Shown here: piece by piece, positions 1 to 64,000 of the stretch
Layout of the letters: every line of letters starts with the position of its first letter
How positions within the stretch are numbered: the stretch's first letter is position 1
From: Leucobacter zeae
GTDB taxonomy: Bacteria; Actinomycetota; Actinomycetes; Actinomycetales; Microbacteriaceae
Direction: 5' to 3'
Length of the DNA: 64,000 nucleotides
Assembly: GCF_016758175.1 (NCBI RefSeq)
Contig: NZ_QYAB01000001.1
Coordinates: 611,256 to 675,255, forward strand
The notes under the pieces: model-generated
The model's input: the letters and a program-made list of their open reading frames with translations, nothing else
What the model was told of the DNA's origin: nothing
The model's database searches: none
Translations under genes and position numbers: made by a program

Positions 1-53
1 ACAGGCGATCCGCGGCTCATCGCACGCGGCGCGAGAGCGGTGCGCGCGTGCTC

Positions 54-59
54 TAGGGT
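54..59 (+). promoter_or_regulatory. -10 element, leaderless start of pdtaS
   Basis: TAGGGT lies exactly 6 nt before the GTG at 66, so the transcript probably starts at the start codon. No Shine-Dalgarno sequence is present. The same spacing recurs at many genes in this window. Confidence 0.6.
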
Positions 60-65
60 GGGAAC

Positions 66-1577
66 GTGGCAACTCTGCGGAACTTCGCGACCAAGTACTC
101 GACCCTCGATGAAGAGGAGATCGAGTGGCTCGAACAGCTCGCGCGCGACTGGCAGCTCCTCGCCGATCTGGCGCTGAGCGATGTCGTGCTCTGGGTGCCG
201 ACGCGCGAGGGGGACTACCTCGCCGTTGCGCACAGCCGGCCGGCGGGCTCGGTCACCCTCTTCTACCGCGACGTCATCGGCGATTATCTGCGCTCGGACT
301 GGAAGGGCCTGGTCGACGAGGCCATGCAGACCGGTCGGTGCGTGGTGTCGACCTCCCCCGCCTGGTACGAGGAGAATCCCATGGGGCTCACCGCGTACTC
401 GGTGAGCCGTCTCAACGGTGCCGGGGAGCGCGTCGGACCGTTCGCGGTCGCGACCGTGCACACGAGCGTCGCCGACACGCAGACGGCGTCGCGGATCGGC
501 GCCGCGTTCCGCGAGGTGGCCGACGATCTCTTCGACATGATCCAGATGGGCCTCTTCCCCGCGCCGGGCAGCTCGCGCGGAGGGGAGCAGGGCAACCCGC
601 GCGCGTCCGACGGCCTCGTGCGCATTGCGCTCGACGGCGTCGCGACCTTCGCGAGCCCGAACACCCAGACGACCTTCAACCGCATCGGGTACCGCGATGA
701 GATCGAGGGCGAGAACTTCAGCGAGGTCATCGCCGAGATCGTCAAGGGGCAGTTCGACACCAACGAGTCGCTGCCGCTCATCGCGCAGGGCAAGGTGGCG
801 AAGCGCACCGAGTTCGACGCAGGCGGGCGCACGATCGCACTGCGGTCGATTCCCGTGGTCCGCGACGGCGCCCGCGTGGGCGGCGTCGTGCTGACCCGGG
901 ACGTGACCGAGCTCCGGCAGCAGGCGCAGGAGCTCATCACCAAGGACGCGACGATCCGCGAGATCCACCATCGGGTGAAGAACAACCTGCAGACGGTCGC
1001 GTCGCTGCTGCGCGTGCAGGCGCGTCGGGCTCGCAGCGAGGAGGCGAAGCAGGTGCTCGGCCAGGCGATGCGCCGCGTCGCCGCGATCGCCGTGGTGCAC
1101 GACACGCTGTCGACCGGGCTGAGCCAGATCGTCGATTTCGACAAGGTCTTCGACCGCGTCGTCGGGCTCGCCGCCGAGGTCGCGAGCCTGCACAACACGA
1201 CCGTGCACCCGCATAAGCAGGGCAAGTTCGGCGAGCTCCCCTCGGAGTACGCCACGCCGCTCGCGCTGGCGCTCACCGAGATCGTGACGAACGCGGTCGA
1301 GCACGGCCTCGCCGGTCGTGAGGGCGAGGTGTTCATCAACGCGGATCGCACCGACCAGCTGCTCGCCGTCGAGGTGATCGACACGGGCACCGGTCTCCCG
1401 GGAGGCACCGTCGGCGACGGCCTCGGCACGCAGATCGTGCGCACGCTGATCGAGGGCGAGCTCGGCGGCTCCATCGTCTGGGGGCCGGACGAGCGCGGGG
1501 GGACCCGGGTCGCGATCCAGGTGCCGCTGCACTGGATCTCGGCGCAGACACGGGAGATCCCGCGGATCCAGGTTTGA
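66..1577 (+). CDS. pdtaS: PdtaS-type sensor histidine kinase
   Basis: A 503-aa soluble sensor kinase without a predicted membrane segment. Residues about 1-160 form a GAF-like sensor and about 195-285 a PAS-like domain. A HisKA_2 helix follows with the signature EIHHRVKNNLQ (His301/His302), then a HATPase_c domain with an N box around ALTEIVTNAVEHG. The layout matches mycobacterial PdtaS, which phosphorylates the RNA-binding ANTAR regulator PdtaR. No PdtaR gene is adjacent, so the kinase is orphan here. The GTG start is chosen because of the TAGGGT element 6 nt upstream. The gene converges on the membrane gene at 1687-2220 and is separated from it by a long perfect hairpin. The family call is firm; the sensed ligand is unknown. 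Confidence 0.9.
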   Translation: MATLRNFATKYSTLDEEEIEWLEQLARDWQLLADLALSDVVLWVPTREGDYLAVAHSRPAGSVTLFYRDVIGDYLRSDWKGLVDEAMQTGRCVVSTSPAWYEENPMGLTAYSVSRLNGAGERVGPFAVATVHTSVADTQTASRIGAAFREVADDLFDMIQMGLFPAPGSSRGGEQGNPRASDGLVRIALDGVATFASPNTQTTFNRIGYRDEIEGENFSEVIAEIVKGQFDTNESLPLIAQGKVAKRTEFDAGGRTIALRSIPVVRDGARVGGVVLTRDVTELRQQAQELITKDATIREIHHRVKNNLQTVASLLRVQARRARSEEAKQVLGQAMRRVAAIAVVHDTLSTGLSQIVDFDKVFDRVVGLAAEVASLHNTTVHPHKQGKFGELPSEYATPLALALTEIVTNAVEHGLAGREGEVFINADRTDQLLAVEVIDTGTGLPGGTVGDGLGTQIVRTLIEGELGGSIVWGPDERGGTRVAIQVPLHWISAQTREIPRIQV

Positions 1578-1615
1578 CGCGGGGAATCCAGCGGGTCCAG
1601 ATCCGACGCGGGAAG

Positions 1616-1675
1616 CCGGGAACGCGTGCGGGGGCGGCCCTCCCACTGGAGGGCCGCCCCCGCACGCGTTCCCGG
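1616..1675. terminator. 28-bp perfect hairpin between convergent genes
   Basis: Perfect arms of 28 bp (1616-1643 and 1648-1675) enclose a 4-nt loop. The hairpin sits between the stop of pdtaS and the stop of the reverse gene ending at 1687, so it probably terminates both. It lacks a strong U-tract, as is usual for actinobacteria. Confidence 0.75.
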
Positions 1676-1686
1676 TCGGCGCCGCG

Positions 1687-2220
1687 CTACCGCCGCCCGC
1701 TGCGATTGCGGAGGATCACCGCGAATCCGACGCCGAGCAGCAGCACGCCGAGTCCGAGCACGGTCACGATGACCCACGCGGTCGTGTCGAGCGGCCCGGA
1801 GCCGAAGGTGCGCTGGGCCACGTAGGCGCAGAACGCGAGGATGAGCGCCCCCCACACGATGGGCCCGGTCCGGGGTCCGGAGCGGCGCGCGGGCGCGTCG
1901 GCGCGGGCGGACGACGCGGGACCGCCGCCGCTCGTGTCGGAGCCGGCGCCCGCGAACGGTTCGGATGCGGCGGTCGGTTCGGGCGCGACGACCGGGCTCC
2001 CCGACTCGGGAGCGGGGGGAGGCGGAGTGAGCGGCGTGGTCGCTCCCGTCGCCAGGCCGGCAGCGGGATCGATCGGGCCGGCAGCGGATTCGATCGGGCC
2101 TGCGGCGGGATCGACCGGGCCGGGGCGCGTCGGTTCGCCGGACATCGCTTCGGAGTGCATCTCTGTGCCCTTCCTCGGTTCGGGGCGCGTCGGTTCGGGA
2201 GTCGACGGTTCGGTGTTCAT
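1687..2220 (-). CDS. Proline-rich membrane protein of a PspC locus
   Basis: A 177-aa protein with no recognised family. The first ~120 residues are disordered, rich in Pro, Ala, Gly and Thr, with the short repeat GPI(D/E)(P/S)AAG. The C-terminal ~60 residues carry two hydrophobic helices (about 123-140 and 150-170) and a basic tail (RNRSGRR). Its ATG overlaps the stop of the upstream PspC-like gene as ATGA, so the two are translationally coupled and probably act together in the envelope. Its function cannot be inferred beyond that. Confidence 0.75.
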   Translation of the reverse strand: MNTEPSTPEPTRPEPRKGTEMHSEAMSGEPTRPGPVDPAAGPIESAAGPIDPAAGLATGATTPLTPPPPAPESGSPVVAPEPTAASEPFAGAGSDTSGGGPASSARADAPARRSGPRTGPIVWGALILAFCAYVAQRTFGSGPLDTTAWVIVTVLGLGVLLLGVGFAVILRNRSGRR

Positions 2221-3878
2221 CGGTTCGCCCCCGCTCCGATCCCGTGGGCTCCCGCGAACTCGAGCGCGGAACCCGTGGATCCGGTTCCGCGAGGCGCGGC
2301 CGCCGAGGAGAACCCCGATGGGCGCCCGTCGGAGCGTCGCACCTCGACTCCGCCGGCCAGCAGCGTGACGGTGACGGTCGCGACCTCGTCCGACTCGCGT
2401 GCGGCGGCGGCGGTCATGCCTGCCGGGAGATTCGCGGTGATCGTTCGCGCGAGCAGGGGCCCGGCGGCGTAGCCGCCCGGATCGCCGGAGTCGGCCCCGG
2501 TCTCGCCGATGCGGCCGGCGAGCACGCGGACCTCGACGAGGACGGGATGGGACTCGGGCAGGTGCACGACCGTGTTGCCGAATCCGTGCCAGACCTCCGC
2601 AGGCTGCTCCTGCAGCACGAGGTCCCGGGAGCGCCCGGACTCGCCGAGGTGCCGGTCGAGGTCGGTGAGGTCGACGTCGATGTTGCCGGCGATGAGCGCG
2701 GCGCCCGGCTGCTCGCCGTCGACGTGCACGTTGCCGAACGCCTGATAGCGGATCCCCCAGGGCAGCACCGCCGAGATGAGCAGCGCCACGACTCCGCTGA
2801 ACGCCAGGAACCCGACCCACCCCGTATGGCGGCCGCGGATCCCGGCGACGATCAGCGAGACGGCGAGAACCGCGACGGCCGCGACGAGCCCGGCGATGAG
2901 GGCCGGCGCGATGACCGAGTCGGTCCCCGAGACCTCCCCTGCCGCCCGCGCCCAGAGCACGGCTCCGCCGCCGGCGAGCAGCGCGAGGGCGAGCGTGATG
3001 ATGACCTGCGCGGCACCGATCCGATGCGCCTCGTGCTGCTCCGCGTATCGGGCGCTCCAGGCGTCCGCGCGGCGTCCGACGTCCTCGCCCCAGGCACCTG
3101 CGCGGCGGCTCACGTCCTCGCTCCAGGCCTCGGCGCGACGGCCGGCCTGTTCGCCCCAGGCCTCGGCGCGATCCGCCAGGCGCTGCGCGCGGGCGTCGAA
3201 CGTTCCCCCCGATTGCGCGCCGGAGCTGCCTTCGCGCGTCCCGGTGCCGTCGGAGGGCGATCCCGCCTGCGGCGCGTCGACGAACGCGGCCGGACCGGAT
3301 GCCGGTGTCGGGCCCGAAGCGGATCCGGGACCCTGCTCTCCTGCGGCGCGACCGCGCCGCAGGAGGTAGCGCCGCATCCAGACGAACCCGAGGACGATGA
3401 TCGCGATCCAGAACAGCCAGGCCGCCGTCGCGGTCAGCCAGCCGGGAACGCCGATGGCCGACCAGAGGTCCCAGTGCCAGAACCCGAGCATCGGGACGAA
3501 TGCCGCGGACGGGATGACGATGGAGAGGGCAGCCGGGATGACGACCACTGCCGCGAAGACGATCGCGGCGATCAGCACCCCGGTCTCGGCTCGCCCCCGG
3601 AAGATGTCCTCCACATGGATGCGGCCGGAGCGGTCGGGGAGGAGCAGCCAGCCGAGCGCGTAGAGCAGGATGCCAGGCCCGCCGAGGACGGCGAGGACCA
3701 CGAAGACGCCGCGCACGATGATCGGGTCGATGCCCGCCTTCTCGGCGATGCCGCCCGCGACGCCGGCGAACCAGCGGTCGGAGCCGCGAGTGATGCCGAG
3801 GCCGCGCAGCCAGTCGAAGAACCCCTGGCCCGGGGGCGGCCCGGCGGGGCGTTCCGGTTCGAATGATGAATCGCTCAT
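2217..3878 (-). CDS. PspC-domain multi-pass membrane protein
   Basis: A 553-aa membrane protein. Residues about 20-85 form a PspC domain (the DRWFAGVAGGIAEK pattern followed by a long hydrophobic helix). Two more helices follow, then a hydrophilic segment with about four 11-residue repeats of the type RRAEAWGEDVG, probably helical. Three further helices precede an extracytoplasmic C-terminal beta domain resembling the C-terminal domains of cell-envelope stress proteins. The start at 3878 is preferred over 3914 because GGGAG lies 9 nt upstream. It is divergent from a PspC-containing kinase, so it is probably an accessory sensor or inhibitor of that two-component system. The role is inferred; the PspC domain is clear. 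Confidence 0.8.
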   Translation of the reverse strand: MSDSSFEPERPAGPPPGQGFFDWLRGLGITRGSDRWFAGVAGGIAEKAGIDPIIVRGVFVVLAVLGGPGILLYALGWLLLPDRSGRIHVEDIFRGRAETGVLIAAIVFAAVVVIPAALSIVIPSAAFVPMLGFWHWDLWSAIGVPGWLTATAAWLFWIAIIVLGFVWMRRYLLRRGRAAGEQGPGSASGPTPASGPAAFVDAPQAGSPSDGTGTREGSSGAQSGGTFDARAQRLADRAEAWGEQAGRRAEAWSEDVSRRAGAWGEDVGRRADAWSARYAEQHEAHRIGAAQVIITLALALLAGGGAVLWARAAGEVSGTDSVIAPALIAGLVAAVAVLAVSLIVAGIRGRHTGWVGFLAFSGVVALLISAVLPWGIRYQAFGNVHVDGEQPGAALIAGNIDVDLTDLDRHLGESGRSRDLVLQEQPAEVWHGFGNTVVHLPESHPVLVEVRVLAGRIGETGADSGDPGGYAAGPLLARTITANLPAGMTAAAARESDEVATVTVTLLAGGVEVRRSDGRPSGFSSAAAPRGTGSTGSALEFAGAHGIGAGANR

Positions 3879-3979
3879 GCTTCGAGTCTCCCGCCGGGGA
3901 CCGTCCGCCGCCATGGGGGATCCCCCTGACGCGACCCTGAAGATCCGACCCCGAGTGCGCCGGCGTCGGCGGTGCGTGC

Positions 3980-3985
3980 TTGGAT
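3980..3985 (+). promoter_or_regulatory. Possible -10 element of the PspC kinase
   Basis: TTGGAT lies 6 nt before the ATG at 3992, fitting the leaderless spacing seen elsewhere. The second base deviates from the TAnnnT consensus. Confidence 0.35.
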
Positions 3986-3991
3986 GGAGCC

Positions 3992-5443
3992 ATGACCAGG
4001 CCCCCGCTGCAGCGCCTCGCGGACGACCGCTTCCTCGCGGGCGTCTGCGCGGGACTCGCGGCGCACCTCGACGTTCCCGTGCGCGCGGTGCGAGTGGCGA
4101 TGCTCGTGCTCGCGGCGCTCGGGGGCGCCGGGGCGCTGCTGTACCTCTGGCTCTGGGGGACGGTGCCGCGCGCGGGGGAGACCGAGGGGATCGTCCCGCT
4201 GCGACGCGCGCTCACGCGTCCGGGCGCCGGAGGCGGGGCGCCGGAGCGGGGGCCGGAAGCACCCGCGTTCGCGGGAGCGGCGGCCGGCGCGGAGCATGCG
4301 CAGCGCCCCGCAGCTTCCGCGCCCGCCGCGAGCCCAGCCCGGACGGGACGACCCGCCCGGACGGAACGATCCGGCCCCGATGCGCTGACGGTCGCGGCTG
4401 CGGAGGAAGCAGCCGTTCCGGCGCCGTCGCAGCGGGCGCGGTGGCCGATCGCGGAGCTGCTCCTCGGCACCGGGCTGCTCGTCGCCGGGAGCGGCCTGGT
4501 GCTCGAGCGCCTCGGGGTCTCGCTCGAACTCGACCGGATCCTCCCCGCCCTCGCCGTGCTGGTCGGCGTCGGCCTCACCTGGTGGCAGGTGGCCGACCGT
4601 GATCGCCCCGATCGGAACCAGGTGCCGCGCGTGCTCGGAGCGCTGGCGCTCGTGGCCGTCGGGGTGCTCATGTTCTTCATCACGGCGCGCGAACCGAGCG
4701 CCTGGACGGTCATCGCGGCGGCGTTCGCTGTGCTCGCGGGCGTCGCGCTCGCCGTCGCCCCGTGGCTGCTGCGCCTGAACCGAGAGCTGATCGCCGAGCG
4801 GGCCGCGCGCGAGCGCGAGGCGGAGCGCTCGGAGATCGCGGCGCACCTGCACGATTCCGTGCTCCAGACGCTCGCGCTCATCCAGCAGCGCTCGAACCCC
4901 GGCGGCGAGGTCGCGCGGCTCGCGCGCGGCCAGGAGCGCGAGCTGCGGGAGTGGCTCTTCCGGTCCGCTGACGGCGCCGAGCCGCCGCCGCGCGAAGCGG
5001 TCGACGCCGAACTGCGCGCGCACGCCGCGGCGCTCGAGGAGGGCCACGCCGTGCGATTCGAGGTGGTCGGAGTGGGGCTCGGTGCCGGGACCCTCGCACC
5101 GGAACCCCTGGTCGCGGCAGCCCGCGAAGCCATGCTCAACGCCGCCAGGCACGCCGGCGGCGACGCGACCGTCTACATCGAGGCGACCCGCGACCGCATC
5201 TCGATCGATGTCACCGACCGCGGGCCAGGCCTCGACCTCGACCGGCTGCCCGACGGGCGCATGGGCGTGCGGGAGTCGATCCTGGGACGCATGGAGCGCG
5301 CGGGCGGCACCGCAAGGATCGTCCCGGGGCCGGGCGGAGGCACGTCCGTGCGCCTGTCGATCCCGCGGAAGGAGCGGGCGACGGCCGGACCGGGCGACGG
5401 TGCGGAGCCGGAGAGCGCGGATGAGCATGGAGAGCGCGGATGA
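3992..5443 (+). CDS. PspC-domain sensor histidine kinase (NarL type)
   Basis: A 483-aa sensor kinase. An N-terminal PspC domain (residues about 1-65, with a hydrophobic helix) is followed by a Pro/Ala-rich linker, then four hydrophobic segments (about 150-260). A HisKA_3 region follows with His287 in AHLHDSVLQTL, and a HATPase_c domain with ATP-lid motifs such as DRGPGLDLD. It is paired with the LuxR-type regulator at 5568. ATG 3992 is used because the PspC domain begins there and a -10-like hexamer is correctly spaced. The last codons run into the tandem repeat at 5411-5487, so the C-terminal tail (ESADEHGERG) is encoded by repeat DNA. PspC-fused kinases in actinobacteria are usually linked to envelope stress; the signal here is unknown. 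Confidence 0.88.
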   Translation: MTRPPLQRLADDRFLAGVCAGLAAHLDVPVRAVRVAMLVLAALGGAGALLYLWLWGTVPRAGETEGIVPLRRALTRPGAGGGAPERGPEAPAFAGAAAGAEHAQRPAASAPAASPARTGRPARTERSGPDALTVAAAEEAAVPAPSQRARWPIAELLLGTGLLVAGSGLVLERLGVSLELDRILPALAVLVGVGLTWWQVADRDRPDRNQVPRVLGALALVAVGVLMFFITAREPSAWTVIAAAFAVLAGVALAVAPWLLRLNRELIAERAAREREAERSEIAAHLHDSVLQTLALIQQRSNPGGEVARLARGQERELREWLFRSADGAEPPPREAVDAELRAHAAALEEGHAVRFEVVGVGLGAGTLAPEPLVAAAREAMLNAARHAGGDATVYIEATRDRISIDVTDRGPGLDLDRLPDGRMGVRESILGRMERAGGTARIVPGPGGGTSVRLSIPRKERATAGPGDGAEPESADEHGERG

Positions 5444-5487
5444 GCACGGGAGCGCGGATGAGCGCGGATGAACACGGGAGCGCGGAT
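5411..5487 (+). repeat. Short tandem repeats at kinase/regulator junction
   Basis: Imperfect copies of gagcgcggatgagcacgg (about 4 to 5) fill the end of the kinase gene and the gap before the regulator. The kinase stop codon (5441-5443) falls inside the array. Several copies contain GCGGATGA, so copy-number change could alter the kinase tail or the spacing to the regulator. Confidence 0.75.
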
Positions 5488-5567
5488 GTGCGGCGATGGA
5501 CGGCGTTGAGCGCGATCGGATCGGGCGGCTGGAGCGAACGGGGTACGGGAATGCATGGGGTGCGCGG

Positions 5568-6281
5568 ATGAACGGGCAGCAGACGTCTGGCGGACAGCCG
5601 GGGCCGGCTGATCGGGCGCGGGGCGGGCCGATCCGCATCGTGATCGTCGACGACCACCAGATCTTCCGCACCGGCCTGCGCGCGGAGCTCGGGGCCGAGG
5701 TCGAGACCGTGGGGGAGGCGGCGTCGGTGGACGAGGCGGTGGAGGCCATCGCGGCGCTCGGGCCGGACGTCGTCCTGCTCGATGTGCACCTGCCCGGCGG
5801 GAACGGCGGCGGCGGAGCCGAGGTCGTGCGTCGGCTCGCGACGGTGCCCGAGGCTCGGGGCACGCGGTTCCTTGCGCTCAGCGTGTCCGATGCCGCGGAC
5901 GACGTGGTGAGCGTGATCCGCGCCGGCGCGCGGGGCTACCTGACGAAGGCGGCCTCGGGCGCTGAGGTCACCGCGGCGGTGACGCGGGTGCACGGCGGCG
6001 ACGCCGTGTTCTCACCGCGCCTCGCGGGCTTCGTGCTCGACGCCTTCGGCGCCGGCGGCGGGGAGACCGCAGCGGCAGACGACGAGCTGGACCGGCTCTC
6101 CGCGCGGGAGCAGGAGGTCATGCGGATGATCGCGCGCGGCTACGCCTACAAGGAGGTCGCCGCCGAGCTGTTCCTCTCGGTCAAGACGGTCGAATCGCAC
6201 GTCTCGAGCGTGCTCCGCAAGCTGCAGCTGTCGAATCGGCACGAGCTCACGGCGTGGGCCCTGCAGCGCCGCCTGCTCTGA
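5568..6281 (+). CDS. LuxR/NarL-family response regulator
   Basis: A 237-aa regulator. It has a receiver domain with acidic residues in IVIVDDHQ, phospho-acceptor Asp72 in VVLLDVHLPGG and a conserved Lys in GYLTKAA, then a C-terminal LuxR HTH (LSAREQEVMRMIARG...KTVESHVSSVLRKL). It is the cognate partner of the PspC kinase just upstream. The start is uncertain: an in-frame ATG at 5496 would add 24 residues, but those are encoded by the repeat-adjacent stretch and look non-conserved, so 5568 is preferred. Regulator and kinase are probably co-transcribed and may control the divergent PspC genes. Confidence 0.88.
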   Translation: MNGQQTSGGQPGPADRARGGPIRIVIVDDHQIFRTGLRAELGAEVETVGEAASVDEAVEAIAALGPDVVLLDVHLPGGNGGGGAEVVRRLATVPEARGTRFLALSVSDAADDVVSVIRAGARGYLTKAASGAEVTAAVTRVHGGDAVFSPRLAGFVLDAFGAGGGETAAADDELDRLSAREQEVMRMIARGYAYKEVAAELFLSVKTVESHVSSVLRKLQLSNRHELTAWALQRRLL

Positions 6282-6299
6282 ACCGGTCGAGCGCCGGGT

Positions 6300-7850
6300 T
6301 CAGTCCCAGCCCGGGAGCCAGAGGTGCGAGCGCCAGAACCATTCGGCGACCGGTGTTCCCGACCACAGGGGGAAGAACCAGACGGCCAGCGCGAGCGAGA
6401 GCCCGAGGTACAGTACGACGGCGAGGCGTCTGCCGCGCAGCGCGTCGGGGTCGAAGGGCATGCCGCTCGCAGCGGCGGCCGTGGTCTGCGCCGGGGTGCC
6501 GGCGGCCGTGTCCGGGATCCCGCCCGCCGCGGGAGCCGTCGTGCGCACGGCGCCCCACGCCGCACCGATGACGAGCGCGGTGGCGATCGCCGAGAACGGC
6601 GTCAGCACGACCGCGTAGAACTGGAAGACCGCGGGCCTCGAGACGGTGAGCACCCACGGCAGCCAGCCCGAGAGATACCCGGTGAGCGCGAACGCCCCTG
6701 CCGTGACGAACCGAGCCGGCGCGCGCACGGCGGCCCGGCGCAGGCCGTGCACCACGATCCCGGCGAGTACGAGCAGCGCCGCGACCCCGCCCCAGGTGAC
6801 CAGCGGGTTCGGCAGCGGCGAGATCGCCGACACGCACTCCGGCCAGGGGCAGCCGTCGCTCGGCCCCCAGCGGCTCTCGTACATGCCGGTGGGGCGGAGC
6901 GCGAGCGGCCACGACAGCGGGGACGATTGGTACGGGTGAGGGGCGCTGAGCGTCGCGTGCCACGCGAGCATGTCGACGTGGTAGCGCAGCAGGGACGCGG
7001 GCCAGGCCGTGTCGGGGAGCCGGCTCCATCCCCCGGGGTTCAGGATCCAGCCGCCCCAGCTCGCCAGGTAGACCACGACGGCGGCGGGCAGCGCGAGCAC
7101 CGCGGTCGCACAGGCGCGGCCGGCGGCAGCGAGCACGGCCCCGCCGGATCCGGATCCCGCGCTTCGAGCCTCGCGGAGCCGTCGCAGCAGGTCCCGGATC
7201 GTCACGAGGACGAGGAAGCACGCGAGCGGGTAGAGCCCCGACCACTTGACCGCGGCCGCGGCCCCGAAGGCGGCGCCTGCCGCGACGAGCCACGGGCGGT
7301 TCCAGACGGCGGGGGAACGGTCCGTCCACTCGATGTCCTTCCACACGAGCAGCGCGCCGAGCGCGATGCAGGTCGTGAGGATCCCGTCGAGCAGCCCGAC
7401 CCGCGTGAGTACGACGTGGACGCCGTCGAGCGCGAGGAGCAGGCCGGCCGTGCACGCCACGACGAGGCTGCGCGACATCGACCACGCCAGCCGCATCGTG
7501 ATGCCGACCGCGAGCACGCCGCAGAGGGCGACCGCGCTCCGCCACCCCCACCCCGTGCCGGGGCCGAAGACCAGCACGCCGAGACCGATCACCCACTTGC
7601 CGAGCGGCGGGTGCACCGCGTTCGCGGGATCGTCGGTGAACGCCGTCGAACGGTCGCCGCTCATGTCGGGGCTGTCGTCGGGCCAGGTCGTCGGGAAGCC
7701 GTGCGCGAGCTGACTGATCGCGTCGCGGACGTAGTAGATCTCGTCGAAGACGAGCGTTCCGGGCCGCCCGAGCGCCCAGAAGCGGAGCACCGCCGCGATC
7801 CCGAGCACCAGCGCGGGGGCGATCCACCGCAGGTCCCGTCGAAGCCGCAT
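6300..7850 (-). CDS. pmt: Dolichyl/polyprenyl-phosphate-mannose protein mannosyltransferase
   Basis: A 516-aa integral membrane GT39 (PMT) enzyme that transfers mannose from polyprenyl-phosphate-mannose to Ser/Thr of secreted proteins. Visible features are the first-loop acidic pair in [10 protein letters not shown], the loop motif HPPLGKW, about ten or more hydrophobic helices, and an Ala/Gly/Thr-rich hydrophilic insertion near the C-terminus before the last helix. The ATG at 7850 is preceded by TAGGCT with a 6-nt gap, so it is probably leaderless. It diverges from proS with the two -10 elements only 8 bp apart. The matching donor synthase is likely the gene at 51641-52369. Confidence 0.9.
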
Positions 7851-7856
7851 GGACCC

Positions 7857-7862
7857 AGCCTA
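7857..7862 (-). promoter_or_regulatory. -10 element, leaderless start of pmt
   Basis: TAGGCT on the minus strand, 6 nt before the ATG at 7850. It lies back to back with the proS -10 element, so the two promoters share the same short region. Confidence 0.6.
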
Positions 7863-7870
7863 CGGCGGGA

Positions 7871-7876
7871 TACGAT
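7871..7876 (+). promoter_or_regulatory. -10 element, leaderless start of proS
   Basis: TACGAT, 6 nt before GTG 7883. It supports GTG 7883 rather than ATG 7886 as the first codon of the transcript. Confidence 0.6.
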
Positions 7877-7882
7877 GGTCGG

Positions 7883-9649
7883 GTGATGACACGGCTCAGC
7901 AACTACTTCCTGAAGACCCTCCGTGAGGATCCCGCCGATGCCGAGGTGGCGAGCCACAAGCTGCTCGTGCGCGCGGGCTACATCCGCCGCCAGTCGCCCG
8001 GCGTGTTCGGGTGGATGCCGCTCGGCCTGCGCGTGAAGGCGAAGATCGAGCAGATCGTGCGCGAGGAGATGTGGGCCGCAGGCGCCCACGAGGTGCACTT
8101 CCCGGCGATGCTGCCGCGCGAGCCGTACGAGGCGACGAACCGCTGGACCGAGTACGGCGAGAACATGTTCCGCCTCCAGGACCGGCACGGCGCCGATCAC
8201 CTCCTCGCGCCCACGCACGAGGAGGCCTTCACCCTGATGGTGAAGGACATCGTGTCGTCGTACAAGGACCTTCCGCTCGCGCTGTTCCAGATCCAGGACA
8301 AGTACCGGGACGAGGCCAGGCCCCGGGCCGGGCTGCTCCGCGGGCGCGAGTTCACGATGAAGGACGCGTACTCGTTCGACGTCTCGGACGAGGGCCTCGA
8401 GGAGTCGTACCAGCGGCAGCGCGACGCCTATGAGCGCATCTTCACGCGCCTCGGCCTCGAGTACGTCATCGTCTCGGCCGACGCCGGCGCCATGGGCGGT
8501 TCGCGCAGCGAGGAATTCCTGCTGCCGATCGCCATCGGCGAGGACACCTTCGTCCGCTCGGCAGGGGGCTACAACGCCAACGTGGAGGCGTACGCGACGC
8601 CCGTGCCGGAGGCGCTGCCGATCGCCGGGCAGCCCGAGGCGGTCGTCTTCGACTCCCCGGACACCCCGACCATCGACACGCTGGTCGCGCACGTGAACCG
8701 GGAGCTGCCGCGCGAGGACGGCCGCCCCTGGGAGGCCGCGGACACGCTGAAGAACGTCGTGCTGGCGCTGACGTCGCCCGAGGGCGAGCGCGAGCTCGTC
8801 GTCGTCGGCATCCCGGGGGACCGCGAAGCCGACCTCAAACGCGCCGAGGTCGCGTTCGGCGGATACGAGGTCGAGGCGGCGACAGCGGCCGACTTCGAGC
8901 GGCACCCCGGGTTCGTGAAGGGCTACATTGGCCCCGTGCGCGGGGACGAGGTCGTGCTCGGCCTCGAGGGCTCGACGGGCGTGCGCTACCTGCTCGATCC
9001 CCGCGTCGTCGAGGGGACGTCGTGGGTGACCGGAGCGAACATCGATCAGCAGCACGTCGCCTACCTCGTCGCCGGCCGCGACTTCACCGCGGACGGCGTC
9101 GCCGACATCGCCAACGTGCGCGACGGCGACCCCGCCCCCGACGGGTCGGGCCCGATCGAGACGGCCCGCGGCATGGAGATCGGCCACGTCTTCCAGCTCG
9201 GACGCAAGTATGCGGAGGCGCTGGGGCTCAAGGTGCTCGACGAGAACGGCAAGCTCGTCACCGTCACGATGGGGTCGTACGGCATCGGCGTGACCCGGAT
9301 CATGGCGATTCTCGCCGAGCTGCACCACGACGACCGCGGACTGATCTGGCCGCGGGCGATCGCGCCGTTCGACGCGCACGTCGTCGCGACCGGCAAGGAC
9401 GCGGCGATCCACGAGATCGCGGAGGGGCTCGTCTCGCAGCTCGATTCCGCAGGAGTCGAGGTGCTGTTCGACGACCGCCCGAAGGTGTCCCCCGGCGTGA
9501 AGTTCGGAGACGCCGAGCTGATCGGCGTGCCGCGCGTCGTGGTCGTCGGTCGCGACGCCGCCGACGGGTTCGCCGAGGTCTGGGACCGGGCCGCAGGGAC
9601 CAAGGAGAAGGTCGCGCTCGCGGACGTGCCCGGGCTCTTCGGCGCGTAG
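7883..9649 (+). CDS. proS: Prolyl-tRNA synthetase
   Basis: A 588-aa class II aminoacyl-tRNA synthetase of the bacterial type, which carries an editing domain inserted between motifs 2 and 3. It charges tRNA-Pro in the cytoplasm. Visible features are an N-terminal [14 protein letters not shown], motif 2 with [16 protein letters not shown], the INS/YbaK-like editing insert (about residues 225-390), motif 3 around [10 protein letters not shown] and a C-terminal anticodon-binding domain. Length is normal. GTG 7883 and ATG 7886 are consecutive; the -10 spacing favours GTG. In many actinobacteria proS lies just upstream of rimP-nusA; here the T7SS locus follows instead. Confidence 0.97.
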
Positions 9650-9660
9650 GCGCGCAGTCG

Positions 9661-9692
9661 CGCAGGCGCGCTGTCTCGCAGGCGCGCTGTCT
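9661..9692 (+). repeat. 16-bp tandem duplication after proS
   Basis: The unit cgcaggcgcgctgtct occurs twice head to tail, with a partial third start at 9693. It lies directly before the proS terminator. Confidence 0.7.
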
Positions 9693-9701
9693 CGCAGTGC
9701 G

Positions 9702-9737
9702 ACGGGCCGGCACCGGGGAGACCCGGTGCCGGCCCGT
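9702..9737 (+). terminator. proS terminator hairpin
   Basis: A perfect 16-bp stem (9702-9717 with 9722-9737) closed by a gaga loop, about 50 nt after the proS stop. There is no U-tract. Confidence 0.8.
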
Positions 9738-9823
9738 TCGCGTGCGGGGCGCGTGTGCGTGCGTGTGGGTGTGCGTGTGCTTTCTGGTCGGGGCGCTGCG
9801 GCGCGTGTCTGCAGGATCAATGC

Positions 9824-9877
9824 GATCTGCCGGATATCTGCCCCTCTGGCCGCGGAACGGCATATATCCGGCAGATC
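9824..9877. repeat. 14-bp inverted repeat upstream of the T7SS locus
   Basis: gatctgccggatat (9824-9837) is inverted at 9864-9877 with 26 nt between. A further half-like copy (gatatccggc) follows at 9881-9890. The three half-sites could be operators, but no regulator is linked. Confidence 0.5.
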
Positions 9878-9941
9878 CCAGATATCCGGCTGGCGCGGCA
9901 TCGCCGCCGGCTTCGTCGCTGCACTCGGCGTCAGGCATCGC

Positions 9942-10009
9942 CGACCCACTACTCGCCCGCCGAGATGGCATCGGCTCCCATGCCATCTCGGCGGGCGAGT
10001 AGTGGGTCG
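9942..10009. repeat. REP-like palindrome, copy A
   Basis: A perfect 30-bp stem (9942-9971 with 9980-10009) closed by an 8-nt loop. The arm begins CGACCCACTACTCGCC and ends CGAGATGGCAT. It is closely related to copies at 49473-49539 and 63705-63771, all in intergenic DNA. Confidence 0.85.
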
Positions 10010-10115
10010 CGCATGCCAGCACCGATGGCGGGAGGGTCCGGAGGCGGAGTTCCGGATCCGCGAGTCGGCCTGCGGAGGCCGTCCACAGACCGCGTCATGG
10101 TGCTTCGCCGTCGAG

Positions 10116-10124
10116 TTATCCACA
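10116..10124 (+). promoter_or_regulatory. DnaA-box-like 9-mer
   Basis: TTATCCACA is identical to the consensus DnaA box and sits about 130 nt upstream of the first T7SS gene. A related TCCACAGA lies at about 10082-10089. No dnaA, dnaN or AT-rich origin region is nearby. Confidence 0.4.
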
Positions 10125-10253
10125 GACTTCCCATCGGGCCTCGACCGGCCGATTTTCGCGATTATCGTCGAAGACACCCGCAGCGGTTGCGGGGAGAAAT
10201 ACAGTACGGCGCATTCGCGGGGGCTCTGCGCTGAGAACGAAGGAGGAGCCCCG

Positions 10254-10547
10254 ATGGCGAACATCACTGTGTCCTATGCCGAGATCGAACGGGCCGCCGC
10301 GCGCCTGGGATCGGGACGCGACGAGATCACCCAACTGCTGCAGGCGCTGCAGGCGCAGATCGCCGAGCTCGTCTCGACCGGTTTCGTGACGGATCAGGCA
10401 TCCGGCCGGTTCCATGCGGCCTATCAGGAGTACACGGCCAGCGCGAACACGGTCGTCGCGAAGCTCTCCGAGATCCAGGCGTTCCTCACACAGACCGCGA
10501 GCGCGATCCGCGACATGGATGCGCAGATCGCAGCCAAGATCAACTGA
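10254..10547 (+). CDS. WXG100-like (ESAT-6 superfamily) protein
   Basis: A 97-aa protein of the size and helical-hairpin pattern expected for WXG100 substrates of type VII secretion. Two amphipathic helices (about 8-40 and 50-92) flank a turn. The turn reads GFVTDQASGRFHAAY and lacks a Trp-x-Gly, although the aromatic and small residues keep the spacing. There is no clear C-terminal YxxxD/E motif. A strong AAGGAGGAG lies 5 nt before ATG 10254, which settles the start. It is the first gene of the T7SS locus and is likely secreted by the ATPase encoded at 13755. Confidence 0.75.
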   Translation: MANITVSYAEIERAAARLGSGRDEITQLLQALQAQIAELVSTGFVTDQASGRFHAAYQEYTASANTVVAKLSEIQAFLTQTASAIRDMDAQIAAKIN

Positions 10548-10750
10548 CGCGCTCGGCGCGGCGGGTGCCGTCCGGGTGAGCGGATCCCGATGTGACCCGT
10601 CCACGCGCGGACCGCTCGCTCGATTCGCGCGTGGTCACGGCGGCCGAGCGATAGCCGTGCGACGGGTGCGCGATGGCAGCGGTGCGGATTCCGCGCTGCG
10701 CCCACCGCTTCCCGGTGCGACCCGAAATCGTTCTTCGAAAGGAGCGCCTC

Positions 10751-11059
10751 ATGGGCGAACGACTGAACCTGCTGGACGGCGAGCTGTCGGCGGCCGGCGT
10801 GTCCCTGGGGTGCGCAGCGGGTGGCATGGCGGGCGGCAGTTCCGGAAGGCCGTCCGGACGGCTGCAGAGCCTGAACGGCATCGGCGGTGAGATCGACGAC
10901 TACCTGCGCGGCTTGCAGACGGCCAGAGAAGCCCTGGCAGACGCTGCGAAGACGGCGTCACGAACCGTCGGCGACCTGATGGCGAACAGCGCCGAGCTCG
11001 ACGCCCACCTCGCTCGCACGGTCTACGCGGGATACGCCCTCGGGACGGAGGAGAGATGA
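10751..11059 (+). CDS. Small helical T7SS-locus protein
   Basis: A 102-aa protein of unknown family. The first ~40 residues are Gly/Ser-rich (AAGGMAGGSSGR); residues about 42-95 are predicted helical and rich in Ala, Asp and Thr, as in small Esx-like partners. GAAAGGAG lies 6 nt upstream of the ATG. The stop overlaps the next start (ATGA), so it is coupled to the hydrolase gene. It may be a secretion partner or chaperone of the hydrolase; this is inferred from position and size only. Confidence 0.7.
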   Translation: MGERLNLLDGELSAAGVSLGCAAGGMAGGSSGRPSGRLQSLNGIGGEIDDYLRGLQTAREALADAAKTASRTVGDLMANSAELDAHLARTVYAGYALGTEER

Positions 11060-12933
11060 CCTGGGTGCCCACCGGGGCGATCGGTTTCGGAATCCTCTCC
11101 GAGCCGTCCCCGATTGCCGGCGGCGTCGAGGAGATCTCGCGGATCGGAGACTACCTGCAGCAGGCCGTCGACGCCTCGTTCGACTACCGGAACGCCATCC
11201 AGAGCGCTGAGCGGACTCTCGCGAACGGGCAGGGGGACGCGCTGAACCGACTGCGGGACAAGCTCGCCCAGCGGCTCCTCCCCGGCCTGGAGCTTCTGGA
11301 TGCGAGCGCGGTCGCGGCGAAGGCGGGAGTCGACGGCTATGCGCAGGAGGTCGACCGCATCCACACCGACGCGCGTGCGTTGATCCGCGATGTCGAGGAT
11401 GACCTGTCGACGATCAGGACCCAGGCCGGCGAGATCTCCGAGATCGCCGACCTGATCGGGGCGGATGCGCCGGTGAGCTGGGACGCGGCGCCGCCTGGGG
11501 TGATGCCGGAGCCGCAGGCGGGAGCCGGAGCCGCCGGTCTCGACGCCGGCGAGCAGGAGATCCGGCGCGAGCAGTTGCAGCAGTTGTACGCGATGCAGTG
11601 GCTTTCGACCGCGGTGCTGTGGAAGCGCGCCTGCGACGACATCGAATCGGCCAAGGCCAAGTGGGCGAGCCTGGTGGCGGATCGGAAGGAAGCGGAGGGG
11701 CGCCTGGTCGGAGCGCTCCGCGCCACCGACCTCGGACGGCTCATCGACGCCGGAACCTCCGGGAGTTACTCCCGGAGAGCGATGATCGCATTCGGGCTGT
11801 CCGGTGAGATCCGAGGGGCGGCATTCGTCGATGAACGATCGACTGACCCGGCCGTCGATGCGTTCCTGGAGGACGAGGACCTGTCGGGAACCCAGCTGGC
11901 GGAAGCCTGGAGCGCACTCGGGCTGGGCCGCGAAGAGATCGTCGCGCTGCCGATGGAGTCCCTCGCTCGGCTCGCGAAGCACCCCGGACTGCCGGCCTGG
12001 GTGCAAGACATCGCGGCGAGAGAACTGTTGCACTCCTCACTCGTCGCGCCGAACGAGGCCTACGGCGCCTTCGGATTCGGTGCCAGCGGCCCGGGGGTCG
12101 AGGAATTCCGTCGTCGGATGCTGAGGCTGCACGAGGCCTGGCGGACCGCGCAGCAGGAGGCCGACCGAATGGGTGGGAAACCGACGGTGCAGCTGCTGGC
12201 GCTCGGCAGCCACGACGGAGCGCTGACGGCGGCCATTTCCCACGGCGACCTCGATACGGCGTCCCACGTCGGCGTCAACGTCTCGGGGATGCTGTCGAAC
12301 GTCGCGGAGATCGGGAGGGACGCCACAGGCGCTCGTTCGCTGTTCAACGAGGCGTATCAGGAGGACCCCACTCAGACGTATGCTGCGGTCACCTGGATCG
12401 GATACCGGTCGCCGAGTTTCGCCGACGTGAACCTCATGGGTCGCGCGAACGCCGGCGGCCCGGAGCTCGCCGCGTTCATCGACGGGATCTTCGACAGTCG
12501 GAACGCGAACGGGGCGCCCGCCGAGAACTTCACGGTCTTCGCCCACTCCTACGGGTCGACGACCGCGGCCGTCGCGCTCGAGCAGACCCGACACCGGGTG
12601 ACCTCCTTCGTGACGTACGGGTCGGCGGGGTTCGCGCAGACGACGATCGAGGACATGCGGGTCGACGGCGTCTTCGCGACGCATGCGTCGGGAGACCAGA
12701 CCGCTCCTTTCGGAACCTTGCTGGAGCACCCGTTCGATCCGCGGATGCTTCCCGGGGTGACGTCGTTCTCCGCGGAGGGCGGAGACGGATACACGCGGGT
12801 GACCGCGCACGACATGTTCACCGAGGACGACTCGGCGAGCCCGCTGAACTGGGGCGGCAAGGTCGGATACCTGACCACGGGCACGCGGTCGGCCGAAGAC
12901 ATGGGCAAGATCTGGGCGAATGGGAGGCTGTAA
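11056..12933 (+). CDS. DUF1023-type alpha/beta hydrolase with helical N-terminus
   Basis: A 625-aa protein. Residues about 1-230 are charged and strongly helical without a signal peptide, resembling WXG/LXG-type secretion domains. The C-terminal part (about 350-625) is an alpha/beta hydrolase of the DUF1023 family. Its nucleophile elbow is AHSYGST with Ser498 (an A-x-S-x-G variant of G-x-S-x-G), followed by FATHASGDQTAPFG and VTAHDMF, which may supply the Asp and His. It overlaps the upstream gene by 4 nt and the downstream lipoprotein gene by 1 nt, so the three form one translationally coupled unit. DUF1023 hydrolases often lie beside WXG100 genes in actinobacteria. An attractive reading is that it is the cargo of this T7SS; the substrate is unknown. 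Confidence 0.78.
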   Translation: MTWVPTGAIGFGILSEPSPIAGGVEEISRIGDYLQQAVDASFDYRNAIQSAERTLANGQGDALNRLRDKLAQRLLPGLELLDASAVAAKAGVDGYAQEVDRIHTDARALIRDVEDDLSTIRTQAGEISEIADLIGADAPVSWDAAPPGVMPEPQAGAGAAGLDAGEQEIRREQLQQLYAMQWLSTAVLWKRACDDIESAKAKWASLVADRKEAEGRLVGALRATDLGRLIDAGTSGSYSRRAMIAFGLSGEIRGAAFVDERSTDPAVDAFLEDEDLSGTQLAEAWSALGLGREEIVALPMESLARLAKHPGLPAWVQDIAARELLHSSLVAPNEAYGAFGFGASGPGVEEFRRRMLRLHEAWRTAQQEADRMGGKPTVQLLALGSHDGALTAAISHGDLDTASHVGVNVSGMLSNVAEIGRDATGARSLFNEAYQEDPTQTYAAVTWIGYRSPSFADVNLMGRANAGGPELAAFIDGIFDSRNANGAPAENFTVFAHSYGSTTAAVALEQTRHRVTSFVTYGSAGFAQTTIEDMRVDGVFATHASGDQTAPFGTLLEHPFDPRMLPGVTSFSAEGGDGYTRVTAHDMFTEDDSASPLNWGGKVGYLTTGTRSAEDMGKIWANGRL

Positions 12934-13667
12934 TGCACGCACACCCGAAGAGAGGAAGGGTCGGACGTGCGGTCGCAGCTCTCTGTGCAGGAGTGGCACT
13001 GGCGCTCGGGATCACCGGGTGCACTGGAGACGGAGGAGGACGTATGGGAACGGACCGCGCAGTAGATGGTGGGGGCCTGTCGCAGAGCGCGGCCGCGGGG
13101 CTCTCCGTGGAGCAGCAGTTCGATCTCGTGCGGGAGCGCGATGCGCGGATGCAGGAGCTGCTCACCGGGGCGCAGCTGCAGATCAGTTCGGGGGTCTGGG
13201 GCTGGGGGCAGAAGGGCGGCGCCCCGATCACGGGGCCGAACGCCTGGTCGCTTCCCGGGATGACCACCGACAACAGCTACTACCTCGACATGTGGCGTTG
13301 GATCCGTCCAGAAGGGGCGGCCGGGGCGAGAGTCGACCTGGAACCGATGATCGAGTACTTCGAATCCCAGGGCTGGGAGTTCGAGGTGACCGAGAACCGG
13401 GGAGACCACCGGGCGCGCGCCGACACCGGCGATGGGTACTGGGTGACGTGGAATGTCCAGGAGAACGGCATGTACAACATGGGCGTCATGAGCCGGTCCT
13501 ACTGGGGGTCGGGCCCGGAGCTGCTGAGTGCGATCGCGGACCGGACGCCCCCTGAGAAGCTCGAGATCGAGGAGTCCGAGCCCGGTGTCTACATCCCGTT
13601 CCCCGACTGGAACGATCCGCGCGACTACGCACCGAACCTGCTGGATCACAGCGGACCCGCGGAGTAA
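12933..13667 (+). CDS. Lipoprotein of the T7SS locus
   Basis: A 244-aa predicted lipoprotein. It has a basic N-terminus, a hydrophobic stretch and a lipobox ending LGITGC at about residue 30. The mature part has conserved-looking aromatic residues (VWGWGQKGG, YYLDMWRW) and ends at an acidic/proline-rich tail. No family was recognised. Its ATG overlaps the hydrolase stop (TAATG). The tight coupling suggests that it protects the cell from, anchors, or helps export the hydrolase; none of these can be decided from sequence. Confidence 0.75.
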   Translation: MHAHPKRGRVGRAVAALCAGVALALGITGCTGDGGGRMGTDRAVDGGGLSQSAAAGLSVEQQFDLVRERDARMQELLTGAQLQISSGVWGWGQKGGAPITGPNAWSLPGMTTDNSYYLDMWRWIRPEGAAGARVDLEPMIEYFESQGWEFEVTENRGDHRARADTGDGYWVTWNVQENGMYNMGVMSRSYWGSGPELLSAIADRTPPEKLEIEESEPGVYIPFPDWNDPRDYAPNLLDHSGPAE

Positions 13668-13754
13668 TCGGGCGACCCGCAACGGCAGCGGCCCGGCTCG
13701 TCGCCGGCGACCGAGACCACCTGCTCCAGCAACCAGCCGTAAGAGGACTCCGCC

Positions 13755-16700
13755 GTGAAAGTTCTGGTCACCCTGGCCCTGCCGGACGGGGCGACGCATG
13801 ACGTCGCGCTGTCGTGCGACGTCACCGCGACCGTCGCCGATGCCGCGCGCGCCCTGGTCCGCGCCGGTGTGAGCGGCGACCCCGGGGTCGAGGAGGCTGC
13901 GCGCTCGCGGTCCGAACCGCTCACCCTGCTCGGGCAGCCCGTCGCCGGAGCGCCGCCGGTGCTGCTGGACCCGGCCGCTCCGATCGGCGCGTCTGGCCTC
14001 CAATCCGGATGGATCGTCGAACCCGTGCTCGAGTTCGGCACGCATGGGGTCGCCCGGCGGATGATCGGTGTCATCGGGTACGTCGAGGTCCTGACCGGCC
14101 ACCACGCCGGCGCGTTCTACAGCCTGGTACCGGGGGAGAACCTCATCGGGAGGGACCCCGCCTGCCGCGTCTCCCTGCACGACGGCAGCGTATCGCGGCG
14201 TCACGCGGTCCTCCGGGCCGGCTCCGGCCTGGAGCTCAGGGACCTGGCCTCCGCGAACGGCGTGCTGGTCGACGGGGAGCCCGTCGCCGCGCTCCGGATC
14301 GGGTCCCCCGTGACGGTCGTGCTCGGGGAGGTGCGCCTGCGCATCATCCCAGGACCTCCTGCCGGCGCCGCCCACGACCTCTCCCACCGCATCATGCACA
14401 CCCGGGCGCCGCGGGTCTCCCCGCGTTTCGCGGCATCGGAGCGGGAGCTGCCGATGCCCCCGACCCCGGCGAAGCCGAGCCGGATCCCGGTGCTCGCCTT
14501 GCTCGCGCCGATGGTGATGGGCGGGGCGCTGTACGCGGTGACGCAGTCGCCGATGACTCTCATGATGGTCGTGTTCTCGCCGCTCATGATGGTCGGTGCT
14601 TGGGCGGACGGCACGATCGGCGGCAGGCGGAAGCTCCGCGGGGAGCTCGAGCGGTTCGCCGCGGACGTCCGGATCGAGCGCGCCGAACTGCTCGACCTGC
14701 GGGAGCGCGAGATCGAGGTCCGTTCGTCGGAGACGCCGACCCTCGCCGAGGTCACCCGCGCGATCGCGGAGCGGGACAGCTTGCTCTGGGCGCGCAGACC
14801 GGAGCACCGATCGTTCCTCGAGGTGCGCTTCGGCGTGGGCGCCCTCCCGAGCCGCACCGCCGTCATGCTGCCGCATCGGGGCGACACGGTGCGCGAGCAG
14901 TGGGACGTGCTGCGCGGCATCGCGGCCGAGTTCAAGGAGGTCGATCCGGTTCCCGTGCTCGAGAGATTCGACCGGTGCGGATCGATCGGGGTCGCGGGTC
15001 CGCGGATGTGGGCCGGAGGCATGGCGAGATCGCTCGTGCTGCAGCTCGTCGGGCTCCACTCGCCGGCGGAACTCGCGCTCGCGTGCTTCGCGAGCCCGGA
15101 CCATGCCGAGGAGTGGAGCTGGCTGAAGTGGCTGCCGCACGTCGACGCGGTGACCAGCCCGCTCCCCGTCTGGCAGCTTGCCGAGGACGAACCCGGCTCG
15201 CTGCGCCTGCTCATCGCGCTCGAGGGGCTGGTGGAGGCGCGCCGCGCGTCGGCTGGATCCCGCTCATCCGTGCGGTCGCACCTCGACATGGACACTCGCA
15301 ACGACGATGCGCAGGGCGAGGCGGTGCGGGATCTCCCGGTGATCCCGACCGTGCTCATCCTCGTGCTCGACGACGCCTGCATGGAACGATCGAGGCTCAT
15401 CGCGATCGCCGAGGCCGGTCCGGACCTCGGGATCCACTTCATCTGGGTCGGCGGCGCGCGGGCGGAACTGCCCGCGGCCTGCCGCACGTTCGTCGAGCTC
15501 GGCGAGGGCGACGGACGCGTGGGATTCGTGCGCACGGCGACGAGCGTGCCCCTGCAGCGCTGGGAGTTCGTCGGAGCCCCCGAGGCACTCGGGCTGGCGC
15601 GCCGACTATCGGCTGTCGAGGACTCCGGTGCGCGGGTGCTCGACGAGAGCGACCTCCCGCGGGCCGTGCACCTCCGAGACCTGCACTCCACCGACCTGCT
15701 GGGCGCCGCACCGCCAGTGGCTCGATCCTGGGCGGACTCCGGATCGCTCGTGTCGCACTGGTCCAGGGGTGAGGAACGCGACCCGCTCGCGCTCGCCGCA
15801 GTCGTGGGGCAGGGGACCGAGGGACCGATGGTGGTCGACCTGCGCACCCACGGACCGCACGCGCTCGTCGGCGGGACGTCGGGGGCGGGGAAGTCCGAGT
15901 TCCTCCAGACGTGGATCATGAGCCTCGCGACCCGGATCAGCCCGGACCGGCTGACATTCCTGCTGGTCGACTACAAGGGCGGCGCCGCGTTCGCCGAGTG
16001 CACCGGTCTCCCGCACACCGTGGGTCTGGTCACGGACCTCAGCCCGCACCTGGTGCGGCGCGCCCTGACCTCCCTGCGCGCCGAGCTCCGCTACCGGGAG
16101 GAACTGCTCGCGGCCCACGGGGCGAAGGATCTCATCACGATGGAGCGCCGATCCGACCCCGCGGCGCCGCCGGTGCTCGTGATCGTGATCGACGAGTTCG
16201 CCGCGCTCGCGAACGAGGTCCCCGAGTTCGTCGACGGCGTGATCGATATCGCGCAGCGCGGGCGATCCCTGGGCCTGCACCTCATCATGGCGACCCAGCG
16301 TCCCGCGGGCGTCATCACGGACAACCTCCGCGCCAACACCAACCTGCGCGTGGCGCTGCGGATGGCCGACGAATCGGACAGCGCCGACGTCATCGGGGTG
16401 ACTGACGCGGCCTTCTTCGACGCCGAGACCCCGGGGCGAGGGGCGATCAAGGCGGGTCCGGGGCGGATCGAGCACTTCCAGTCCGGATACCTCGGCGGCC
16501 GGGCGGGGAACGCCGACGTCGAGTCGCGCATCGAGGTGCGCTCCCTGGGCTTCGCCGAGGGCGAGCCCTGGAACATCCTGCCCGAGCAGACGGGCTCGGC
16601 CAGGAGGCGGGCGAAGCCCCCGCGCGACATCGAGCGGCTGCGCGACGGCATCGTCGCGGCGGCGAGGCTGTCCGGAATACGTGAGCCGCGGAGGCCTTGG

Positions 16701-18467
16701 CTGGACGAGCTCCCGAGGGTCCTCGACCTGCGCGACCTCACAGAGATCGAGGCGTGCTCGGGGGTGCGAGCCGGAACGGGCGACGCCGTCACGATCGGCC
16801 TGCGCGACGACCCGGCCGCGCAGGCCCAGCTCCCCGTCGCGATCGACTTCGAGGCGGCGGGCAACGTCTCGTTCATCGGGGCCGGCGGGACGGGGAAGAC
16901 CAGCGCGCTGATCACGTTGGCCGCGTCCCTGTGCCTCGGGGCCGACGCGCGGCCGGTGCAGCTGTACGCGATCGATGCGGCCGGAGGCGCGCTCGACGCC
17001 ATCTCGGCGCTGCCGACCGTCGGTGCGGTCGCGTCGCTATCCGACCTGGAGCTCGTCAGGCGGATCCTCCGACACCTGCTCGATGTCATTGCGGAGCGGG
17101 GTCCGCGGTTCGCCTCCGCTCGGGCCGGCGGGCTCTCCGCCTACCGGGCGACCCCCGAGCATCACCGGGAGCCCCGCATCGTGCTGCTGCTCGACGGCTT
17201 CGGCGCGTTCCGGCAGGCCACCGAAGCGCTCGGCAGCACGGAGTCCCCGTTCCGGATGCTGCACGAGGTCATGACGGCGGGGCGCGCGGTCGGCGTGCAC
17301 GTCGCGCTGACGAGCGATCGCGCCTCGGCGTTCCCCGCGGCGTTGGCCGCGAGCCTGCAGCGGCAGGTCGTGCTGCGCCTCGCGGCCCCGCACGATTACG
17401 GGTACCTGGGAGTGAAGAGCGACGCGCTCGCGGACGCGGGTCCCGGCCGCGCGGTGCTCGCCGGCGAGCTCGACGAGATCCAGATCGCTCTGCTCGGCGG
17501 CCGGCCGGATCTCGCCGGTCAGGCTGCCGCCATCGAAGAACTGGCGCTCGCGCTCCGGCAGCGGGGCGTCGCAGCTGCGGTCGAGGTGCGGAACGCCCCC
17601 GATCGGATCCCGCTCGCGGGGATCGCCGTCGAGGTCGACGGCCGGGCGGCGTTCGGCATCGACACCCGAACCCTCGCCCCCGCGGGCCTACCGGCTTCCG
17701 GCCTCGCCGTCGTCTCGGGGCCGCCCGGGTCGGGGCAGTCCACCGCGGTCCGCGCCTGCGTCGCGGCCATGCGGCGCTGGGCGGCTGCGCGCGGGGAAGC
17801 CGTCGAGGCGGCCCTGCTCACGCTGAGCCCCGATGGGCTCCGGTCGGCGAGCGATTGGGACCGTACGGCCCTCGGTGAGGACGAAGTGCGAGGTCTCGGT
17901 GCGGCGTTCGTGCGGGCCATCGGCGGTCCGCCCGTCGAGCCGGCCCGTGGGGTGCCTGGCGGGGTCGGCGGCCCGATCGGCGGCCCGCCCGGCATCGCGA
18001 CGCCCGGCACCGCGACGCCGCCGCCGGAACCGATCGTCTTCCCGAGCCCCGGAGCGCGCGGGATCATCGTGGTCGAGCGTCCCGCCGACGCCGAGGGGAC
18101 GGCGGCGCTCCCCGTGCTCATCGCGCTCGCGAAGGCGGCCAGACGCTCCGACGTGCTCGTGATCTTCGAGTTCGAGCAGGGCGCGGCCGGGGGGATCTGG
18201 GATCTCTTCAATGCCCTCAAACAACCGCGGTGGGGGCTCGCCCTGCAGCCCGACGACTCGGAGAGCCAGACGCCCTTCCGGGAATCGTTCGGCCGGGTGA
18301 AGCGCGCCGATTTCCCGCGTGGACGGGGCTTCGCGGTCGAGAGCGGACGGGTCGCCCCCGTGCACGTCGCGCTTCCCGACGAACCGGAGCGCGATCGCGC
18401 CTGTGCGCGGATCGATCGGGGTGGGGTACTCTGGACGACCGGTCCGCAGTGCGGCCCGCATATCTGA
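13755..18467 (+). CDS. essC: EssC/EccC-like FHA-FtsK/SpoIIIE type VII secretion ATPase
   Basis: A 1570-aa membrane ATPase, the motor of a type VII secretion system. The N-terminus has a ubiquitin-like region (about 1-90), then an FHA domain (about 105-205, with IGRDPACRVSL, SRRH and ASANGVLVDG). Two transmembrane helices follow (about 244-285). Three FtsK-type ATPase modules come next. D1 has a canonical Walker A (GGTSGAGKS, 706-714) and Walker B (VIVIDEFAAL). D2 has GAGGTGKTS at about 1042 and LLLDGFGAF. D3 has GPPGSGQST at 1322, with Gln1328 replacing the Walker Lys, so it is probably inactive. FHA plus three fused ATPases is the layout of Firmicutes EssC rather than split mycobacterial EccCa/Cb. 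Start is GTG 13755. No EccB, EccD, EccE or mycosin gene is nearby. Confidence 0.88.
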   Translation: MKVLVTLALPDGATHDVALSCDVTATVADAARALVRAGVSGDPGVEEAARSRSEPLTLLGQPVAGAPPVLLDPAAPIGASGLQSGWIVEPVLEFGTHGVARRMIGVIGYVEVLTGHHAGAFYSLVPGENLIGRDPACRVSLHDGSVSRRHAVLRAGSGLELRDLASANGVLVDGEPVAALRIGSPVTVVLGEVRLRIIPGPPAGAAHDLSHRIMHTRAPRVSPRFAASERELPMPPTPAKPSRIPVLALLAPMVMGGALYAVTQSPMTLMMVVFSPLMMVGAWADGTIGGRRKLRGELERFAADVRIERAELLDLREREIEVRSSETPTLAEVTRAIAERDSLLWARRPEHRSFLEVRFGVGALPSRTAVMLPHRGDTVREQWDVLRGIAAEFKEVDPVPVLERFDRCGSIGVAGPRMWAGGMARSLVLQLVGLHSPAELALACFASPDHAEEWSWLKWLPHVDAVTSPLPVWQLAEDEPGSLRLLIALEGLVEARRASAGSRSSVRSHLDMDTRNDDAQGEAVRDLPVIPTVLILVLDDACMERSRLIAIAEAGPDLGIHFIWVGGARAELPAACRTFVELGEGDGRVGFVRTATSVPLQRWEFVGAPEALGLARRLSAVEDSGARVLDESDLPRAVHLRDLHSTDLLGAAPPVARSWADSGSLVSHWSRGEERDPLALAAVVGQGTEGPMVVDLRTHGPHALVGGTSGAGKSEFLQTWIMSLATRISPDRLTFLLVDYKGGAAFAECTGLPHTVGLVTDLSPHLVRRALTSLRAELRYREELLAAHGAKDLITMERRSDPAAPPVLVIVIDEFAALANEVPEFVDGVIDIAQRGRSLGLHLIMATQRPAGVITDNLRANTNLRVALRMADESDSADVIGVTDAAFFDAETPGRGAIKAGPGRIEHFQSGYLGGRAGNADVESRIEVRSLGFAEGEPWNILPEQTGSARRRAKPPRDIERLRDGIVAAARLSGIREPRRPWLDELPRVLDLRDLTEIEACSGVRAGTGDAVTIGLRDDPAAQAQLPVAIDFEAAGNVSFIGAGGTGKTSALITLAASLCLGADARPVQLYAIDAAGGALDAISALPTVGAVASLSDLELVRRILRHLLDVIAERGPRFASARAGGLSAYRATPEHHREPRIVLLLDGFGAFRQATEALGSTESPFRMLHEVMTAGRAVGVHVALTSDRASAFPAALAASLQRQVVLRLAAPHDYGYLGVKSDALADAGPGRAVLAGELDEIQIALLGGRPDLAGQAAAIEELALALRQRGVAAAVEVRNAPDRIPLAGIAVEVDGRAAFGIDTRTLAPAGLPASGLAVVSGPPGSGQSTAVRACVAAMRRWAAARGEAVEAALLTLSPDGLRSASDWDRTALGEDEVRGLGAAFVRAIGGPPVEPARGVPGGVGGPIGGPPGIATPGTATPPPEPIVFPSPGARGIIVVERPADAEGTAALPVLIALAKAARRSDVLVIFEFEQGAAGGIWDLFNALKQPRWGLALQPDDSESQTPFRESFGRVKRADFPRGRGFAVESGRVAPVHVALPDEPERDRACARIDRGGVLWTTGPQCGPHI
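18427..18432 (+). promoter_or_regulatory. Possible nusA -10 element inside the essC 3' end
   Basis: TACTCT within the last codons of essC, about 65 nt before the nusA start. nusA is only 29 nt from the essC stop, so its own promoter, if it has one here, must lie in this region. No convincing -35 was seen. Confidence 0.3.
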
Positions 18468-18496
18468 ATAGACATCTCAATATCAAGGAGGCCATC

Positions 18497-19492
18497 GTGA
18501 AGATCGATCTTGCCATGCTCAGGGGACTCGAGCGCGAGAAGGAGATCCCCTTCGAGGAGCTCGCAGAGATCATCGAGCAGGCGATCCACTCGGCGTACCT
18601 GCGTCACGCCGAGAACCAGAACCTGCCCGTGCCCGCGGAGAACCAGGTGCGCGTCGAGCTCGACCGCAAGACCGGCGCGATCTCCGTGCTCGTGCCCGAG
18701 GTCGACGAGTCCGGTGCCGTGATCGGCGAGGCGTTCGTGACGACCGACGAGTTCGGACGCGTCGCATCGACCGCCGCCAAGCAGGTCATCAACCAGCGTC
18801 TGCGCGACCTCACCGACGATGCCGTGCTCGGCACCTTCAAGGACAAGGAGGGCCAGATCGTCTCCGGCATCGTGCAGCAGGGCCCGAACCCGCGCATGGT
18901 GCACGTCGATCTCGGCGAGCTCGAGGCGATCCTGCCCCCTGAGGAGCAGGTGCCCGGCGAGAACTACGCGCACGGGACCCGGCTGCGCGTCTACGTCACG
19001 AGCGTGTCGAAGGGCCTGAAGGGGCCGCAGGTCATCGTGTCGCGCACCCACCCGGGGCTCGTGCGCAAGCTTTTCGAGCGCGAGGTCCCTGAGCTCGTCG
19101 ACGGCCTGGTCGAGATCGTCTCCCTCGCCCGCGAGGCCGGGCACCGCACGAAGGTCGCGGTCCGCGCGAAGCAGTCCGGCATCAACGCCAAGGGCACCTG
19201 CATCGGCGAGATGGGCAGCCGCGTGCGCGCCGTCATGAGCGAGCTGGGCGAGGAGAAGATCGACATCGTCGACTACGCGTCGGAGCTGCCCCGCTTCGTC
19301 GCCAACGCGCTCTCGCCGGCGAAGGTGACCGACGTCTTCATGCTCAACGAGTCGCTGAAGCAGGTCCGGGCGCTCGTGCCCGACTTCCAGCTCTCGCTCG
19401 CGATCGGCAAGGAGGGCCAGAACGCCCGCCTCGCCGCGAAGCTGACGGGCGCGAAGATCGACATCCAGCCGGATTCGATCATGAACGACTGA
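18497..19492 (+). CDS. nusA: Transcription termination/antitermination factor NusA
   Basis: A 331-aa RNA polymerase-associated factor. The N-terminal polymerase-binding domain (about 1-110) begins MKIDLAMLRGLEREKEIPFEEL. An S1 domain (about 115-185) is followed by two KH domains, the last with AIGKEGQNARLAAKLTG. The length suits actinobacterial NusA, which lacks the C-terminal acidic repeats. GTG 18497 is fixed by AAGGAGG 6 nt upstream. Its usual partners rimP (upstream) and ylxR-infB (downstream) are missing from their normal places: the T7SS ATPase lies 29 nt upstream, and ylxR is 6.7 kb away. Confidence 0.97.
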   Translation: MKIDLAMLRGLEREKEIPFEELAEIIEQAIHSAYLRHAENQNLPVPAENQVRVELDRKTGAISVLVPEVDESGAVIGEAFVTTDEFGRVASTAAKQVINQRLRDLTDDAVLGTFKDKEGQIVSGIVQQGPNPRMVHVDLGELEAILPPEEQVPGENYAHGTRLRVYVTSVSKGLKGPQVIVSRTHPGLVRKLFEREVPELVDGLVEIVSLAREAGHRTKVAVRAKQSGINAKGTCIGEMGSRVRAVMSELGEEKIDIVDYASELPRFVANALSPAKVTDVFMLNESLKQVRALVPDFQLSLAIGKEGQNARLAAKLTGAKIDIQPDSIMND

Positions 19493-19561
19493 GGCGTCGC
19501 CCCCGCGGTCGTCCTGCGCGGGGCTCGCGCGCGAGATGATCCGGGGGAGCCCCGCTCGCGC

Positions 19562-19601
19562 AGCACGACGGACCGCCCCGCTCGGCGCAGTCCGTCGTGC
19601 T
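19562..19601. terminator. Hairpin between convergent nusA and GH4 genes
   Basis: A perfect 12-bp stem (19562-19573 with 19590-19601) with a 16-nt loop. The right arm touches the GH4 stop codon. It can serve both strands. Confidence 0.65.
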
Positions 19602-20970
19602 ATCCGAGGGCGGCGGCGACGCCCGGAATGCGTTCCCGATAGCCGTCGAGCAGCCGCTTCGCGACGGCGACCGAATCGACGAGCGGGTGCGCTGCGAACC
19701 CCCGCCAGGCCAGGTCGGCATCGCGGCCGAGCGAAGCCCGCAGCATGATCTGCTCCGCGCTCTTCACCTGCTGCATGAGGCCCAGCATGTCGCCAGCGAC
19801 GGGTGCGACGCGGGTCGGGTGCACGCCGGCGGCGTCCACGCGGCAGGGCACCTCGATGACCGCGTCCTCCGGAAGCCCGGGGACGATCGACCCGTTCCCG
19901 ACGTTCAGGATCATCATCGCAGCCGCGCCCCCCGAGAGCGCCGTCATGAGCTCGATGGCCACGCGCTGGTATCCGCCGTCCTCGACGTCCTCGTCGAGAC
20001 GCGCGTCCCGATCCTCCTCGGCGCGGCTCTCGGCCATGTAGCTGTACTCGCGCTCGCGCAGCGTGGCCTCCCACAGCCCCAGGGTCTCGGCCGGCCCGGC
20101 TCCCCGCGCATCCGCGTAGAAGCGATCCTGCTGGCGCTTGAGGAACTCGCCGCGGGTCTCCGCCCCCGAGCGGATGCGCTCGGTCGCCTCGCGCGTGAAG
20201 TAGTAGTAGTACAGGTACTCGTTGGGCAGCGCGCCGATCGTGCGGATCCAGTCGAACCCCATGAGGCGCGCCTCCTCGATCCCGACGAGCGCGTCGTCGG
20301 AACCGAGGATTCCCGGGAGCCGGTCCACCCCGTCGACGCTCAGGCGTCGCAGCCAGCCCAGGTGGTTCAGACCGACATAGTCGAAATCGACCCGGTCGAA
20401 GTCGACCCGGTCGGGATCCATGCCGGCGGCTGCCACGGCGCGGGTGGCGCGTCGCATGAGGCCGATCGGGGTATCGCAGATGCCGATGACGCGGTCCCCG
20501 AGCACGCGCCGCATGGCCTCGGTGACGAGGCCCGCGGGGTTGGTGAAGTTGATGAGCCAGGCGTCGGGAGCGAGGTCGCGCACCCGCTCGGCGAGGGCGG
20601 TGACCACGGGGATCGTGCGGAGCGCGTAGGCGAGCCCGCCCGGGCCGACCGTCTCCTGGCCGAGCACCCCGAGGTCGAGCGCGGTGCGCTCGTCGGCGAT
20701 GCGTCCGTCGATCCCGCCGATCCGCATCGCCGAGAAGATGAAGTCGGCGCCCGCGATGGCCGCGTCGAGATCCGTTCCCGCGGTCACCCGCGGTGCGCTG
20801 GGGAGCGCCGGTGCGAGGTGGTCGATGATCTTGCGGATCGTCTCGAGGCGCTCGGGGAGGACGTCGTGCAGATGCAGCTCGTCGACGCGGATCGGTGCGT
20901 CCTCGCGCCCGAGCGCGCTGAAGAGCTGGGGGATGCGGAACCCGCCGCCGCCGATGACCGTCAGTTTCAT
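19600..20970 (-). CDS. Glycoside hydrolase family 4 (phospho-glycosidase-like)
   Basis: A 456-aa GH4 enzyme, a family that cleaves glycosides by NAD+/Mn2+-dependent redox elimination. The Rossmann start (LTVIGGGGFRIP), the motif VLGQETVGPGG, NFTNPAG, the metal-ligand Cys in GICDTP and His in GLNHLGW are visible. The residues after the metal Cys (Asp-Thr-Pro) are nearer the CDMP signature of 6-phospho-alpha-glucosidases than the CN(V/I)P of 6-phospho-beta-glucosidases, while the rest looks like the beta type. The substrate is therefore open. ATG 20970 overlaps the DeoR gene stop (ATGA), so both are co-expressed. The linked importer is ABC type, not PTS, so a phosphorylated substrate would need the neighbouring PfkB kinase. 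Confidence 0.88.
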   Translation of the reverse strand: MKLTVIGGGGFRIPQLFSALGREDAPIRVDELHLHDVLPERLETIRKIIDHLAPALPSAPRVTAGTDLDAAIAGADFIFSAMRIGGIDGRIADERTALDLGVLGQETVGPGGLAYALRTIPVVTALAERVRDLAPDAWLINFTNPAGLVTEAMRRVLGDRVIGICDTPIGLMRRATRAVAAAGMDPDRVDFDRVDFDYVGLNHLGWLRRLSVDGVDRLPGILGSDDALVGIEEARLMGFDWIRTIGALPNEYLYYYYFTREATERIRSGAETRGEFLKRQQDRFYADARGAGPAETLGLWEATLREREYSYMAESRAEEDRDARLDEDVEDGGYQRVAIELMTALSGGAAAMMILNVGNGSIVPGLPEDAVIEVPCRVDAAGVHPTRVAPVAGDMLGLMQQVKSAEQIMLRASLGRDADLAWRGFAAHPLVDSVAVAKRLLDGYRERIPGVAAALG

Positions 20971-21755
20971 GGGTGGATGACCTCGATTCCGAGTTCGGTG
21001 AGCGTGCGGAGCGTCACGGGGTCGGACGCCTGCGTCGCGATGAGCGTGTCGATGGCCTCTGGCCCGCACACGGACAGGAGGCCGGTTCCCGGGAACTTCG
21101 TCTCGTCGGCCACGAGCACGATGCGCGCTGCGGAGTCGATGATCGCGCGTTTCACGGGGACCTCGACGATGGTCGTGTCGAGCACGGTTCCGTCGCGGCT
21201 GATGCCCGAGGTGCCGATGAAGGCGATCGAGGCCCGCAGGCGATGGAGGCCCGCCTCGGTGATCGGTCCGACGAGCGAGTGGTAGGAGCGCCGGAGCGTG
21301 CCCCCGAGCAGCACGAGCTCGACGGCGGGGTCGTCGCGGAGCTCGTCGAGCACGGCGAGGCTCGCGGTGACGACCGTGACGCGGCGGCCGCGCAGGTGCC
21401 GCGCGATGAGCGCGGTCGTGGTGCCGATGTCGAGCACGACGATGTCTCCGTCCGAGACGAGCTCGGCGGCTCGGCGGGCGACGAGGACCTTGGACGGGTG
21501 GGAGGCGCGGGCCACCTCCTGGAACGGGCGCTCGTCAGGCTCCTCGTCCGCGCTCCGCTCCGCTCCCGCCGCAGCGGCCACGGCGCGGCCCCCGCCCCGC
21601 ACCCGGCTGATGCGCCCAGCCTCGCCGAGCGCGTTGAGGTCGCGGCGGATGGTCGCCTGGCTGACGCCGAGCCACTCCGAGAGATCCTGCACCGACGCCT
21701 CGCCGAGTTCGCCGACCCTGGTCAGGATCCTGGCGTGCCGGGTGTCTGCGAGCAT
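20967..21755 (-). CDS. DeoR-family transcriptional regulator
   Basis: A 262-aa repressor. An N-terminal DeoR HTH (about 1-60, VQDLSEWLGVSQATIRRDLNAL) is followed by the DeoR sensor domain with the ligand-site pattern DIGTTTALIARHL. Start 21755 is chosen over GTG 21761 because TAGGCT lies exactly 6 nt upstream, the leaderless spacing of this window. It is divergent from the kinase-importer genes and coupled to the GH4 gene; it most likely controls both by binding the intervening operator in response to a phosphosugar. Confidence 0.88.
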   Translation of the reverse strand: MLADTRHARILTRVGELGEASVQDLSEWLGVSQATIRRDLNALGEAGRISRVRGGGRAVAAAAGAERSADEEPDERPFQEVARASHPSKVLVARRAAELVSDGDIVVLDIGTTTALIARHLRGRRVTVVTASLAVLDELRDDPAVELVLLGGTLRRSYHSLVGPITEAGLHRLRASIAFIGTSGISRDGTVLDTTIVEVPVKRAIIDSAARIVLVADETKFPGTGLLSVCGPEAIDTLIATQASDPVTLRTLTELGIEVIHP

Positions 21756-21761
21756 GGCCAC

Positions 21762-21767
21762 AGCCTA
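21762..21767 (-). promoter_or_regulatory. -10 element, leaderless start of the deoR-like gene
   Basis: TAGGCT on the minus strand, 6 nt before ATG 21755. Confidence 0.55.
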
Positions 21768-21788
21768 ACGCGCAATATCGATCACGAT

Positions 21789-21804
21789 CAAGCAGAAATG
21801 CTTG
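21789..21804. promoter_or_regulatory. Candidate DeoR operator
   Basis: CAAGCA-gaaa-TGCTTG is a perfect 6-bp inverted repeat. It overlaps the TTGAAA -35 element (21802-21807) of the kinase promoter and lies between the two divergent transcription units, where a DeoR-type repressor would act. Confidence 0.55.
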
Positions 21805-21831
21805 AAACTGATTGAAGATGCGTGTTATTGT
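21802..21831 (+). promoter_or_regulatory. Promoter of the kinase-importer operon
   Basis: -35 TTGAAA (21802-21807), an 18-bp spacer and -10 TATTGT (21826-21831), then 6 nt to ATG 21838. It is the most complete promoter in the window and predicts a leaderless mRNA. Confidence 0.65.
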
Positions 21832-21837
21832 CCAGAC

Positions 21838-22935
21838 ATGTCTGGATCCGACGACGCCCGAGCGCCCGAGCGCCTCGACCTGTTCCTCGCCGGTTCCCTC
21901 TTCTTCGATATCGTCTTCACCGACCTTCGCGGGGTCCCTCGGCCCGGAACCGAGGTGATGGCGAACGGGATGGGGTCGCTGCCTGGCGGGGTCGCCAATC
22001 TCGCGGTCGCCGCGGCGCGGCTCGGGCTCGTCACCGGCCTGGCCGCAGGCTTCGGCGACGACGCCTACGGCCACTGGAACTGGGCCATGCTCGGCGACCA
22101 GGAGGGGATCGACCTCGCCCGGTCGCGCATCGTCGAGGGGTGGCACTCGTCGGTGACGGTCTCCCTCAACCAGGCCGGCGACCGCAGCATGATCACGCAC
22201 GCCGACCCGATGCCGCTCGGGGTCGCCGACCTCATCGGGGCCGAACTGCCGGATTCCCGCGCCTTCTTCGTCGACCTCGGCGAAGCGGGGCACCGGGCTG
22301 CGGATGCGGGATCCGGTGCGGCGCCGTGGTGGCGCCCGGCGCTCTCGGGCGACACTCTGGTCTTCGCGGACCTCGGCTGGGACGATTCGGGGACCTGGGA
22401 CGAGGGGACGCTCGCGCTGCTCGACGGCTGCCACGCGTTCCTTCCGAACCACGTCGAGGCCATGGCCTACACCCGCACCGACACCCCCGAGGCCGCGGTG
22501 CGCCGCCTGGCCGACCGGGTGCCCCTCGCCGTCGTCACGATGGGCGGGGCGGGCGCGATCGCGATCGATCAGTCGACCGGGGAGGAGGCGCGCGTGCCGA
22601 GCCTCCCCGTCCCGGTGCTCGACGCGACGGGGGCCGGCGACGTCTTCGCCGCGGCGATGATCGCGGGGACGCTGCGCGAGTGGCCGCTGGTCGATCGGCT
22701 GAACTTCGCGACGCTGTGCTCGGGGCTCGCCGTGCAGCACTTCGGGGGCTCCCTCGGGTCGCCGGGGTGGGGGGAGCTCGCGGACTGGCGCGCCGCCGCG
22801 CTGGCTCGGGCCGAGCACGACGAGGCCGCGCACGAGATCGCCGCGCGCTTCGACTTCATCGACCGGGCGCTGCAGCGCGGCGCCCCCGCCGCTCGGCGGG
22901 CCCGCGCGACGCTCGAGTACGACCGCCGGCGCTGA
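21838..22935 (+). CDS. PfkB-family carbohydrate kinase
   Basis: A 365-aa ribokinase-family sugar kinase. The N-terminal GSLPGGVANLAVAAARLG segment and the C-terminal DATGAGDVFAAAM signature (catalytic Asp and anion hole) are intact. The start at 21838 is fixed by the promoter spacing; an upstream in-frame ATG at 21802 overlaps the -35 and is rejected. The gene is the first of the plus-strand sugar operon, 65 nt before the solute-binding protein gene. It may phosphorylate the imported sugar, or the monosaccharide released by the GH4 enzyme; the specificity is not readable. Confidence 0.88.
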   Translation: MSGSDDARAPERLDLFLAGSLFFDIVFTDLRGVPRPGTEVMANGMGSLPGGVANLAVAAARLGLVTGLAAGFGDDAYGHWNWAMLGDQEGIDLARSRIVEGWHSSVTVSLNQAGDRSMITHADPMPLGVADLIGAELPDSRAFFVDLGEAGHRAADAGSGAAPWWRPALSGDTLVFADLGWDDSGTWDEGTLALLDGCHAFLPNHVEAMAYTRTDTPEAAVRRLADRVPLAVVTMGGAGAIAIDQSTGEEARVPSLPVPVLDATGAGDVFAAAMIAGTLREWPLVDRLNFATLCSGLAVQHFGGSLGSPGWGELADWRAAALARAEHDEAAHEIAARFDFIDRALQRGAPAARRARATLEYDRRR

Positions 22936-23000
22936 GGCGCACCCCGCATTCACTACGATCGAGTCGGATTCCCCGACCGCACACCGAAGGAGCGAAAGCA

Positions 23001-24356
23001 ATGAAGCGCACACGCAGGTTCATGGTCGCAGGCGTCGCCGTCGCCGCTGCGACCGCGATGGCACTCACCGGGTGCACGCCGGGCTCTGACGCCCAGGCGC
23101 CCGACATGACCGACCACGAAGTGCAGACGGACGTCTCGAAGCTCGGCGACGTCACCCTCACCGTGTGGGATCAGGAGGTCAGGGGCGGCCAGAACGAGCA
23201 GATGGAGCAGCTCAACGAGGCCTTCCAGAAGCAGTATCCGAACATCACCATCGAGCGGAACTCGCAGTCCTTCGAGGACCTCGGCAAGACGCTCCGGCTC
23301 GCGCTGACGGGCAACGAGGCCCCCGATGTCGTGCAGGCCAACAACGCCCGCAACTCGATGGGCCAGTTCATCGAGGCAGGGCAGCTGGTGCCGTTGGATC
23401 CCTGGGCCGAGGCCTACGGGTGGGAGGACCGCTTCCCCGACAGCGTGCTCCAGTACACGCGCTACAGCGACGACGCCGTGACGTTCGGCTCGGGTTCCAT
23501 CTACGGTCTGCCTCAGGTCGGCGAGGTGGTCGGCGTCTTCTACTCGAAGCCCAAGCTCGAGAAGCTCGGGATCGACGTGCCGCAGGACTGGGCCGCCTTC
23601 GAGGCGGCGCTCGATCAGGCGAAGCAGGCCGGCGAGACGCCGCTGCTGCTGGGCAACATCGAGAAGTGGCCGGCGATCCACGTGTTCGGCCCGGTGCAGG
23701 GCGCGAAGGCGGACGCCGGGGAGATCCAGAGCCTCGGCTTCGGCAATGCCGGGGCGTCATGGGAGACCCCGGAGAACGAGGCCGCCGCGCAGACGCTCGC
23801 GGACTGGGGCGCCGACGGCTACTTCAACGACGGCGTCAACGGCACGGAGTACGACGACGCGTGGCAGAAGCTCGCCAAGGGCGACGGCGTCTTCCTCATC
23901 GGAGGCTCCTGGCTCGCGGCCGACCTCGAGGACGCGATGGGTGAGGACGTGGGCTTCTTCGCCCCGCCCGTCACCGCGGGCGAGGGTGCGCACACGACCG
24001 GCGGCACCGGCCTGCCGTTCGCGATGACCTCCGCGTCCCAGAACCCCGACGCGGCCGCGGCCTACATCGACTTCATCACGAACGAGGACGCGATGCAGGT
24101 GCTCGCCGACACCGGCAACCTCCCCGTCGTGAACACGCAGGACTACGCTCCGGAGTCCGGGGTGCAGAGCGACGTGTACACCACCTTCGGCGACGTCACG
24201 CAGAACGGCGCGATCCTCCCGTACCTCGACTACGCGACGCCGACCTTCTCGGACACGCTCGGCGAGGCGCTGCAGCGGCTGATCGACGGCAAGACCACTC
24301 CGAAGGAGTTCACCGCGGCGCTCGAGGCCGACTATGCGGACTTCGTCGGCGAGTAG
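23001..24356 (+). CDS. Sugar ABC transporter solute-binding lipoprotein
   Basis: A 451-aa family 1 extracellular solute-binding protein. A signal peptide with lipobox ALTGC anchors it at about residue 25. The mature protein starts with VTLTVWDQEV and contains the family pattern PNITIERNSQSFEDLGKTL. The ATG at 23001 follows GAAGGAG by about 9 nt. TACGAT at 22954-22959 may be a second internal promoter, common for abundant binding proteins. The following permease gene overlaps it by 23 nt. Confidence 0.92.
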   Translation: MKRTRRFMVAGVAVAAATAMALTGCTPGSDAQAPDMTDHEVQTDVSKLGDVTLTVWDQEVRGGQNEQMEQLNEAFQKQYPNITIERNSQSFEDLGKTLRLALTGNEAPDVVQANNARNSMGQFIEAGQLVPLDPWAEAYGWEDRFPDSVLQYTRYSDDAVTFGSGSIYGLPQVGEVVGVFYSKPKLEKLGIDVPQDWAAFEAALDQAKQAGETPLLLGNIEKWPAIHVFGPVQGAKADAGEIQSLGFGNAGASWETPENEAAAQTLADWGADGYFNDGVNGTEYDDAWQKLAKGDGVFLIGGSWLAADLEDAMGEDVGFFAPPVTAGEGAHTTGGTGLPFAMTSASQNPDAAAAYIDFITNEDAMQVLADTGNLPVVNTQDYAPESGVQSDVYTTFGDVTQNGAILPYLDYATPTFSDTLGEALQRLIDGKTTPKEFTAALEADYADFVGE

Positions 24357-25290
24357 TGCGCCGCGCACGGAGACGGAGGCGCTCGCCGTCTCCGTCTCCG
24401 CGCGCCCGGGCCGGGCCCGTGGGAGACTCTCGGGACCCGGTTGGCTGCCGTACCTCTACCTGCTGCCGGCGCTGCTCGTCTACGGCGCGTTCATGCTCTT
24501 CCCGCTCGCGCGCTCGGTGCAGCTGTCGCTCTACGACTGGGACGGCCTCTCGCTCGCGACCTTCGTCGGGTTCGGCAACTACCTCGACGTCTTCGCGGAC
24601 GAGCGCCTGCGGGCGGCGTTCGGGCACGCGCTCGTGCTCATCTTCTTCTTCTCGATCCTGCCGGTCTGCATCGGCCTCGTGCTCGCCGCGGTGCTCAGCC
24701 GCGCGAAGGTGCGGGGGATCGGGATATTCCGCACGCTCGTCTTCCTCCCGCAGGTCATCGCGATGGTCGTGGTCGCGGTGGCGTGGCGCCAGATCTACGC
24801 CCCGGATGGGACCATCAACACCGTGCTCCGGGCCGTCGGCCTCGGCGACGCCGCACGGGCCTGGCTGGGCGACTACGCGCTCGCGCTGCCGGCGGTCGGC
24901 CTCGTCGGAACGTGGGTGTCGACCGGTCTCGTGACGGTGCTGCTGCTCGCGGGCGTCGCCCGGATCCCCAAGGAGCAGTTCGAAGCGGCGCGCCTCGACG
25001 GGGCCGGCCCGGTCCGCGAGTTCTTCGCGCTGATCGTCCCGTCGGTGCGGCCGGAGCTCACCGTGGCCCTCACGCTCACGATCATCGCCTCGCTCAAGAC
25101 CTTCGACCTCGTCTACGTCACCACGGGCGGCGGGCCCGGATCGAGCACGACGGTGCCGAGCTACGAGGTGTTCCGTCGCGCGTTCGAACAGGGGCAGGTC
25201 GGATCCGCAGCCGCGGTCGGGGTGACCCTGACGCTGCTGATCTTCGCCATCAACGTGGTCGTCAACCGGATCGGGGAGCGCGAACGATGA
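24334..25290 (+). CDS. Sugar ABC transporter permease (MalF type)
   Basis: A 318-aa inner-membrane permease with six predicted helices and the EAA loop EAARLDGAGPVREFFALIVP that docks the ATPase. ATG 24334 lies inside the end of the binding-protein gene; no better in-frame start exists before the first helix at about residue 37. It overlaps the next permease by 4 nt. Confidence 0.9.
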   Translation: MRTSSASSAPRTETEALAVSVSARPGRARGRLSGPGWLPYLYLLPALLVYGAFMLFPLARSVQLSLYDWDGLSLATFVGFGNYLDVFADERLRAAFGHALVLIFFFSILPVCIGLVLAAVLSRAKVRGIGIFRTLVFLPQVIAMVVVAVAWRQIYAPDGTINTVLRAVGLGDAARAWLGDYALALPAVGLVGTWVSTGLVTVLLLAGVARIPKEQFEAARLDGAGPVREFFALIVPSVRPELTVALTLTIIASLKTFDLVYVTTGGGPGSSTTVPSYEVFRRAFEQGQVGSAAAVGVTLTLLIFAINVVVNRIGERER

Positions 25291-26102
25291 ACGTGTCCAC
25301 CTCCGAGCGGGCGATGAACTACGCGATCCTCGCCGTCTTCTCGCTCATCGTGCTCTGGCCGCTCGGCACCGTGCTCGCGAAGGCCTTCGGGCCCGCGAGC
25401 GTCGCTGCCGGCCGCGAGGGCGCGTTCCATCCCGAGAACTTCGCCGCGGCGTGGGTCGAGGGGCGGTTCAGCCAGTACATGCTGACCTCGGCGATCGTCG
25501 CGGTGGTCGTGGTGTGCACGGCGACGATCGTGTCGATCCTCGCGGGCTACGCCTTCGGCACCATGCGATTCCGCGGCAGCACGGTGCTCTTCTACGTGTT
25601 CCTGCTCGGCATCATGGTGCCGACGGAGGCGATCATCATCCCGCTGTTCTTCGACCTGCGCGCCGCGGGGCTCACGGACACGGTCTGGGGCGTCGCCCTG
25701 CCCCAGATCGCGCAGTCGACGGCGTTCGGCACGTACTGGATGCGCGCCTACTTCCGCGGGGCCAACGTCTCCATGATCGAGGCGGCCCGCATCGACGGGG
25801 CGACGCCGCGCCGGATCCTGTGGCAGGTGCTCGTGCCCACGGCCCGCCCCGCGATCCTGACCATGGTGATCCTCTTCTTCATGTGGACCTGGAACGAGTT
25901 CCTCATCCCGCTCGTGATGTCGCCGAGCGGGTCGTTCCGCACGGCACCGCTCGGACTCGCCTTCTTCCAGGGCCAGTACACGCAGGGAACCGCGCTCCTC
26001 GCGGCGGGCGCCGTGCTCGTCGCGCTCCCGATCGTGGTGCTCTACTTCTTCCTCCAGCGCCACTTCATCCGCGGCATGCTGGAGGGCGCCGTCAAGGAAT
26101 GA
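25287..26102 (+). CDS. Sugar ABC transporter permease (MalG type)
   Basis: A 271-aa permease with six helices and the EAA loop EAARIDGATPRRILWQVLVP. It is translationally coupled to the upstream permease by ATGA. No ATP-binding protein gene follows; by analogy with MsiK/MsmX systems, a shared ATPase encoded elsewhere probably energises the importer. It is the last gene of the sugar island; ylxR starts 79 nt later. Confidence 0.92.
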   Translation: MNVSTSERAMNYAILAVFSLIVLWPLGTVLAKAFGPASVAAGREGAFHPENFAAAWVEGRFSQYMLTSAIVAVVVVCTATIVSILAGYAFGTMRFRGSTVLFYVFLLGIMVPTEAIIIPLFFDLRAAGLTDTVWGVALPQIAQSTAFGTYWMRAYFRGANVSMIEAARIDGATPRRILWQVLVPTARPAILTMVILFFMWTWNEFLIPLVMSPSGSFRTAPLGLAFFQGQYTQGTALLAAGAVLVALPIVVLYFFLQRHFIRGMLEGAVKE

Positions 26103-26181
26103 CGGGGACGGCGCGCCGTTCGAGCCGCCTCGCCGGGGTGCGATGGAGGCCGACGCGTGCGAAGCGTGGGAAACTGGTAGG

Positions 26182-26439
26182 ATGGATGCCGTTCGAACCT
26201 GTGTTGCGTGTCGCCAGCGCGCCCCGCGCACAGATCTGCTGCGAGTGGTGCTGCGAGACGGGCGGCTGATTGCCGACGATCGAGCGGTGCTCCCGGGGCG
26301 GGGGGCGTGGGTGCATCCCACGGCTTCCTGTTTGAACCGAGCAGTGGCGCGAGGCGCGTTTTCGCGTGCACTGAAGGCGTCGGGGAAACCCGACGCGAGC
26401 CCTTTAGAGAACAGGCTGAAATCACTCATGGACAACTAA
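26182..26439 (+). CDS. ylxR: YlxR family RNA-binding/regulatory protein
   Basis: An 85-aa YlxR (DUF448) protein. The family hallmarks RTCVACRQRAPRTDLLRVV, GRGAWVHP and the CLNRAVARGAFSRAL region are present. Members bind RNA or nucleoid targets and are encoded between nusA and infB. The start is uncertain: ATG 26182 gives the usual MxxVRTC N-terminus, but TAGGAT (26178-26183) overlaps it, and a longer ATG start at 26143 exists. infB follows after 75 nt. Confidence 0.85.
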   Translation: MDAVRTCVACRQRAPRTDLLRVVLRDGRLIADDRAVLPGRGAWVHPTASCLNRAVARGAFSRALKASGKPDASPLENRLKSLMDN

Positions 26440-26483
26440 TGAGCGGCTCACGATGAGACCCGTCCGGTAATTACTGGTTCTCG

Positions 26484-26508
26484 CCTGTCTGGCGTGAACC
26501 CAGACAGG
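26484..26508 (+). promoter_or_regulatory. Hairpin overlapping the infB ribosome-binding site
   Basis: CCTGTCTGG (26484-26492) pairs perfectly with 26500-26508 around a 7-nt loop. The right arm covers the first two bases of the infB Shine-Dalgarno (GGAG 26507-26510), only 5 nt from the GTG. This could make infB translation conditional. Confidence 0.55.
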
Positions 26509-26514
26509 AGAAAA

Positions 26515-29268
26515 GTGGCTAACCCACGCGTCAGCGAGATCGCCAAGAAGCTCGGTATCGAGAGCAAGAAGGCGGTCGAAATTCTGAACGACGAACTCAA
26601 GGAGTTCGTGAAGGGACCGTCGTCGGCGATCATGCCGCCGACCGTCCGCAAGCTCACGGCATACGTCGGCGAGCACCCCGAGCTCGTGAAGAGCGCCGGT
26701 GACGAGGCGGCTCCGGCCGCTCCGAAGCCCGGTACCCCGGCCAAGCCCGGTGCCGCGAAGCCCGGCGCTCCCGCGCCCAAGGGCCCGCGCCCCGGCCCCA
26801 AGCCCGCAGCGAAGCCCGAGGCCCCGGCCGCCGCGGCTCCGGCCGCTCCCGAGGCCCCTGCAGCCCCGGCCGCGAAGCCCGCAGCCGGCGCTCCGAAGCC
26901 CGGCGGCCCGGCCCCGAAGGCCGACGCCGCGAAGCCCGGATCCCCCGCGAAGCCCGGTGCGGCGAAGCCGGGTGCTCCGAAGCCCGCCGGCCCGCGTCCG
27001 GGGAACAACCCGTTCGCGTCGAGCCAGGGCATGGGCATCCCGCGTCCCCCGCGCCCGGGGAACAACCCGTTCGCCCCGAACCAGGGCATGAACCGCGGCG
27101 GCGGCGCAGGTCGCCCCAATCCCGGCAACATCCCCCGCCCCGCCCCGCGTCCCCAGGGCGCAGGCGGACCGGGGCGTCCCGGCGGCCCCGGTCGTCCGGG
27201 CGGCGCAGGCCGTCCCGGCGGCGGCGGATTCAACCGTCCCGGCGGCGGCACCGGCGCTCCCGGTGCGGGCGGCGGCTTCGGCCCGCGTCCGGGCGGCGGC
27301 TTCGCCGGCCGTGGCCGCGGTGGCCGCGGCGCCGGCACCGCGGGTGCGTTCGGCCGCGGCGGCTCCAAGAGCAAGGCGCGCAAGTCGAAGCGGGCGAAGC
27401 GGGCAGAATTCGAGATGCGCCAGGCGCCGTCGATCGGCGGCGTGCAGGTTCCCCGCGGTGACGGATCGACCCCGATCCGCCTGCGCCGCGGCGCGTCGCT
27501 CTCGGACTTCGCCGACAAGATCAACACGAGCGCCTCGAACCTCGTGACGATCCTCTTCCACCTCGGCGAGATGGCGACCGCGACGGAGTCGCTCGACGAG
27601 GCGACGTTCGAGATCCTCGGCGACGAGCTGGGCTACAAGATCCAGGTCGTCTCGCCCGAGGACGAGGACCGCGAGCTGCTCGAGGGCTTCGACATCGACA
27701 TCGAGTCGGAGCTCGAGGAGGAGGGCGACGACGTCCTGCAGGCGCGACCCCCCGTGGTCACCGTCATGGGCCACGTCGACCACGGCAAGACCCGCCTGCT
27801 CGACGCGATCCGCAAGGCGAACGTCGGCGGCGGCGAGGCCGGCGGAATCACGCAGCACATCGGCGCCTACCAGGTGCACACCGAGCACGACGGCGCCGAC
27901 CGCGCGCTGACCTTCATCGACACCCCGGGTCACGAGGCGTTCACCGCCATGCGCGCCCGTGGTGCGCAGGTCACGGACATCGCGATCCTCGTGGTCGCCG
28001 CGGACGACGGCATCATGCCCCAGACGATCGAGGCGCTGAACCACGCGCAGTCGGCCGGCGTGCCGATCGTGGTCGCGGTCAACAAGATCGACAAGGAGGG
28101 TGCGAACCCCGAGAAGGTGCGCCAGCAGCTCACCGAGTTCGGTCTCGTGCCCGAGGAGTGGGGCGGCGACGCGATGTTCGTCGACGTGTCGGCGCGCAAC
28201 GACGTCGGCATCACCGAACTGCTCGACGCGGTGCTGCTCACCGCCGACGCGGGTCTCGACCTGCGCGCGAACCCCGACAAGGATGCGCGCGGCGTCGCCA
28301 TCGAGGCGAAGCTCGACAAGGGCCGCGGCTCGGTCGCGACCGTGCTCATCCAGTCGGGCACGCTGCGCGTGGGCGACGCGATCGTCGCGGGCACGGCCTA
28401 CGGCCGCGTCCGTGCGATGCACGACGAGAACGGCGAGTCGGTGACCGAGGCGCTGCCCTCGCGTCCCGTCCAGGTGCAGGGCCTGTCGTCGGTGCCCCGC
28501 GCCGGTGACAACTTCATCGTCACGCCCGAGGACCGCACGGCCCGCCAGATCGCCGAGAAGCGCGAAGCGGCCGAGCGCAACGCCCAGCTGGCGAAGGCCC
28601 GCAAGCGCATCAGCCTCGAGGACTTCACGAAGGCGCTCGAGGACGGCAAGGTCGAGTCGCTCAACCTCATCATCAAGGGCGACGTGTCGGGTGCCGTCGA
28701 GGCGCTCGAGGAGTCGCTCATGAAGATCGAGGTGGACGATTCGGTCCAGCTCCGGATCCTGCACCGCGGCGTCGGCGCGATCACCGAGTCGGACGTGGAT
28801 CTCGCCACGATCGACAACGCGATCGTCATCGGCTTCAACGTGCGGCCCGACGTCAAGGCGCGCGAGCGCGCCGCGCGCGAGGGCATCGACATCCGGTTCT
28901 ACAACGTCATCTACAACGCGCTGGACGACATCGAGGGCTCGCTCAAGGGCATGCTCAAGCCGGAGTACGAAGAGGTCCAGTCGGGCGTCGCCGAGATCCG
29001 CGAGGTGTTCCGCTCCTCGAAGTTCGGCAACATCGCCGGTGTCATCGTCCGCAGCGGTACGATCACGCGCAACGCCAAGGCGCGCGTCATCCGCGAGGGC
29101 GTCGTCATCGCCGATGGCCTGGCCATCGACTCGCTGCGCCGCTTCAAGGATGACGTCACCGAGGTCAAGACCGACTTCGAGTGCGGCATCGGGCTCGGCA
29201 AGTACAACGACATCCAGATCGGCGACGAGATCGAGACGACCGAGATGGTGGAGAAGGCGCGCGACTAG
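26515..29268 (+). CDS. infB: Translation initiation factor IF-2
   Basis: A 917-aa GTPase that delivers initiator fMet-tRNA to the ribosome. The N-terminus ([19 protein letters not shown]) is an IF2_N module. Residues about 65-300 are an Ala/Pro/Lys then Gly/Arg/Pro-rich disordered stretch typical of actinobacterial IF-2. A second IF2_N follows, then the G domain with GHVDHGKT (419-426), DTPGHEAF and NKID, and domains II-IV. GTG 26515 is set by GGAG 5 nt upstream; an in-frame ATG at 26494 lies within the hairpin and is rejected. rbfA, normally next, is 7.4 kb downstream. Confidence 0.97.
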
Positions 29269-29289
29269 CGCGCGACTCGCACCGCGACC

Positions 29290-29329
29290 CGGACGGGCGC
29301 CCTTCGCTTCGGCGGAGGGCGCCCGTCCG
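29290..29329 (+). terminator. infB terminator hairpin
   Basis: A perfect 14-bp stem (29290-29303 with 29316-29329) with a 12-nt loop, 22 nt after the infB stop and followed by gtttctg. Confidence 0.8.
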
Positions 29330-29441
29330 CGTTTCTGCGGCGCCCGCTCGTCCGGCATGCGGAGCCGGGCCTGGCCGGGCCGGGTCGGGCCGAGTGGTCC
29401 ACTGCTTCCGGCGAAAAGCGGTCCATTCGGTGGACAGGTGG

Positions 29442-29447
29442 CACGAT
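29442..29447 (+). promoter_or_regulatory. Possible -10 element of the small lipoprotein gene
   Basis: CACGAT, 6 nt before ATG 29454; the first base deviates from TAnnnT. The two GGTCCAyT direct repeats just upstream (about 29396-29428) could be regulatory. Confidence 0.4.
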
Positions 29448-29453
29448 GGGGGA

Positions 29454-29879
29454 ATGCAGTCCTCAGTCGTGCGACGCGCACCGGCGGCCGCCCTCGTCGC
29501 GGCGGCGCTGTGCGCCGTCGCCGGGTCCGCGCTGGCGGGGTGCTCGGCCGCCGACCAGCTGAACGGCGCCGACACCGGCGCGATCGCCCAACTGGCGCGG
29601 GTGGCTCCGGCCGGCGCCGAGCTCGACGCGGGCGCATCCGCCGCGACGGAGTGCTGGGCCCCGTCGCGGAACCTGATCGCCGCGAGCGACGGGGGCGACG
29701 GCGACCGTTTCCGCGTGATCTGCCGTGTCCACTACGAGGAGCGCGGATCCGAGCGCTATCGCGACGTGATCTGCATCGGAGACCTGGCCGCCGACCCGGT
29801 GGCCGAACGCTGCACCCGCTGGGCCTACTACACCGGGACGCCGAAGTTCGAGGACCGGCCGGGGTACGCGGCAGCGTGA
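29454..29879 (+). CDS. Small lipoprotein of unknown function
   Basis: A 141-aa predicted lipoprotein with a hydrophobic signal region and lipobox SALAGC at about residue 30. The mature domain has four cysteines (ATECW, VICRV, VICIG, ERCTRW), possibly two disulfides, and no recognised family. Its transcript is probably leaderless, since no Shine-Dalgarno is present. It lies alone between infB and the BMP importer. Confidence 0.65.
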   Translation: MQSSVVRRAPAAALVAAALCAVAGSALAGCSAADQLNGADTGAIAQLARVAPAGAELDAGASAATECWAPSRNLIAASDGGDGDRFRVICRVHYEERGSERYRDVICIGDLAADPVAERCTRWAYYTGTPKFEDRPGYAAA

Positions 29880-29953
29880 CGCTCCGCCGGCCGTAGGAGC
29901 GCCGGGGCGCACGCGCAGGGTATCGGCCGGGAACCACCGCACGAGAGAAGAGA

Positions 29954-31048
29954 ATGACGATGTTCGGGAAGAGAACGAGGGGCGCGGCTCGCACCGCGCT
30001 CGCGGCCGCGACGATCGCGGGGCTGCTGCTGACCGCGGGGTGCTCGGGGCGCGACGCGTCCGGATCAGATGGTGCCGACCCGGGTGCGGCGCAGGGGCGC
30101 GAGGTGCACCGCTTCGCCATCGTCACACCGGAGAAGGAGTCGGACTACGGCTGGAACCAGCGCGGGATCCGCGCGGCGCGCGAGGCGGCGGAGGAGCTCG
30201 GGATCGAGCTCGACGACCATTCGAACGCGGGGTACGACAACACCGAGGCGATCCTCACCCAGGTCGCCGAGTCCGACAACGACCTCGTCATCGCCCACGC
30301 CAGCGGGTTCACCACGATCGGCAAGCGGGTCGGCGAGCAGACGGGCGTGCCGACCCTCGTCGTCGACTTCGAGAGCAACGTTCCCGGGAAGGTCGCGACG
30401 GTCATCCCGGCACCCGAGGAGGGGGCCTACCTGGCGGGGGTCGCGGCGGCCGAGAAGTCCGAGACCGGCACGGTCGGCGTCGTCGCCTCCGCCGAGAACC
30501 TCAACTGGTTCCTCATGGCGGGAGGGTTCGTGCAGGGCGCTCGGAGTGCGGATCCCGACGTCGAGATCGTCATCGCCTACATCGGTCCAGACGGCTACGG
30601 CGACTCCGCCGGAGGCGCCTCGGTGACCCAGCAGGTCATCGCGGCGGGAGCCGACGTGATCATGGGGATGGGCGACGGCGCGACGATGGGATACCTGCAG
30701 GCCATCGAGAACGCCCGGACCGAGCATCCGATCTCGTACGTCGCGACGATCGGCGACGTCTCGGAGATCGTCGACGACCCCGCGACCGTGCTCACCTCGG
30801 TGCTGTGGAACTACACGGACACCTATCTCGAAGCGATCGCCGATGTCGAGAGCGGTGCGTTCGGCACGAAGACCTACCCGCTCACGGTCGAGAACGGCGG
30901 GATCTCGCTGCAGGAGACCGAGAACATGCGCGGCGGGGTCGCGGAAGCGGTCGATGCGGCGAAGGCCGCGATCATCGACGGCAGCGTGACCGTCGAACGC
31001 GCGACCGAGAAGGAGCAGGTCCAGGCGCTCATCGACGCGCCGGCCTGA
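29954..31048 (+). CDS. BMP-family nucleoside-binding lipoprotein
   Basis: A 364-aa basic membrane protein (BMP/PnrA) family binding lipoprotein. The signal peptide ends in lipobox LLTAGC (about residue 29). The mature part starts with HRFAIVTPEKESDYGWNQ and carries the Asp-rich MGMGDGATMG segment near the nucleoside pocket. It heads a four-gene importer operon. The start may be 29954 or the ATG two codons later; GAGAAGAGA precedes both. Confidence 0.92.
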   Translation: MTMFGKRTRGAARTALAAATIAGLLLTAGCSGRDASGSDGADPGAAQGREVHRFAIVTPEKESDYGWNQRGIRAAREAAEELGIELDDHSNAGYDNTEAILTQVAESDNDLVIAHASGFTTIGKRVGEQTGVPTLVVDFESNVPGKVATVIPAPEEGAYLAGVAAAEKSETGTVGVVASAENLNWFLMAGGFVQGARSADPDVEIVIAYIGPDGYGDSAGGASVTQQVIAAGADVIMGMGDGATMGYLQAIENARTEHPISYVATIGDVSEIVDDPATVLTSVLWNYTDTYLEAIADVESGAFGTKTYPLTVENGGISLQETENMRGGVAEAVDAAKAAIIDGSVTVERATEKEQVQALIDAPA

Positions 31049-31058
31049 CCCGGCCCGC

Positions 31059-32705
31059 ATGGTCATCAGGCTCAGCGGCATCACGAAGCGCTTCCCCGGA
31101 GCGGTGCCGGGCGACGACGTCCTGGCGAACGACGCCGTCTCGCTCGCGATCGAATCGGGGGAGGTCCACTGCCTGCTCGGGGAGAACGGGGCGGGCAAGT
31201 CGACGCTGATCGCGGTCCTATCGGGGCTGCAGCAGCCGGACGCGGGGGAGATCGAGATCGACGGCGCACGCGTCGTGCTGTCGTCGCCTGCGGCGGCGAT
31301 CGGGTTCGGGATCGGCGTCGTGCAGCAGCACTCGACGCTGATCCCGGCGTTCACCGTGCTCGAGAACCTCATGCTGGGCGACCGCGGGCGCGCGACGTCC
31401 GTGCGGACACGTCCCGGACTGCCGAGGATCCGGATGGACCGTCGAGCCGCGCGGCGTCGCCTCGCGGAGCTCGAGGCATCGGTCGGCACCGGGATCGACC
31501 CCGACCGCCGCGTGGCGGACCTGGGCCTCGGCGAACGTCAACGGGTCGAGATCGTCAAGGCGATGTGGTCGGGCGCGCGAGTGCTCGTGCTCGACGAACC
31601 GACCTCGATGCTCGTGCCGCAGGCCGTCGACGCGCTGCTGCGGAGCATCGAGCGCGTGCGCGCAGCCGGCGTCGCCGTCGTCCTCGTCACGCACAAGCTG
31701 CGCGAGGCGGTCGCGGTCGGCGATCGCGTCACCGTGCTCCGCGGCGGCCGGGTGGTCGGCAGGATCGCGCCGCACGAGCTGCGTGCGATGAGCGCGGGGC
31801 GGGCGGAGGAGGCGATCCTCGATGCCATGTTCGGAGCGGATCGCCTCGAGGTGCCCGGAACCCCTGATCCGTCTCCGTCGTCTCCGTCTCCGTCGTCGCC
31901 GCCGTCTCCACCGCTCAGCGCCCCGCCGCTCGTCCTCAGCGTCGAGTCGCTCAGCACGACCGCGGACGCGGGGGAGACCCCGGTCTCGGGCATCGGCTTC
32001 GACCTCGCGTCGGGAGAGGTGCTCGGGGTCGCCGGCATGGACGGGGAGGGGCAGCGCCACCTCGCCGAGGCGATCGCCGGTCAGCGGAGGCCGGCAGCCG
32101 GGCGCATCCTGCTCCGCCGCGACGCCGGCCCGCAGGCCGAGGCGCCCATCGACATCACCCGGCTCGGCGTGCGCGCGAGGCGGAGCCTCGGAGTGCGCTA
32201 CGTGACCGATGACCGCCTGCACGAGGGCATCGTGGGGAGCATGAGCGTCGCGCTGAACCTGCTGCTCGGCAGGATCAGGGAGGCGCCGTTCTGGCGGCGC
32301 GGGCGCATGGACCGCCGGGCGGTCGACGCGGAGGCGGACCGGAGGATCGCGGCCTTCGACATCCGCACCCCCTCGCGGAGCGCGCGGGCGGGGTCGCTCT
32401 CGGGCGGCAACGTCCAGAAGATCCTGCTCGCCCGGGAACTCGCGGAGGATCCGCGCGTCGTCGTCTTCCACAAGCCGACCGCCGGGCTCGACCTGCGGAC
32501 CGTCGAGCACGTGCGCGCGGAGGTGCGCGCGTTCGCGTCGGCCGGAGGGGCGGCGCTCCTCATCTCGACCGACCTCGACGAGCTCGTGCGACTCTCGGAC
32601 CGCATCATCGTGCTCTCGGGCGGGTCCGCGGTCGGCGAGGTCGTCAACGACGGTCGGCGCGTGGCGGAGCGCGTGGGGGCGCTCATGGCAGGGGCGGCGG
32701 GATGA
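31059..32705 (+). CDS. Nucleoside ABC importer ATPase, tandem domains
   Basis: A 548-aa protein with two fused ABC domains, as in YufO/NupA. The first has Walker A GENGAGKST (from residue 41), the signature-like LGLGERQRVEI and Walker B VLVLDEPTS. A Ser/Pro-rich linker (about 268-288) separates the halves. The second half has a degenerate Walker A (GMDGEGQ), a good signature LSGGNVQK and a Walker B ending HKPTAGLD without the catalytic Glu. Asymmetric halves are normal for this family. It overlaps the permease gene by 4 nt. Confidence 0.9.
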   Translation: MVIRLSGITKRFPGAVPGDDVLANDAVSLAIESGEVHCLLGENGAGKSTLIAVLSGLQQPDAGEIEIDGARVVLSSPAAAIGFGIGVVQQHSTLIPAFTVLENLMLGDRGRATSVRTRPGLPRIRMDRRAARRRLAELEASVGTGIDPDRRVADLGLGERQRVEIVKAMWSGARVLVLDEPTSMLVPQAVDALLRSIERVRAAGVAVVLVTHKLREAVAVGDRVTVLRGGRVVGRIAPHELRAMSAGRAEEAILDAMFGADRLEVPGTPDPSPSSPSPSSPPSPPLSAPPLVLSVESLSTTADAGETPVSGIGFDLASGEVLGVAGMDGEGQRHLAEAIAGQRRPAAGRILLRRDAGPQAEAPIDITRLGVRARRSLGVRYVTDDRLHEGIVGSMSVALNLLLGRIREAPFWRRGRMDRRAVDAEADRRIAAFDIRTPSRSARAGSLSGGNVQKILLARELAEDPRVVVFHKPTAGLDLRTVEHVRAEVRAFASAGGAALLISTDLDELVRLSDRIIVLSGGSAVGEVVNDGRRVAERVGALMAGAAG

Positions 32706-33769
32706 GCGGGAACGCGCGTCTGGGTGCGCTGATCCGCACGATCCTGCCGATCCTGCTCGCCCTCGTCGTCAGCGGGTGCGTCATCCTCGCGATGGGCGTC
32801 GACCCGATCGCCTTCTACGGCGACGTGATCGCGCTCGGGCTGCTGGGCGACGGATGGCAGCGGACGCTCACCGCGATGGCCCCGTTGCTCCTCGTCGCAC
32901 TCGGGCTCATCATCGCGTTCCGGGCGCAGCTCTGGAACCTCGGGTACGCCGGAGCCTATCTGCTCGCGGCGGCCGTCTCGGCCGGCATCGCCCCGGACGT
33001 CTTCGCGGCGCTCCCGTTCCCCCTGGCGGTGCTCGCGGTGTGCGCCGTCGCGGTCGCCGTCGGCCTGGCGCTCGGTGCCCTGCCCGCCTGGCTCAAGTCC
33101 CGGCACGGGGTCAACGAGATCGTCACGACGCTCATGATGTCGTTCATCGGGATCGGTGCCGCGAACCTGCTGGTGCGCGGGCCGTTCGGCGACCCGGCGG
33201 TGCAGGTCCCGCAGACGCGCGCACTCGATGTCGGCCTGATGCTGCCCTACATCCCCGGCACGCAGGTGCACGTCGGGTTCCTGGTCGCGCTCGGGCTCGT
33301 GGCGGCGTCCCACCTCGTGCTCACCCGCTCGGCGTTCGGACTCGCGGTCGACGTGGTGGGCGCCAGTCCGCGGGCGGCCGCGCACGCCGGGATCAACGTC
33401 CCGCGCCTCACGGTCGTGGTGCTCCTGCTCTCGACGGGCATGATCGCGCTCGCGGGAGCGCTCGACATGCTCGGGCTCTGGGGCTACATGCGCACGAACT
33501 GGAACCCCGGCTACGGGGACAAGATCCTGCCCTTCGTGTTCCTCGCGCGGCTGAATCCGCTCGGGTCGGTGCCGCTCGTGGCGTGCTACGCCGTGCTCGC
33601 GACCGGGGGGACGATCGCAGCGCAGCGCGCCGGCCTCTCCGTCGACTTCCTGCTCGTCTTCGTCGCGCTCATCCTGTTCTTCATGACGGTCATCGAGCTG
33701 CTCGGACGACGCCGCGACCTCGGGGCGAGCTACCTGCCGCGACGCGCCGGACGGGGGATGCGCCGATGA
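32702..33769 (+). CDS. Nucleoside ABC importer permease 1
   Basis: A 355-aa multi-pass permease of the YufP/RbsC superfamily, with about nine helices and the conserved segment SRHGVNEIVTTLMMSFIG. It is coupled by ATGA to the ATPase gene upstream and to the second permease downstream. Confidence 0.9.
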   Translation: MSGNARLGALIRTILPILLALVVSGCVILAMGVDPIAFYGDVIALGLLGDGWQRTLTAMAPLLLVALGLIIAFRAQLWNLGYAGAYLLAAAVSAGIAPDVFAALPFPLAVLAVCAVAVAVGLALGALPAWLKSRHGVNEIVTTLMMSFIGIGAANLLVRGPFGDPAVQVPQTRALDVGLMLPYIPGTQVHVGFLVALGLVAASHLVLTRSAFGLAVDVVGASPRAAAHAGINVPRLTVVVLLLSTGMIALAGALDMLGLWGYMRTNWNPGYGDKILPFVFLARLNPLGSVPLVACYAVLATGGTIAAQRAGLSVDFLLVFVALILFFMTVIELLGRRRDLGASYLPRRAGRGMRR

Positions 33770-34701
33770 CGGGGCTGCTCACCGAACCGGTGCTCACGGC
33801 CTTCGTGCTCGCCGTCGTCGCGGCCGCGATCCCGCTCATGCTCGCCGCCGCGGGGGAAGCCGTGGGCGAGCAGGCCGGGGTGCTGAACATCGGCATCGAG
33901 GGCCTCATGCTCGTGGGAGGGTACTGCGGCTTCGCCGTCGCGCTCGCGACGGGCAGCTTCTGGCTGGGGGCGGTCTGCGGCGTGCTCGCGGGCGTCGCGC
34001 TCTCCTGCATCACGATGGTCCTCTGCGTCTGGCTCGGGCTGAACCAGATCGTGGTCGGCATCGGCGTCGGCCTCGCGGGGACGGGCATCAGCAGCCTGCT
34101 CTACGACGCGCGGTTCGCCGAAGCGAAGCCGCGGCTCGGCGCGCCCGATCCCTGGGAGATCCCGATCCTGTCGGACCTGCCGGTGATCGGCCCGGGGCTC
34201 TTCGCGCAGCCGGGCCTCTTCACCGTGTCGCTCGCGGCCGTCGGGCTCACCGCGTTCTGGGTGCACCGCACGCTGCCGGGTCTGCGGCTGCGAGCGGCCG
34301 GGCAGGGGCCGGCCGCCCTCGACGCGTCGGGCGGCAGCGTCGTGCGCACTCGCTCGACGGCCGTGCTGTTCGGCGGCGCCATGTCGGGCTTCGGCGGGGC
34401 CTTCCTCGCCATCGTCTCGGCGGGGACGTTCACGCCGGGCATGACGCACGGGGTCGGCTACCTCGCGATCGTCGTCGCGATGCTCGCTCGCGGGCGCATG
34501 CGCTGGGTGGTGCTGATCGCGTTCGGCTACGGGCTGTGCATCGCGGCGGGGACGGCGCTCCAGCTGGCCGCGGTGAGCCTCCCGACCGACGCGATCCGGA
34601 TGGTGCCGTTCATCGCCGTGCTCGTCGTGCTCGTGTGCTTCCCTCGGAGCTCGGCGCTGCCGCCCGCCCTCGCGACCGCGTACGTCCGCGGGCGGGGCTG
34701 A
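33766..34701 (+). CDS. Nucleoside ABC importer permease 2
   Basis: A 311-aa permease of the YufQ type, with AAGEAVGEQAGVLNIGIEG near the N-terminus and about eight helices. It is the last gene of the importer. In related operons, cytidine deaminase or nucleoside phosphorylase genes follow; here a terminator and opposite-strand genes follow. Confidence 0.9.
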   Translation: MTGLLTEPVLTAFVLAVVAAAIPLMLAAAGEAVGEQAGVLNIGIEGLMLVGGYCGFAVALATGSFWLGAVCGVLAGVALSCITMVLCVWLGLNQIVVGIGVGLAGTGISSLLYDARFAEAKPRLGAPDPWEIPILSDLPVIGPGLFAQPGLFTVSLAAVGLTAFWVHRTLPGLRLRAAGQGPAALDASGGSVVRTRSTAVLFGGAMSGFGGAFLAIVSAGTFTPGMTHGVGYLAIVVAMLARGRMRWVVLIAFGYGLCIAAGTALQLAAVSLPTDAIRMVPFIAVLVVLVCFPRSSALPPALATAYVRGRG

Positions 34702-34724
34702 GCGCGCCGGCGGACGTACGCGGT
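34675..34724. terminator. Terminator of the nucleoside importer operon
   Basis: A 15-bp perfect stem (34675-34689 with 34710-34724). The left arm is inside the last permease codons and the stop codon is in the loop. It lies between convergent genes and could act on both strands. Confidence 0.7.
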
Positions 34725-34728
34725 CGGA

Positions 34729-35139
34729 CTACTGCAGCTGCTGCACGCGGACGGTGTTGCCCGCGGGGTCGCGGAAGGCGAAGTCGCGGGTGCCCCAGTC
34801 CTGGGCCATGGGCTCCTGAATGACCTCGGCGGACGACGCCTCGACCTTCTCGAACAGCGCATCGAGCTCGTCCGTCGCGAAGATGATGGAGGCGTACGCG
34901 CCCTTCGCGATGAGCTCTTCGATGACGCGGCGCTCGTCGTCGGTGAGCCCGGGGTCGACGGCGGGCGGCGTGAGCACGATGGAGGTCTCCGGCTGGTTCG
35001 CGGGGCCGACGGTGATCCATCGCATGGCCTCGTAGCCGACATCGTTGCGGACCTCGAATCCGAGGACGTCGCGGTAGAAGGCGAGCGAGGCCTCGGGGTC
35101 GGTGTGGGGCAGGAACGTGACGTGGATGTTGATCTTCAT
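34729..35139 (-). CDS. VOC (glyoxalase/bleomycin resistance) family protein
   Basis: A 136-aa vicinal-oxygen-chelate fold protein with paired beta-alpha-beta-beta-beta motifs (HVTFLPHTDPEASLAFYRD and FAFRDPAGNTVRV). The start is taken as ATG 35139 (MKINIHVTF); GTG 35148 would add three residues. The gene begins right at the stop of the AraC-type regulator, forming a two-gene unit common in actinobacteria. The substrate is unknown. Confidence 0.85.
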   Translation of the reverse strand: MKINIHVTFLPHTDPEASLAFYRDVLGFEVRNDVGYEAMRWITVGPANQPETSIVLTPPAVDPGLTDDERRVIEELIAKGAYASIIFATDELDALFEKVEASSAEVIQEPMAQDWGTRDFAFRDPAGNTVRVQQLQ

Positions 35140-35149
35140 GGCTGCCACG

Positions 35150-35662
35150 CTACTCGCGGCCGTCGCCCGGAACTTCTCGATTCCTGATCGGTTTCGTCGC
35201 CCGCATCGTGACGATCCCCGGCACTCCCACGAGCGGGCCGGGGCCCGATCGGCGATAGCGGCCCGGGGAGACGCCCACGAGCTCGGTGAACCGGGTCGTG
35301 AAGGTGCCGAGGGATCCGTAGCCCACCGCGAAGCAGACCTCGGTGACGCTCAGATCGCCCCGCCTGAGGAGCGTCATCGCGCGCTCGATGCGCCGGGTCA
35401 TGAGATAGCTGTAGGGGGACTCGCCGTAAGCCGCTCGGAACTCCCGGCTCAGATGCCCGGCGGAGAGCCCGACACCGCGCGCGAGCGACTCCACGTCGAG
35501 CGGCTGCGCGTAGTCGCGGTCGATGCGATCCCGGACGCGTCGGAGCAGCACGAGGTCGCGCAGCCGCGACTCGCGCTGCGCCGAACGGGCACCGCCCCCG
35601 CCTCGCGGTGCGGAGGCGGGGGCGGTGGACGCGGCGGTGCCTGAGGAGGTGTCGCCGTGCAT
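35150..35662 (-). CDS. AraC-family transcriptional regulator
   Basis: A 170-aa regulator consisting mainly of an AraC double HTH (about residues 40-140, with LDVESLARGVGLSAGHLSREF and VTEVCFAVGYGSLGTFTTRF). A short Gly/Ala-rich N-terminus lacks an effector domain, so it may respond through other means or be constitutive. It probably controls the adjacent VOC gene. Confidence 0.85.
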   Translation of the reverse strand: MHGDTSSGTAASTAPASAPRGGGGARSAQRESRLRDLVLLRRVRDRIDRDYAQPLDVESLARGVGLSAGHLSREFRAAYGESPYSYLMTRRIERAMTLLRRGDLSVTEVCFAVGYGSLGTFTTRFTELVGVSPGRYRRSGPGPLVGVPGIVTMRATKPIRNREVPGDGRE

Positions 35663-35669
35663 GCGCGGA

Positions 35670-36566
35670 TCAGGCGACGGCGTCGAACCTGCGGCCCTCG
35701 GGCTTCGACGGGAGGCAGTAGAAGACGATCATGATCAGCCCGCCCACATAGGGGATCAGGCCGAGGAAGAACATCGGCCCGGCGAAGTTGCCGTCGTGGA
35801 GGCGGCGCCAGGCGATGGCCAGGCTCGGGACGATCATGCCGAGCGCGATCAGGAGCATCAGCCCGCCGCCGAGGATCATGAAGATGACGCCGAGCCCCAT
35901 CCCCGTCTCGGTGGCCGCCGACATGCTGCTGTCGTAGCCGCTGTACGAGTCGTAGGAGCTGCTCGCCGCGGCGCTGGTGCCCGCGAGGATGACGATTCCG
36001 ACGATGTAGAAGATCAGCGGGATGAGCTCGACGAGGAACGCGAAGAGGGCGACGAACCAGTACTCGCTGCGCGATGCGCGGCCGGTGAAGTTCGCATAGT
36101 TCTTGAAGAAGCGCTTGACGGCCTGGCCGAACGTCGCGCCGTAGAGCGGGCGGCTGAGGTCGTCGGGGTGCGCGGCGCCGTTGAAGGGCTCTCCCGGCCC
36201 CGGCTCCCCGTACGAACCGGCGTACACGGGAGCGCCGTACTGCGGGGCGCTCGCGTACGACGGCGCCTGGGGCGCCTGGGGACCGCCGAAGGACGGGGCC
36301 TGCGGAGCGCCGTACTGCGGAGCGCCGTACTGCGGAGCCTGGGGCGGCTGCGGCGCGCCGTACGACGGGACCTGTGGGGCCTGCGGGGCGCCGTACGAGG
36401 GTGCGGGAGGCGCCGGGGGAGCGGTGAAGGCGGGTCCGCCGTAGGTGTCGGGGGCCTCGGGAGCGGGCTGCGCGGGCTCGGCGGGGCGCTCGGCGCCGTC
36501 GGACTGCGCGTCGTTCTCGGGCCGCTCCTGGCCCTCCGGCTGCTCGGGTGCGGGCGGGTACGTCAT
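35670..36566 (-). CDS. DUF805 membrane protein with YGAPQ-repeat N-terminus
   Basis: A 298-aa protein. The N-terminal ~150 residues are disordered and contain about eight imperfect repeats of (P/Q)xYGAPQ. The C-terminal DUF805 domain has four hydrophobic helices and the family motifs FTGRASRSEYW and WRRLHDGNFAG. ATG 36566 has AGGAG upstream. Function is unknown; Pro/Tyr/Gln-rich tails in actinobacterial membrane proteins often mediate protein contacts. Confidence 0.85.
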   Translation of the reverse strand: MTYPPAPEQPEGQERPENDAQSDGAERPAEPAQPAPEAPDTYGGPAFTAPPAPPAPSYGAPQAPQVPSYGAPQPPQAPQYGAPQYGAPQAPSFGGPQAPQAPSYASAPQYGAPVYAGSYGEPGPGEPFNGAAHPDDLSRPLYGATFGQAVKRFFKNYANFTGRASRSEYWFVALFAFLVELIPLIFYIVGIVILAGTSAAASSSYDSYSGYDSSMSAATETGMGLGVIFMILGGGLMLLIALGMIVPSLAIAWRRLHDGNFAGPMFFLGLIPYVGGLIMIVFYCLPSKPEGRRFDAVA

Positions 36567-36663
36567 GGGACGGCTCCTGTTTCGTGTCGTGTCTGGTCCG
36601 GCGTTCTTACCTTCCTCCATCGTACGGGCAAGCGCGGTGCAGCGGTCGGCCGCGACGCGCGGG

Positions 36664-36669
36664 TAGTCT
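36664..36669 (+). promoter_or_regulatory. -10 element, leaderless start of rbfA
   Basis: TAGTCT, 6 nt before ATG 36676. It shows that rbfA has its own promoter in this broken cluster. Confidence 0.6.
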
Positions 36670-36675
36670 TGAGGT

Positions 36676-37173
36676 ATGAGCAATCCAAGGGCCGGAAAGG
36701 TCGCCGAGCGCATCCAGCAGATCATCGCGAGGCGCCTGGAGAAGGGGCTGCGCGACCCGCGCCTCGGCTTCGTCACGATCACCGATGTCCGTGTCACGGG
36801 CGACCTGCAGCAGGCCAGCATCTTCTACACCGTCTACGGCGACGAGCAGGAGCAGGCCGACTCCGCTGCGGCGCTGAAAGCGGCGACCGGCATGCTGCGC
36901 ACGGAGGTGGGCCGCCAGCTCGGCACGCGCCTCACGCCGACGCTCGAGTTCATCCACGACGAGCTTCCCGAGAGCGCCCAGCACCTCAACGACCTGCTCG
37001 CCGAGGCCCGCAAGCGCGATGAGGAGGCGCAGGCGCTCGCCGCGAACGCCCAGTACGCGGGGGAGGCCGATCCCTATTCGAAGCCGGCCGCCGCGCAGGA
37101 GGTCGACCCGGCCGCGACCGATGAGGACGGCCTCGACGACGACGACCTGCTCGACGACGAGGACCGCGACTAG
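36676..37173 (+). CDS. rbfA: Ribosome-binding factor A
   Basis: A 165-aa 30S maturation factor. The KH-like core (residues about 1-115) includes RAGKVAERIQQIIARRLEKG and GFVTITDVRVTGDLQQA. The C-terminal ~45 residues are an acidic tail (DEDGLDDDDLLDDEDRD), longer than in E. coli. It normally follows infB; here a 7.4-kb block intervenes. Confidence 0.95.
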   Translation: MSNPRAGKVAERIQQIIARRLEKGLRDPRLGFVTITDVRVTGDLQQASIFYTVYGDEQEQADSAAALKAATGMLRTEVGRQLGTRLTPTLEFIHDELPESAQHLNDLLAEARKRDEEAQALAANAQYAGEADPYSKPAAAQEVDPAATDEDGLDDDDLLDDEDRD

Positions 37174-37200
37174 CTGCGCCGCCCCGTACGGCGGGCGCCG

Positions 37201-38085
37201 TCAGGGGAGCGCTGAGCGCCCCTCGTGCTCCACGACCAGTCCGTCGGCGAGCAGGGACTCGTAGGCCCTGCGGGGTTGCGCGGGATCGCGCACGCCGCCT
37301 TCTGCGGCCGCCGCGAGCGCGCGCTCCGGCGTCACCGGCTCCGCGGAGCCGCGCAGCAGCGCCATGATCCGCCCCCGCACCTGGCGGTCGCTGCCAGCGA
37401 ACTTCGCCTGCCTGGGCCGCTTCTCCGGGGCGTTGTCGGGGTAGCCCGCCCCGCGCCACTCGCAGAGGTCGGCGATCGGGCACTCCCCGCAGCGCGGGGC
37501 GCGCGCGGTGCAGACGATCGCGCCGAGCTCCATCGCGGCCGCGTTGAACCGGGCGGCCGCTGCGCGGTCATCGGGCAGCAGCGCCTCCATGTCGTCGAGG
37601 TCCGCCGGGCTCGGCATGCCGGCCGCCGCGACCCCGTGGACGGCGCGGGCCAGCACGCGGCGCGTGTTCGTATCGACGACGGGATGGCGCCCGCCGTAGG
37701 CGAAGGCGGCGACGGCGCGCGCCGTGTACGGCCCGATGCCGGTGAGCTCGAGCAGCCGCTCGACGTCCGACGGCACGACGTCGTCGTGGCGCTCGGCGAT
37801 CTCGACGGCGGCCCGGTGCAGCCAGAGCGCGCGGCGCGGATAGCCGAGGCGGTCCCAAGCGCGCACGGCCTCGCCAGGCTCCTCCCGAGCGAGGGCCGAG
37901 GGCGTCGGCCAGCGGCGCATCCACTCCTCCCAGCGCGGCAGCACCCGGTCGACCTGGGTCTGCTGCAGCATGAACTCCGAGACGAGCACGGCCCACGCCG
38001 AGGTCTCCGGCTCCCGCCAGGGCAGCGCGCGCGCCTCGCGCTCGAACCACGGGATCAGCGCGTTCGCGAAATCGGGCGTGCTCAC
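37201..38085 (-). CDS. mutY: A/G-specific adenine glycosylase MutY
   Basis: A 294-aa DNA glycosylase that removes adenine mispaired with 8-oxoguanine. The helix-hairpin-helix ELTGIGPYTARAVAAFAYG, catalytic Asp in VVDTNTRRV, and 4Fe-4S ligands with perfect C-x6-C-x2-C-x5-C spacing (CTARAPRCGECPIADLC) are present. The long NUDIX-like C-terminal domain of E. coli MutY is shortened to ~70 residues, as in other actinobacteria. GTG 38085 is preceded by TACACT at the leaderless spacing. It is reversed between rbfA and truB. Confidence 0.95.
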   Translation of the reverse strand: MSTPDFANALIPWFEREARALPWREPETSAWAVLVSEFMLQQTQVDRVLPRWEEWMRRWPTPSALAREEPGEAVRAWDRLGYPRRALWLHRAAVEIAERHDDVVPSDVERLLELTGIGPYTARAVAAFAYGGRHPVVDTNTRRVLARAVHGVAAAGMPSPADLDDMEALLPDDRAAAARFNAAAMELGAIVCTARAPRCGECPIADLCEWRGAGYPDNAPEKRPRQAKFAGSDRQVRGRIMALLRGSAEPVTPERALAAAAEGGVRDPAQPRRAYESLLADGLVVEHEGRSALP

Positions 38086-38091
38086 GGGTCG

Positions 38092-38097
38092 AGTGTA
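38092..38097 (-). promoter_or_regulatory. -10 element, leaderless start of mutY
   Basis: TACACT on the minus strand, 6 nt before GTG 38085. Confidence 0.55.
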
Positions 38098-38141
38098 GCG
38101 GGGTCGCGGCGGCGGGCTCCGGGTGCCGGCACTGCACGAAG

Positions 38142-38147
38142 TAGGGT
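38142..38147 (+). promoter_or_regulatory. -10 element, leaderless start of truB
   Basis: TAGGGT, 6 nt before GTG 38154. As in proS, the GTG is directly followed by an in-frame ATG. Confidence 0.6.
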
Positions 38148-38153
38148 GGTGGG

Positions 38154-39104
38154 GTGATGAATGAGGGCGGGATACTGCTGATCGACAAGGCCGAGGGGTG
38201 GACCAGCCACGACGCGGTCGCGAAGTCGCGCAGAGCTCTCGGCACGCGCAAGGTCGGGCACGCCGGCACCCTCGATCCGATGGCCACGGGGCTCCTCGTG
38301 CTCGGCTCGGGGCCGGCGACCAGACTGCTCACCCACCTCGTCGGCCTCGACAAGACGTACACCACGACGATCAGGCTCGGGGCGAGCACCGTCACCGATG
38401 ACCGCGAGGGCGACCGGATCGCCGCGGCGGATCCCGCGGCGATCGCGGAGCTCCTGGCTGACGCCGCCGCCGGCGGCGAGCGGATCGCCGCAGCCGTGGC
38501 GGCGCTCACGGGCGACATCGAGCAGGCTCCGAGCGCGGTCAGCGCCATCAAGGTCGACGGGCGCCGCGCCTACGACCGGGTGCGCGCGGGCGAGACGGTC
38601 GAGCTCAAGCGCCGACCGGTCACGATCCGCGCCTTCGAGATCGGCGCACCCCGGCCGGCGGTCGAGCCGGACGGCACCCGCGTCATCGACCTCGACGCGA
38701 CCGTGCGCTGCTCGACCGGCACCTACATCCGTGCGCTCGCCCGCGACCTCGGCGAGGCGCTCGGCGTCGGCGGGCACCTCGTCGCGCTGCGCCGCACCGA
38801 GGTCGGGCCCTTCTCGGTCGCCGACGCGATCAGCACGGAGGCGCTCTCGGCCGGGCGCACGGGGCCGCTGCTCGCTCCGGCGGCGGTCGCGCGCGCGCTG
38901 TTCCCCGAGCTGCGCCTCACCGCGCAGGAGGCCGTCGACCTCGGCCACGGCAAGCGGTTCGAGGTCGCGCCGGAGCGCGCGGCAGATGCGCCGCTCGTCG
39001 CCGCGATCGCGCCGGACGGCTCGCTCGTGGGGCTCATCGAGATCGCGCGCGGCCGCACGCGCGTCGTCACGAACTTCCCGACGCCCGACGGGGGGCTCGC
39101 GTGA
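38154..39104 (+). CDS. truB: tRNA pseudouridine(55) synthase TruB
   Basis: A 316-aa enzyme that makes pseudouridine 55 in the T-loop of tRNAs. The catalytic Asp lies in GHAGTLDPMATGLL; the tRNA-binding insert and the segment TGTYIRALARDLGEALG are intact. GTG 38154 is favoured by the -10 spacing, with ATG 38157 as alternative. ribF, a frequent next gene, is absent; a small membrane gene overlaps the stop by 4 nt. Confidence 0.95.
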   Translation: MMNEGGILLIDKAEGWTSHDAVAKSRRALGTRKVGHAGTLDPMATGLLVLGSGPATRLLTHLVGLDKTYTTTIRLGASTVTDDREGDRIAAADPAAIAELLADAAAGGERIAAAVAALTGDIEQAPSAVSAIKVDGRRAYDRVRAGETVELKRRPVTIRAFEIGAPRPAVEPDGTRVIDLDATVRCSTGTYIRALARDLGEALGVGGHLVALRRTEVGPFSVADAISTEALSAGRTGPLLAPAAVARALFPELRLTAQEAVDLGHGKRFEVAPERAADAPLVAAIAPDGSLVGLIEIARGRTRVVTNFPTPDGGLA

Positions 39105-39457
39105 TCCTCTGGTTCGCCGTCGCGCTCATCGCCGTCGCCCTCGCCGCGGCCGTCCTCGGCCTGGTCTGGGCGCTGCGCCGGGTCGGGCCGGACGACTTCA
39201 CCATGGGCGCGACCGTCGTCGTCGCGGTCCTGCTCGTCGTGCAGATCGTGATCGCGATCGTCGCCCCGTTCGTCGGGAACGAGCCGGCCGGTGACCCGCT
39301 GGAGTTCTGGATGTACCTGATCGTGGCGCTCATGCTCCCCCTCGGCGCGGGATTCTGGGCGCTCGTGGATCGCACGCGGTGGGCGAATCTCGTGCTCGCG
39401 GTCGTGCACCTCTCGGTCGCCGTGATGACCTATCGGATGCTCGTCATCTGGGGCTGA
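39101..39457 (+). CDS. Small four-helix membrane protein
   Basis: A 118-aa hydrophobic protein with four predicted helices (about 1-25, 37-60, 68-88 and 93-115). No family was recognised. Its GTG overlaps the truB stop as GTGA, which supports translation coupled to truB. Confidence 0.75.
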   Translation: MILWFAVALIAVALAAAVLGLVWALRRVGPDDFTMGATVVVAVLLVVQIVIAIVAPFVGNEPAGDPLEFWMYLIVALMLPLGAGFWALVDRTRWANLVLAVVHLSVAVMTYRMLVIWG

Positions 39458-39524
39458 GGCCCGGCGGCGGGCACGTTTCCGACACGCCTGCGTGTCACGC
39501 ATCCTCAACGCGTGGTCGAGGGTT

Positions 39525-39568
39525 TACAATCATCAGCTTGACTTGAGCGAATCACACCGGTGTAATTA
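39525..39568 (+). promoter_or_regulatory. whiB upstream region with promoter and dyads
   Basis: TACAAT (39525-39530) is a good -10 about 115 nt before whiB. A 10-bp palindrome ACACCGGTGT lies about 25 nt downstream of it, flanked by near-symmetrical bases. A second dyad, GACACGC-ct-GCGTGTC, is at 39481-39496. Such dyads suggest control by dimeric regulators. Confidence 0.45.
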
Positions 39569-39644
39569 GTGGGTATCGTCGCGCGGCCATCGAAGTGGAT
39601 CGATCGGCCCGCGAGTCCAGCAGGAGGAAGGGAAGGAAACGCAC

Positions 39645-39953
39645 GTGGATCAGCCGTCACCCTCCTCCGTACCGGGGAACTGGTTCGTCGACCCGGTGTT
39701 CCTCGGCGTCCCGGGGGTCCGCAAGGACGACGAGGCGCTCGGCTGGCAGGCGGATGCGCTCTGCGCGCAGACCGACCCCGAGGCGTTCTTCCCCGAGAAG
39801 GGCGGCTCGACGCGCGAGGCCAAGCGGATCTGCGAGGGCTGCGACGTGCGCTCCGAGTGCCTGGACTACGCGCTCGAGAACGACGAGCGCTTCGGCATCT
39901 GGGGCGGCCTCTCGGAACGCGAGCGGCGCAAGCTCCGCCGGGAGGCGATGTAG
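39645..39953 (+). CDS. whiB: WhiB-family iron-sulfur transcriptional regulator
   Basis: A 102-aa WhiB-like protein. Cys40, Cys63, Cys66 and Cys72 give the 4Fe-4S pattern (C-x22-C-x2-C-x5-C), followed by the turn GIWGG and a basic C-terminal helix (SERERRKLRREAM). WhiB proteins bind the primary sigma factor and control division, redox or antibiotic responses. The context before a large glycosyltransferase and DUF5719 gene matches the WhiB2/WhmD group, which is linked to septation. GTG 39645 follows a purine-rich AGGAGGAAGGGAAGGA. Confidence 0.93.
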   Translation: MDQPSPSSVPGNWFVDPVFLGVPGVRKDDEALGWQADALCAQTDPEAFFPEKGGSTREAKRICEGCDVRSECLDYALENDERFGIWGGLSERERRKLRREAM

Positions 39954-40009
39954 CGGAGGTAATTCCGCCTCGCCCAGCATGGCACCAGGGTGTCCGCCGC
40001 TCCGGCACC

Positions 40010-40015
40010 TAGACT
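40010..40015 (+). promoter_or_regulatory. -10 element of the glycosyltransferase operon
   Basis: TAGACT, 10 nt before ATG 40026. Transcription would start about 4 nt before the ATG, a nearly leaderless mRNA. Confidence 0.5.
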
Positions 40016-40025
40016 GATGCGCGTT

Positions 40026-43000
40026 ATGCGCACGAGAGTAACCGCCATCCTGGTCGCCCATCGCGGGGGCGAATGGCTCGACCAGACCGTCGCCGGGCTG
40101 CGGGCGCAGACGCTGGCGCCCGACGCCATCGTCGCCGTGAACAACGGCGGCTCCGAGAAGGTGGGGGCGCAACTGCTCGAGAGCGGCGCCGCGCGCGTCG
40201 TCGGCCTCTCCGGCCGCATGTCCTTCGGCCAGTCCGTCGCCCGGGGCGTGCAGGCGATCGAGGGCGGCCGGGATCCCGCCGAGGAGTGGATCTGGCTCCT
40301 CAGCGAGGACTCGTGTCCCGAGCCGGAGGCGCTCGCCCGCATCGTGAGCAGCGTGCAGCGCGCGCCCTCCGTCGCGGTGGCCGGACCCAAGCTCGTGGAC
40401 TGGGACCGGCCCGAGCGCATCATCGAGCTCGGCCAGAGCCTCACCCGCTACGGCAGCCGTTGGCTGCTGCGCCGTCAAGAGCTCGACCAGCAGCAGTACG
40501 ACCACATGCAGGACGTGCTCGGTGTCGGCCCGGTCGGCATGCTGGTGCGCCGCGACGTGTGGGAGCAGCTCGGCGGGTTCGACCCGGCGCTCCCCGTCTA
40601 CGACGACGGTCTCGACTTCTGCGTCCGCGCGCGGCTCGCCGGGCATCGCGTCGAAGTGTCGCCGGCCTCCCGCGTGCGGTTCGCGCAGAGCGGCGTCGCG
40701 GGTCCCCGCATCGATCGTGCCCGGTCCGTCATGCGCACGGCCCACCGCCAGGCGCGGACGTCGCAGATCCACCGGCGCATCGCCTACGCCCCCGCGATCG
40801 TCGCATTCTTCGAGTGGCTCGGGCTGCCGGTCTACGGTGTGCTCCGCGTACTGTGGGCTCTCGTCCGCGAGCAGCCGGGATACATGATCGGCGAGTTCGT
40901 CGCCGCGATGACCGTGTTCTTCCGTCCGCACCTGATCGTCGCGTCGCGTCGGCGGATCCGCAGGCAATCGTCGGTCGGGTGGGGATCCATCAGGCAGCTC
41001 AGGGTCGATCCGAAGAGCGTCCGGACCGCGCGCATGATCGACCGCGAGGCGATCCTCGCCTCAGAGGGGCGCAACCGCCGGGAGCTCCACTTCATCTCAT
41101 CCGGCGGGCTGGCGGTGCTCGCCTTCGCGGTGGTCGCCGGCATCGCCCTCACCTGGTGGGCGCTGCCGCACACGAGCCTCGCGGGCGGCGGCCTGGCGCC
41201 GCTCAGCCCCATCGACCGCCTGTGGTGGAACACCCGGCCGCTCGACGGGGTGCCCGCCGATCCCTTCGCCTGGGTGCTCGCGCTGCTCGGCACCCTCACC
41301 TTCTGGAACCCCTCGCACGCGATCGTCCTGCTGATGGTCGCCGCGATCCCGTTGACGGCGCTCGGCGGCTGGATCTGGGCCGCGCAGCTCACCGAGTCGA
41401 AGGCCGGGCGCGCACTGGTCGGCGTCGGATTCGCGCTCAGCCCCGTGCTGCTCGGTTCGCTCGACACGGGGCGCCTGCCGACGCTCGTGCTCACGATCGT
41501 GCTGCCCTGGCTCCTGCTCGCCGCGACGCGCTGCCGCGAATCCTGGAGCTGGGCGGGCACGGCCTCGCTGCTCGCCGCCGTCGCGCTCGCATCGGCGCCG
41601 ATCCTCATCCCCGCCGCGGCGATCCTGCTCGTCGTGGGCCTCTTCACGACCCTGCGCGGACTCGCACGCGTGCTCACGACCGCGATCGTGCCGGTCGCTC
41701 TGTTCGCGCCCAAGATCGTGACGAGCCTCGTCAACGGGCGGCCGTTCGATCTGCTCCTCGACCCGGGGGTCACCGGGCCCTCCGACCCCGGGACGACGTG
41801 GCACCTGCTGCTCGGCTTCCCCGAGTTCGGACTGCAGGGATGGGGCGGGATCTTCGCGGGGATCGGCCTCGGCGACGTCCCGGTGACGCTCCTCGTCGGC
41901 GTGCTCCTGCTCCCGATCGCCCTGCTGGCCCTGCTCGGCCTCTTCACCGGGCGCGTGCCGGTGACGCTGCTCAACTCGCTCCTCGGCGGACTCGGGATGC
42001 TCACCGCGGTCCTGGCGGGCCAGCTGCACCTCACGACGATGGGCGGCGACACCGTTCCGCTCTGGACCGGGTCGGGCCTCGCGGTCTACTGGGTCGCCGT
42101 GCTGTCGCTCGCGGCGGTCGGTGCAGGCACCCTGCGCCGCGGCGCCGCCCCGGTGGTCGCAGTGGCGCTCGTCGCCGCGATCGTCGCAGTGCTCCCCGTG
42201 GCCTCGCAGCTCCTGCTGGGCCGCGTGCCGTTCGCCCCTGGCACGTCGCAGATGCCCGCGATCGTGCAGGCGGCGGGCGAGAGCGACCCCGCGATCCGCA
42301 CCCTCGTCGTCACGCCGCTCGCCCCGCACTCCGTGCGCATCCAGCTCGTGCCGGGCACGGGGCAGCGGCTCGACGAGATCCGCACGGGGGCCTCGTCGCC
42401 CGACGTGACGGCGGAGGATCGCGCGCTGGCCGAGCTCGTGGGTGATCTCGCGAGCATCGGCGGGCCGGACACGAGTGCAGCGCTCAAGGAGGCCGGCATC
42501 GGTTTCGTGCTGCTCCCCGATGACGGCGACGACCTGGAGCGGGCGGAACTGCAGCGGGTCTTCGATCAGCACAGCTCGCTCTCCGGCGCCGGGCAGACCG
42601 ACCAGGGCCTCCTGTGGCGCGTGGTCGATCCCGAATCGGACGAGGCGGCGGAGGGCGACGCGACGGAGCGGCTCGGCGGAACCACGTTCACGGGAACGAC
42701 GATCTGGACGGCGCAACTCGTCCTGCTGCTCGGCGTGCTGCTGCTGGCCCTGCCCACGGGCGAGGTGACCTATCGACCGGATCGGCGCAAGCGTCCGTCG
42801 CGCCGCCGCCGCGCGGCCGAGGCCGCCGCCGTGCAGGCCGGCGCGGTGCAGGCCGACGCCGCGACCGCCGCCCGGACGGATGCGGAGCCGGAGGCCGGCC
42901 CTGCGGCAGAGGCCGAGTCCGCGCCGGAGGCAGGCGCCGCGGCGGACGCGACCACCGCTGCGGAACCAGGCTCCGCGGGAGCGGACCCGCAGGGGATCGA

Positions 43001-43187
43001 CATCGACGGCCCGTCGGACGGCGAACCGGCGGAAGCGGAGACCTCGCAGGCCGACGTTCCGTCGGGAACGGCGACGCCGGAGGGCGAGACGACCGAGGGT
43101 GATCAGCCGGACTCGGACGCGGCGAAGAGACGACCGGACGAGTCCGATCCCCGATCGTCGTCCGAGCCGGAAGGGGGAGCGCGTTGA
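40026..43187 (+). CDS. Large membrane glycosyltransferase (GT2 fused to multi-pass domain)
   Basis: A 1053-aa protein. Residues about 1-250 are a GT2 glycosyltransferase domain (VTAILVAHRGGEWLDQT, WIWLLSEDSCPEP, GFDPALPVYDDGLDF). The middle (about 350-780) has around a dozen hydrophobic helices. An extracytoplasmic region and a final helix (about 895-915) follow, then a ~140-residue Ala/Glu/Asp-rich disordered tail. It is conserved next to whiB in actinobacteria and probably adds sugar to a lipid-linked envelope polymer; acceptor and donor are unknown. The start is ATG 40026, or possibly 40017. The stop overlaps the next gene. Confidence 0.88.
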   Translation: MRTRVTAILVAHRGGEWLDQTVAGLRAQTLAPDAIVAVNNGGSEKVGAQLLESGAARVVGLSGRMSFGQSVARGVQAIEGGRDPAEEWIWLLSEDSCPEPEALARIVSSVQRAPSVAVAGPKLVDWDRPERIIELGQSLTRYGSRWLLRRQELDQQQYDHMQDVLGVGPVGMLVRRDVWEQLGGFDPALPVYDDGLDFCVRARLAGHRVEVSPASRVRFAQSGVAGPRIDRARSVMRTAHRQARTSQIHRRIAYAPAIVAFFEWLGLPVYGVLRVLWALVREQPGYMIGEFVAAMTVFFRPHLIVASRRRIRRQSSVGWGSIRQLRVDPKSVRTARMIDREAILASEGRNRRELHFISSGGLAVLAFAVVAGIALTWWALPHTSLAGGGLAPLSPIDRLWWNTRPLDGVPADPFAWVLALLGTLTFWNPSHAIVLLMVAAIPLTALGGWIWAAQLTESKAGRALVGVGFALSPVLLGSLDTGRLPTLVLTIVLPWLLLAATRCRESWSWAGTASLLAAVALASAPILIPAAAILLVVGLFTTLRGLARVLTTAIVPVALFAPKIVTSLVNGRPFDLLLDPGVTGPSDPGTTWHLLLGFPEFGLQGWGGIFAGIGLGDVPVTLLVGVLLLPIALLALLGLFTGRVPVTLLNSLLGGLGMLTAVLAGQLHLTTMGGDTVPLWTGSGLAVYWVAVLSLAAVGAGTLRRGAAPVVAVALVAAIVAVLPVASQLLLGRVPFAPGTSQMPAIVQAAGESDPAIRTLVVTPLAPHSVRIQLVPGTGQRLDEIRTGASSPDVTAEDRALAELVGDLASIGGPDTSAALKEAGIGFVLLPDDGDDLERAELQRVFDQHSSLSGAGQTDQGLLWRVVDPESDEAAEGDATERLGGTTFTGTTIWTAQLVLLLGVLLLALPTGEVTYRPDRRKRPSRRRRAAEAAAVQAGAVQADAATAARTDAEPEAGPAAEAESAPEAGAAADATTAAEPGSAGADPQGIDIDGPSDGEPAEAETSQADVPSGTATPEGETTEGDQPDSDAAKRRPDESDPRSSSEPEGGAR

Positions 43188-44587
43188 GCCAGAATTCCCG
43201 GATCCTCCGCGGGAGCGCGCGGGCCGCGACCGGACTCGTCGTCGTGGGCGTCTGCGCGGCGTCCGTATTCGCGCTGAGCACCGTCGAGCTGCCCTCGGTC
43301 GAGCGGACCCCGATCGCGCTGACCGCGGACACCGAGCAGAACACCGATCGCGCACTCGTGTGCGCCGGTGCGTTCGCCGAGCTCGGCGCCGATCCCGAGC
43401 AGCCGGGCGCCGCGGTGCCGACGGGGACCCCCGGAGTGCGCGCCGCCGGCGAGGCCGCCGAGAAGCGCGCGCTCTCGCGCCCCGCCGGAGGCGACGGCGC
43501 ACCGACCGTGTTCGCCGTGCCGAGCTCCGTGCCGTTCGCCGCAGCCCAGGTCCAGCGGGTCGAGACCGAGTCCCTGAGCGGCGTCACCGCGAGCGCCTGC
43601 GCCGTCCCGCTCAACGAGCAGTGGCTCATCGGCGGGGGCACGACGGTCGGCGTCTCGACGACGCTGAGCCTCGGCAACCCGGGCTCGGTACCGGCCACGG
43701 TCGCGATCACGGTGTTCGACGAGGACGGGCAGGTCGACTCAGTCCGCACGGCCGGCGTGCTGGTGGCGCCCGGCGCCGAGCAGACGATCTCGCTGAACGG
43801 CTACGCGCCCGACCGGGAGCGGCTGGCGGTGCGCGTCGAGAGCACGGGCGCCCCGGTGACCGCGAGCCTGGGGGTCGGCCAGACGACCGGCATCCAGCCG
43901 TTCGCGGTCTCGTCGGTGGACCGGCAGGTCGAGGCCGGCACCGACCTCGTGATCCCCGGGGTCGCGAACGCGAGCAGCGACGACCACGGCCCCAGCGATT
44001 CCGCCGAGCGCGAGGGCGACGACACCCCCGTGCTCGTGCGCGCGATGGCGCCGGGCGGCGAGGCCGGCACCGCGCGGGCCTTCGCGCTCGACGCGAACGG
44101 CAAGCGCACGGAACTCGGCGAGATCGCACTGGCGGGCCGCGCCGTCGGCGAGCTGCAGGTCGGGGAGTGGCCGACGAAGGCGAGCGCCGTGGTCGTCGAG
44201 TCCGACGTGCCGGTCATCGCGGGCGCGCTCGGATCGTCGACCACCTCGGGCGGCCACGACAACGAGTGGTTCGTGCCGGCGCCCGAAGCTCCCGCGGATG
44301 CACCGTTCGCGGCGCCCGTCGTCGACAACGGCGCGCTCGTGGTGACGAACACCGGGGCCGCGGACGCCGAGCTCGAGATCGCGTCGGCGAGCGGGAAGGG
44401 CAAGACGCGGTCGGTGACGGTCGAGGCGGGTGCCTCCGCCGTCGTGCGGGCGCCGTCCGACGCGCTGATCACGAGTTCCGCGCCGGTCCACGCCGCCGTC
44501 CGCTACCTGAAGGGCGCGGACATCGCCGGTTATCCGATCCTCCCGGCGGAGGGTCGCGACGGCGAGCTGACGGTCTATCCCCGCTGA
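43184..44587 (+). CDS. DUF5719-family secreted/membrane protein
   Basis: A 467-aa protein with an N-terminal signal anchor (about residues 12-32) and a beta-rich extracytoplasmic region containing repeated units such as TTLSLGNPGSVPATVAITVFDEDG. It matches the DUF5719 family found after whiB-linked glycosyltransferases. The start is TTG 43184, with AAGGGGGAG upstream, overlapping the previous stop (TTGA). It probably works with the glycosyltransferase at the envelope; biochemical function is unknown. Confidence 0.8.
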   Translation: MSQNSRILRGSARAATGLVVVGVCAASVFALSTVELPSVERTPIALTADTEQNTDRALVCAGAFAELGADPEQPGAAVPTGTPGVRAAGEAAEKRALSRPAGGDGAPTVFAVPSSVPFAAAQVQRVETESLSGVTASACAVPLNEQWLIGGGTTVGVSTTLSLGNPGSVPATVAITVFDEDGQVDSVRTAGVLVAPGAEQTISLNGYAPDRERLAVRVESTGAPVTASLGVGQTTGIQPFAVSSVDRQVEAGTDLVIPGVANASSDDHGPSDSAEREGDDTPVLVRAMAPGGEAGTARAFALDANGKRTELGEIALAGRAVGELQVGEWPTKASAVVVESDVPVIAGALGSSTTSGGHDNEWFVPAPEAPADAPFAAPVVDNGALVVTNTGAADAELEIASASGKGKTRSVTVEAGASAVVRAPSDALITSSAPVHAAVRYLKGADIAGYPILPAEGRDGELTVYPR

Positions 44588-44622
44588 CGACCGGGCGTTC
44601 CCGGCTGACGACCGGGCGTTCC
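44583..44622 (+). repeat. 19-bp direct repeat at the end of the DUF5719 gene
   Basis: gctgacgaccgggcgttcc occurs at 44583-44601 and 44604-44622. The first copy contains the stop codon TGA, so duplication happened across the gene end. Confidence 0.8.
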
Positions 44623-44676
44623 TCGCAGGCGGAGTGACGGACGCGCCGATCCCGGAGTCGGAGGCCGCAGTGGCCG

Positions 44677-44682
44677 TAGACT
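44677..44682 (+). promoter_or_regulatory. -10 element, leaderless start of the zincin-like gene
   Basis: TAGACT, 6 nt before ATG 44689. Confidence 0.6.
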
Positions 44683-44688
44683 GGAGGC

Positions 44689-45183
44689 ATGTTCGGTCGA
44701 GAGCGAGGGAGGCGGTCCCGCGGGGCGACGAGCGGCCCGGGAGCGTCCGCCGCGCCGTCGGGCAGGCTGCCGTCGGCGGGCGGGACGCCGAAGCGGCATG
44801 ACCGTCGGCCGATCCGATCCTCGATCACGGGCCCCGGGCTGCCCGATCCCGCCGGCCGCGCGTTCCGGTTCGAGGCCGACGCGCGCGGAGCGGTCGAGCT
44901 GCTGCAATCGCATTTCCCGGAAGAGCTGCGCGGGGTGCGCATCGGGTTCCAGACGGCTCCGAGCGGGTCGGGGGAGAGCCGGTTCCCGCTGCTCTACTCG
45001 GTCGACCGCGCCGCCCGGTCGATCCTGCTCTACCGCATGCCGATCCAGCGCGCGCGGGTGCTGCACGTGAACGACGACGAGCACCGCAGGTACTTCGTGG
45101 AGCACTGCGTCTACCAGGCGGTGTGCGAGTACCTCGGACGCGAGCCGTGGGACCTCATGCCGGGACGCTTCGACCACTTCTAG
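44689..45183 (+). CDS. Zincin-fold (PF06262-like) protein lacking the metal motif
   Basis: A 164-aa protein. After a basic, Ser/Pro-rich N-terminus (about 1-55), residues 56-160 follow the layout of the short actinobacterial metallopeptidase family PF06262, including FPEELRGVRIG and ILLYRMPIQR. At the place of the zinc site (HExxHH in the family) it reads VYQAVCEYLG, so both metal His and the catalytic Glu are gone. It is probably an inactive, structural or regulatory paralogue. The family assignment rests on pattern and neighbourhood (whiB, DUF5719) and is moderate. Confidence 0.6.
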   Translation: MFGRERGRRSRGATSGPGASAAPSGRLPSAGGTPKRHDRRPIRSSITGPGLPDPAGRAFRFEADARGAVELLQSHFPEELRGVRIGFQTAPSGSGESRFPLLYSVDRAARSILLYRMPIQRARVLHVNDDEHRRYFVEHCVYQAVCEYLGREPWDLMPGRFDHF

Positions 45184-45275
45184 CCGGCCGCACGGGCGGG
45201 GGCGTCGCGCGGCGCAGCAGGGCGACGTGCGGGGACTCGCACGGGATCCAGCCCGGTCGCCGTCGGTTTTGTGTC

Positions 45276-45281
45276 CATAAT
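45276..45281 (+). promoter_or_regulatory. -10 element, leaderless start of mtrA
   Basis: CATAAT, 6 nt before ATG 45288; the first base deviates from TAnnnT. Confidence 0.5.
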
Positions 45282-45287
45282 GGGGGT

Positions 45288-45971
45288 ATGAGCGCGCGCA
45301 TCTTGGTGGTTGACGACGACAGGGCACTGGCGGAGATGCTCGCGATGGTGCTCCAGGGAGAGGGGTTCGCGACCGAGTCCTCTGCCGATGGGGCGGAGGC
45401 CGTCGAGAAGTTCCGCGAGATGCGGCCCGACCTGGTACTCCTCGACGTGATGCTCCCCGGGCTCGACGGCATCGAGGTGTGCGAGCGCATCCGCGCGGAA
45501 TCCGGGGTGCCGATCATCATGCTCACGGCGAGGACCGACACCCGCGACGTCGTGCGCGGCCTCGAAGCGGGGGCCGACGACTACGTCGTCAAGCCGTTCA
45601 ACCCCGCAGAGCTGATCGCGCGGATCCGTACGCGCCTGCGCGAGCCGCAGCAGGACGCCTCGGAGTCGCTGCGCATCGGCGACCTGACCATCGACGTCGC
45701 GGCGCACGAGGTGCGGCGCGGGGCGACGCCGATCCCGCTCACGCCGCTGGAGTTCGACCTCCTCGCGATCCTCGCCAGGAAGCCGCAGCAGGTGTTCACG
45801 CGGGAGGTGCTGCTCGAGAAGGTGTGGGGCTACCAGTACAAGGCCGACACGCGTCTCGTGAACGTGCACGTGCAGCGCCTGCGGGCCAAGATCGAGCAGG
45901 ATCCGGACCACCCGACCATCGTGACGACCGTGCGCGGAGTCGGCTACCGCGCCGGCGCCCCCACCGAATAG
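45288..45971 (+). CDS. mtrA: MtrA response regulator
   Basis: A 227-aa OmpR-family regulator: receiver with Asp53 in LVLLDVMLPGLDG and Lys in DDYVVKPF, then a winged-helix domain (PLTPLEFDLLAILARKPQQVFTREVLL). It starts MSARILVVDDD as in other MtrA proteins. MtrA controls replication, division and cell-wall genes in actinobacteria. It is followed directly by mtrB and lpqB. Confidence 0.95.
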   Translation: MSARILVVDDDRALAEMLAMVLQGEGFATESSADGAEAVEKFREMRPDLVLLDVMLPGLDGIEVCERIRAESGVPIIMLTARTDTRDVVRGLEAGADDYVVKPFNPAELIARIRTRLREPQQDASESLRIGDLTIDVAAHEVRRGATPIPLTPLEFDLLAILARKPQQVFTREVLLEKVWGYQYKADTRLVNVHVQRLRAKIEQDPDHPTIVTTVRGVGYRAGAPTE

Positions 45972-47678
45972 GTGACGGCCGTGCGCGGGCGCCGCACGCG
46001 TCTCGGGATCGCGCTCCGCCGGGCGCAGCTGAAGTGGTACCGCGTCTCCCACCCGCTCCTCGGGCCGTTCCGGGCGCGGTGGCGGCGCTCGCTGATGCTG
46101 CGCACGATGACGATCACGGGGCTCGTCACAGGCCTCATCATCCTCGTCGCCGGGGTGTTCATCCTCACGAGCATCAGCAACGACCTGTACTCCTCCCGGC
46201 GCGACTCGGCGCTGGAGGATTCGGCCCGCGCCACGCTGGCCGCGCAGCGCCTCATCGACGCGTCGGACACGGCTGATTCCGGCGGTCTCGCCTCCCTCGC
46301 GTCCAATGTCCAGCGCACCGTGCAGGACACGTCGGCGAGCCAGATGGTCCACCTGCGACGGCAGCCGGGGCAGACGCCGTTCAGCGATGCGCCGCCGTCC
46401 ACGACCACGAGCAGCAGCCTGCGCGAGTCCGTGAGCGCCGAACTCACCCAGGCCGTCGCGGAGGGCGACGCGCCGCAGCACTGGCAGCCCGTCTCGTTCG
46501 TCGGCGAGGACGGGCCGCCCGCCCCGGGGATCGTGGTGGGCTCGAGCCTCAGCTTTCCGTCCGGTGCGGGTACGTACGACCTCTTCATCGGGTACGACCT
46601 GAGCGACACCCGGGCGACCCTGAGCTTCGTCGAGCGGACGCTCTTCATCACCGCTGCGGCGATGATGGCGTTCATCGGGATCCTGGTCTGGACGATCTCG
46701 CGCATCGTCTTCCGGCCGATCCGGGTGGCGGCCGACACCAGTCGTCGCCTGGCCGCGGGCGAGAACGACGCGCGCATGCCCAAGCAGAACGACGACGACT
46801 TCGACGTGCTGTCAGAGGGGTTCAACGATATGGCCGATACGCTGCAGGCCCGGATCCAGGAGCTCGACCATCTGTCCGAGATGCAGCAGCGATTCGTGTC
46901 GGACGTCTCCCACGAGCTCCGCACGCCGCTCACCACGATCCGCCTCGCGAGCGAGGTGCTGCAGGGGCAGGCCGAGGAACGGCCGCCCGTGCAGCAGCGC
47001 GCGATCGAGGTGCTCGGCGCGCAGGTGGAGCGATTCGAGACGCTGCTCGGCGACCTGCTGGAGATCTCGCGCTACGACGCCGGCCGCGTGACGCTCGAGA
47101 CGGAGCCGACGAACCTCGTCGCGCTCGCGACCGAGGTCGTCGAGGGGTTGCAGCCGCTGTCGAAGGGCCTCATCGAGGTCAGGCCGCTCGGCGGATACAG
47201 CCCCGTCGAGGTCGATGCCAGGCGGATCAGGCGCATCGTCTCGAACCTCGTCGGCAATGCGATCGAGCACGGCGAGGGCAGGCCGATCGTCGTCTCGCTC
47301 GACTCGAACGCCGGCGCCGTATCGATCGCGGTGCGCGACTGGGGCATCGGCATGACGCAGGAGAGCGTCGATCACGTGTTCGACCGCTTCTGGCGGGCGG
47401 ACCCCTCGCGCAAGCGCACGCTGGGCGGCACCGGCCTCGGCCTCGCGATCGCGCGCGAGGACGCCGCCGTGCACGGAGGCGTGATCGAGGCCTGGTCGCG
47501 CCCGGGCGAGGGCTCGAACTTCCGGCTCACGCTGCCGCGCGGGGAGGGGATCTCGAGCTACATGTCGCCGCTCCCGCTGGTGCCGGACGACGTGGAGGTC
47601 GTCGAGGGAGACCCGCAGGCGACCGGCGGCTGGCTCAGGCGGCCGGGCCGCTGGACCAGGAGGGGAGGACGATCGTGA
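45972..47678 (+). CDS. mtrB: MtrB sensor histidine kinase
   Basis: A 568-aa membrane kinase. Helix 1 (about 45-66) and helix 2 (about 218-242) flank an extracytoplasmic sensor; a HAMP domain follows, then HisKA with His314 in DVSHELRTPLTT, and HATPase_c (NLVGNAIEHG, DWGIGM, GGTGLGLAI). The C-terminal ~45 residues are a proline-rich/basic tail. GTG 45972 directly follows the mtrA stop. Its stop overlaps the lpqB start. Confidence 0.95.
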   Translation: MTAVRGRRTRLGIALRRAQLKWYRVSHPLLGPFRARWRRSLMLRTMTITGLVTGLIILVAGVFILTSISNDLYSSRRDSALEDSARATLAAQRLIDASDTADSGGLASLASNVQRTVQDTSASQMVHLRRQPGQTPFSDAPPSTTTSSSLRESVSAELTQAVAEGDAPQHWQPVSFVGEDGPPAPGIVVGSSLSFPSGAGTYDLFIGYDLSDTRATLSFVERTLFITAAAMMAFIGILVWTISRIVFRPIRVAADTSRRLAAGENDARMPKQNDDDFDVLSEGFNDMADTLQARIQELDHLSEMQQRFVSDVSHELRTPLTTIRLASEVLQGQAEERPPVQQRAIEVLGAQVERFETLLGDLLEISRYDAGRVTLETEPTNLVALATEVVEGLQPLSKGLIEVRPLGGYSPVEVDARRIRRIVSNLVGNAIEHGEGRPIVVSLDSNAGAVSIAVRDWGIGMTQESVDHVFDRFWRADPSRKRTLGGTGLGLAIAREDAAVHGGVIEAWSRPGEGSNFRLTLPRGEGISSYMSPLPLVPDDVEVVEGDPQATGGWLRRPGRWTRRGGRS

Positions 47679-49387
47679 CGCGCTCGATGATCGGGATCCC
47701 GGGCGGCTCCGGCAGGCGGCGCGCGACCGCGGTCGTCGCCGTCCTGGCCGGCGCGCTCGCGCTCGCCGGGTGCACCGCGATCCCCGATTCAGGACCGGTG
47801 CAGGTGGGGTTCCAGGACCTCTCGCGGGTCGAGGACACGGGGCAGATCCAGTACAACCCGCAGAGCCCGGTCGCCGGCTCGTCCCAGGAGCAGCTCGTGC
47901 GCGACTTCGTGCAGGCCGCGACGTCGAGCAACGACGACTACGGGGTCGCCCGCCAGTTCCTCACCCCCGATTACGCCGGGCAGTGGAACCCCTACGACAG
48001 CGTGCTCATCGACAGCGTGGGCAGCCGCGAGTTCGCGGCCGAGGGCGACGCCGCAGGCGTGCTCTCGATCTCGGCGACGGCGAAGGTCGATGAGCACGGG
48101 CTCATGCTGCCGGTGGAGCCGGGGCCCGCGACCGACCTGCGCTTCGAGTTCGAGCTGGTCGGCGACGAGTGGCGGATCGCCTCGGCGCCGAACGGGATCG
48201 TGCTCGACACGAGCCTCTTCACGACGATCTGGTCGTCGCGGCAGGTCTACTTCGTCGGGCCGGGAGAGTACCTCGTGCCCGAGACCCGGTGGTTCCTCTC
48301 GCGCGCGACGCTCACGACGGAGATCGTCGGCGCGCTGCTCGAGGGGCCGGGCGAGCGGATGCGCGATGCGGTGCGCACGGCGTTCCCCTCTGGCACGACC
48401 CTCGTCTCGAACTCGGTCCCCGTGGTCGACGGGCGCGCGCGCATCGACCTCACGTCGACCATCCTCGAGGCGGACGCCGACACCCTCGCGGGCATCAGGC
48501 AGCAGCTCAATGCGAGCCTGCAGTCGGTGTCGGGCGTCAGCGGGTTCGAGCTCTTCGCCGACGGATCCCCCATCAGCACCGGTGCCGCCGACGGCAGCGC
48601 GGGGCCCCGCCCGGTGAACGGCGCGACCCCGCCCGTCGTCATCCAGGACCAGCGGCTCGGCACCGTGATCTCCGGGGAGTTCGACGAGTGGTCGGACCTC
48701 GGCGAGCGCATCGTCGACCTGCGGCCCCAGGCCGTGTCGGTGTCGTCGGACGACTCGGTCATCGCCGTGCAGAACGCGCAGGGCGTGAGCCGGGTCGACG
48801 CCGAGGGAGTGGCGCTCATCGATGCGCGTCCCGGCCAGATCGCTCCGTCGGTCGACGCGTTCGGCTATGTGTGGACCGCGCAGAAGTCGTCGGCGGACGT
48901 GCTGACCGCGACGGGCGCCGACGGCGAGGCCCATCGCGTCGAAGCGCCGTGGCTGCACGGCCGGGCGCCCGTGGCCGTGCGGATCTCTCCGGACGGGAGC
49001 CGGATCGCCGCGCTCGTGCGGGACGACGACGAGAGCGTGGTGCTGGTCGCCGGGGTCGTGCGCGGGTCCGGCGGGGAGCCGGACCGCACGACGGAGGAGG
49101 CGGCGGCCGAGCTCTGGGCCTCGGGAGCCCCCGTCGACCTCGACTGGGTCGGCCAGGCGCAGTTCGCCGTGCTCTCGCGCACCGGCGCGGCGACGAAAGT
49201 CGTGCTCGGCGGGCAGGGCGCGCTGTCGACCGAGCTCGGGTCGGTTCCGGGCGGATCGCGGATCTCAGGCAACGGCAGCCGCACGCAGCTGCGCGTGCTG
49301 GGCGACGGCGGCTCGCTCTTCTCGTCGCAGGGCGGGGGCTGGCAGCGCACGGCCGACGAGGTGGAGCTGCTCGCCAAGCGCGGCTGA
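47675..49387 (+). CDS. lpqB: LpqB lipoprotein (MtrB-associated)
   Basis: A 570-aa lipoprotein with lipobox LALAGC at about residue 33. A GerMN (sporulation/germination) domain (about 195-290) is followed by a beta-propeller-like C-terminal domain. LpqB interacts with the extracytoplasmic part of MtrB and tunes MtrA phosphorylation. GTG 47675 overlaps the mtrB stop (GTGA) and is preceded by AGGGGAGGA. Confidence 0.93.
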   Translation: MTRSMIGIPGGSGRRRATAVVAVLAGALALAGCTAIPDSGPVQVGFQDLSRVEDTGQIQYNPQSPVAGSSQEQLVRDFVQAATSSNDDYGVARQFLTPDYAGQWNPYDSVLIDSVGSREFAAEGDAAGVLSISATAKVDEHGLMLPVEPGPATDLRFEFELVGDEWRIASAPNGIVLDTSLFTTIWSSRQVYFVGPGEYLVPETRWFLSRATLTTEIVGALLEGPGERMRDAVRTAFPSGTTLVSNSVPVVDGRARIDLTSTILEADADTLAGIRQQLNASLQSVSGVSGFELFADGSPISTGAADGSAGPRPVNGATPPVVIQDQRLGTVISGEFDEWSDLGERIVDLRPQAVSVSSDDSVIAVQNAQGVSRVDAEGVALIDARPGQIAPSVDAFGYVWTAQKSSADVLTATGADGEAHRVEAPWLHGRAPVAVRISPDGSRIAALVRDDDESVVLVAGVVRGSGGEPDRTTEEAAAELWASGAPVDLDWVGQAQFAVLSRTGAATKVVLGGQGALSTELGSVPGGSRISGNGSRTQLRVLGDGGSLFSSQGGGWQRTADEVELLAKRG

Positions 49388-49434
49388 CGCCCGCGGGCGC
49401 ACCGCAGCTCGCGCGTGGTCGTGCTCACGGCTCG

Positions 49435-49491
49435 CCGACCCGCTATCGTCCCTCCGACCCACTACCCTCCCTCCGACCCACTACCGTCCCG
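49435..49491 (+). repeat. Three 19-bp direct repeats leading into the palindrome
   Basis: Units at 49435-49453, 49454-49472 and 49473-49491 share ccgacccactaccgtccct with few changes. The third unit is the left end of the palindrome arm, so the array looks like repeated copying of that end. Confidence 0.8.
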
Positions 49492-49539
49492 CCGAGATGG
49501 CATCGGCTCCGATGCCATCTCGGCGGGACGGTAGTGGGT
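49473..49539. repeat. REP-like palindrome, copy B
   Basis: A perfect 30-bp stem (49476-49505 with 49510-49539) and a 4-nt loop. It shares ACCCACTAC at the outer end and CCGCCGAGATGGCATCGG at the inner end with copy A. Confidence 0.85.
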
Positions 49540-49678
49540 GAGTGCGCGTGAGCCTGTGGAGGGGTGGGGGCGGACCGCTTGCTCGCTCCCGAACGAGCCC
49601 GGCCTCATCTGTTCGACCGATGTCGCCGATACGGCAGTTCGCGCCGGTTCCATGCCGTCAGCTCCGATGCGCTGGGCC

Positions 49679-49766
49679 GAGCCCGAGCCCGAGCCCGAGC
49701 CCGGGTCCGAGCCCGAGGTCGAACTCGAGCCGAAGCCGAAGTCGAGCCCGGGATCCGAACCCGGAA
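49679..49766 (+). repeat. Hexanucleotide (gagccc) tract
   Basis: Four perfect gagccc copies (49679-49702) are followed by decayed copies (gggtcc, gagccc, gaggtc, gagccg). It lies about 90 nt upstream of comF. Confidence 0.7.
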
Positions 49767-49842
49767 CGGGTCCGTACTCCGCTCCCACCCATGGATTCTC
49801 CACCGATTCGCCGGATGCCGCCGACCCCAGAGGTGTTGCGGC

Positions 49843-49848
49843 AAGAAT
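49843..49848 (+). promoter_or_regulatory. Possible -10 element of comF
   Basis: AAGAAT, 6 nt before ATG 49855. The spacing fits the leaderless pattern, but the first base deviates. Confidence 0.35.
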
Positions 49849-49854
49849 CGGTGC

Positions 49855-50877
49855 ATGGCGATGGAGAACGGGACGAGCGCGAAGGGTCGACGGCGGTGCG
49901 CGGGCGAGGCGCTCCAAGACCTCGCCGCACTCGTGTGGCCGGTCGAATGCGCGGGCTGCGGCGCTCCCGACCGGGAGTGCTGCCGGCGCTGCCTCGCCGC
50001 GCTGCGGGCGCCCCCTGCGGTGCGGGAGCACGATCTCGGCACGCCCTGCTTCGTGGCCGGCCCGTACTCCGGAGTGCTCGCCGCACTGCTCGTCGCCTTC
50101 AAGCACGGCGACCGCGTGCGCTTCGCGAAGCCGCTCGGCGACCGACTGCGGGCTCCCCTGCTCGCGGGGATCGCGGCGGGTACGGGCGAGCAGCCCGCGA
50201 TCGTGGTCGCGATGCCGTCTCGGCCGGCCCGGGTGCGCGAACGCGGGTACCGTCATGTCGAGCTGCTCGTCGCCCGTGCGCTGAGCGGTCGGTCGGCTCA
50301 CTCTTCCGCGGTGCGGCCTCGGGCCCGACCCGACGACCGCGCCCGACCGGATGACCCCGGCCGGCGCGAAGGCTGGACGCGACCTGAGGATCGCGACCGA
50401 CCTGAGGACCGCGCCCGACCTGAGGGTCTCGCCCGACCTGAGGATCGCGCCCGACCTGAGGATCGCGACCGACCTGAGAGTCGCGCCCGACCCGAGGGCC
50501 GCGCTCGACTCGGAGAGCGCGTCGCCGCGCTCCGCCTCCCCGCGCTGCGCACGCTCAGGGGGCGGCGTGGTCAGGTCGGCCTGGGCCCCTCGGAACGGGC
50601 CAGGAACGCCGCGCTCATCGCGGTGCGCGGACGCGCGAGACCCGTCCTCCGCGGGCGCGAGGTCGTGCTCGTCGACGACGTGATCACGACGGGCGCGAGC
50701 GCGCTGGCGGCCCGCGAGGCGCTCGAGAGCGCCGGCGCGCACGTCGTCGCCATCGTCGCGCTGGCGATGGCCGAGCGCCGTGACACGCGCGGCCCGACAG
50801 GGGTGGAAACGCCGTCGCCGGGTGGAGTAGAGTTCCGGAAAGGCGTAACGGTGCGCCGTACCGGCCCACCCGCCTGA
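49855..50877 (+). CDS. comF: ComF-family phosphoribosyltransferase with repeat insertion
   Basis: A 340-aa ComF homologue, about 100 residues longer than usual. The N-terminal zinc-ribbon cysteines (VECAGCGAPDRECCRRC), a middle segment AFKHGDRVRFAKPLGD, PSRPARVRERGYRHVE and the PRPP site VVLVDDVITTGAS are all intact. Between the RGYRHVE segment and QVGLGPSERARNA lies an insert of ~65 residues made of RPEDRA-like repeats, encoded by an 18-bp minisatellite. ComF takes part in DNA uptake in naturally competent bacteria, but its role in actinobacteria is unclear. The start may be 49855 or 49861. The position between lpqB and hpf is conserved. Confidence 0.85.
   Translation: MAMENGTSAKGRRRCAGEALQDLAALVWPVECAGCGAPDRECCRRCLAALRAPPAVREHDLGTPCFVAGPYSGVLAALLVAFKHGDRVRFAKPLGDRLRAPLLAGIAAGTGEQPAIVVAMPSRPARVRERGYRHVELLVARALSGRSAHSSAVRPRARPDDRARPDDPGRREGWTRPEDRDRPEDRARPEGLARPEDRARPEDRDRPESRARPEGRARLGERVAALRLPALRTLRGRRGQVGLGPSERARNAALIAVRGRARPVLRGREVVLVDDVITTGASALAAREALESAGAHVVAIVALAMAERRDTRGPTGVETPSPGGVEFRKGVTVRRTGPPA
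50327..50506 (+). repeat. 18-bp in-frame minisatellite inside comF
   Basis: Seven head-to-tail units from 50381 to 50506 (consensus gacctgaggatcgcgccc) are preceded by degenerate units from 50327. As 18 is a multiple of 3, unit gain or loss keeps the frame and changes only the number of hexapeptides. Confidence 0.9.
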
Positions 50878-50895
50878 GTCACCTGGGAGGTCACC

Positions 50896-51528
50896 ATGGA
50901 TGTGAACATCCGCGGCAAGAACGTCGGGATCACCGATCGCTTCGAGAGCTACGTCGAGACGAAGTCCGAAAAGGTGGAGGGCCTCCTGCCCAGGGCGCAG
51001 GCCTTCGAAGTCAAGGTGTCTCGGCAGACCGATCGCAGCCCGAAGAACGGCGACCTCGTCGAGATCACGCTCGTCGGCCCCGGCCCCGTGATCCGTGCGG
51101 AATCCGCGGGTGCAGACAAGTACACGGCCTTCGACATGGCCTACGGGCGCATCCTCGAGCGCATCAGGCGCATGAAGGATCGCCGCCACGATCGCCGCGG
51201 CCGCGGCCGCACCTCGCTCGCCGATGCGGCCTCGAACGATTTCGCATCGGTCGACATCACCCCGGCCCCGCTCGAGGTGCTCGAGTCGGTGGCCACCGGC
51301 TCCATCCCCGTATCCGGTCAGGAGTCGACCGAGGAGCAGTACTCGCCGGTCGTCATCCGCACGAAGGAGTTCCCGGCCGAGCGGCTCGCCGTGGAGGACG
51401 CCGTCGACCAGATGGAGCTCGTCGGGCACGACTTCTTCCTGTTCGTCGAGCACGAGACGGGCAAGCCCAGCGTGGTCTACCGCCGCAAGGGCTGGAACTA
51501 CGGCGTCATCTCTCTCGTCGAGGAGTAG
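50896..51528 (+). CDS. hpf: Ribosome hibernation-promoting factor, long form
   Basis: A 210-aa long HPF. The N-terminal S30AE domain (about 1-100, MDVNIRGKNVGITDRFESYVETK) binds the 30S decoding region; the C-terminal domain (about 150-210, VIRTKEFPAERLAVEDAVDQMELVGH) dimerises ribosomes into 100S particles. GGGAGG lies 7 nt upstream of ATG 50896. It lies between comF and secA, the conserved order in actinobacteria, although a reverse gene separates it from secA here. Confidence 0.95.
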   Translation: MDVNIRGKNVGITDRFESYVETKSEKVEGLLPRAQAFEVKVSRQTDRSPKNGDLVEITLVGPGPVIRAESAGADKYTAFDMAYGRILERIRRMKDRRHDRRGRGRTSLADAASNDFASVDITPAPLEVLESVATGSIPVSGQESTEEQYSPVVIRTKEFPAERLAVEDAVDQMELVGHDFFLFVEHETGKPSVVYRRKGWNYGVISLVEE

Positions 51529-51540
51529 ACGGGGCGGACC

Positions 51541-51574
51541 GAGCGGGGCCCGGCGAAGCCGCCGGGCCCCGCTC
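51541..51574 (+). terminator. hpf terminator
   Basis: A perfect 15-bp stem (51541-51555 with 51560-51574), loop aagc, followed by ttccct. It starts 13 nt after the hpf stop. Confidence 0.8.
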
Positions 51575-51640
51575 TTCCCTGTCGGCGCGTCCGAGGGCGC
51601 TGACCCGCGCACGAACCGGTGGGGCGACGCCGGCGGGGGG

Positions 51641-52369
51641 TCACCGTCCGAAGCGGATCCTCCAGCCCCAGCGCACGACGTTGCGGAACGCCTCGAGGGC
51701 GATGCCGAGCGACATCTTCGAGCGGCCGTCGACCCGCTCGACGAACGTGATCGGCACCTCGGCGACCGGGCAGCCCGCACGCTCGAGCATCCACGCGGTC
51801 TCGACCTGGAAACCGTAGCCCTGCGAGTCGACCGAGTCGAGATCGATGCGCCGCAGCCACGCGTCGTCGATCACGCGGAAGCCGCTCGTCAGATCGCGGA
51901 GCCGCGAGCGGAGCGCGAGGCGCGCGAACCCGGTGCCGCAGCGGGAGATCCAGCGCCGATGCCTGGGCCAGTTGACGATCCCGCCACCGGCGATCCACCG
52001 GGTTCCGATCGCGAGACCGGCGCCGGACCGGGCCGCAGCGACGAGGCGGGGCAGGTCGGAGGCGAGGTGCGACCCGTCGGCGTCCATCTCGGCGATGAAG
52101 CCGTAGCCCGCCGACCGTGCGAGGCCGAACGCGTGCACGTACGCCGTGCCCAGGCCGCGCGGTCCCGTGCGGTGCTCGACGAAGACCCCTTCGAAGTCGC
52201 GCGCCAGAGCGTCGGCGATCCCGCCCGTGCCGTCCGGGCTCCCGTCGTCCACGATGAGCAGGTCGGCGTCGGGCACGTGCTCCCGCACCGCAGCCACGGT
52301 TCGCGCGAGGCTCTCGCGCTCGTTGTAGGTGGGCAGGACGACCAGCAGGTCACCGCCTCGCTCGCGCAT
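51641..52369 (-). CDS. Polyprenol-phosphate mannose synthase (GT2, DPM1-like)
   Basis: A 242-aa GT2 enzyme of the DPM1/Ppm1 type, making polyprenyl-phosphate-mannose from GDP-mannose. Visible are LLVVLPTYNERESL, the DDGSPDGTG nucleotide site, MDADGSH (metal DxD) and FVERVDGRSKMS near the end. There is no C-terminal membrane extension or fused acyltransferase as in mycobacterial Ppm1. ATG 52369 is set by AAGGGAG upstream; a longer frame to 52414 is rejected. It is likely the donor source for the PMT enzyme encoded at 6300-7850. Confidence 0.85.
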   Translation of the reverse strand: MRERGGDLLVVLPTYNERESLARTVAAVREHVPDADLLIVDDGSPDGTGGIADALARDFEGVFVEHRTGPRGLGTAYVHAFGLARSAGYGFIAEMDADGSHLASDLPRLVAAARSGAGLAIGTRWIAGGGIVNWPRHRRWISRCGTGFARLALRSRLRDLTSGFRVIDDAWLRRIDLDSVDSQGYGFQVETAWMLERAGCPVAEVPITFVERVDGRSKMSLGIALEAFRNVVRWGWRIRFGR

Positions 52370-52433
52370 CGCACTCCCTTCGCGCACGCTCCCATCCTGG
52401 CATCTCCACAGCACGATAAGAGGATCGCCTTGC

Positions 52434-52489
52434 TAGGCTGGGGCGTTGTCACAATTCGGCAACGCCGGTGGCCGCGCTGCGCAGCGCGG
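52434..52489 (+). promoter_or_regulatory. secA promoter and structured leader
   Basis: TAGGCT (52434-52439) is a plausible -10, giving a leader of about 70 nt. In the leader, CCGCGCT-gcgc-AGCGCGG (52472-52489) forms a perfect 7-bp hairpin. An overlapping pair GGCGTTG/CAACGCC (52442-52448/52460-52466) could pair if transcription starts earlier. Confidence 0.45.
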
Positions 52490-52518
52490 GTCCGACAGAA
52501 CGTTACAGGAGACACAAC

Positions 52519-55257
<2,739 letters not shown>

Positions 55258-55320
55258 GGGCCCGGCGCCCCCACCATCCACGTGCTCCGCACCGCGGACC
55301 GACCGGGAGACGAAACACCC

Positions 55321-56304
55321 ATGAACTCAGAGAGTGGTCGCCTGACCAAGAATCAGCGCCGCGAGCAGGCGCGCGAGCAGGCGCGCATCGCCCGCGAGCA
55401 GGAGAAGAAGCGCGAGAAGCGCGGTCGCCTCTTCCTGCAGGGCGGTATCGTGCTCGGCGTCATCGCGATCCTCGCGGTCGTCGGTCTCGTGCTGATGCAG
55501 AGCCTCAAGCCCGCGGGCCCCGGCCCTCAGAACATGGCAACGGGCGGCGCGATCTTCACGAAGGACCTCAAGGTCGTCGAGGGCCCCGCGCTCAAGTCGG
55601 ACCAGGAGCGCCAGGCCCCCGAGGTCGACCGCAAGCAGCTGCCGCTCGACGTGACGATCTACGTCGACTACATGTGCCCCGCCTGCGGTGCGTTCGAGCA
55701 GGAGAACGGCACCATGCTCGAGAACTACGTCGGCTCGGGAGACGTGAACCTGCGGGTCTACCCGCTGAACTTCCTCGACAGCGCCTCGCAGGGCACGAAG
55801 TACTCGACCCGCGCGGCCAACCTCTTCGGCTGCGTCGTCGAGCAGCAGCCGGACGCCGCGTTCAAGCTGCACAACACGCTGCTGAGCGCCGAGGTGCAGC
55901 CGGAGGAGGGCAGCACGGGACTGACCGATGACGAGCTGCTCGATGTCGCGAAGTCCGCCGGTGTCGATGTGACGGACGAGCTGCGGCAGTGCGTGAAGGA
56001 CGTGCCGTTCGGCGCCTTCGTCGCGGCGAACTACAAGTCCGTCGCCGAGGACGGCATCCTCGGTCTCGCCAAGGGCGCGCAGCTCGTCGGCAACCCGCAG
56101 ACCGGTGAGCTGCAGGAGGCCTCCGGGCCCCAGCGCCTGGTCAGCACGCCGACCGTCATCGTGAACGGCAAGCAGTGGGTCGCGGGTCGCGACGGATCGC
56201 TCGAGGAGTACCTGCTGAAGACCAAGAGCGAGGTCGAGCAGAAGAACGCGGACTCGGACGAGTCGGCGAAGGATGATTCGAAGGACGAGAGCAAGTCCGA
56301 GTAA
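55321..56304 (+). CDS. Membrane-anchored DsbA-family thioredoxin-fold protein
   Basis: A 327-aa protein. A basic, highly charged N-terminus (REQAREQARIAREQEKKREKRG), one transmembrane helix (about 40-60) and an extracytoplasmic DsbA-like domain with active site C119-P-A-C122 and cis-Pro in VSTPTVIVNG. The C-terminal tail is acidic and Lys/Ser-rich. It probably oxidises or isomerises disulfides of exported proteins, which suits its place 60 nt after secA. ATG 55321 has GGGAGACG upstream. Confidence 0.9.
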   Translation: MNSESGRLTKNQRREQAREQARIAREQEKKREKRGRLFLQGGIVLGVIAILAVVGLVLMQSLKPAGPGPQNMATGGAIFTKDLKVVEGPALKSDQERQAPEVDRKQLPLDVTIYVDYMCPACGAFEQENGTMLENYVGSGDVNLRVYPLNFLDSASQGTKYSTRAANLFGCVVEQQPDAAFKLHNTLLSAEVQPEEGSTGLTDDELLDVAKSAGVDVTDELRQCVKDVPFGAFVAANYKSVAEDGILGLAKGAQLVGNPQTGELQEASGPQRLVSTPTVIVNGKQWVAGRDGSLEEYLLKTKSEVEQKNADSDESAKDDSKDESKSE

Positions 56305-56311
56305 ACTGCTC

Positions 56312-56335
56312 GCGGGCGGCCGAACGGTCGCCCGC
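56312..56335 (+). terminator. Terminator between the dsbA-like gene and tRNA-Thr
   Basis: A 10-bp stem with one G-U pair (56312-56321 with 56326-56335), loop gaac, ending 3 nt before the tRNA. Confidence 0.65.
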
Positions 56336-56338
56336 TTC

Positions 56339-56414
56339 GCCGCCTTAGCTCATCTGGTAGAGCAGCGCCCTTGTAAAGCGCAGGTGGTCGGTTCGAGTCC
56401 GACAGGCGGCTCCA
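56339..56414 (+). tRNA. tRNA-Thr (anticodon TGT)
   Basis: A complete cloverleaf: acceptor GCCGCCT with AGGCGGC, D arm GCTC/GAGC, anticodon TGT (56372-56374) in loop CTTGTAA, five-base variable loop, T arm GTCGG-TTCGAGT-CCGAC, discriminator T and encoded CCA (56412-56414). The anticodon stem has a C-A mismatch at 31-39 (56369 with 56377). It reads ACA and probably ACG codons. Confidence 0.95.
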
Positions 56415-56456
56415 CTCGTTTCGGTCGCTGCGCCGTCTCTCGGCCAGCGAACCGGC

Positions 56457-56462
56457 TAGGCT
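56457..56462 (+). promoter_or_regulatory. -10 element, leaderless start of the DMT gene
   Basis: TAGGCT, 6 nt before GTG 56469. Confidence 0.6.
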
Positions 56463-56468
56463 GGTCGG

Positions 56469-57428
56469 GTGCCACGGAATGCGAGGATCCCCGTCTGGGC
56501 CGCGCTCATCGGTTCCGGCATCGCCGGAGTCCTCGTCGCCCTGCAGTCCCGCATCAACGGCGGTCTGAGCCAGGCGCTCGGCAGCGGCTACGTCGCCGCC
56601 GCGTTCTCGTTCGGGTCCGGACTCGTGGTGCTGACCCTGCTCGTGCTGCTGTCCCCGCGCGGCCGCCGCGGCCTGGGCATGGTGCGTGCGGACGTGTCGA
56701 GCGGCAGGCTCCCGGTGTGGACGCTGCTCGGCGGAGCCGGCGGCGCGTTCTTCGTGCTCGGCCAGGGGCTCGTCGCTTCCGTGATCGGGGTCGCGCTCTT
56801 CACCGTGGGCATCGTCGCCGGTCAGGTGCTCGGCGGACTCGTCTTCGACCGGGTCGGTCTCGGCCCGAGCGGGCGCATCGATCCGACGCTCACGCGGCTC
56901 GTCGGCACGGCGCTCGCGGTCGTCGCGGTCGCACTCTCCGTCGGCGCAGGGGGCGGGGCGGGGCACTCGGCGCTGCTCGTCGTGTTCCCCGTGCTGATCG
57001 GCGTCTGCGTGGCGGCGCAGTCGATGGTGAACGGGCTCGTCCGCGCGTCGGCGCAGAGCGCCCTCACCTCGACCTTCGTGAACTTCGTCACGGGCACCGT
57101 GCTGCTCGTGCTGTTCGCCATCGTCTCGGTGGCGATCGACGGCTGGCCGGAATCGTGGCCGGCGTCGCCCGTCCTCTACACGGGCGGGCTGCTCGGCATG
57201 ATCTTCATCGCGATCGCCGCGGCGCTGGTCCGCACGGCAGGCGTGCTGCTGCTCAGCATGTCGAACGTCGCCGGCCAGCTCATCGCGGCGGTCGCGTTCG
57301 AGGCGGGGATCCCGCTCGCCGGCGGGCTGACCCAGGGCATGATCCTGGGGTCCGCGGTCGCGCTGCTCGCCGTCGCCATCGCGGCGCTGCCCTCCCGGAA
57401 GCGGCGCCCCGACCCCTCCGCGGAGTAG
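56469..57428 (+). CDS. DMT-family (DUF606/YdcZ) inner-membrane transporter
   Basis: A 319-aa protein with ten hydrophobic helices in two homologous halves, each starting with a pattern like ALIGSGIAGVLVALQSRINGGLS and LIGVCVAAQSMVNGLV. This is the fused two-domain form of the DUF606 family in the drug/metabolite transporter superfamily. The substrate is unknown. GTG 56469 is set by the upstream -10. Confidence 0.87.
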   Translation: MPRNARIPVWAALIGSGIAGVLVALQSRINGGLSQALGSGYVAAAFSFGSGLVVLTLLVLLSPRGRRGLGMVRADVSSGRLPVWTLLGGAGGAFFVLGQGLVASVIGVALFTVGIVAGQVLGGLVFDRVGLGPSGRIDPTLTRLVGTALAVVAVALSVGAGGGAGHSALLVVFPVLIGVCVAAQSMVNGLVRASAQSALTSTFVNFVTGTVLLVLFAIVSVAIDGWPESWPASPVLYTGGLLGMIFIAIAAALVRTAGVLLLSMSNVAGQLIAAVAFEAGIPLAGGLTQGMILGSAVALLAVAIAALPSRKRRPDPSAE

Positions 57429-57489
57429 ATGGGGAATAGGCGGAGCGAAACCGGGGACGAACGGCGCGATCCTGCAGTATCCGCGCAGG

Positions 57490-58062
57490 CTACTCCCGGA
57501 CCGGCTCTGGGCCGAGCTCGACGAGGTGCCGCGCGGGATCGAGCGGTTTCCGCGGCTTGTCGCGCCGCTCCCGCTCGGGGATGCCGCCGACGTAGAGCCA
57601 TCCGAGGAGGTACTCGGGCTTCCGCACGCCGAGCGCCTTCCGCACGGCCTTCGCGCGCGTCAGCGATCCGGTGCGCCAGATCGATCCCCACCCGGCCTCG
57701 TGCAGCAGCAGCCCGAGGGTGTGCGCCACACCGCTCGCGACCGCCTCCTGCTCCCAGACGGGGACCTTGCCGCTCGGCTGCGGACTCACGACGATGGTGA
57801 GGATCAGCGGAGCACGACGCGCCTTGCCGAGGAACTTCTCGATGTCCTTCCCCTCGGCGGCGGCGAACCCCGCCGCGAGACGATCCCGCCCGGCTCCGCG
57901 GAGCGCGATGATGCGCCACGGACGAAGACCCGAATGGTCGGCGATGCCCGCCATCGCCGCGACGAGTTCGGCGAGCTCCTCGGGGCCGGGGGCCGCATCG
58001 GTGACCTTCGAGTGGGAGCGGCGGGCGAGTACGGCGGCGTGGGCAGGTCGCGGCTCGCTCAT
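57490..58062 (-). CDS. Nitroreductase-family flavoprotein
   Basis: A 190-aa FMN-dependent nitroreductase-fold protein. The N-terminal RRSHSKVTDAAPGPEEL region, WRIIALRG and the C-terminal LGWLYVGG match the family. ATG 58062 overlaps the msrB stop (ATGA), so both are expressed together, suggesting a redox-stress role. The substrate is unknown. Confidence 0.85.
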   Translation of the reverse strand: MSEPRPAHAAVLARRSHSKVTDAAPGPEELAELVAAMAGIADHSGLRPWRIIALRGAGRDRLAAGFAAAEGKDIEKFLGKARRAPLILTIVVSPQPSGKVPVWEQEAVASGVAHTLGLLLHEAGWGSIWRTGSLTRAKAVRKALGVRKPEYLLGWLYVGGIPERERRDKPRKPLDPARHLVELGPEPVRE

Positions 58063-58532
58063 GGCGTCGCGTCGGAGTCGGAGCCGTCGACCGGGCGGCC
58101 CTCGCTCGGAGCGGCCCCTGGCTCGAAGTTCAGGGACAGCGAATTCATGCAGTAGCGGTTGCCCGTCGGCGTGCCGAATCCGTCGGGGAACACGTGGCCC
58201 AAATGCGAGCCGCACGCGGCGCAGCGCACCTCCGTGCGGACCATGCCGAGCGAGACGTCCTCGAGCAGTTCCACGGCCTCGGGGCGCACGCTCTCGTAGA
58301 AGCTCGGCCAACCGCAGCCGGAGTCGAACTTGGTGCCGGCGACGAACAGCTCGTTGCCGCAGGCGCGGCAGGTGTAGAGCCCGGCGCGCTCCTCGTCGAG
58401 CAGCGCGCCGGTGCCGGCGCGCTCGGTCGCCGCCTGGCGAAGGATCGCGTACTCCTCGGGGGAGAGGCGCTCGCGCCACTCGGAGTCGCTCAACTGGTAG
58501 GGGTAGTCGGTGGAGTCGATCGGCTTGCTCAT
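58059..58532 (-). CDS. msrB: Peptide-methionine (R)-S-oxide reductase MsrB
   Basis: A 157-aa enzyme that repairs methionine-R-sulfoxide. Two CxxC zinc pairs (CRACG and CAACG), the segment FDSGCGWPSFYE and the catalytic Cys in RYCMNSLSL are present. The C-terminal ~20 residues are a hydrophilic extension. It is the first gene of a two-gene unit with the nitroreductase. Confidence 0.95.
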   Translation of the reverse strand: MSKPIDSTDYPYQLSDSEWRERLSPEEYAILRQAATERAGTGALLDEERAGLYTCRACGNELFVAGTKFDSGCGWPSFYESVRPEAVELLEDVSLGMVRTEVRCAACGSHLGHVFPDGFGTPTGNRYCMNSLSLNFEPGAAPSEGRPVDGSDSDATP

Positions 58533-58609
58533 GATGGCCTCAGTGTACGCCCGGATCCCGGGATCGGGCGGGGGAGATCCGGGATTCTCATAGCGATTCG
58601 AGGGCTCCG

Positions 58610-58642
58610 ACTTGCATCATCTGATGATATTCGTCAGACTTG
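58610..58642 (+). promoter_or_regulatory. Dyad motif upstream of the SLH gene, copy 1
   Basis: ACTTGCATC is followed by a dyad (ATCATC-t-GATGAT, 58616-58628) and then ATTC and GTCAGACTTG. A related block occurs at 60181-60213 upstream of the HtaA gene. It may be a shared operator. Confidence 0.5.
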
Positions 58643-58651
58643 TCTGCGGGC

Positions 58652-58670
58652 TGAGGTTAGGGTGACCTCA
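58652..58670 (+). promoter_or_regulatory. DtxR/IdeR-like iron box
   Basis: TGAGGTTAGGGTGACCTCA is a 19-bp near-palindrome that closely matches the DtxR/IdeR consensus TTAGGTTAGSCTAACCTAA. It lies 80 nt upstream of the SLH gene, as expected for iron-repressed control of the haem locus. Confidence 0.7.
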
Positions 58671-58749
58671 GTTGCATCCGATGAGGGAGCGTATCGCGGG
58701 TGTACCGCGGATGCTCCGACTCCGACAGAGACAAGGAATGCATTCGCAC

Positions 58750-60114
58750 ATGACTGCTCAGAAGCGCCGCTCGAGGGTGTCCTCGCTGCTGGCCATCACT
58801 ACCACGGCGCTCGTCGCCGTCACGGGCGCGCTCGCCGTTCCCGCCGTCGCGCAGGCCGCGGAGACGCCGGCCCTGACCGTTTCGAAGAGCGTGAATCTCG
58901 ACTCGGCCGGAGAAAAGGTGACAGTGCAGGGGTCGGGCTACAACCCCGACCAGTCGATCTATCTGACCTTCTGCGGCGACGTGCCGCTCGAGGATGTGAG
59001 CTTCAACTTCATCGCCGCCGGCTGCACCGGTGGTGCGGTCCTGGTCACGAAGACGCCGAAGTCCCCGACCCAGGTGCAGTTCCAGGAGGACGGCTCGTTC
59101 GAGGCCGAGATCACCGTCTCGCCCCGCCCGGGTGCGACCGCGGGCACCGCGCTCTACACGATCGCGGATCACACCGGCATGTCGAACCGCACGCAGGACG
59201 CGAAGGCCGGTCTGAAGTTCGGCGCCCCCGTCGCGCTGACCGCCCCGCAGGTCCAGGCCTCCGAGGGTGCGCTCAAGGTCTCGGTGGGCGCCTCGAATGT
59301 GCAGACGCTCGACGCGGACGCCGGCGTCTACGCCGCCCTGATCGTGAAGGGGACCGAAGCCGAGCTGGGCATGGGTTCCCAGGGCGCGGCGGCCGACTTC
59401 GTGGTCAAGAGCCGCATCGTCGACGGTGCCTTCTCGTCGACGCTGACCGCCCCGGCGAGCAAGCTGGATCGCACGAAGCAGTACGAGGTGCTCGTCTGGC
59501 GCGCCCACGGCAACGCGACGCCCGATCGCATCGTGGCACGGGTCGACGTCCCGGTGACCGCTGAGCAGTGGAAGACGGTCTTCCCGACCGCATTCCCCTA
59601 CACCGACGTGAAGCCCACGGACACCCACTACAAGGGCATCAACTGGATGTTCCAGAAGGGGTACGCGGCCCCCGCGCCGAAGTACTACCCCGCGAACGCG
59701 ATGACGCGCGGCGCGATGTCGACCATGTTGCAGCGCATCCACGAGCCGAACTACACGCCGAGCGCGAACCTCAAGCTCCCCTTCGGCGACGTGAAGCCCG
59801 GTGATACCCACTACAAGGGCATCGCCTGGATGTGGGAGAACGGCTACGCCGCCAAAGCTGCGAAGTTCAACCCCGCGAATTCGGTGACCCGCGGCGCGAT
59901 GGCGACCTTCATGCAGCGCCTCGAGGCGCCGAAGTACCAGCCGTCCCAGGGGCTGACGCTGCCGTACTCCGACGTGAAGAAGGGCGACACCCACTACCGC
60001 GGCATCGCCTGGATGAGGGAGAGCGGGAACGCCGCGCCCGCGGCGAAGTACTACGCCGCCAATGCCACCACGCGCGGCGCGATGGCGACGTTCCTCATGC
60101 GCATCTACAGCTAG
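58750..60114 (+). CDS. Secreted SLH-repeat surface protein of the haem locus
   Basis: A 454-aa secreted protein. The signal peptide ends near AVAQAAE (about residue 38). An Ig-like VTVQGSGYNPDQSIYLTFCG domain is followed by a module (about 165-280) ending DRTKQYEVLVW, which recurs in the HtaA protein encoded at 60311. Three C-terminal S-layer-homology-like repeats (about 282-454) carry the pattern DVKPxDTHYKGIxWMxxxGY...RGAMxTFMxR. The start 58750 is used because AAGGA lies 12 nt upstream; ATG 58738 has no spacing for it. No HtaA domain is present. It probably fixes haem-uptake components to the wall polymer; a DtxR-like box precedes it. Confidence 0.8.
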   Translation: MTAQKRRSRVSSLLAITTTALVAVTGALAVPAVAQAAETPALTVSKSVNLDSAGEKVTVQGSGYNPDQSIYLTFCGDVPLEDVSFNFIAAGCTGGAVLVTKTPKSPTQVQFQEDGSFEAEITVSPRPGATAGTALYTIADHTGMSNRTQDAKAGLKFGAPVALTAPQVQASEGALKVSVGASNVQTLDADAGVYAALIVKGTEAELGMGSQGAAADFVVKSRIVDGAFSSTLTAPASKLDRTKQYEVLVWRAHGNATPDRIVARVDVPVTAEQWKTVFPTAFPYTDVKPTDTHYKGINWMFQKGYAAPAPKYYPANAMTRGAMSTMLQRIHEPNYTPSANLKLPFGDVKPGDTHYKGIAWMWENGYAAKAAKFNPANSVTRGAMATFMQRLEAPKYQPSQGLTLPYSDVKKGDTHYRGIAWMRESGNAAPAAKYYAANATTRGAMATFLMRIYS

Positions 60115-60120
60115 CGATGC

Positions 60121-60160
60121 GTGCGGGGCGTCCCAGGCTCGTTCCCGAGGCGCCCCGCAC
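60121..60160 (+). terminator. Hairpin after the SLH gene
   Basis: A 10-bp stem GTGCGGGGCG (60121-60130) with 60151-60160 and a 20-nt loop, 6 nt after the stop codon. Confidence 0.55.
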
Positions 60161-60180
60161 CGCCGCAGGTCCACTGCAGA

Positions 60181-60213
60181 ACTTGCATCGTCAGATGAAG
60201 TTCAGCAGACTGG
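60181..60213 (+). promoter_or_regulatory. Dyad motif upstream of the HtaA gene, copy 2
   Basis: ACTTGCATCGTCAGATGA followed by GTTC and CAGACTGG is aligned base for base with 58610-58642, with about two thirds identity. It lies 98 nt before ATG 60311. Confidence 0.5.
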
Positions 60214-60310
60214 AACCACCAGATCTCATCGCGGTCCACCGCCTCACCGGGCGTGTGCGGACCGCCGCAGCGCGTATCGCGCAAAACGACCGCCGGGGAG
60301 TGACCGACTC

Positions 60311-62683
60311 ATGCATGCACGGAGCAGGACCCGTGGAATCGCCGCAGTACTGCTCTCGGCGATGCTCACCGTCGGAGGAACGCTCGCCTTCGGTCCTGCG
60401 GCCTTCGCCGAGACGGAAGCACCGGCCGCCCAGAGCCAGCAGGCGGCGCAGAGCCCGGCGACGGACGCTTCCGGGACGTCCGGCGGCGACTCGGTCGGCT
60501 CGGCCGACCCTGCGGCTCCCGAGGGAGTCCCGGAGGCCGATACCGACGTTGGGACCGGCGATCCCGCGATCGAAGCTCCCGCGGATCCGGCGCCGCCCGC
60601 CCAAGACCCCGCGGTGCAGGACCCTCAGGCTCCCGCAGCGCCGGAGCCCGCCGCTGAGACCGGCACCGAATCGACAGCGACCGAGCCCGCCGCCGCGATG
60701 CTGACCGCGAAGGTCGCATCCGTTTCCGCCCGGGAGGGCCTCGCCGTGTCCGTCGATGTCTCCGGGCTCCCGGCCGACGCCCGTGCCGTGCACGGCGCGC
60801 TCATCGTCACGGGGAGCGAGGGCGAGCTCACGGACCCGAGCAGCGCTCCTGCCTCCGTCGAGGCCGCGACGGTGGCGCAGGACGGAACGACCTCCTTCGA
60901 ACTCCAGGCGCCGAAGACCAACCTGGATCGCACGCAGCGCTACGAGGTGCTCGTCTGGAAGCAGCACTCGCCCGCGACGCCCGAGACCATCTACGCCCGG
61001 GCCGACGTCGCGATCAGCGGTGCGCACTGGGACACGCTGTTCGGCACGGAGCACGCCGAGATGGAGGTCGGCGCGCTCGATTGGGGCGTGCTCGATCGTT
61101 TCCGCGCGTACGTCGAGGGCCCGATCGCGCACGGCAAGGTGGCCGTGCAGAAGCCCGCCGTCGGAGCAGGGAAGGCGTTCCGCTTCCCTCAGGTCTCCGG
61201 AGGGACCTGGAAGCCCGGCGCCGCGACGGGATCGGTCGCATTCGGCGGTGCGGTCGTGTTCACCGGGCACGACGGAGCGCTCGACCTCACGCTCTCGAAC
61301 CCCACAGTGAAGATCACGAGCGCCCAGCGCGCGGTGCTCGCGGTGACCTACTCCTCGACCGATATGGCGACCGGGAAGTGGACCAGGGGCACCGCCGAAA
61401 TCGCGACGATCGACCTCTCGCAGGCGAAGCGCGTCGCGAAGCCGGGCGGCGCGGTCCAGTGGCGGGGGGCGACCGCAGCGCTGACGCGGGAGGGCGTCGC
61501 CGTCTTCCAGGACTTCTACGAGGTCGGCCAGGTCCTCGATCCGCTCACGTTCACCGCCGGAGCCGCGAGCGATGCGAAGCCCGTCGACCCGCCGAAGCCG
61601 CCCACCACGAAGCCCGGCGTCACGAAGCCGAAGCCCCGTCCGAAGCCGGTCGCGCCCGCCGAGGGCGGGTCGGGCAAGGCGGCCGGCTCGCTGAGCTGGG
61701 GCGTCTCGAGCGCGTTCGCCGAATACGTCACCGGGCCGATCGCAAAGGGAGCGGTCTCGACGAGCGGTGTCGGCGCATCGGGCGGCGCCTACCTCTTCCC
61801 GCAGGCCGCAGGCGGCAGCTGGAACGCGAAGACGCGCACCGGCAGCGTGCAGTACTCGGGCGTCGTGACGTTCACCGGGCACAAGGGGCTGCTCTCCGAA
61901 ACGTTCAGCAACCCCGTGATCACGGTCGCGAACGCGACCTCCGGCACGATCAGCGCCGGCGGCCGCAGCTTCGGCCTCGACCTCGGATCCGCCGCGCGTT
62001 CGGTCGGCGCGAACGGCGAGGTCACCTGGTCGGGGGTGCCCGTCTCCGGCGGCATCACGGGCGGCGCGAGCGGCGGGAGCAGCCATTCCCTGCCGGTCGA
62101 CGGGTTGAGCTTCACGGTCGGATCGGCGAGCAGCGCGTCCTACGGCTCCACCTCCGTCAGCAACGCCTCGAAGAAGCGGGTCGCTGCCGACGCCCCGCCG
62201 AGCACCACGGGCATCACCGTGCTGACCGAGGCCGAGAAGATCGTGCCGGGCGCCGAGATCGAGTTCGAGGCCGCAGGGTTCGACGCGAAGGAGCGCGAGA
62301 TCCTCGTCGTCCTCTACGCAGGCGGCGGCCCGCTGACTCTCGACGACGCCGCGGGTGCCGACGCGAACGGGACCGTGCGCTGGATCGGCACGCTCCCCGA
62401 GGATGTGCCGCTCGGAGAGCACACGATCACGCTGCAGGGCGGCACCGACGCCGGTGCCGTCATCGACGTCGTGAAGCCGAAGCAGTCGTCGAAGCCCCAG
62501 GAGCCCGAGAGCTCGGCGCTCGCCCCGCTCGCCGCCGACACCGGTGCGGCAGCCGCGGCCGGCGTCATCGCTCCGACCGGAGGCATGGCGCTCTGGGAGT
62601 GGTGGGCGAGCGCAGGCGGCCTCGTCGTCATCGCCGGGTGCATGACCGCGCTCGTCGTCCGCCAGCGCCGCGCCGCCTCCTGA
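60311..62683 (+). CDS. htaA: HtaA-type haem-binding surface protein, two HtaA domains
   Basis: A 790-aa cell-surface protein. The signal peptide ends at AAFAE (about residue 34), followed by a Pro/Ala/Asp-rich stretch (to ~130) and the module shared with the SLH protein (DRTQRYEVLVWKQHSPATPE). HtaA domain 1 (about 255-420) and HtaA domain 2 (about 455-610) each hold the likely haem ligands, Tyr in RAYVEG/AEYVTG and His in FTGHDG/FTGHKG. A lysine/proline linker separates them. A final Ig-like domain and a C-terminal helix (about 755-785) with RQRRAAS anchor it in the membrane. In corynebacteria HtaA takes haem from haemoglobin and passes it on to HtaB and HmuTUV. Confidence 0.88.
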   Translation: MHARSRTRGIAAVLLSAMLTVGGTLAFGPAAFAETEAPAAQSQQAAQSPATDASGTSGGDSVGSADPAAPEGVPEADTDVGTGDPAIEAPADPAPPAQDPAVQDPQAPAAPEPAAETGTESTATEPAAAMLTAKVASVSAREGLAVSVDVSGLPADARAVHGALIVTGSEGELTDPSSAPASVEAATVAQDGTTSFELQAPKTNLDRTQRYEVLVWKQHSPATPETIYARADVAISGAHWDTLFGTEHAEMEVGALDWGVLDRFRAYVEGPIAHGKVAVQKPAVGAGKAFRFPQVSGGTWKPGAATGSVAFGGAVVFTGHDGALDLTLSNPTVKITSAQRAVLAVTYSSTDMATGKWTRGTAEIATIDLSQAKRVAKPGGAVQWRGATAALTREGVAVFQDFYEVGQVLDPLTFTAGAASDAKPVDPPKPPTTKPGVTKPKPRPKPVAPAEGGSGKAAGSLSWGVSSAFAEYVTGPIAKGAVSTSGVGASGGAYLFPQAAGGSWNAKTRTGSVQYSGVVTFTGHKGLLSETFSNPVITVANATSGTISAGGRSFGLDLGSAARSVGANGEVTWSGVPVSGGITGGASGGSSHSLPVDGLSFTVGSASSASYGSTSVSNASKKRVAADAPPSTTGITVLTEAEKIVPGAEIEFEAAGFDAKEREILVVLYAGGGPLTLDDAAGADANGTVRWIGTLPEDVPLGEHTITLQGGTDAGAVIDVVKPKQSSKPQEPESSALAPLAADTGAAAAAGVIAPTGGMALWEWWASAGGLVVIAGCMTALVVRQRRAAS

Positions 62684-62739
62684 CCGCAGGGTCCGCCCCA
62701 GCATTCCGCCCGAGATCACGACCGCCAGAGAGGCCCCCA

Positions 62740-63684
62740 GTGAACGCTTCCACTTTCCGCCGCCCCCGTTCCGTCCGCCTCGGCGCGATCATCGCCGGAG
62801 CCGTGACGATCGGGGGTCTGGTGCTCGCGCCTTCGGCCGCGTTCGCGCAGCAGCCGGCGCAGGCGGCACCGGTGCGCGCCGTGGATGCCGCGGCCTGCAG
62901 CGTGGACGCCGCGACGCTCACCTGGGGCGTGAAGGAGAGCTTCCGCTCGTACATCAGCGGCAGCATCGCGAACGGCGAGTGGACCGTGAGCGACGACATG
63001 CGCTACGAGACCCCGTCGTTCATCTGGGACCGCGCTTCGGGCGACGTTGCGCCCGGGCTCGACTCGGGATCGATCGCGTTCACCGGCGCGGTCCACTTCA
63101 CCGGCCACGACGGTGCGATGCAGCTCGACATCTCCGATCCGGCCATCGAGTTCGGCGACGACGGCACCGCCGCTCTCGTGCTGACCGTCGGATCGACCGA
63201 CACCGCCGACTCCGGTGGGAAGGCCGTCGGCGCCCCCGTGCGCGTCGCGAAGATCGAGCTCGACGGAGCGGTCGATGCCGACGGCACGTCGCTGCGGATC
63301 GCCGAAGCGACCGCGCGCCTGACCTCGGAGGGCGCGGCGGCCTTCAACGGCGAGTACGGCAGCTACGTCGCGGGCGAGGAGCTCGACCCGATCACGCTCG
63401 AGGCCACGGTCGCGGGCTGCGCGCTCGGTGCGCAGGAGGCTGCTCCCCGGCAGCCGGAGAGCGGCGGAACCGCGACCGAGGGCGCGCAGGCCGAGGTTCC
63501 GGCCGCTCCCGGCCAGGCGGCGGAGACCCGGATCCCGTGGGTGCCGATCGGGATCGGCGCCGTCGCGCTGCTCGTCATCGGTGTGACCGCAGGCATGCTC
63601 CTCTCCGGGCGCGGCAAGCGCACCGCGGAGCGGCCGGCGTCGGAGACGGCGCCCGGCGCACCCGAGGATCCCGCCGCCGGCTGA
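62740..63684 (+). CDS. htaB: HtaB-like haem-binding protein, one HtaA domain
   Basis: A 314-aa membrane-anchored protein. A signal peptide (cleaved about AAFAQ, residue 36), one HtaA domain (about 55-225, with Tyr in FRSYISG and His in FTGHDG), a Pro/Ala/Glu-rich linker and a C-terminal helix (about 267-288) followed by a basic then acidic tail. GTG 62740 follows GAGAGG. It lies 56 nt after the htaA-like gene and probably receives haem from it. Confidence 0.87.
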   Translation: MNASTFRRPRSVRLGAIIAGAVTIGGLVLAPSAAFAQQPAQAAPVRAVDAAACSVDAATLTWGVKESFRSYISGSIANGEWTVSDDMRYETPSFIWDRASGDVAPGLDSGSIAFTGAVHFTGHDGAMQLDISDPAIEFGDDGTAALVLTVGSTDTADSGGKAVGAPVRVAKIELDGAVDADGTSLRIAEATARLTSEGAAAFNGEYGSYVAGEELDPITLEATVAGCALGAQEAAPRQPESGGTATEGAQAEVPAAPGQAAETRIPWVPIGIGAVALLVIGVTAGMLLSGRGKRTAERPASETAPGAPEDPAAG

Positions 63685-63704
63685 GCGGGATCCCTCGACG
63701 TCGC

Positions 63705-63771
63705 CGACCCTCCACCGTCCCGTCGAGCCGGCATCCGCGCCGATGCCGTGTCGACGGGTCGGTAGTGAGCC
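63705..63771. repeat. REP-like palindrome, copy C (degenerate)
   Basis: An imperfect inverted repeat containing CACCGTCCCGTCGAG on the left and the related TCGACGGGTCGGTAGTG on the right, around GCATCCGCGCCGATGC. It matches copies A and B in order and spacing with several changes. It lies between convergent haem genes. Confidence 0.7.
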
Positions 63772-63788
63772 GATCAGGCCGGAGCCGC

Positions 63789-64000
63789 TCAGCCGCGGAG
63801 CGGGAGCACGATGCCCTTGCCCGTCACCGGGTGCGGGATCACCTCGACCGGGGAGCGGTACACCTCGCTGATGGTCTCGGCGGTGAGCACCCGATCCGGC
63901 GCGTCGCACGCGGCGATCGCGCCGTCGCGCAGCAGCGCGATGCGATCGGCGTAGGCGGCGGCGAGGTTCAGGTCGTGCAGCACGACGAGCACCGCGTCGC
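63789..64000 (-). CDS. hmuV: Haem/iron ABC transporter ATP-binding protein (3' end)
   Basis: Only the last ~70 residues are in the window; the 5' part lies beyond 64000. The H-loop region VLHDLNLAAAYADRIALLRDG and the C-terminal tail with VIPHPVTGKGIVLPLRG are typical of HmuV/FecE-type ATPases. The position beside HtaA genes supports haem import with HmuTU encoded outside the window. Confidence 0.8.
   Translation of the reverse strand, partial: DAVLVVLHDLNLAAAYADRIALLRDGAIAACDAPDRVLTAETISEVYRSPVEVIPHPVTGKGIVLPLRG

What the first reader, a model, noticed from the sequence alone, without database searches (positions are those of the whole stretch)
10254..18467. Compact type VII secretion locus with an EssC-style motor and no EccB, EccD, EccE or mycosin
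Five genes in one direction encode a WXG100-like protein, a small helical protein, a hydrolase with a helical N-terminus, a lipoprotein and a 1570-aa FHA/FtsK ATPase. The FHA plus three fused ATPase modules recalls Firmicutes EssC (T7SSb) rather than mycobacterial EccCa/EccCb. The usual actinobacterial membrane components are absent here. It could be a reduced or hybrid T7SS, or a distinct system that uses partners encoded elsewhere.
Basis: partly seen in the sequence, partly recalled or inferred. Interest (0 to 1): 0.75.

Follow-up and report, generated by a model that had tools for sequence, protein, structure and literature searches.

The report
Compact non-ESX type VII secretion locus
An actinobacterium carries a very small protein-export locus whose motor has a ubiquitin-like part and a phosphate-sensing part built into it and which probably exports a fat-splitting toxin together with its antidote; it belongs to a branch of type VII secretion systems that I did not find described.

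Summary
The 1570-aa motor consists of a ubiquitin-like domain, one FHA domain, a membrane segment and three FtsK-type modules. In a 56-row tree the motor lies outside EccC and outside a clade of Bacillota EssC plus a T7SSd/e-type motor, in a fully supported actinobacterial clade. The genome (3.47 Mb, rated 100% complete) gave no match to EccB, EccD, mycosin, EssB or free YukD; EccE and EssA were not searched. Across 50 related loci the recurring neighbours are a WXG100 protein (44 of 50; GFxT[DE] instead of WxG), a large effector of one of two families (43 of 50; one is a serine hydrolase with intact triad), and lipoproteins whose family follows the effector's. A kinase lies nearby in 1 of 50, a phosphatase in 0 of 50. 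Best reading: a stripped-down T7SS subtype exporting a lipase-type toxin with lipoprotein immunity. Whether the motor needs unlinked partners is open. The 2024 T7SSa-j classification, as far as I read it, does not describe this arrangement. New variant of a known kind.

The parts
10254..10547 (+). WXG100-family protein, 97 aa, GFVTD in place of W-x-G
   Evidence: PF06013 56.5 bits, TIGR03930 50.3 bits, sequence
10751..11059 (+). Small helical protein, 102 aa, possible helical escort (Lap-like) of the effector; role inferred
   Evidence: relatives in 19 of 50 clade-W loci; weak likeness to WXG100, hhalign probability 31%
11056..12933 (+). Effector candidate, 625 aa: helical N-terminus and Abhydrolase_8 domain, triad S498-D547-H585
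   Evidence: triad conserved in 30, 30 and 31 of 31 aligned relatives
12933..13667 (+). Lipoprotein, 244 aa, candidate immunity protein
   Evidence: lipobox at Cys30; lipoprotein family follows effector family
13755..18467 (+). Motor ATPase, 1570 aa: ubiquitin-like, FHA, membrane segment, three FtsK-type modules
13755..14039 (+). Ubiquitin-like domain of the motor, residues 1-95
   Evidence: profile match to redesigned ubiquitin E 4.3e-8; YukD in 9 of 67 members; model pLDDT 89.2; fold matches
14070..14357 (+). FHA domain of the motor, residues about 106-201
14484..14546 (+). Hydrophobic segment of the motor, residues 244-264, followed by a long helix (266-324)
   Evidence: hydropathy and model
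15798..16499 (+). Module D1, residues about 682-915, Walker A K713 and Walker B D813-E814 intact
16791..17504 (+). Module D2, residues about 1013-1250, Walker A K1048
17697..18254 (+). Module D3, residues about 1315-1500, degenerate Walker A (Q1328)
   Evidence: end of the module estimated

Best explanation
A compact type VII secretion module of its own subtype. Shown by sequence or model: a triple FtsK-type motor that carries its own ubiquitin-like domain (a separate protein, EsaB/YukD, in T7SSb; the N-terminus of EccD in ESX) and an FHA domain with phosphothreonine-type residues; a WXG100-family protein with GFVTD; a large protein with a helical N-terminus and an intact Ser-Asp-His hydrolase; a lipoprotein that co-varies with it. 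Inferred: the WXG100 protein and the small helical protein escort the helical N-terminus of the hydrolase to the motor; ATP hydrolysis, mainly in D1, drives it across the membrane; the hydrolase attacks lipids of competing bacteria; the lipoprotein, on the outer face of the producer's membrane, neutralises it. The FHA domain probably couples the motor to a phosphoprotein made by a kinase encoded elsewhere. Least certain: that no further membrane protein is needed.
For: Motor homology to EccC/EssC; separate, fully supported clade; ubiquitin-like domain; FHA residues kept in 46-49 of 49 rows; WXG100 gene nearby in 44 of 50 and an effector in 43 of 50 clade-W loci; triad kept; helical N-terminus of the effector matches the WXG100 profile at probability 88.5% against 0.3% for its C-terminal part; lipoprotein family follows effector family, 13 of 13 against 3 of 28 and 27 of 28 against 2 of 13; two Streptomyces plasmid loci list only a putative T7SS-secreted protein and a WXG100 gene beside the motor; a T7-secreted lipase with lipoprotein immunity is known (PMC10730906, passages).
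Against: No secretion or activity is shown. 6 of 50 clade-W loci show no WXG100 gene within 9 kb. The second effector family (f5) shows no likeness to WXG100 (probability 4%) or to the hydrolase domain (3%). The effector-lipoprotein link rests on few independent switches and does not reach significance. No fold match of the N-terminal domain reaches E 0.001, and general ubiquitin-like folds score as well as EccD. All known T7SS described in detail use additional membrane proteins (recalled, and PMC11217815). Hydropathy finds one clear membrane segment, not two.
Confidence: 0.6

Rival explanations
1. Same motor and substrates, but the machine needs membrane partners encoded elsewhere in the genome that current family models do not recognise, for example YhgE/Pip proteins standing in for EsaA.
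For: Known systems have such partners. Three sub-cut-off EsaA-model matches exist in the genome, the two examined being YhgE/Pip proteins. Four Pkinase-domain genes lie outside the window, and sister loci have a kinase nearby in 7 of 11.
Against: In the family table of neighbours I saw no multi-helix membrane protein shared between the different chromosomal sites. YhgE/Pip proteins are common in Gram-positive bacteria (recalled).
Confidence: 0.35
2. The hydrolase is a housekeeping or cell-envelope enzyme exported by the motor, and the lipoprotein is a machine part, not an immunity protein.
For: No toxin activity is shown; one lipoprotein gene lies between effector and motor in the window.
Against: Lipoprotein families change with the effector family and occur in tandem copies in several loci, as is usual for immunity genes (recalled; also noted for other T7SS toxins in PMC11217815).
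Confidence: 0.15
3. A displaced part of an ESX (T7SSa) system.
For: FtsK-type motor and WXG100 gene in an actinobacterium.
Against: No EccB, EccD or mycosin in the genome; motor outside the EccC references.
Confidence: 0.02
4. Not a protein exporter: a defence or DNA-handling ATPase that happens to lie beside a WXG100 gene.
For: FtsK-domain matches to defence models, the best 144.6 bits to mad8.
Against: EssC, EccCa and EccCb models score far higher (462, 317 and 294 bits); the best solved relatives include EccC5 and YukB; WXG100 neighbours in 44 of 50 loci.
Confidence: 0.04

Closest known systems
T7SSb (Bacillota Ess/Yuk system, EssC motor)
   Same: FHA plus membrane segment plus three fused FtsK-type modules; single WXG100 gene; effector with small helical partners and immunity genes
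   Different: Motor in another clade and under the EssC model's cut-off; one FHA and a ubiquitin-like domain instead of two FHA domains; no EssB; EsaA model matched only below cut-off by YhgE/Pip proteins; WXG motif replaced
T7SSa (ESX, EccC motor)
   Same: FtsK-type triple motor; an EccD-like ubiquitin fold is present, but on the motor
   Different: No EccB, EccD or mycosin; FHA on the motor; motor outside the EccC references
T7SSd (PMC11217815, Olsenella and Bifidobacterium)
   Same: Actinobacterial, FHA on the motor with phosphothreonine residues kept, single WXG100 gene, few components
   Different: No kinase, TsdH-like or TsdI-like gene in the window locus; ubiquitin-like domain present; motor outside the clade of a T7SSd/e-type motor
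TslA-TilA lipase and lipoprotein immunity of S. aureus (PMC10730906, passages)
   Same: Ser-Asp-His lipase domain, helical targeting part, small helical partners, lipoprotein neighbour (TslA-TilA)
   Different: Helical part is N-terminal here, C-terminal in TslA; the lipoproteins were not compared with TilA; no activity shown here

Membership tests
Type VII secretion in general | Membrane-bound EccC/EssC-type motor with FtsK modules | tested here: met
   EssC, EccCa, EccCb are the best models (all under their cut-offs); EccC and YukB among best solved relatives
Type VII secretion in general | WXG100-family protein at the locus | tested here: met
   PF06013 over cut-off; the W-x-G motif itself is not kept
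Type VII secretion in general | Secretion of the WXG100 protein and substrates | not testable with these tools
   needs an experiment
T7SSa (ESX) | EccB in the genome | tested here: not met
   no match in G000; matches in 8 of 60 genomes of the same search, 7 over cut-off
T7SSa (ESX) | EccD in the genome | tested here: not met
   no match to TIGR03920 or to YukD, its N-terminal domain
T7SSa (ESX) | Mycosin | tested here: not met
   no match
T7SSa (ESX) | EccE | not tested
   no search run
T7SSa (ESX) | Motor in the EccC clade | tested here: not met
   support 100 for the separating branch
T7SSb | Motor in the EssC clade and over the EssC model's cut-off | tested here: not met
   462 bits, cut-off 778; other clade
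T7SSb | EssB | tested here: not met
   no match to PF10140
T7SSb | Separate EsaB/YukD protein | tested here: not met
   no match to PF08817 in the genome; a ubiquitin-like domain is on the motor instead
T7SSb | EsaA | tested here: not met
   three matches under cut-off; the two examined are YhgE/Pip, the third was not examined
T7SSb | EssA | not tested
   no search run
T7SSd (PMC11217815) | Kinase TsdD at the locus | tested here: not met
   none among the window's five genes; a kinase within 9 kb in 1 of 50 clade-W loci
T7SSd (PMC11217815) | TsdH and TsdI | tested here: inconclusive
   no such protein among the locus genes; not searched genome-wide
T7SSd (PMC11217815) | No ubiquitin-like component | tested here: not met
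   a ubiquitin-like domain is present, fused to the motor
T7SSd (PMC11217815) | Motor groups with T7SSd/e-type motors | tested here: not met
   L145 groups with Bacillota EssC, support 100; L145 was identified by gene content only

The most novel reading that the evidence does not exclude
An undescribed T7SS subtype, spread over several actinobacterial families and found on Streptomyces plasmids, in which one polypeptide carries the ubiquitin-like, phospho-sensing, membrane and motor parts and exports lipase-type antibacterial toxins with little more than a WXG100 partner that has lost W-x-G: the smallest working type VII machine.
Probability: 0.3. Interest if true: 0.8.

Novelty: new variant of a known kind. 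Interest (0 to 1): 0.62.

Why it matters
It would separate what a type VII motor needs from what ESX and Ess systems add. If the motor exports without EccB/EccD or EssB/EsaA, the minimal machine becomes testable with a handful of genes. The built-in ubiquitin-like domain offers a direct handle on the role of EsaB, which PMC11217815 calls unclear. It also points to a toxin-immunity repertoire in Microbacteriaceae. [quoted passage not shown] this would be an exception.

Tried and rejected
ESX fragment: rejected by genome-wide searches. T7SSb member: rejected. T7SSd member: rejected by locus content and tree. EsaA elsewhere: sub-cut-off matches, the two examined being YhgE/Pip. Defence system: FtsK-domain matches only, plus two chance-level ones for the WXG100 protein. 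YiaA/B two-helix gene (family f22, 7 loci) as a component: dropped, seen only in window-genus loci.

Led nowhere or weak: the fold search with residues 1-330 was filled by FHA domains, so residues 1-100 were modelled alone. Pfam YukD does not match the window's own N-terminus. The small helical protein has no firm family. The independent-pairs test for effector and lipoprotein has too few pairs to reach significance. The GC3-based gene caller fails on lower-GC loci such as L081, L082 and L087. PMC12573734 (passages) counts database matches to type VII factors in Leucobacter musarum and L. celer; the passages do not describe a system.

Rows dropped: 8 of 110 motors before the trees (L042, L014, L086, L116 as fragments or contig-limited; L088, L091, L104, L109 as duplicates of L008, L005, L013, L007). 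The 56-row tree uses a hand-chosen subset of the 102. Clade W (50 rows) was read from the FastTree tree; 18 of its rows are in the second tree. The N-terminal profile uses 67 of the 102 motors; left out were references without the domain, motors cut or unaligned there, and near-copies. The window's own WXG100 row was not in the alignment, because its open frame is long; its motif is read.
Full report
What is there. The window lies in a 3.47-Mb assembly of 6 contigs rated 100% complete; the closest named motor is from Leucobacter celer, 71% identical. Five + strand genes occupy 10254-18467: a 97-aa WXG100-family protein, a 102-aa helical protein, a 625-aa protein with a C-terminal Abhydrolase_8 domain, a 244-aa lipoprotein and a 1570-aa motor. 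They lie between genes that I read as proS and nusA (named from sequence, no family search).

The motor. The best curated models are EssC (462 bits, cut-off 778), EccCa (317, cut-off 509) and EccCb (294, cut-off 347), all under cut-off; solved relatives include EccC5 and YukB. It has one FHA domain. A profile of 67 such N-termini matches a redesigned ubiquitin at E 4.3e-8, another designed ubiquitin at 1.7e-5 and small archaeal modifier protein 1 at 2.2e-3. Pfam YukD is matched by 9 of the 67 members at E up to 0.1 (best 8.8e-4), not by the window's own. The model of residues 1-100 has mean pLDDT 89.2. No PDB match reaches E 0.001, but the list is ubiquitin-like folds almost throughout, among them EccD of ESX-3 (6umm_B, rank 5, E 2.3e-3), EccD1 (4kv2, Z 7.1, rmsd 2.5, 76 aligned) and EccD of ESX-5 (7npt_D8, Z 6.9, rmsd 3.9, 82 aligned). 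Talin FERM, TmoB and USP15 score as well or better (Z 7.5-8.1), so the fold is supported, not a specific tie to EccD. [quoted passage not shown]

The FHA domain resembles OdhI, GarA and FhaA (Z 16.6-17.7). The residues that I take, from recall, for the phosphothreonine site are kept in the window's clade: R133 in 46 of 49, S147, R148 and H150 in 49 of 49, N168 in 48 of 49 rows with a letter. D1 keeps the Walker A lysine in 50 of 50 and the Walker B Asp-Glu in 49 of 49 rows with a letter; the D2 lysine is kept in 45 of 50; in D3 it is R, L, Q or N in at least 43 of 50. So D1 is the likely engine and the FHA domain is likely still a phospho-sensor. Hydropathy finds one clear membrane segment, 244-264; the model continues with a helix 266-324; a two-helix hairpin as in EccC is inferred.

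The tree. In a 56-row, 1053-column tree with SH-aLRT support, a branch of support 100 separates the three EccC references, L147 and the Chloroflexota row L043 from the other 51. Of these, Listeria and Enterococcus EssC, a T7SSd/e-type motor (L145) and L141 form one group of support 100. The remaining 47 actinobacterial rows, the window included, form another of support 100. L145 was taken as T7SSd/e-type because its locus and the next stretch (L148) encode a WXG100 protein, a kinase, a phosphatase (by sight), a 328-aa one-helix protein and a 1320-aa protein with two hydrophobic segments. Fifteen rows have unusual composition, and the rooting is a choice. By eye the ubiquitin-like region is present in members of each main branch of the 47-row group, including Streptomyces and Rothia plasmids, and not in the EssC and EccC references.

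What travels with the motor. Clade W has 50 loci, mostly Microbacteriaceae where named. Within 9 kb of the motor, a WXG100 protein is found in 44 of 50 (not in L007, L027, L031, L033, L035, L040), the Abhydrolase_8-type effector in 30, a second large family (f5) in 15, both in L022 and L036, so an effector in 43 of 50. A relative of the sister loci's kinase is in 1 of 50 and of their phosphatase in 0 of 50. In the 11 sister loci the kinase is in 7, the phosphatase in 5. Some loci are cut by contig ends, so absences there are weak. The place differs: beside proS and nusA in Leucobacter, another conserved site in Curtobacterium; in the family table I saw no multi-helix membrane protein shared between sites. 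Two Streptomyces plasmid relatives list a putative T7SS-secreted protein and a WXG100 gene beside the motor and no Ecc genes nearby, in gene tables that may be incomplete.

The WXG100 protein. In place of W-x-G the window's has GFVTD. Of 44 aligned clade-W rows none has W-x-G; 42 have GFxT[DE] and two, of a second helical family, have a gap there. Sister rows have W-x-G in 10 of 11 and references in 7 of 7; Streptomyces-type rows have GYxT in 5 of 8 and W-x-G in 2 of 8. This marks the lineage and suggests that recognition by the motor differs; the second point is inference.

The effector and lipoprotein. The hydrolase triad is S498 (30 of 31), D547 (30 of 31), H585 (31 of 31), the misses being gaps. 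Its N-terminal helical part matches the WXG100 profile with probability 88.5%, against 0.3% for its C-terminal part; the small helical protein reaches 31%. The second effector family f5 matches neither WXG100 (4%) nor the hydrolase domain (3%), and one member has only sub-cut-off hydrolase matches in Pfam. Loci with only f5 have lipoprotein family f11 in 13 of 13, loci with only the Abhydrolase_8 effector in 3 of 28; families f16/f19/f31 are in 2 of 13 and 27 of 28. Related loci are not independent: the tree needs 7 effector switches and yields 5 independent pairs on supported branches; f11 goes the same way in 3-4 of them and never the other way (median p 0.125). Lipoprotein genes occur in tandem in several loci. 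S. aureus TslA, a T7-secreted phospholipase neutralised by lipoprotein TilA and carried by small helical partners, is a close functional precedent (PMC10730906, passages).

Genome-wide tests. The window's genome has no match to EccB, YukD, EssB, EccD or mycosin; one WXG100 protein over cut-off and three weak matches under it; and only this motor and one other protein, which I read as FtsK, with FtsK_SpoIIIE matches. The EsaA model gives three matches under its cut-off; the two examined are YhgE/Pip proteins. EccE and EssA were not searched. Among the 37 genomes of the genus, the window's own included, 27 have a motor of this type (best match 480 bits or more, my threshold), and 25 of these have no EccB match; a few of these genomes are incomplete. 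Four Pkinase-domain genes exist, none in the window.

What is in print. PMC11217815 (2024; abstract, Methods, Results parts 1-2 of 3, the substrate section, Discussion and term passages read) defines T7SSa-j; of the eight new subtypes only T7SSd is actinobacterial, and it has a kinase, TsdH, TsdI and no ubiquitin-like protein. Its main text does not contain Leucobacter, Microbacter-, Curtobacterium or Cryobacterium; its supplementary accession lists were not seen. The names T7SSc, T7SSd, T7SSe and T7SSk occur as whole words in no other paper of the library. [quoted passage not shown] Searches for YukD with FtsK and fusion, Leucobacter with type VII secretion, Microbacteriaceae genera with WXG100, and EccC with FHA and ubiquitin-like terms gave no title or abstract that describes this system; most of the listed papers were not opened. 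Subscription journals are largely not covered.

Verdict. The locus is built like a T7SS and is best filed as an undescribed T7SS subtype, not as a member of T7SSa, b or d. Confident: motor class, separate clade, absence of the searched ESX and Ess components. Likely: fused ubiquitin-like domain, lipase-type toxin with lipoprotein immunity. Open: whether the motor works without other membrane proteins.

Noticed in passing
window 19600-26102: A sugar cassette (read by eye as a glycosidase, DeoR-type regulator, sugar kinase and ABC transporter) lies between nusA and ylxR-infB (ylxR at about 26181-26440), where related loci such as L005, L006 and L008 have nusA and infB close together.
   Followed up: partly
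L106, L107, L108, L110, L112, L114: Sister motors in other families lie beside phospho-signalling genes (L106: kinase, PP2C, FHA and RDD-FHA proteins by Pfam); L112 and L114 also beside genes that look like a MoxR-transglutaminase cluster (by sight, no family search).
   Followed up: partly
L028, L030, L032: Three Mycobacterium genomes carry this non-ESX motor, with WXG100-type genes beside it; in L030 also a DUF6777 membrane-anchored protein.
   Followed up: no
L081, L102, L123, L124: A second branch in the same genus and on a Rothia plasmid: motor with large exported-looking proteins and, in L081, L123 and L124, a kinase; an RHS protein in L081.
   Followed up: no
L007, L027, L031, L033, L035, L040: Motors of clade W without a WXG100 gene within 9 kb; orphan motors or partners elsewhere.
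   Followed up: no
L022, L036: Cryobacterium loci that hold both effector families and both lipoprotein groups beside one motor.
   Followed up: no
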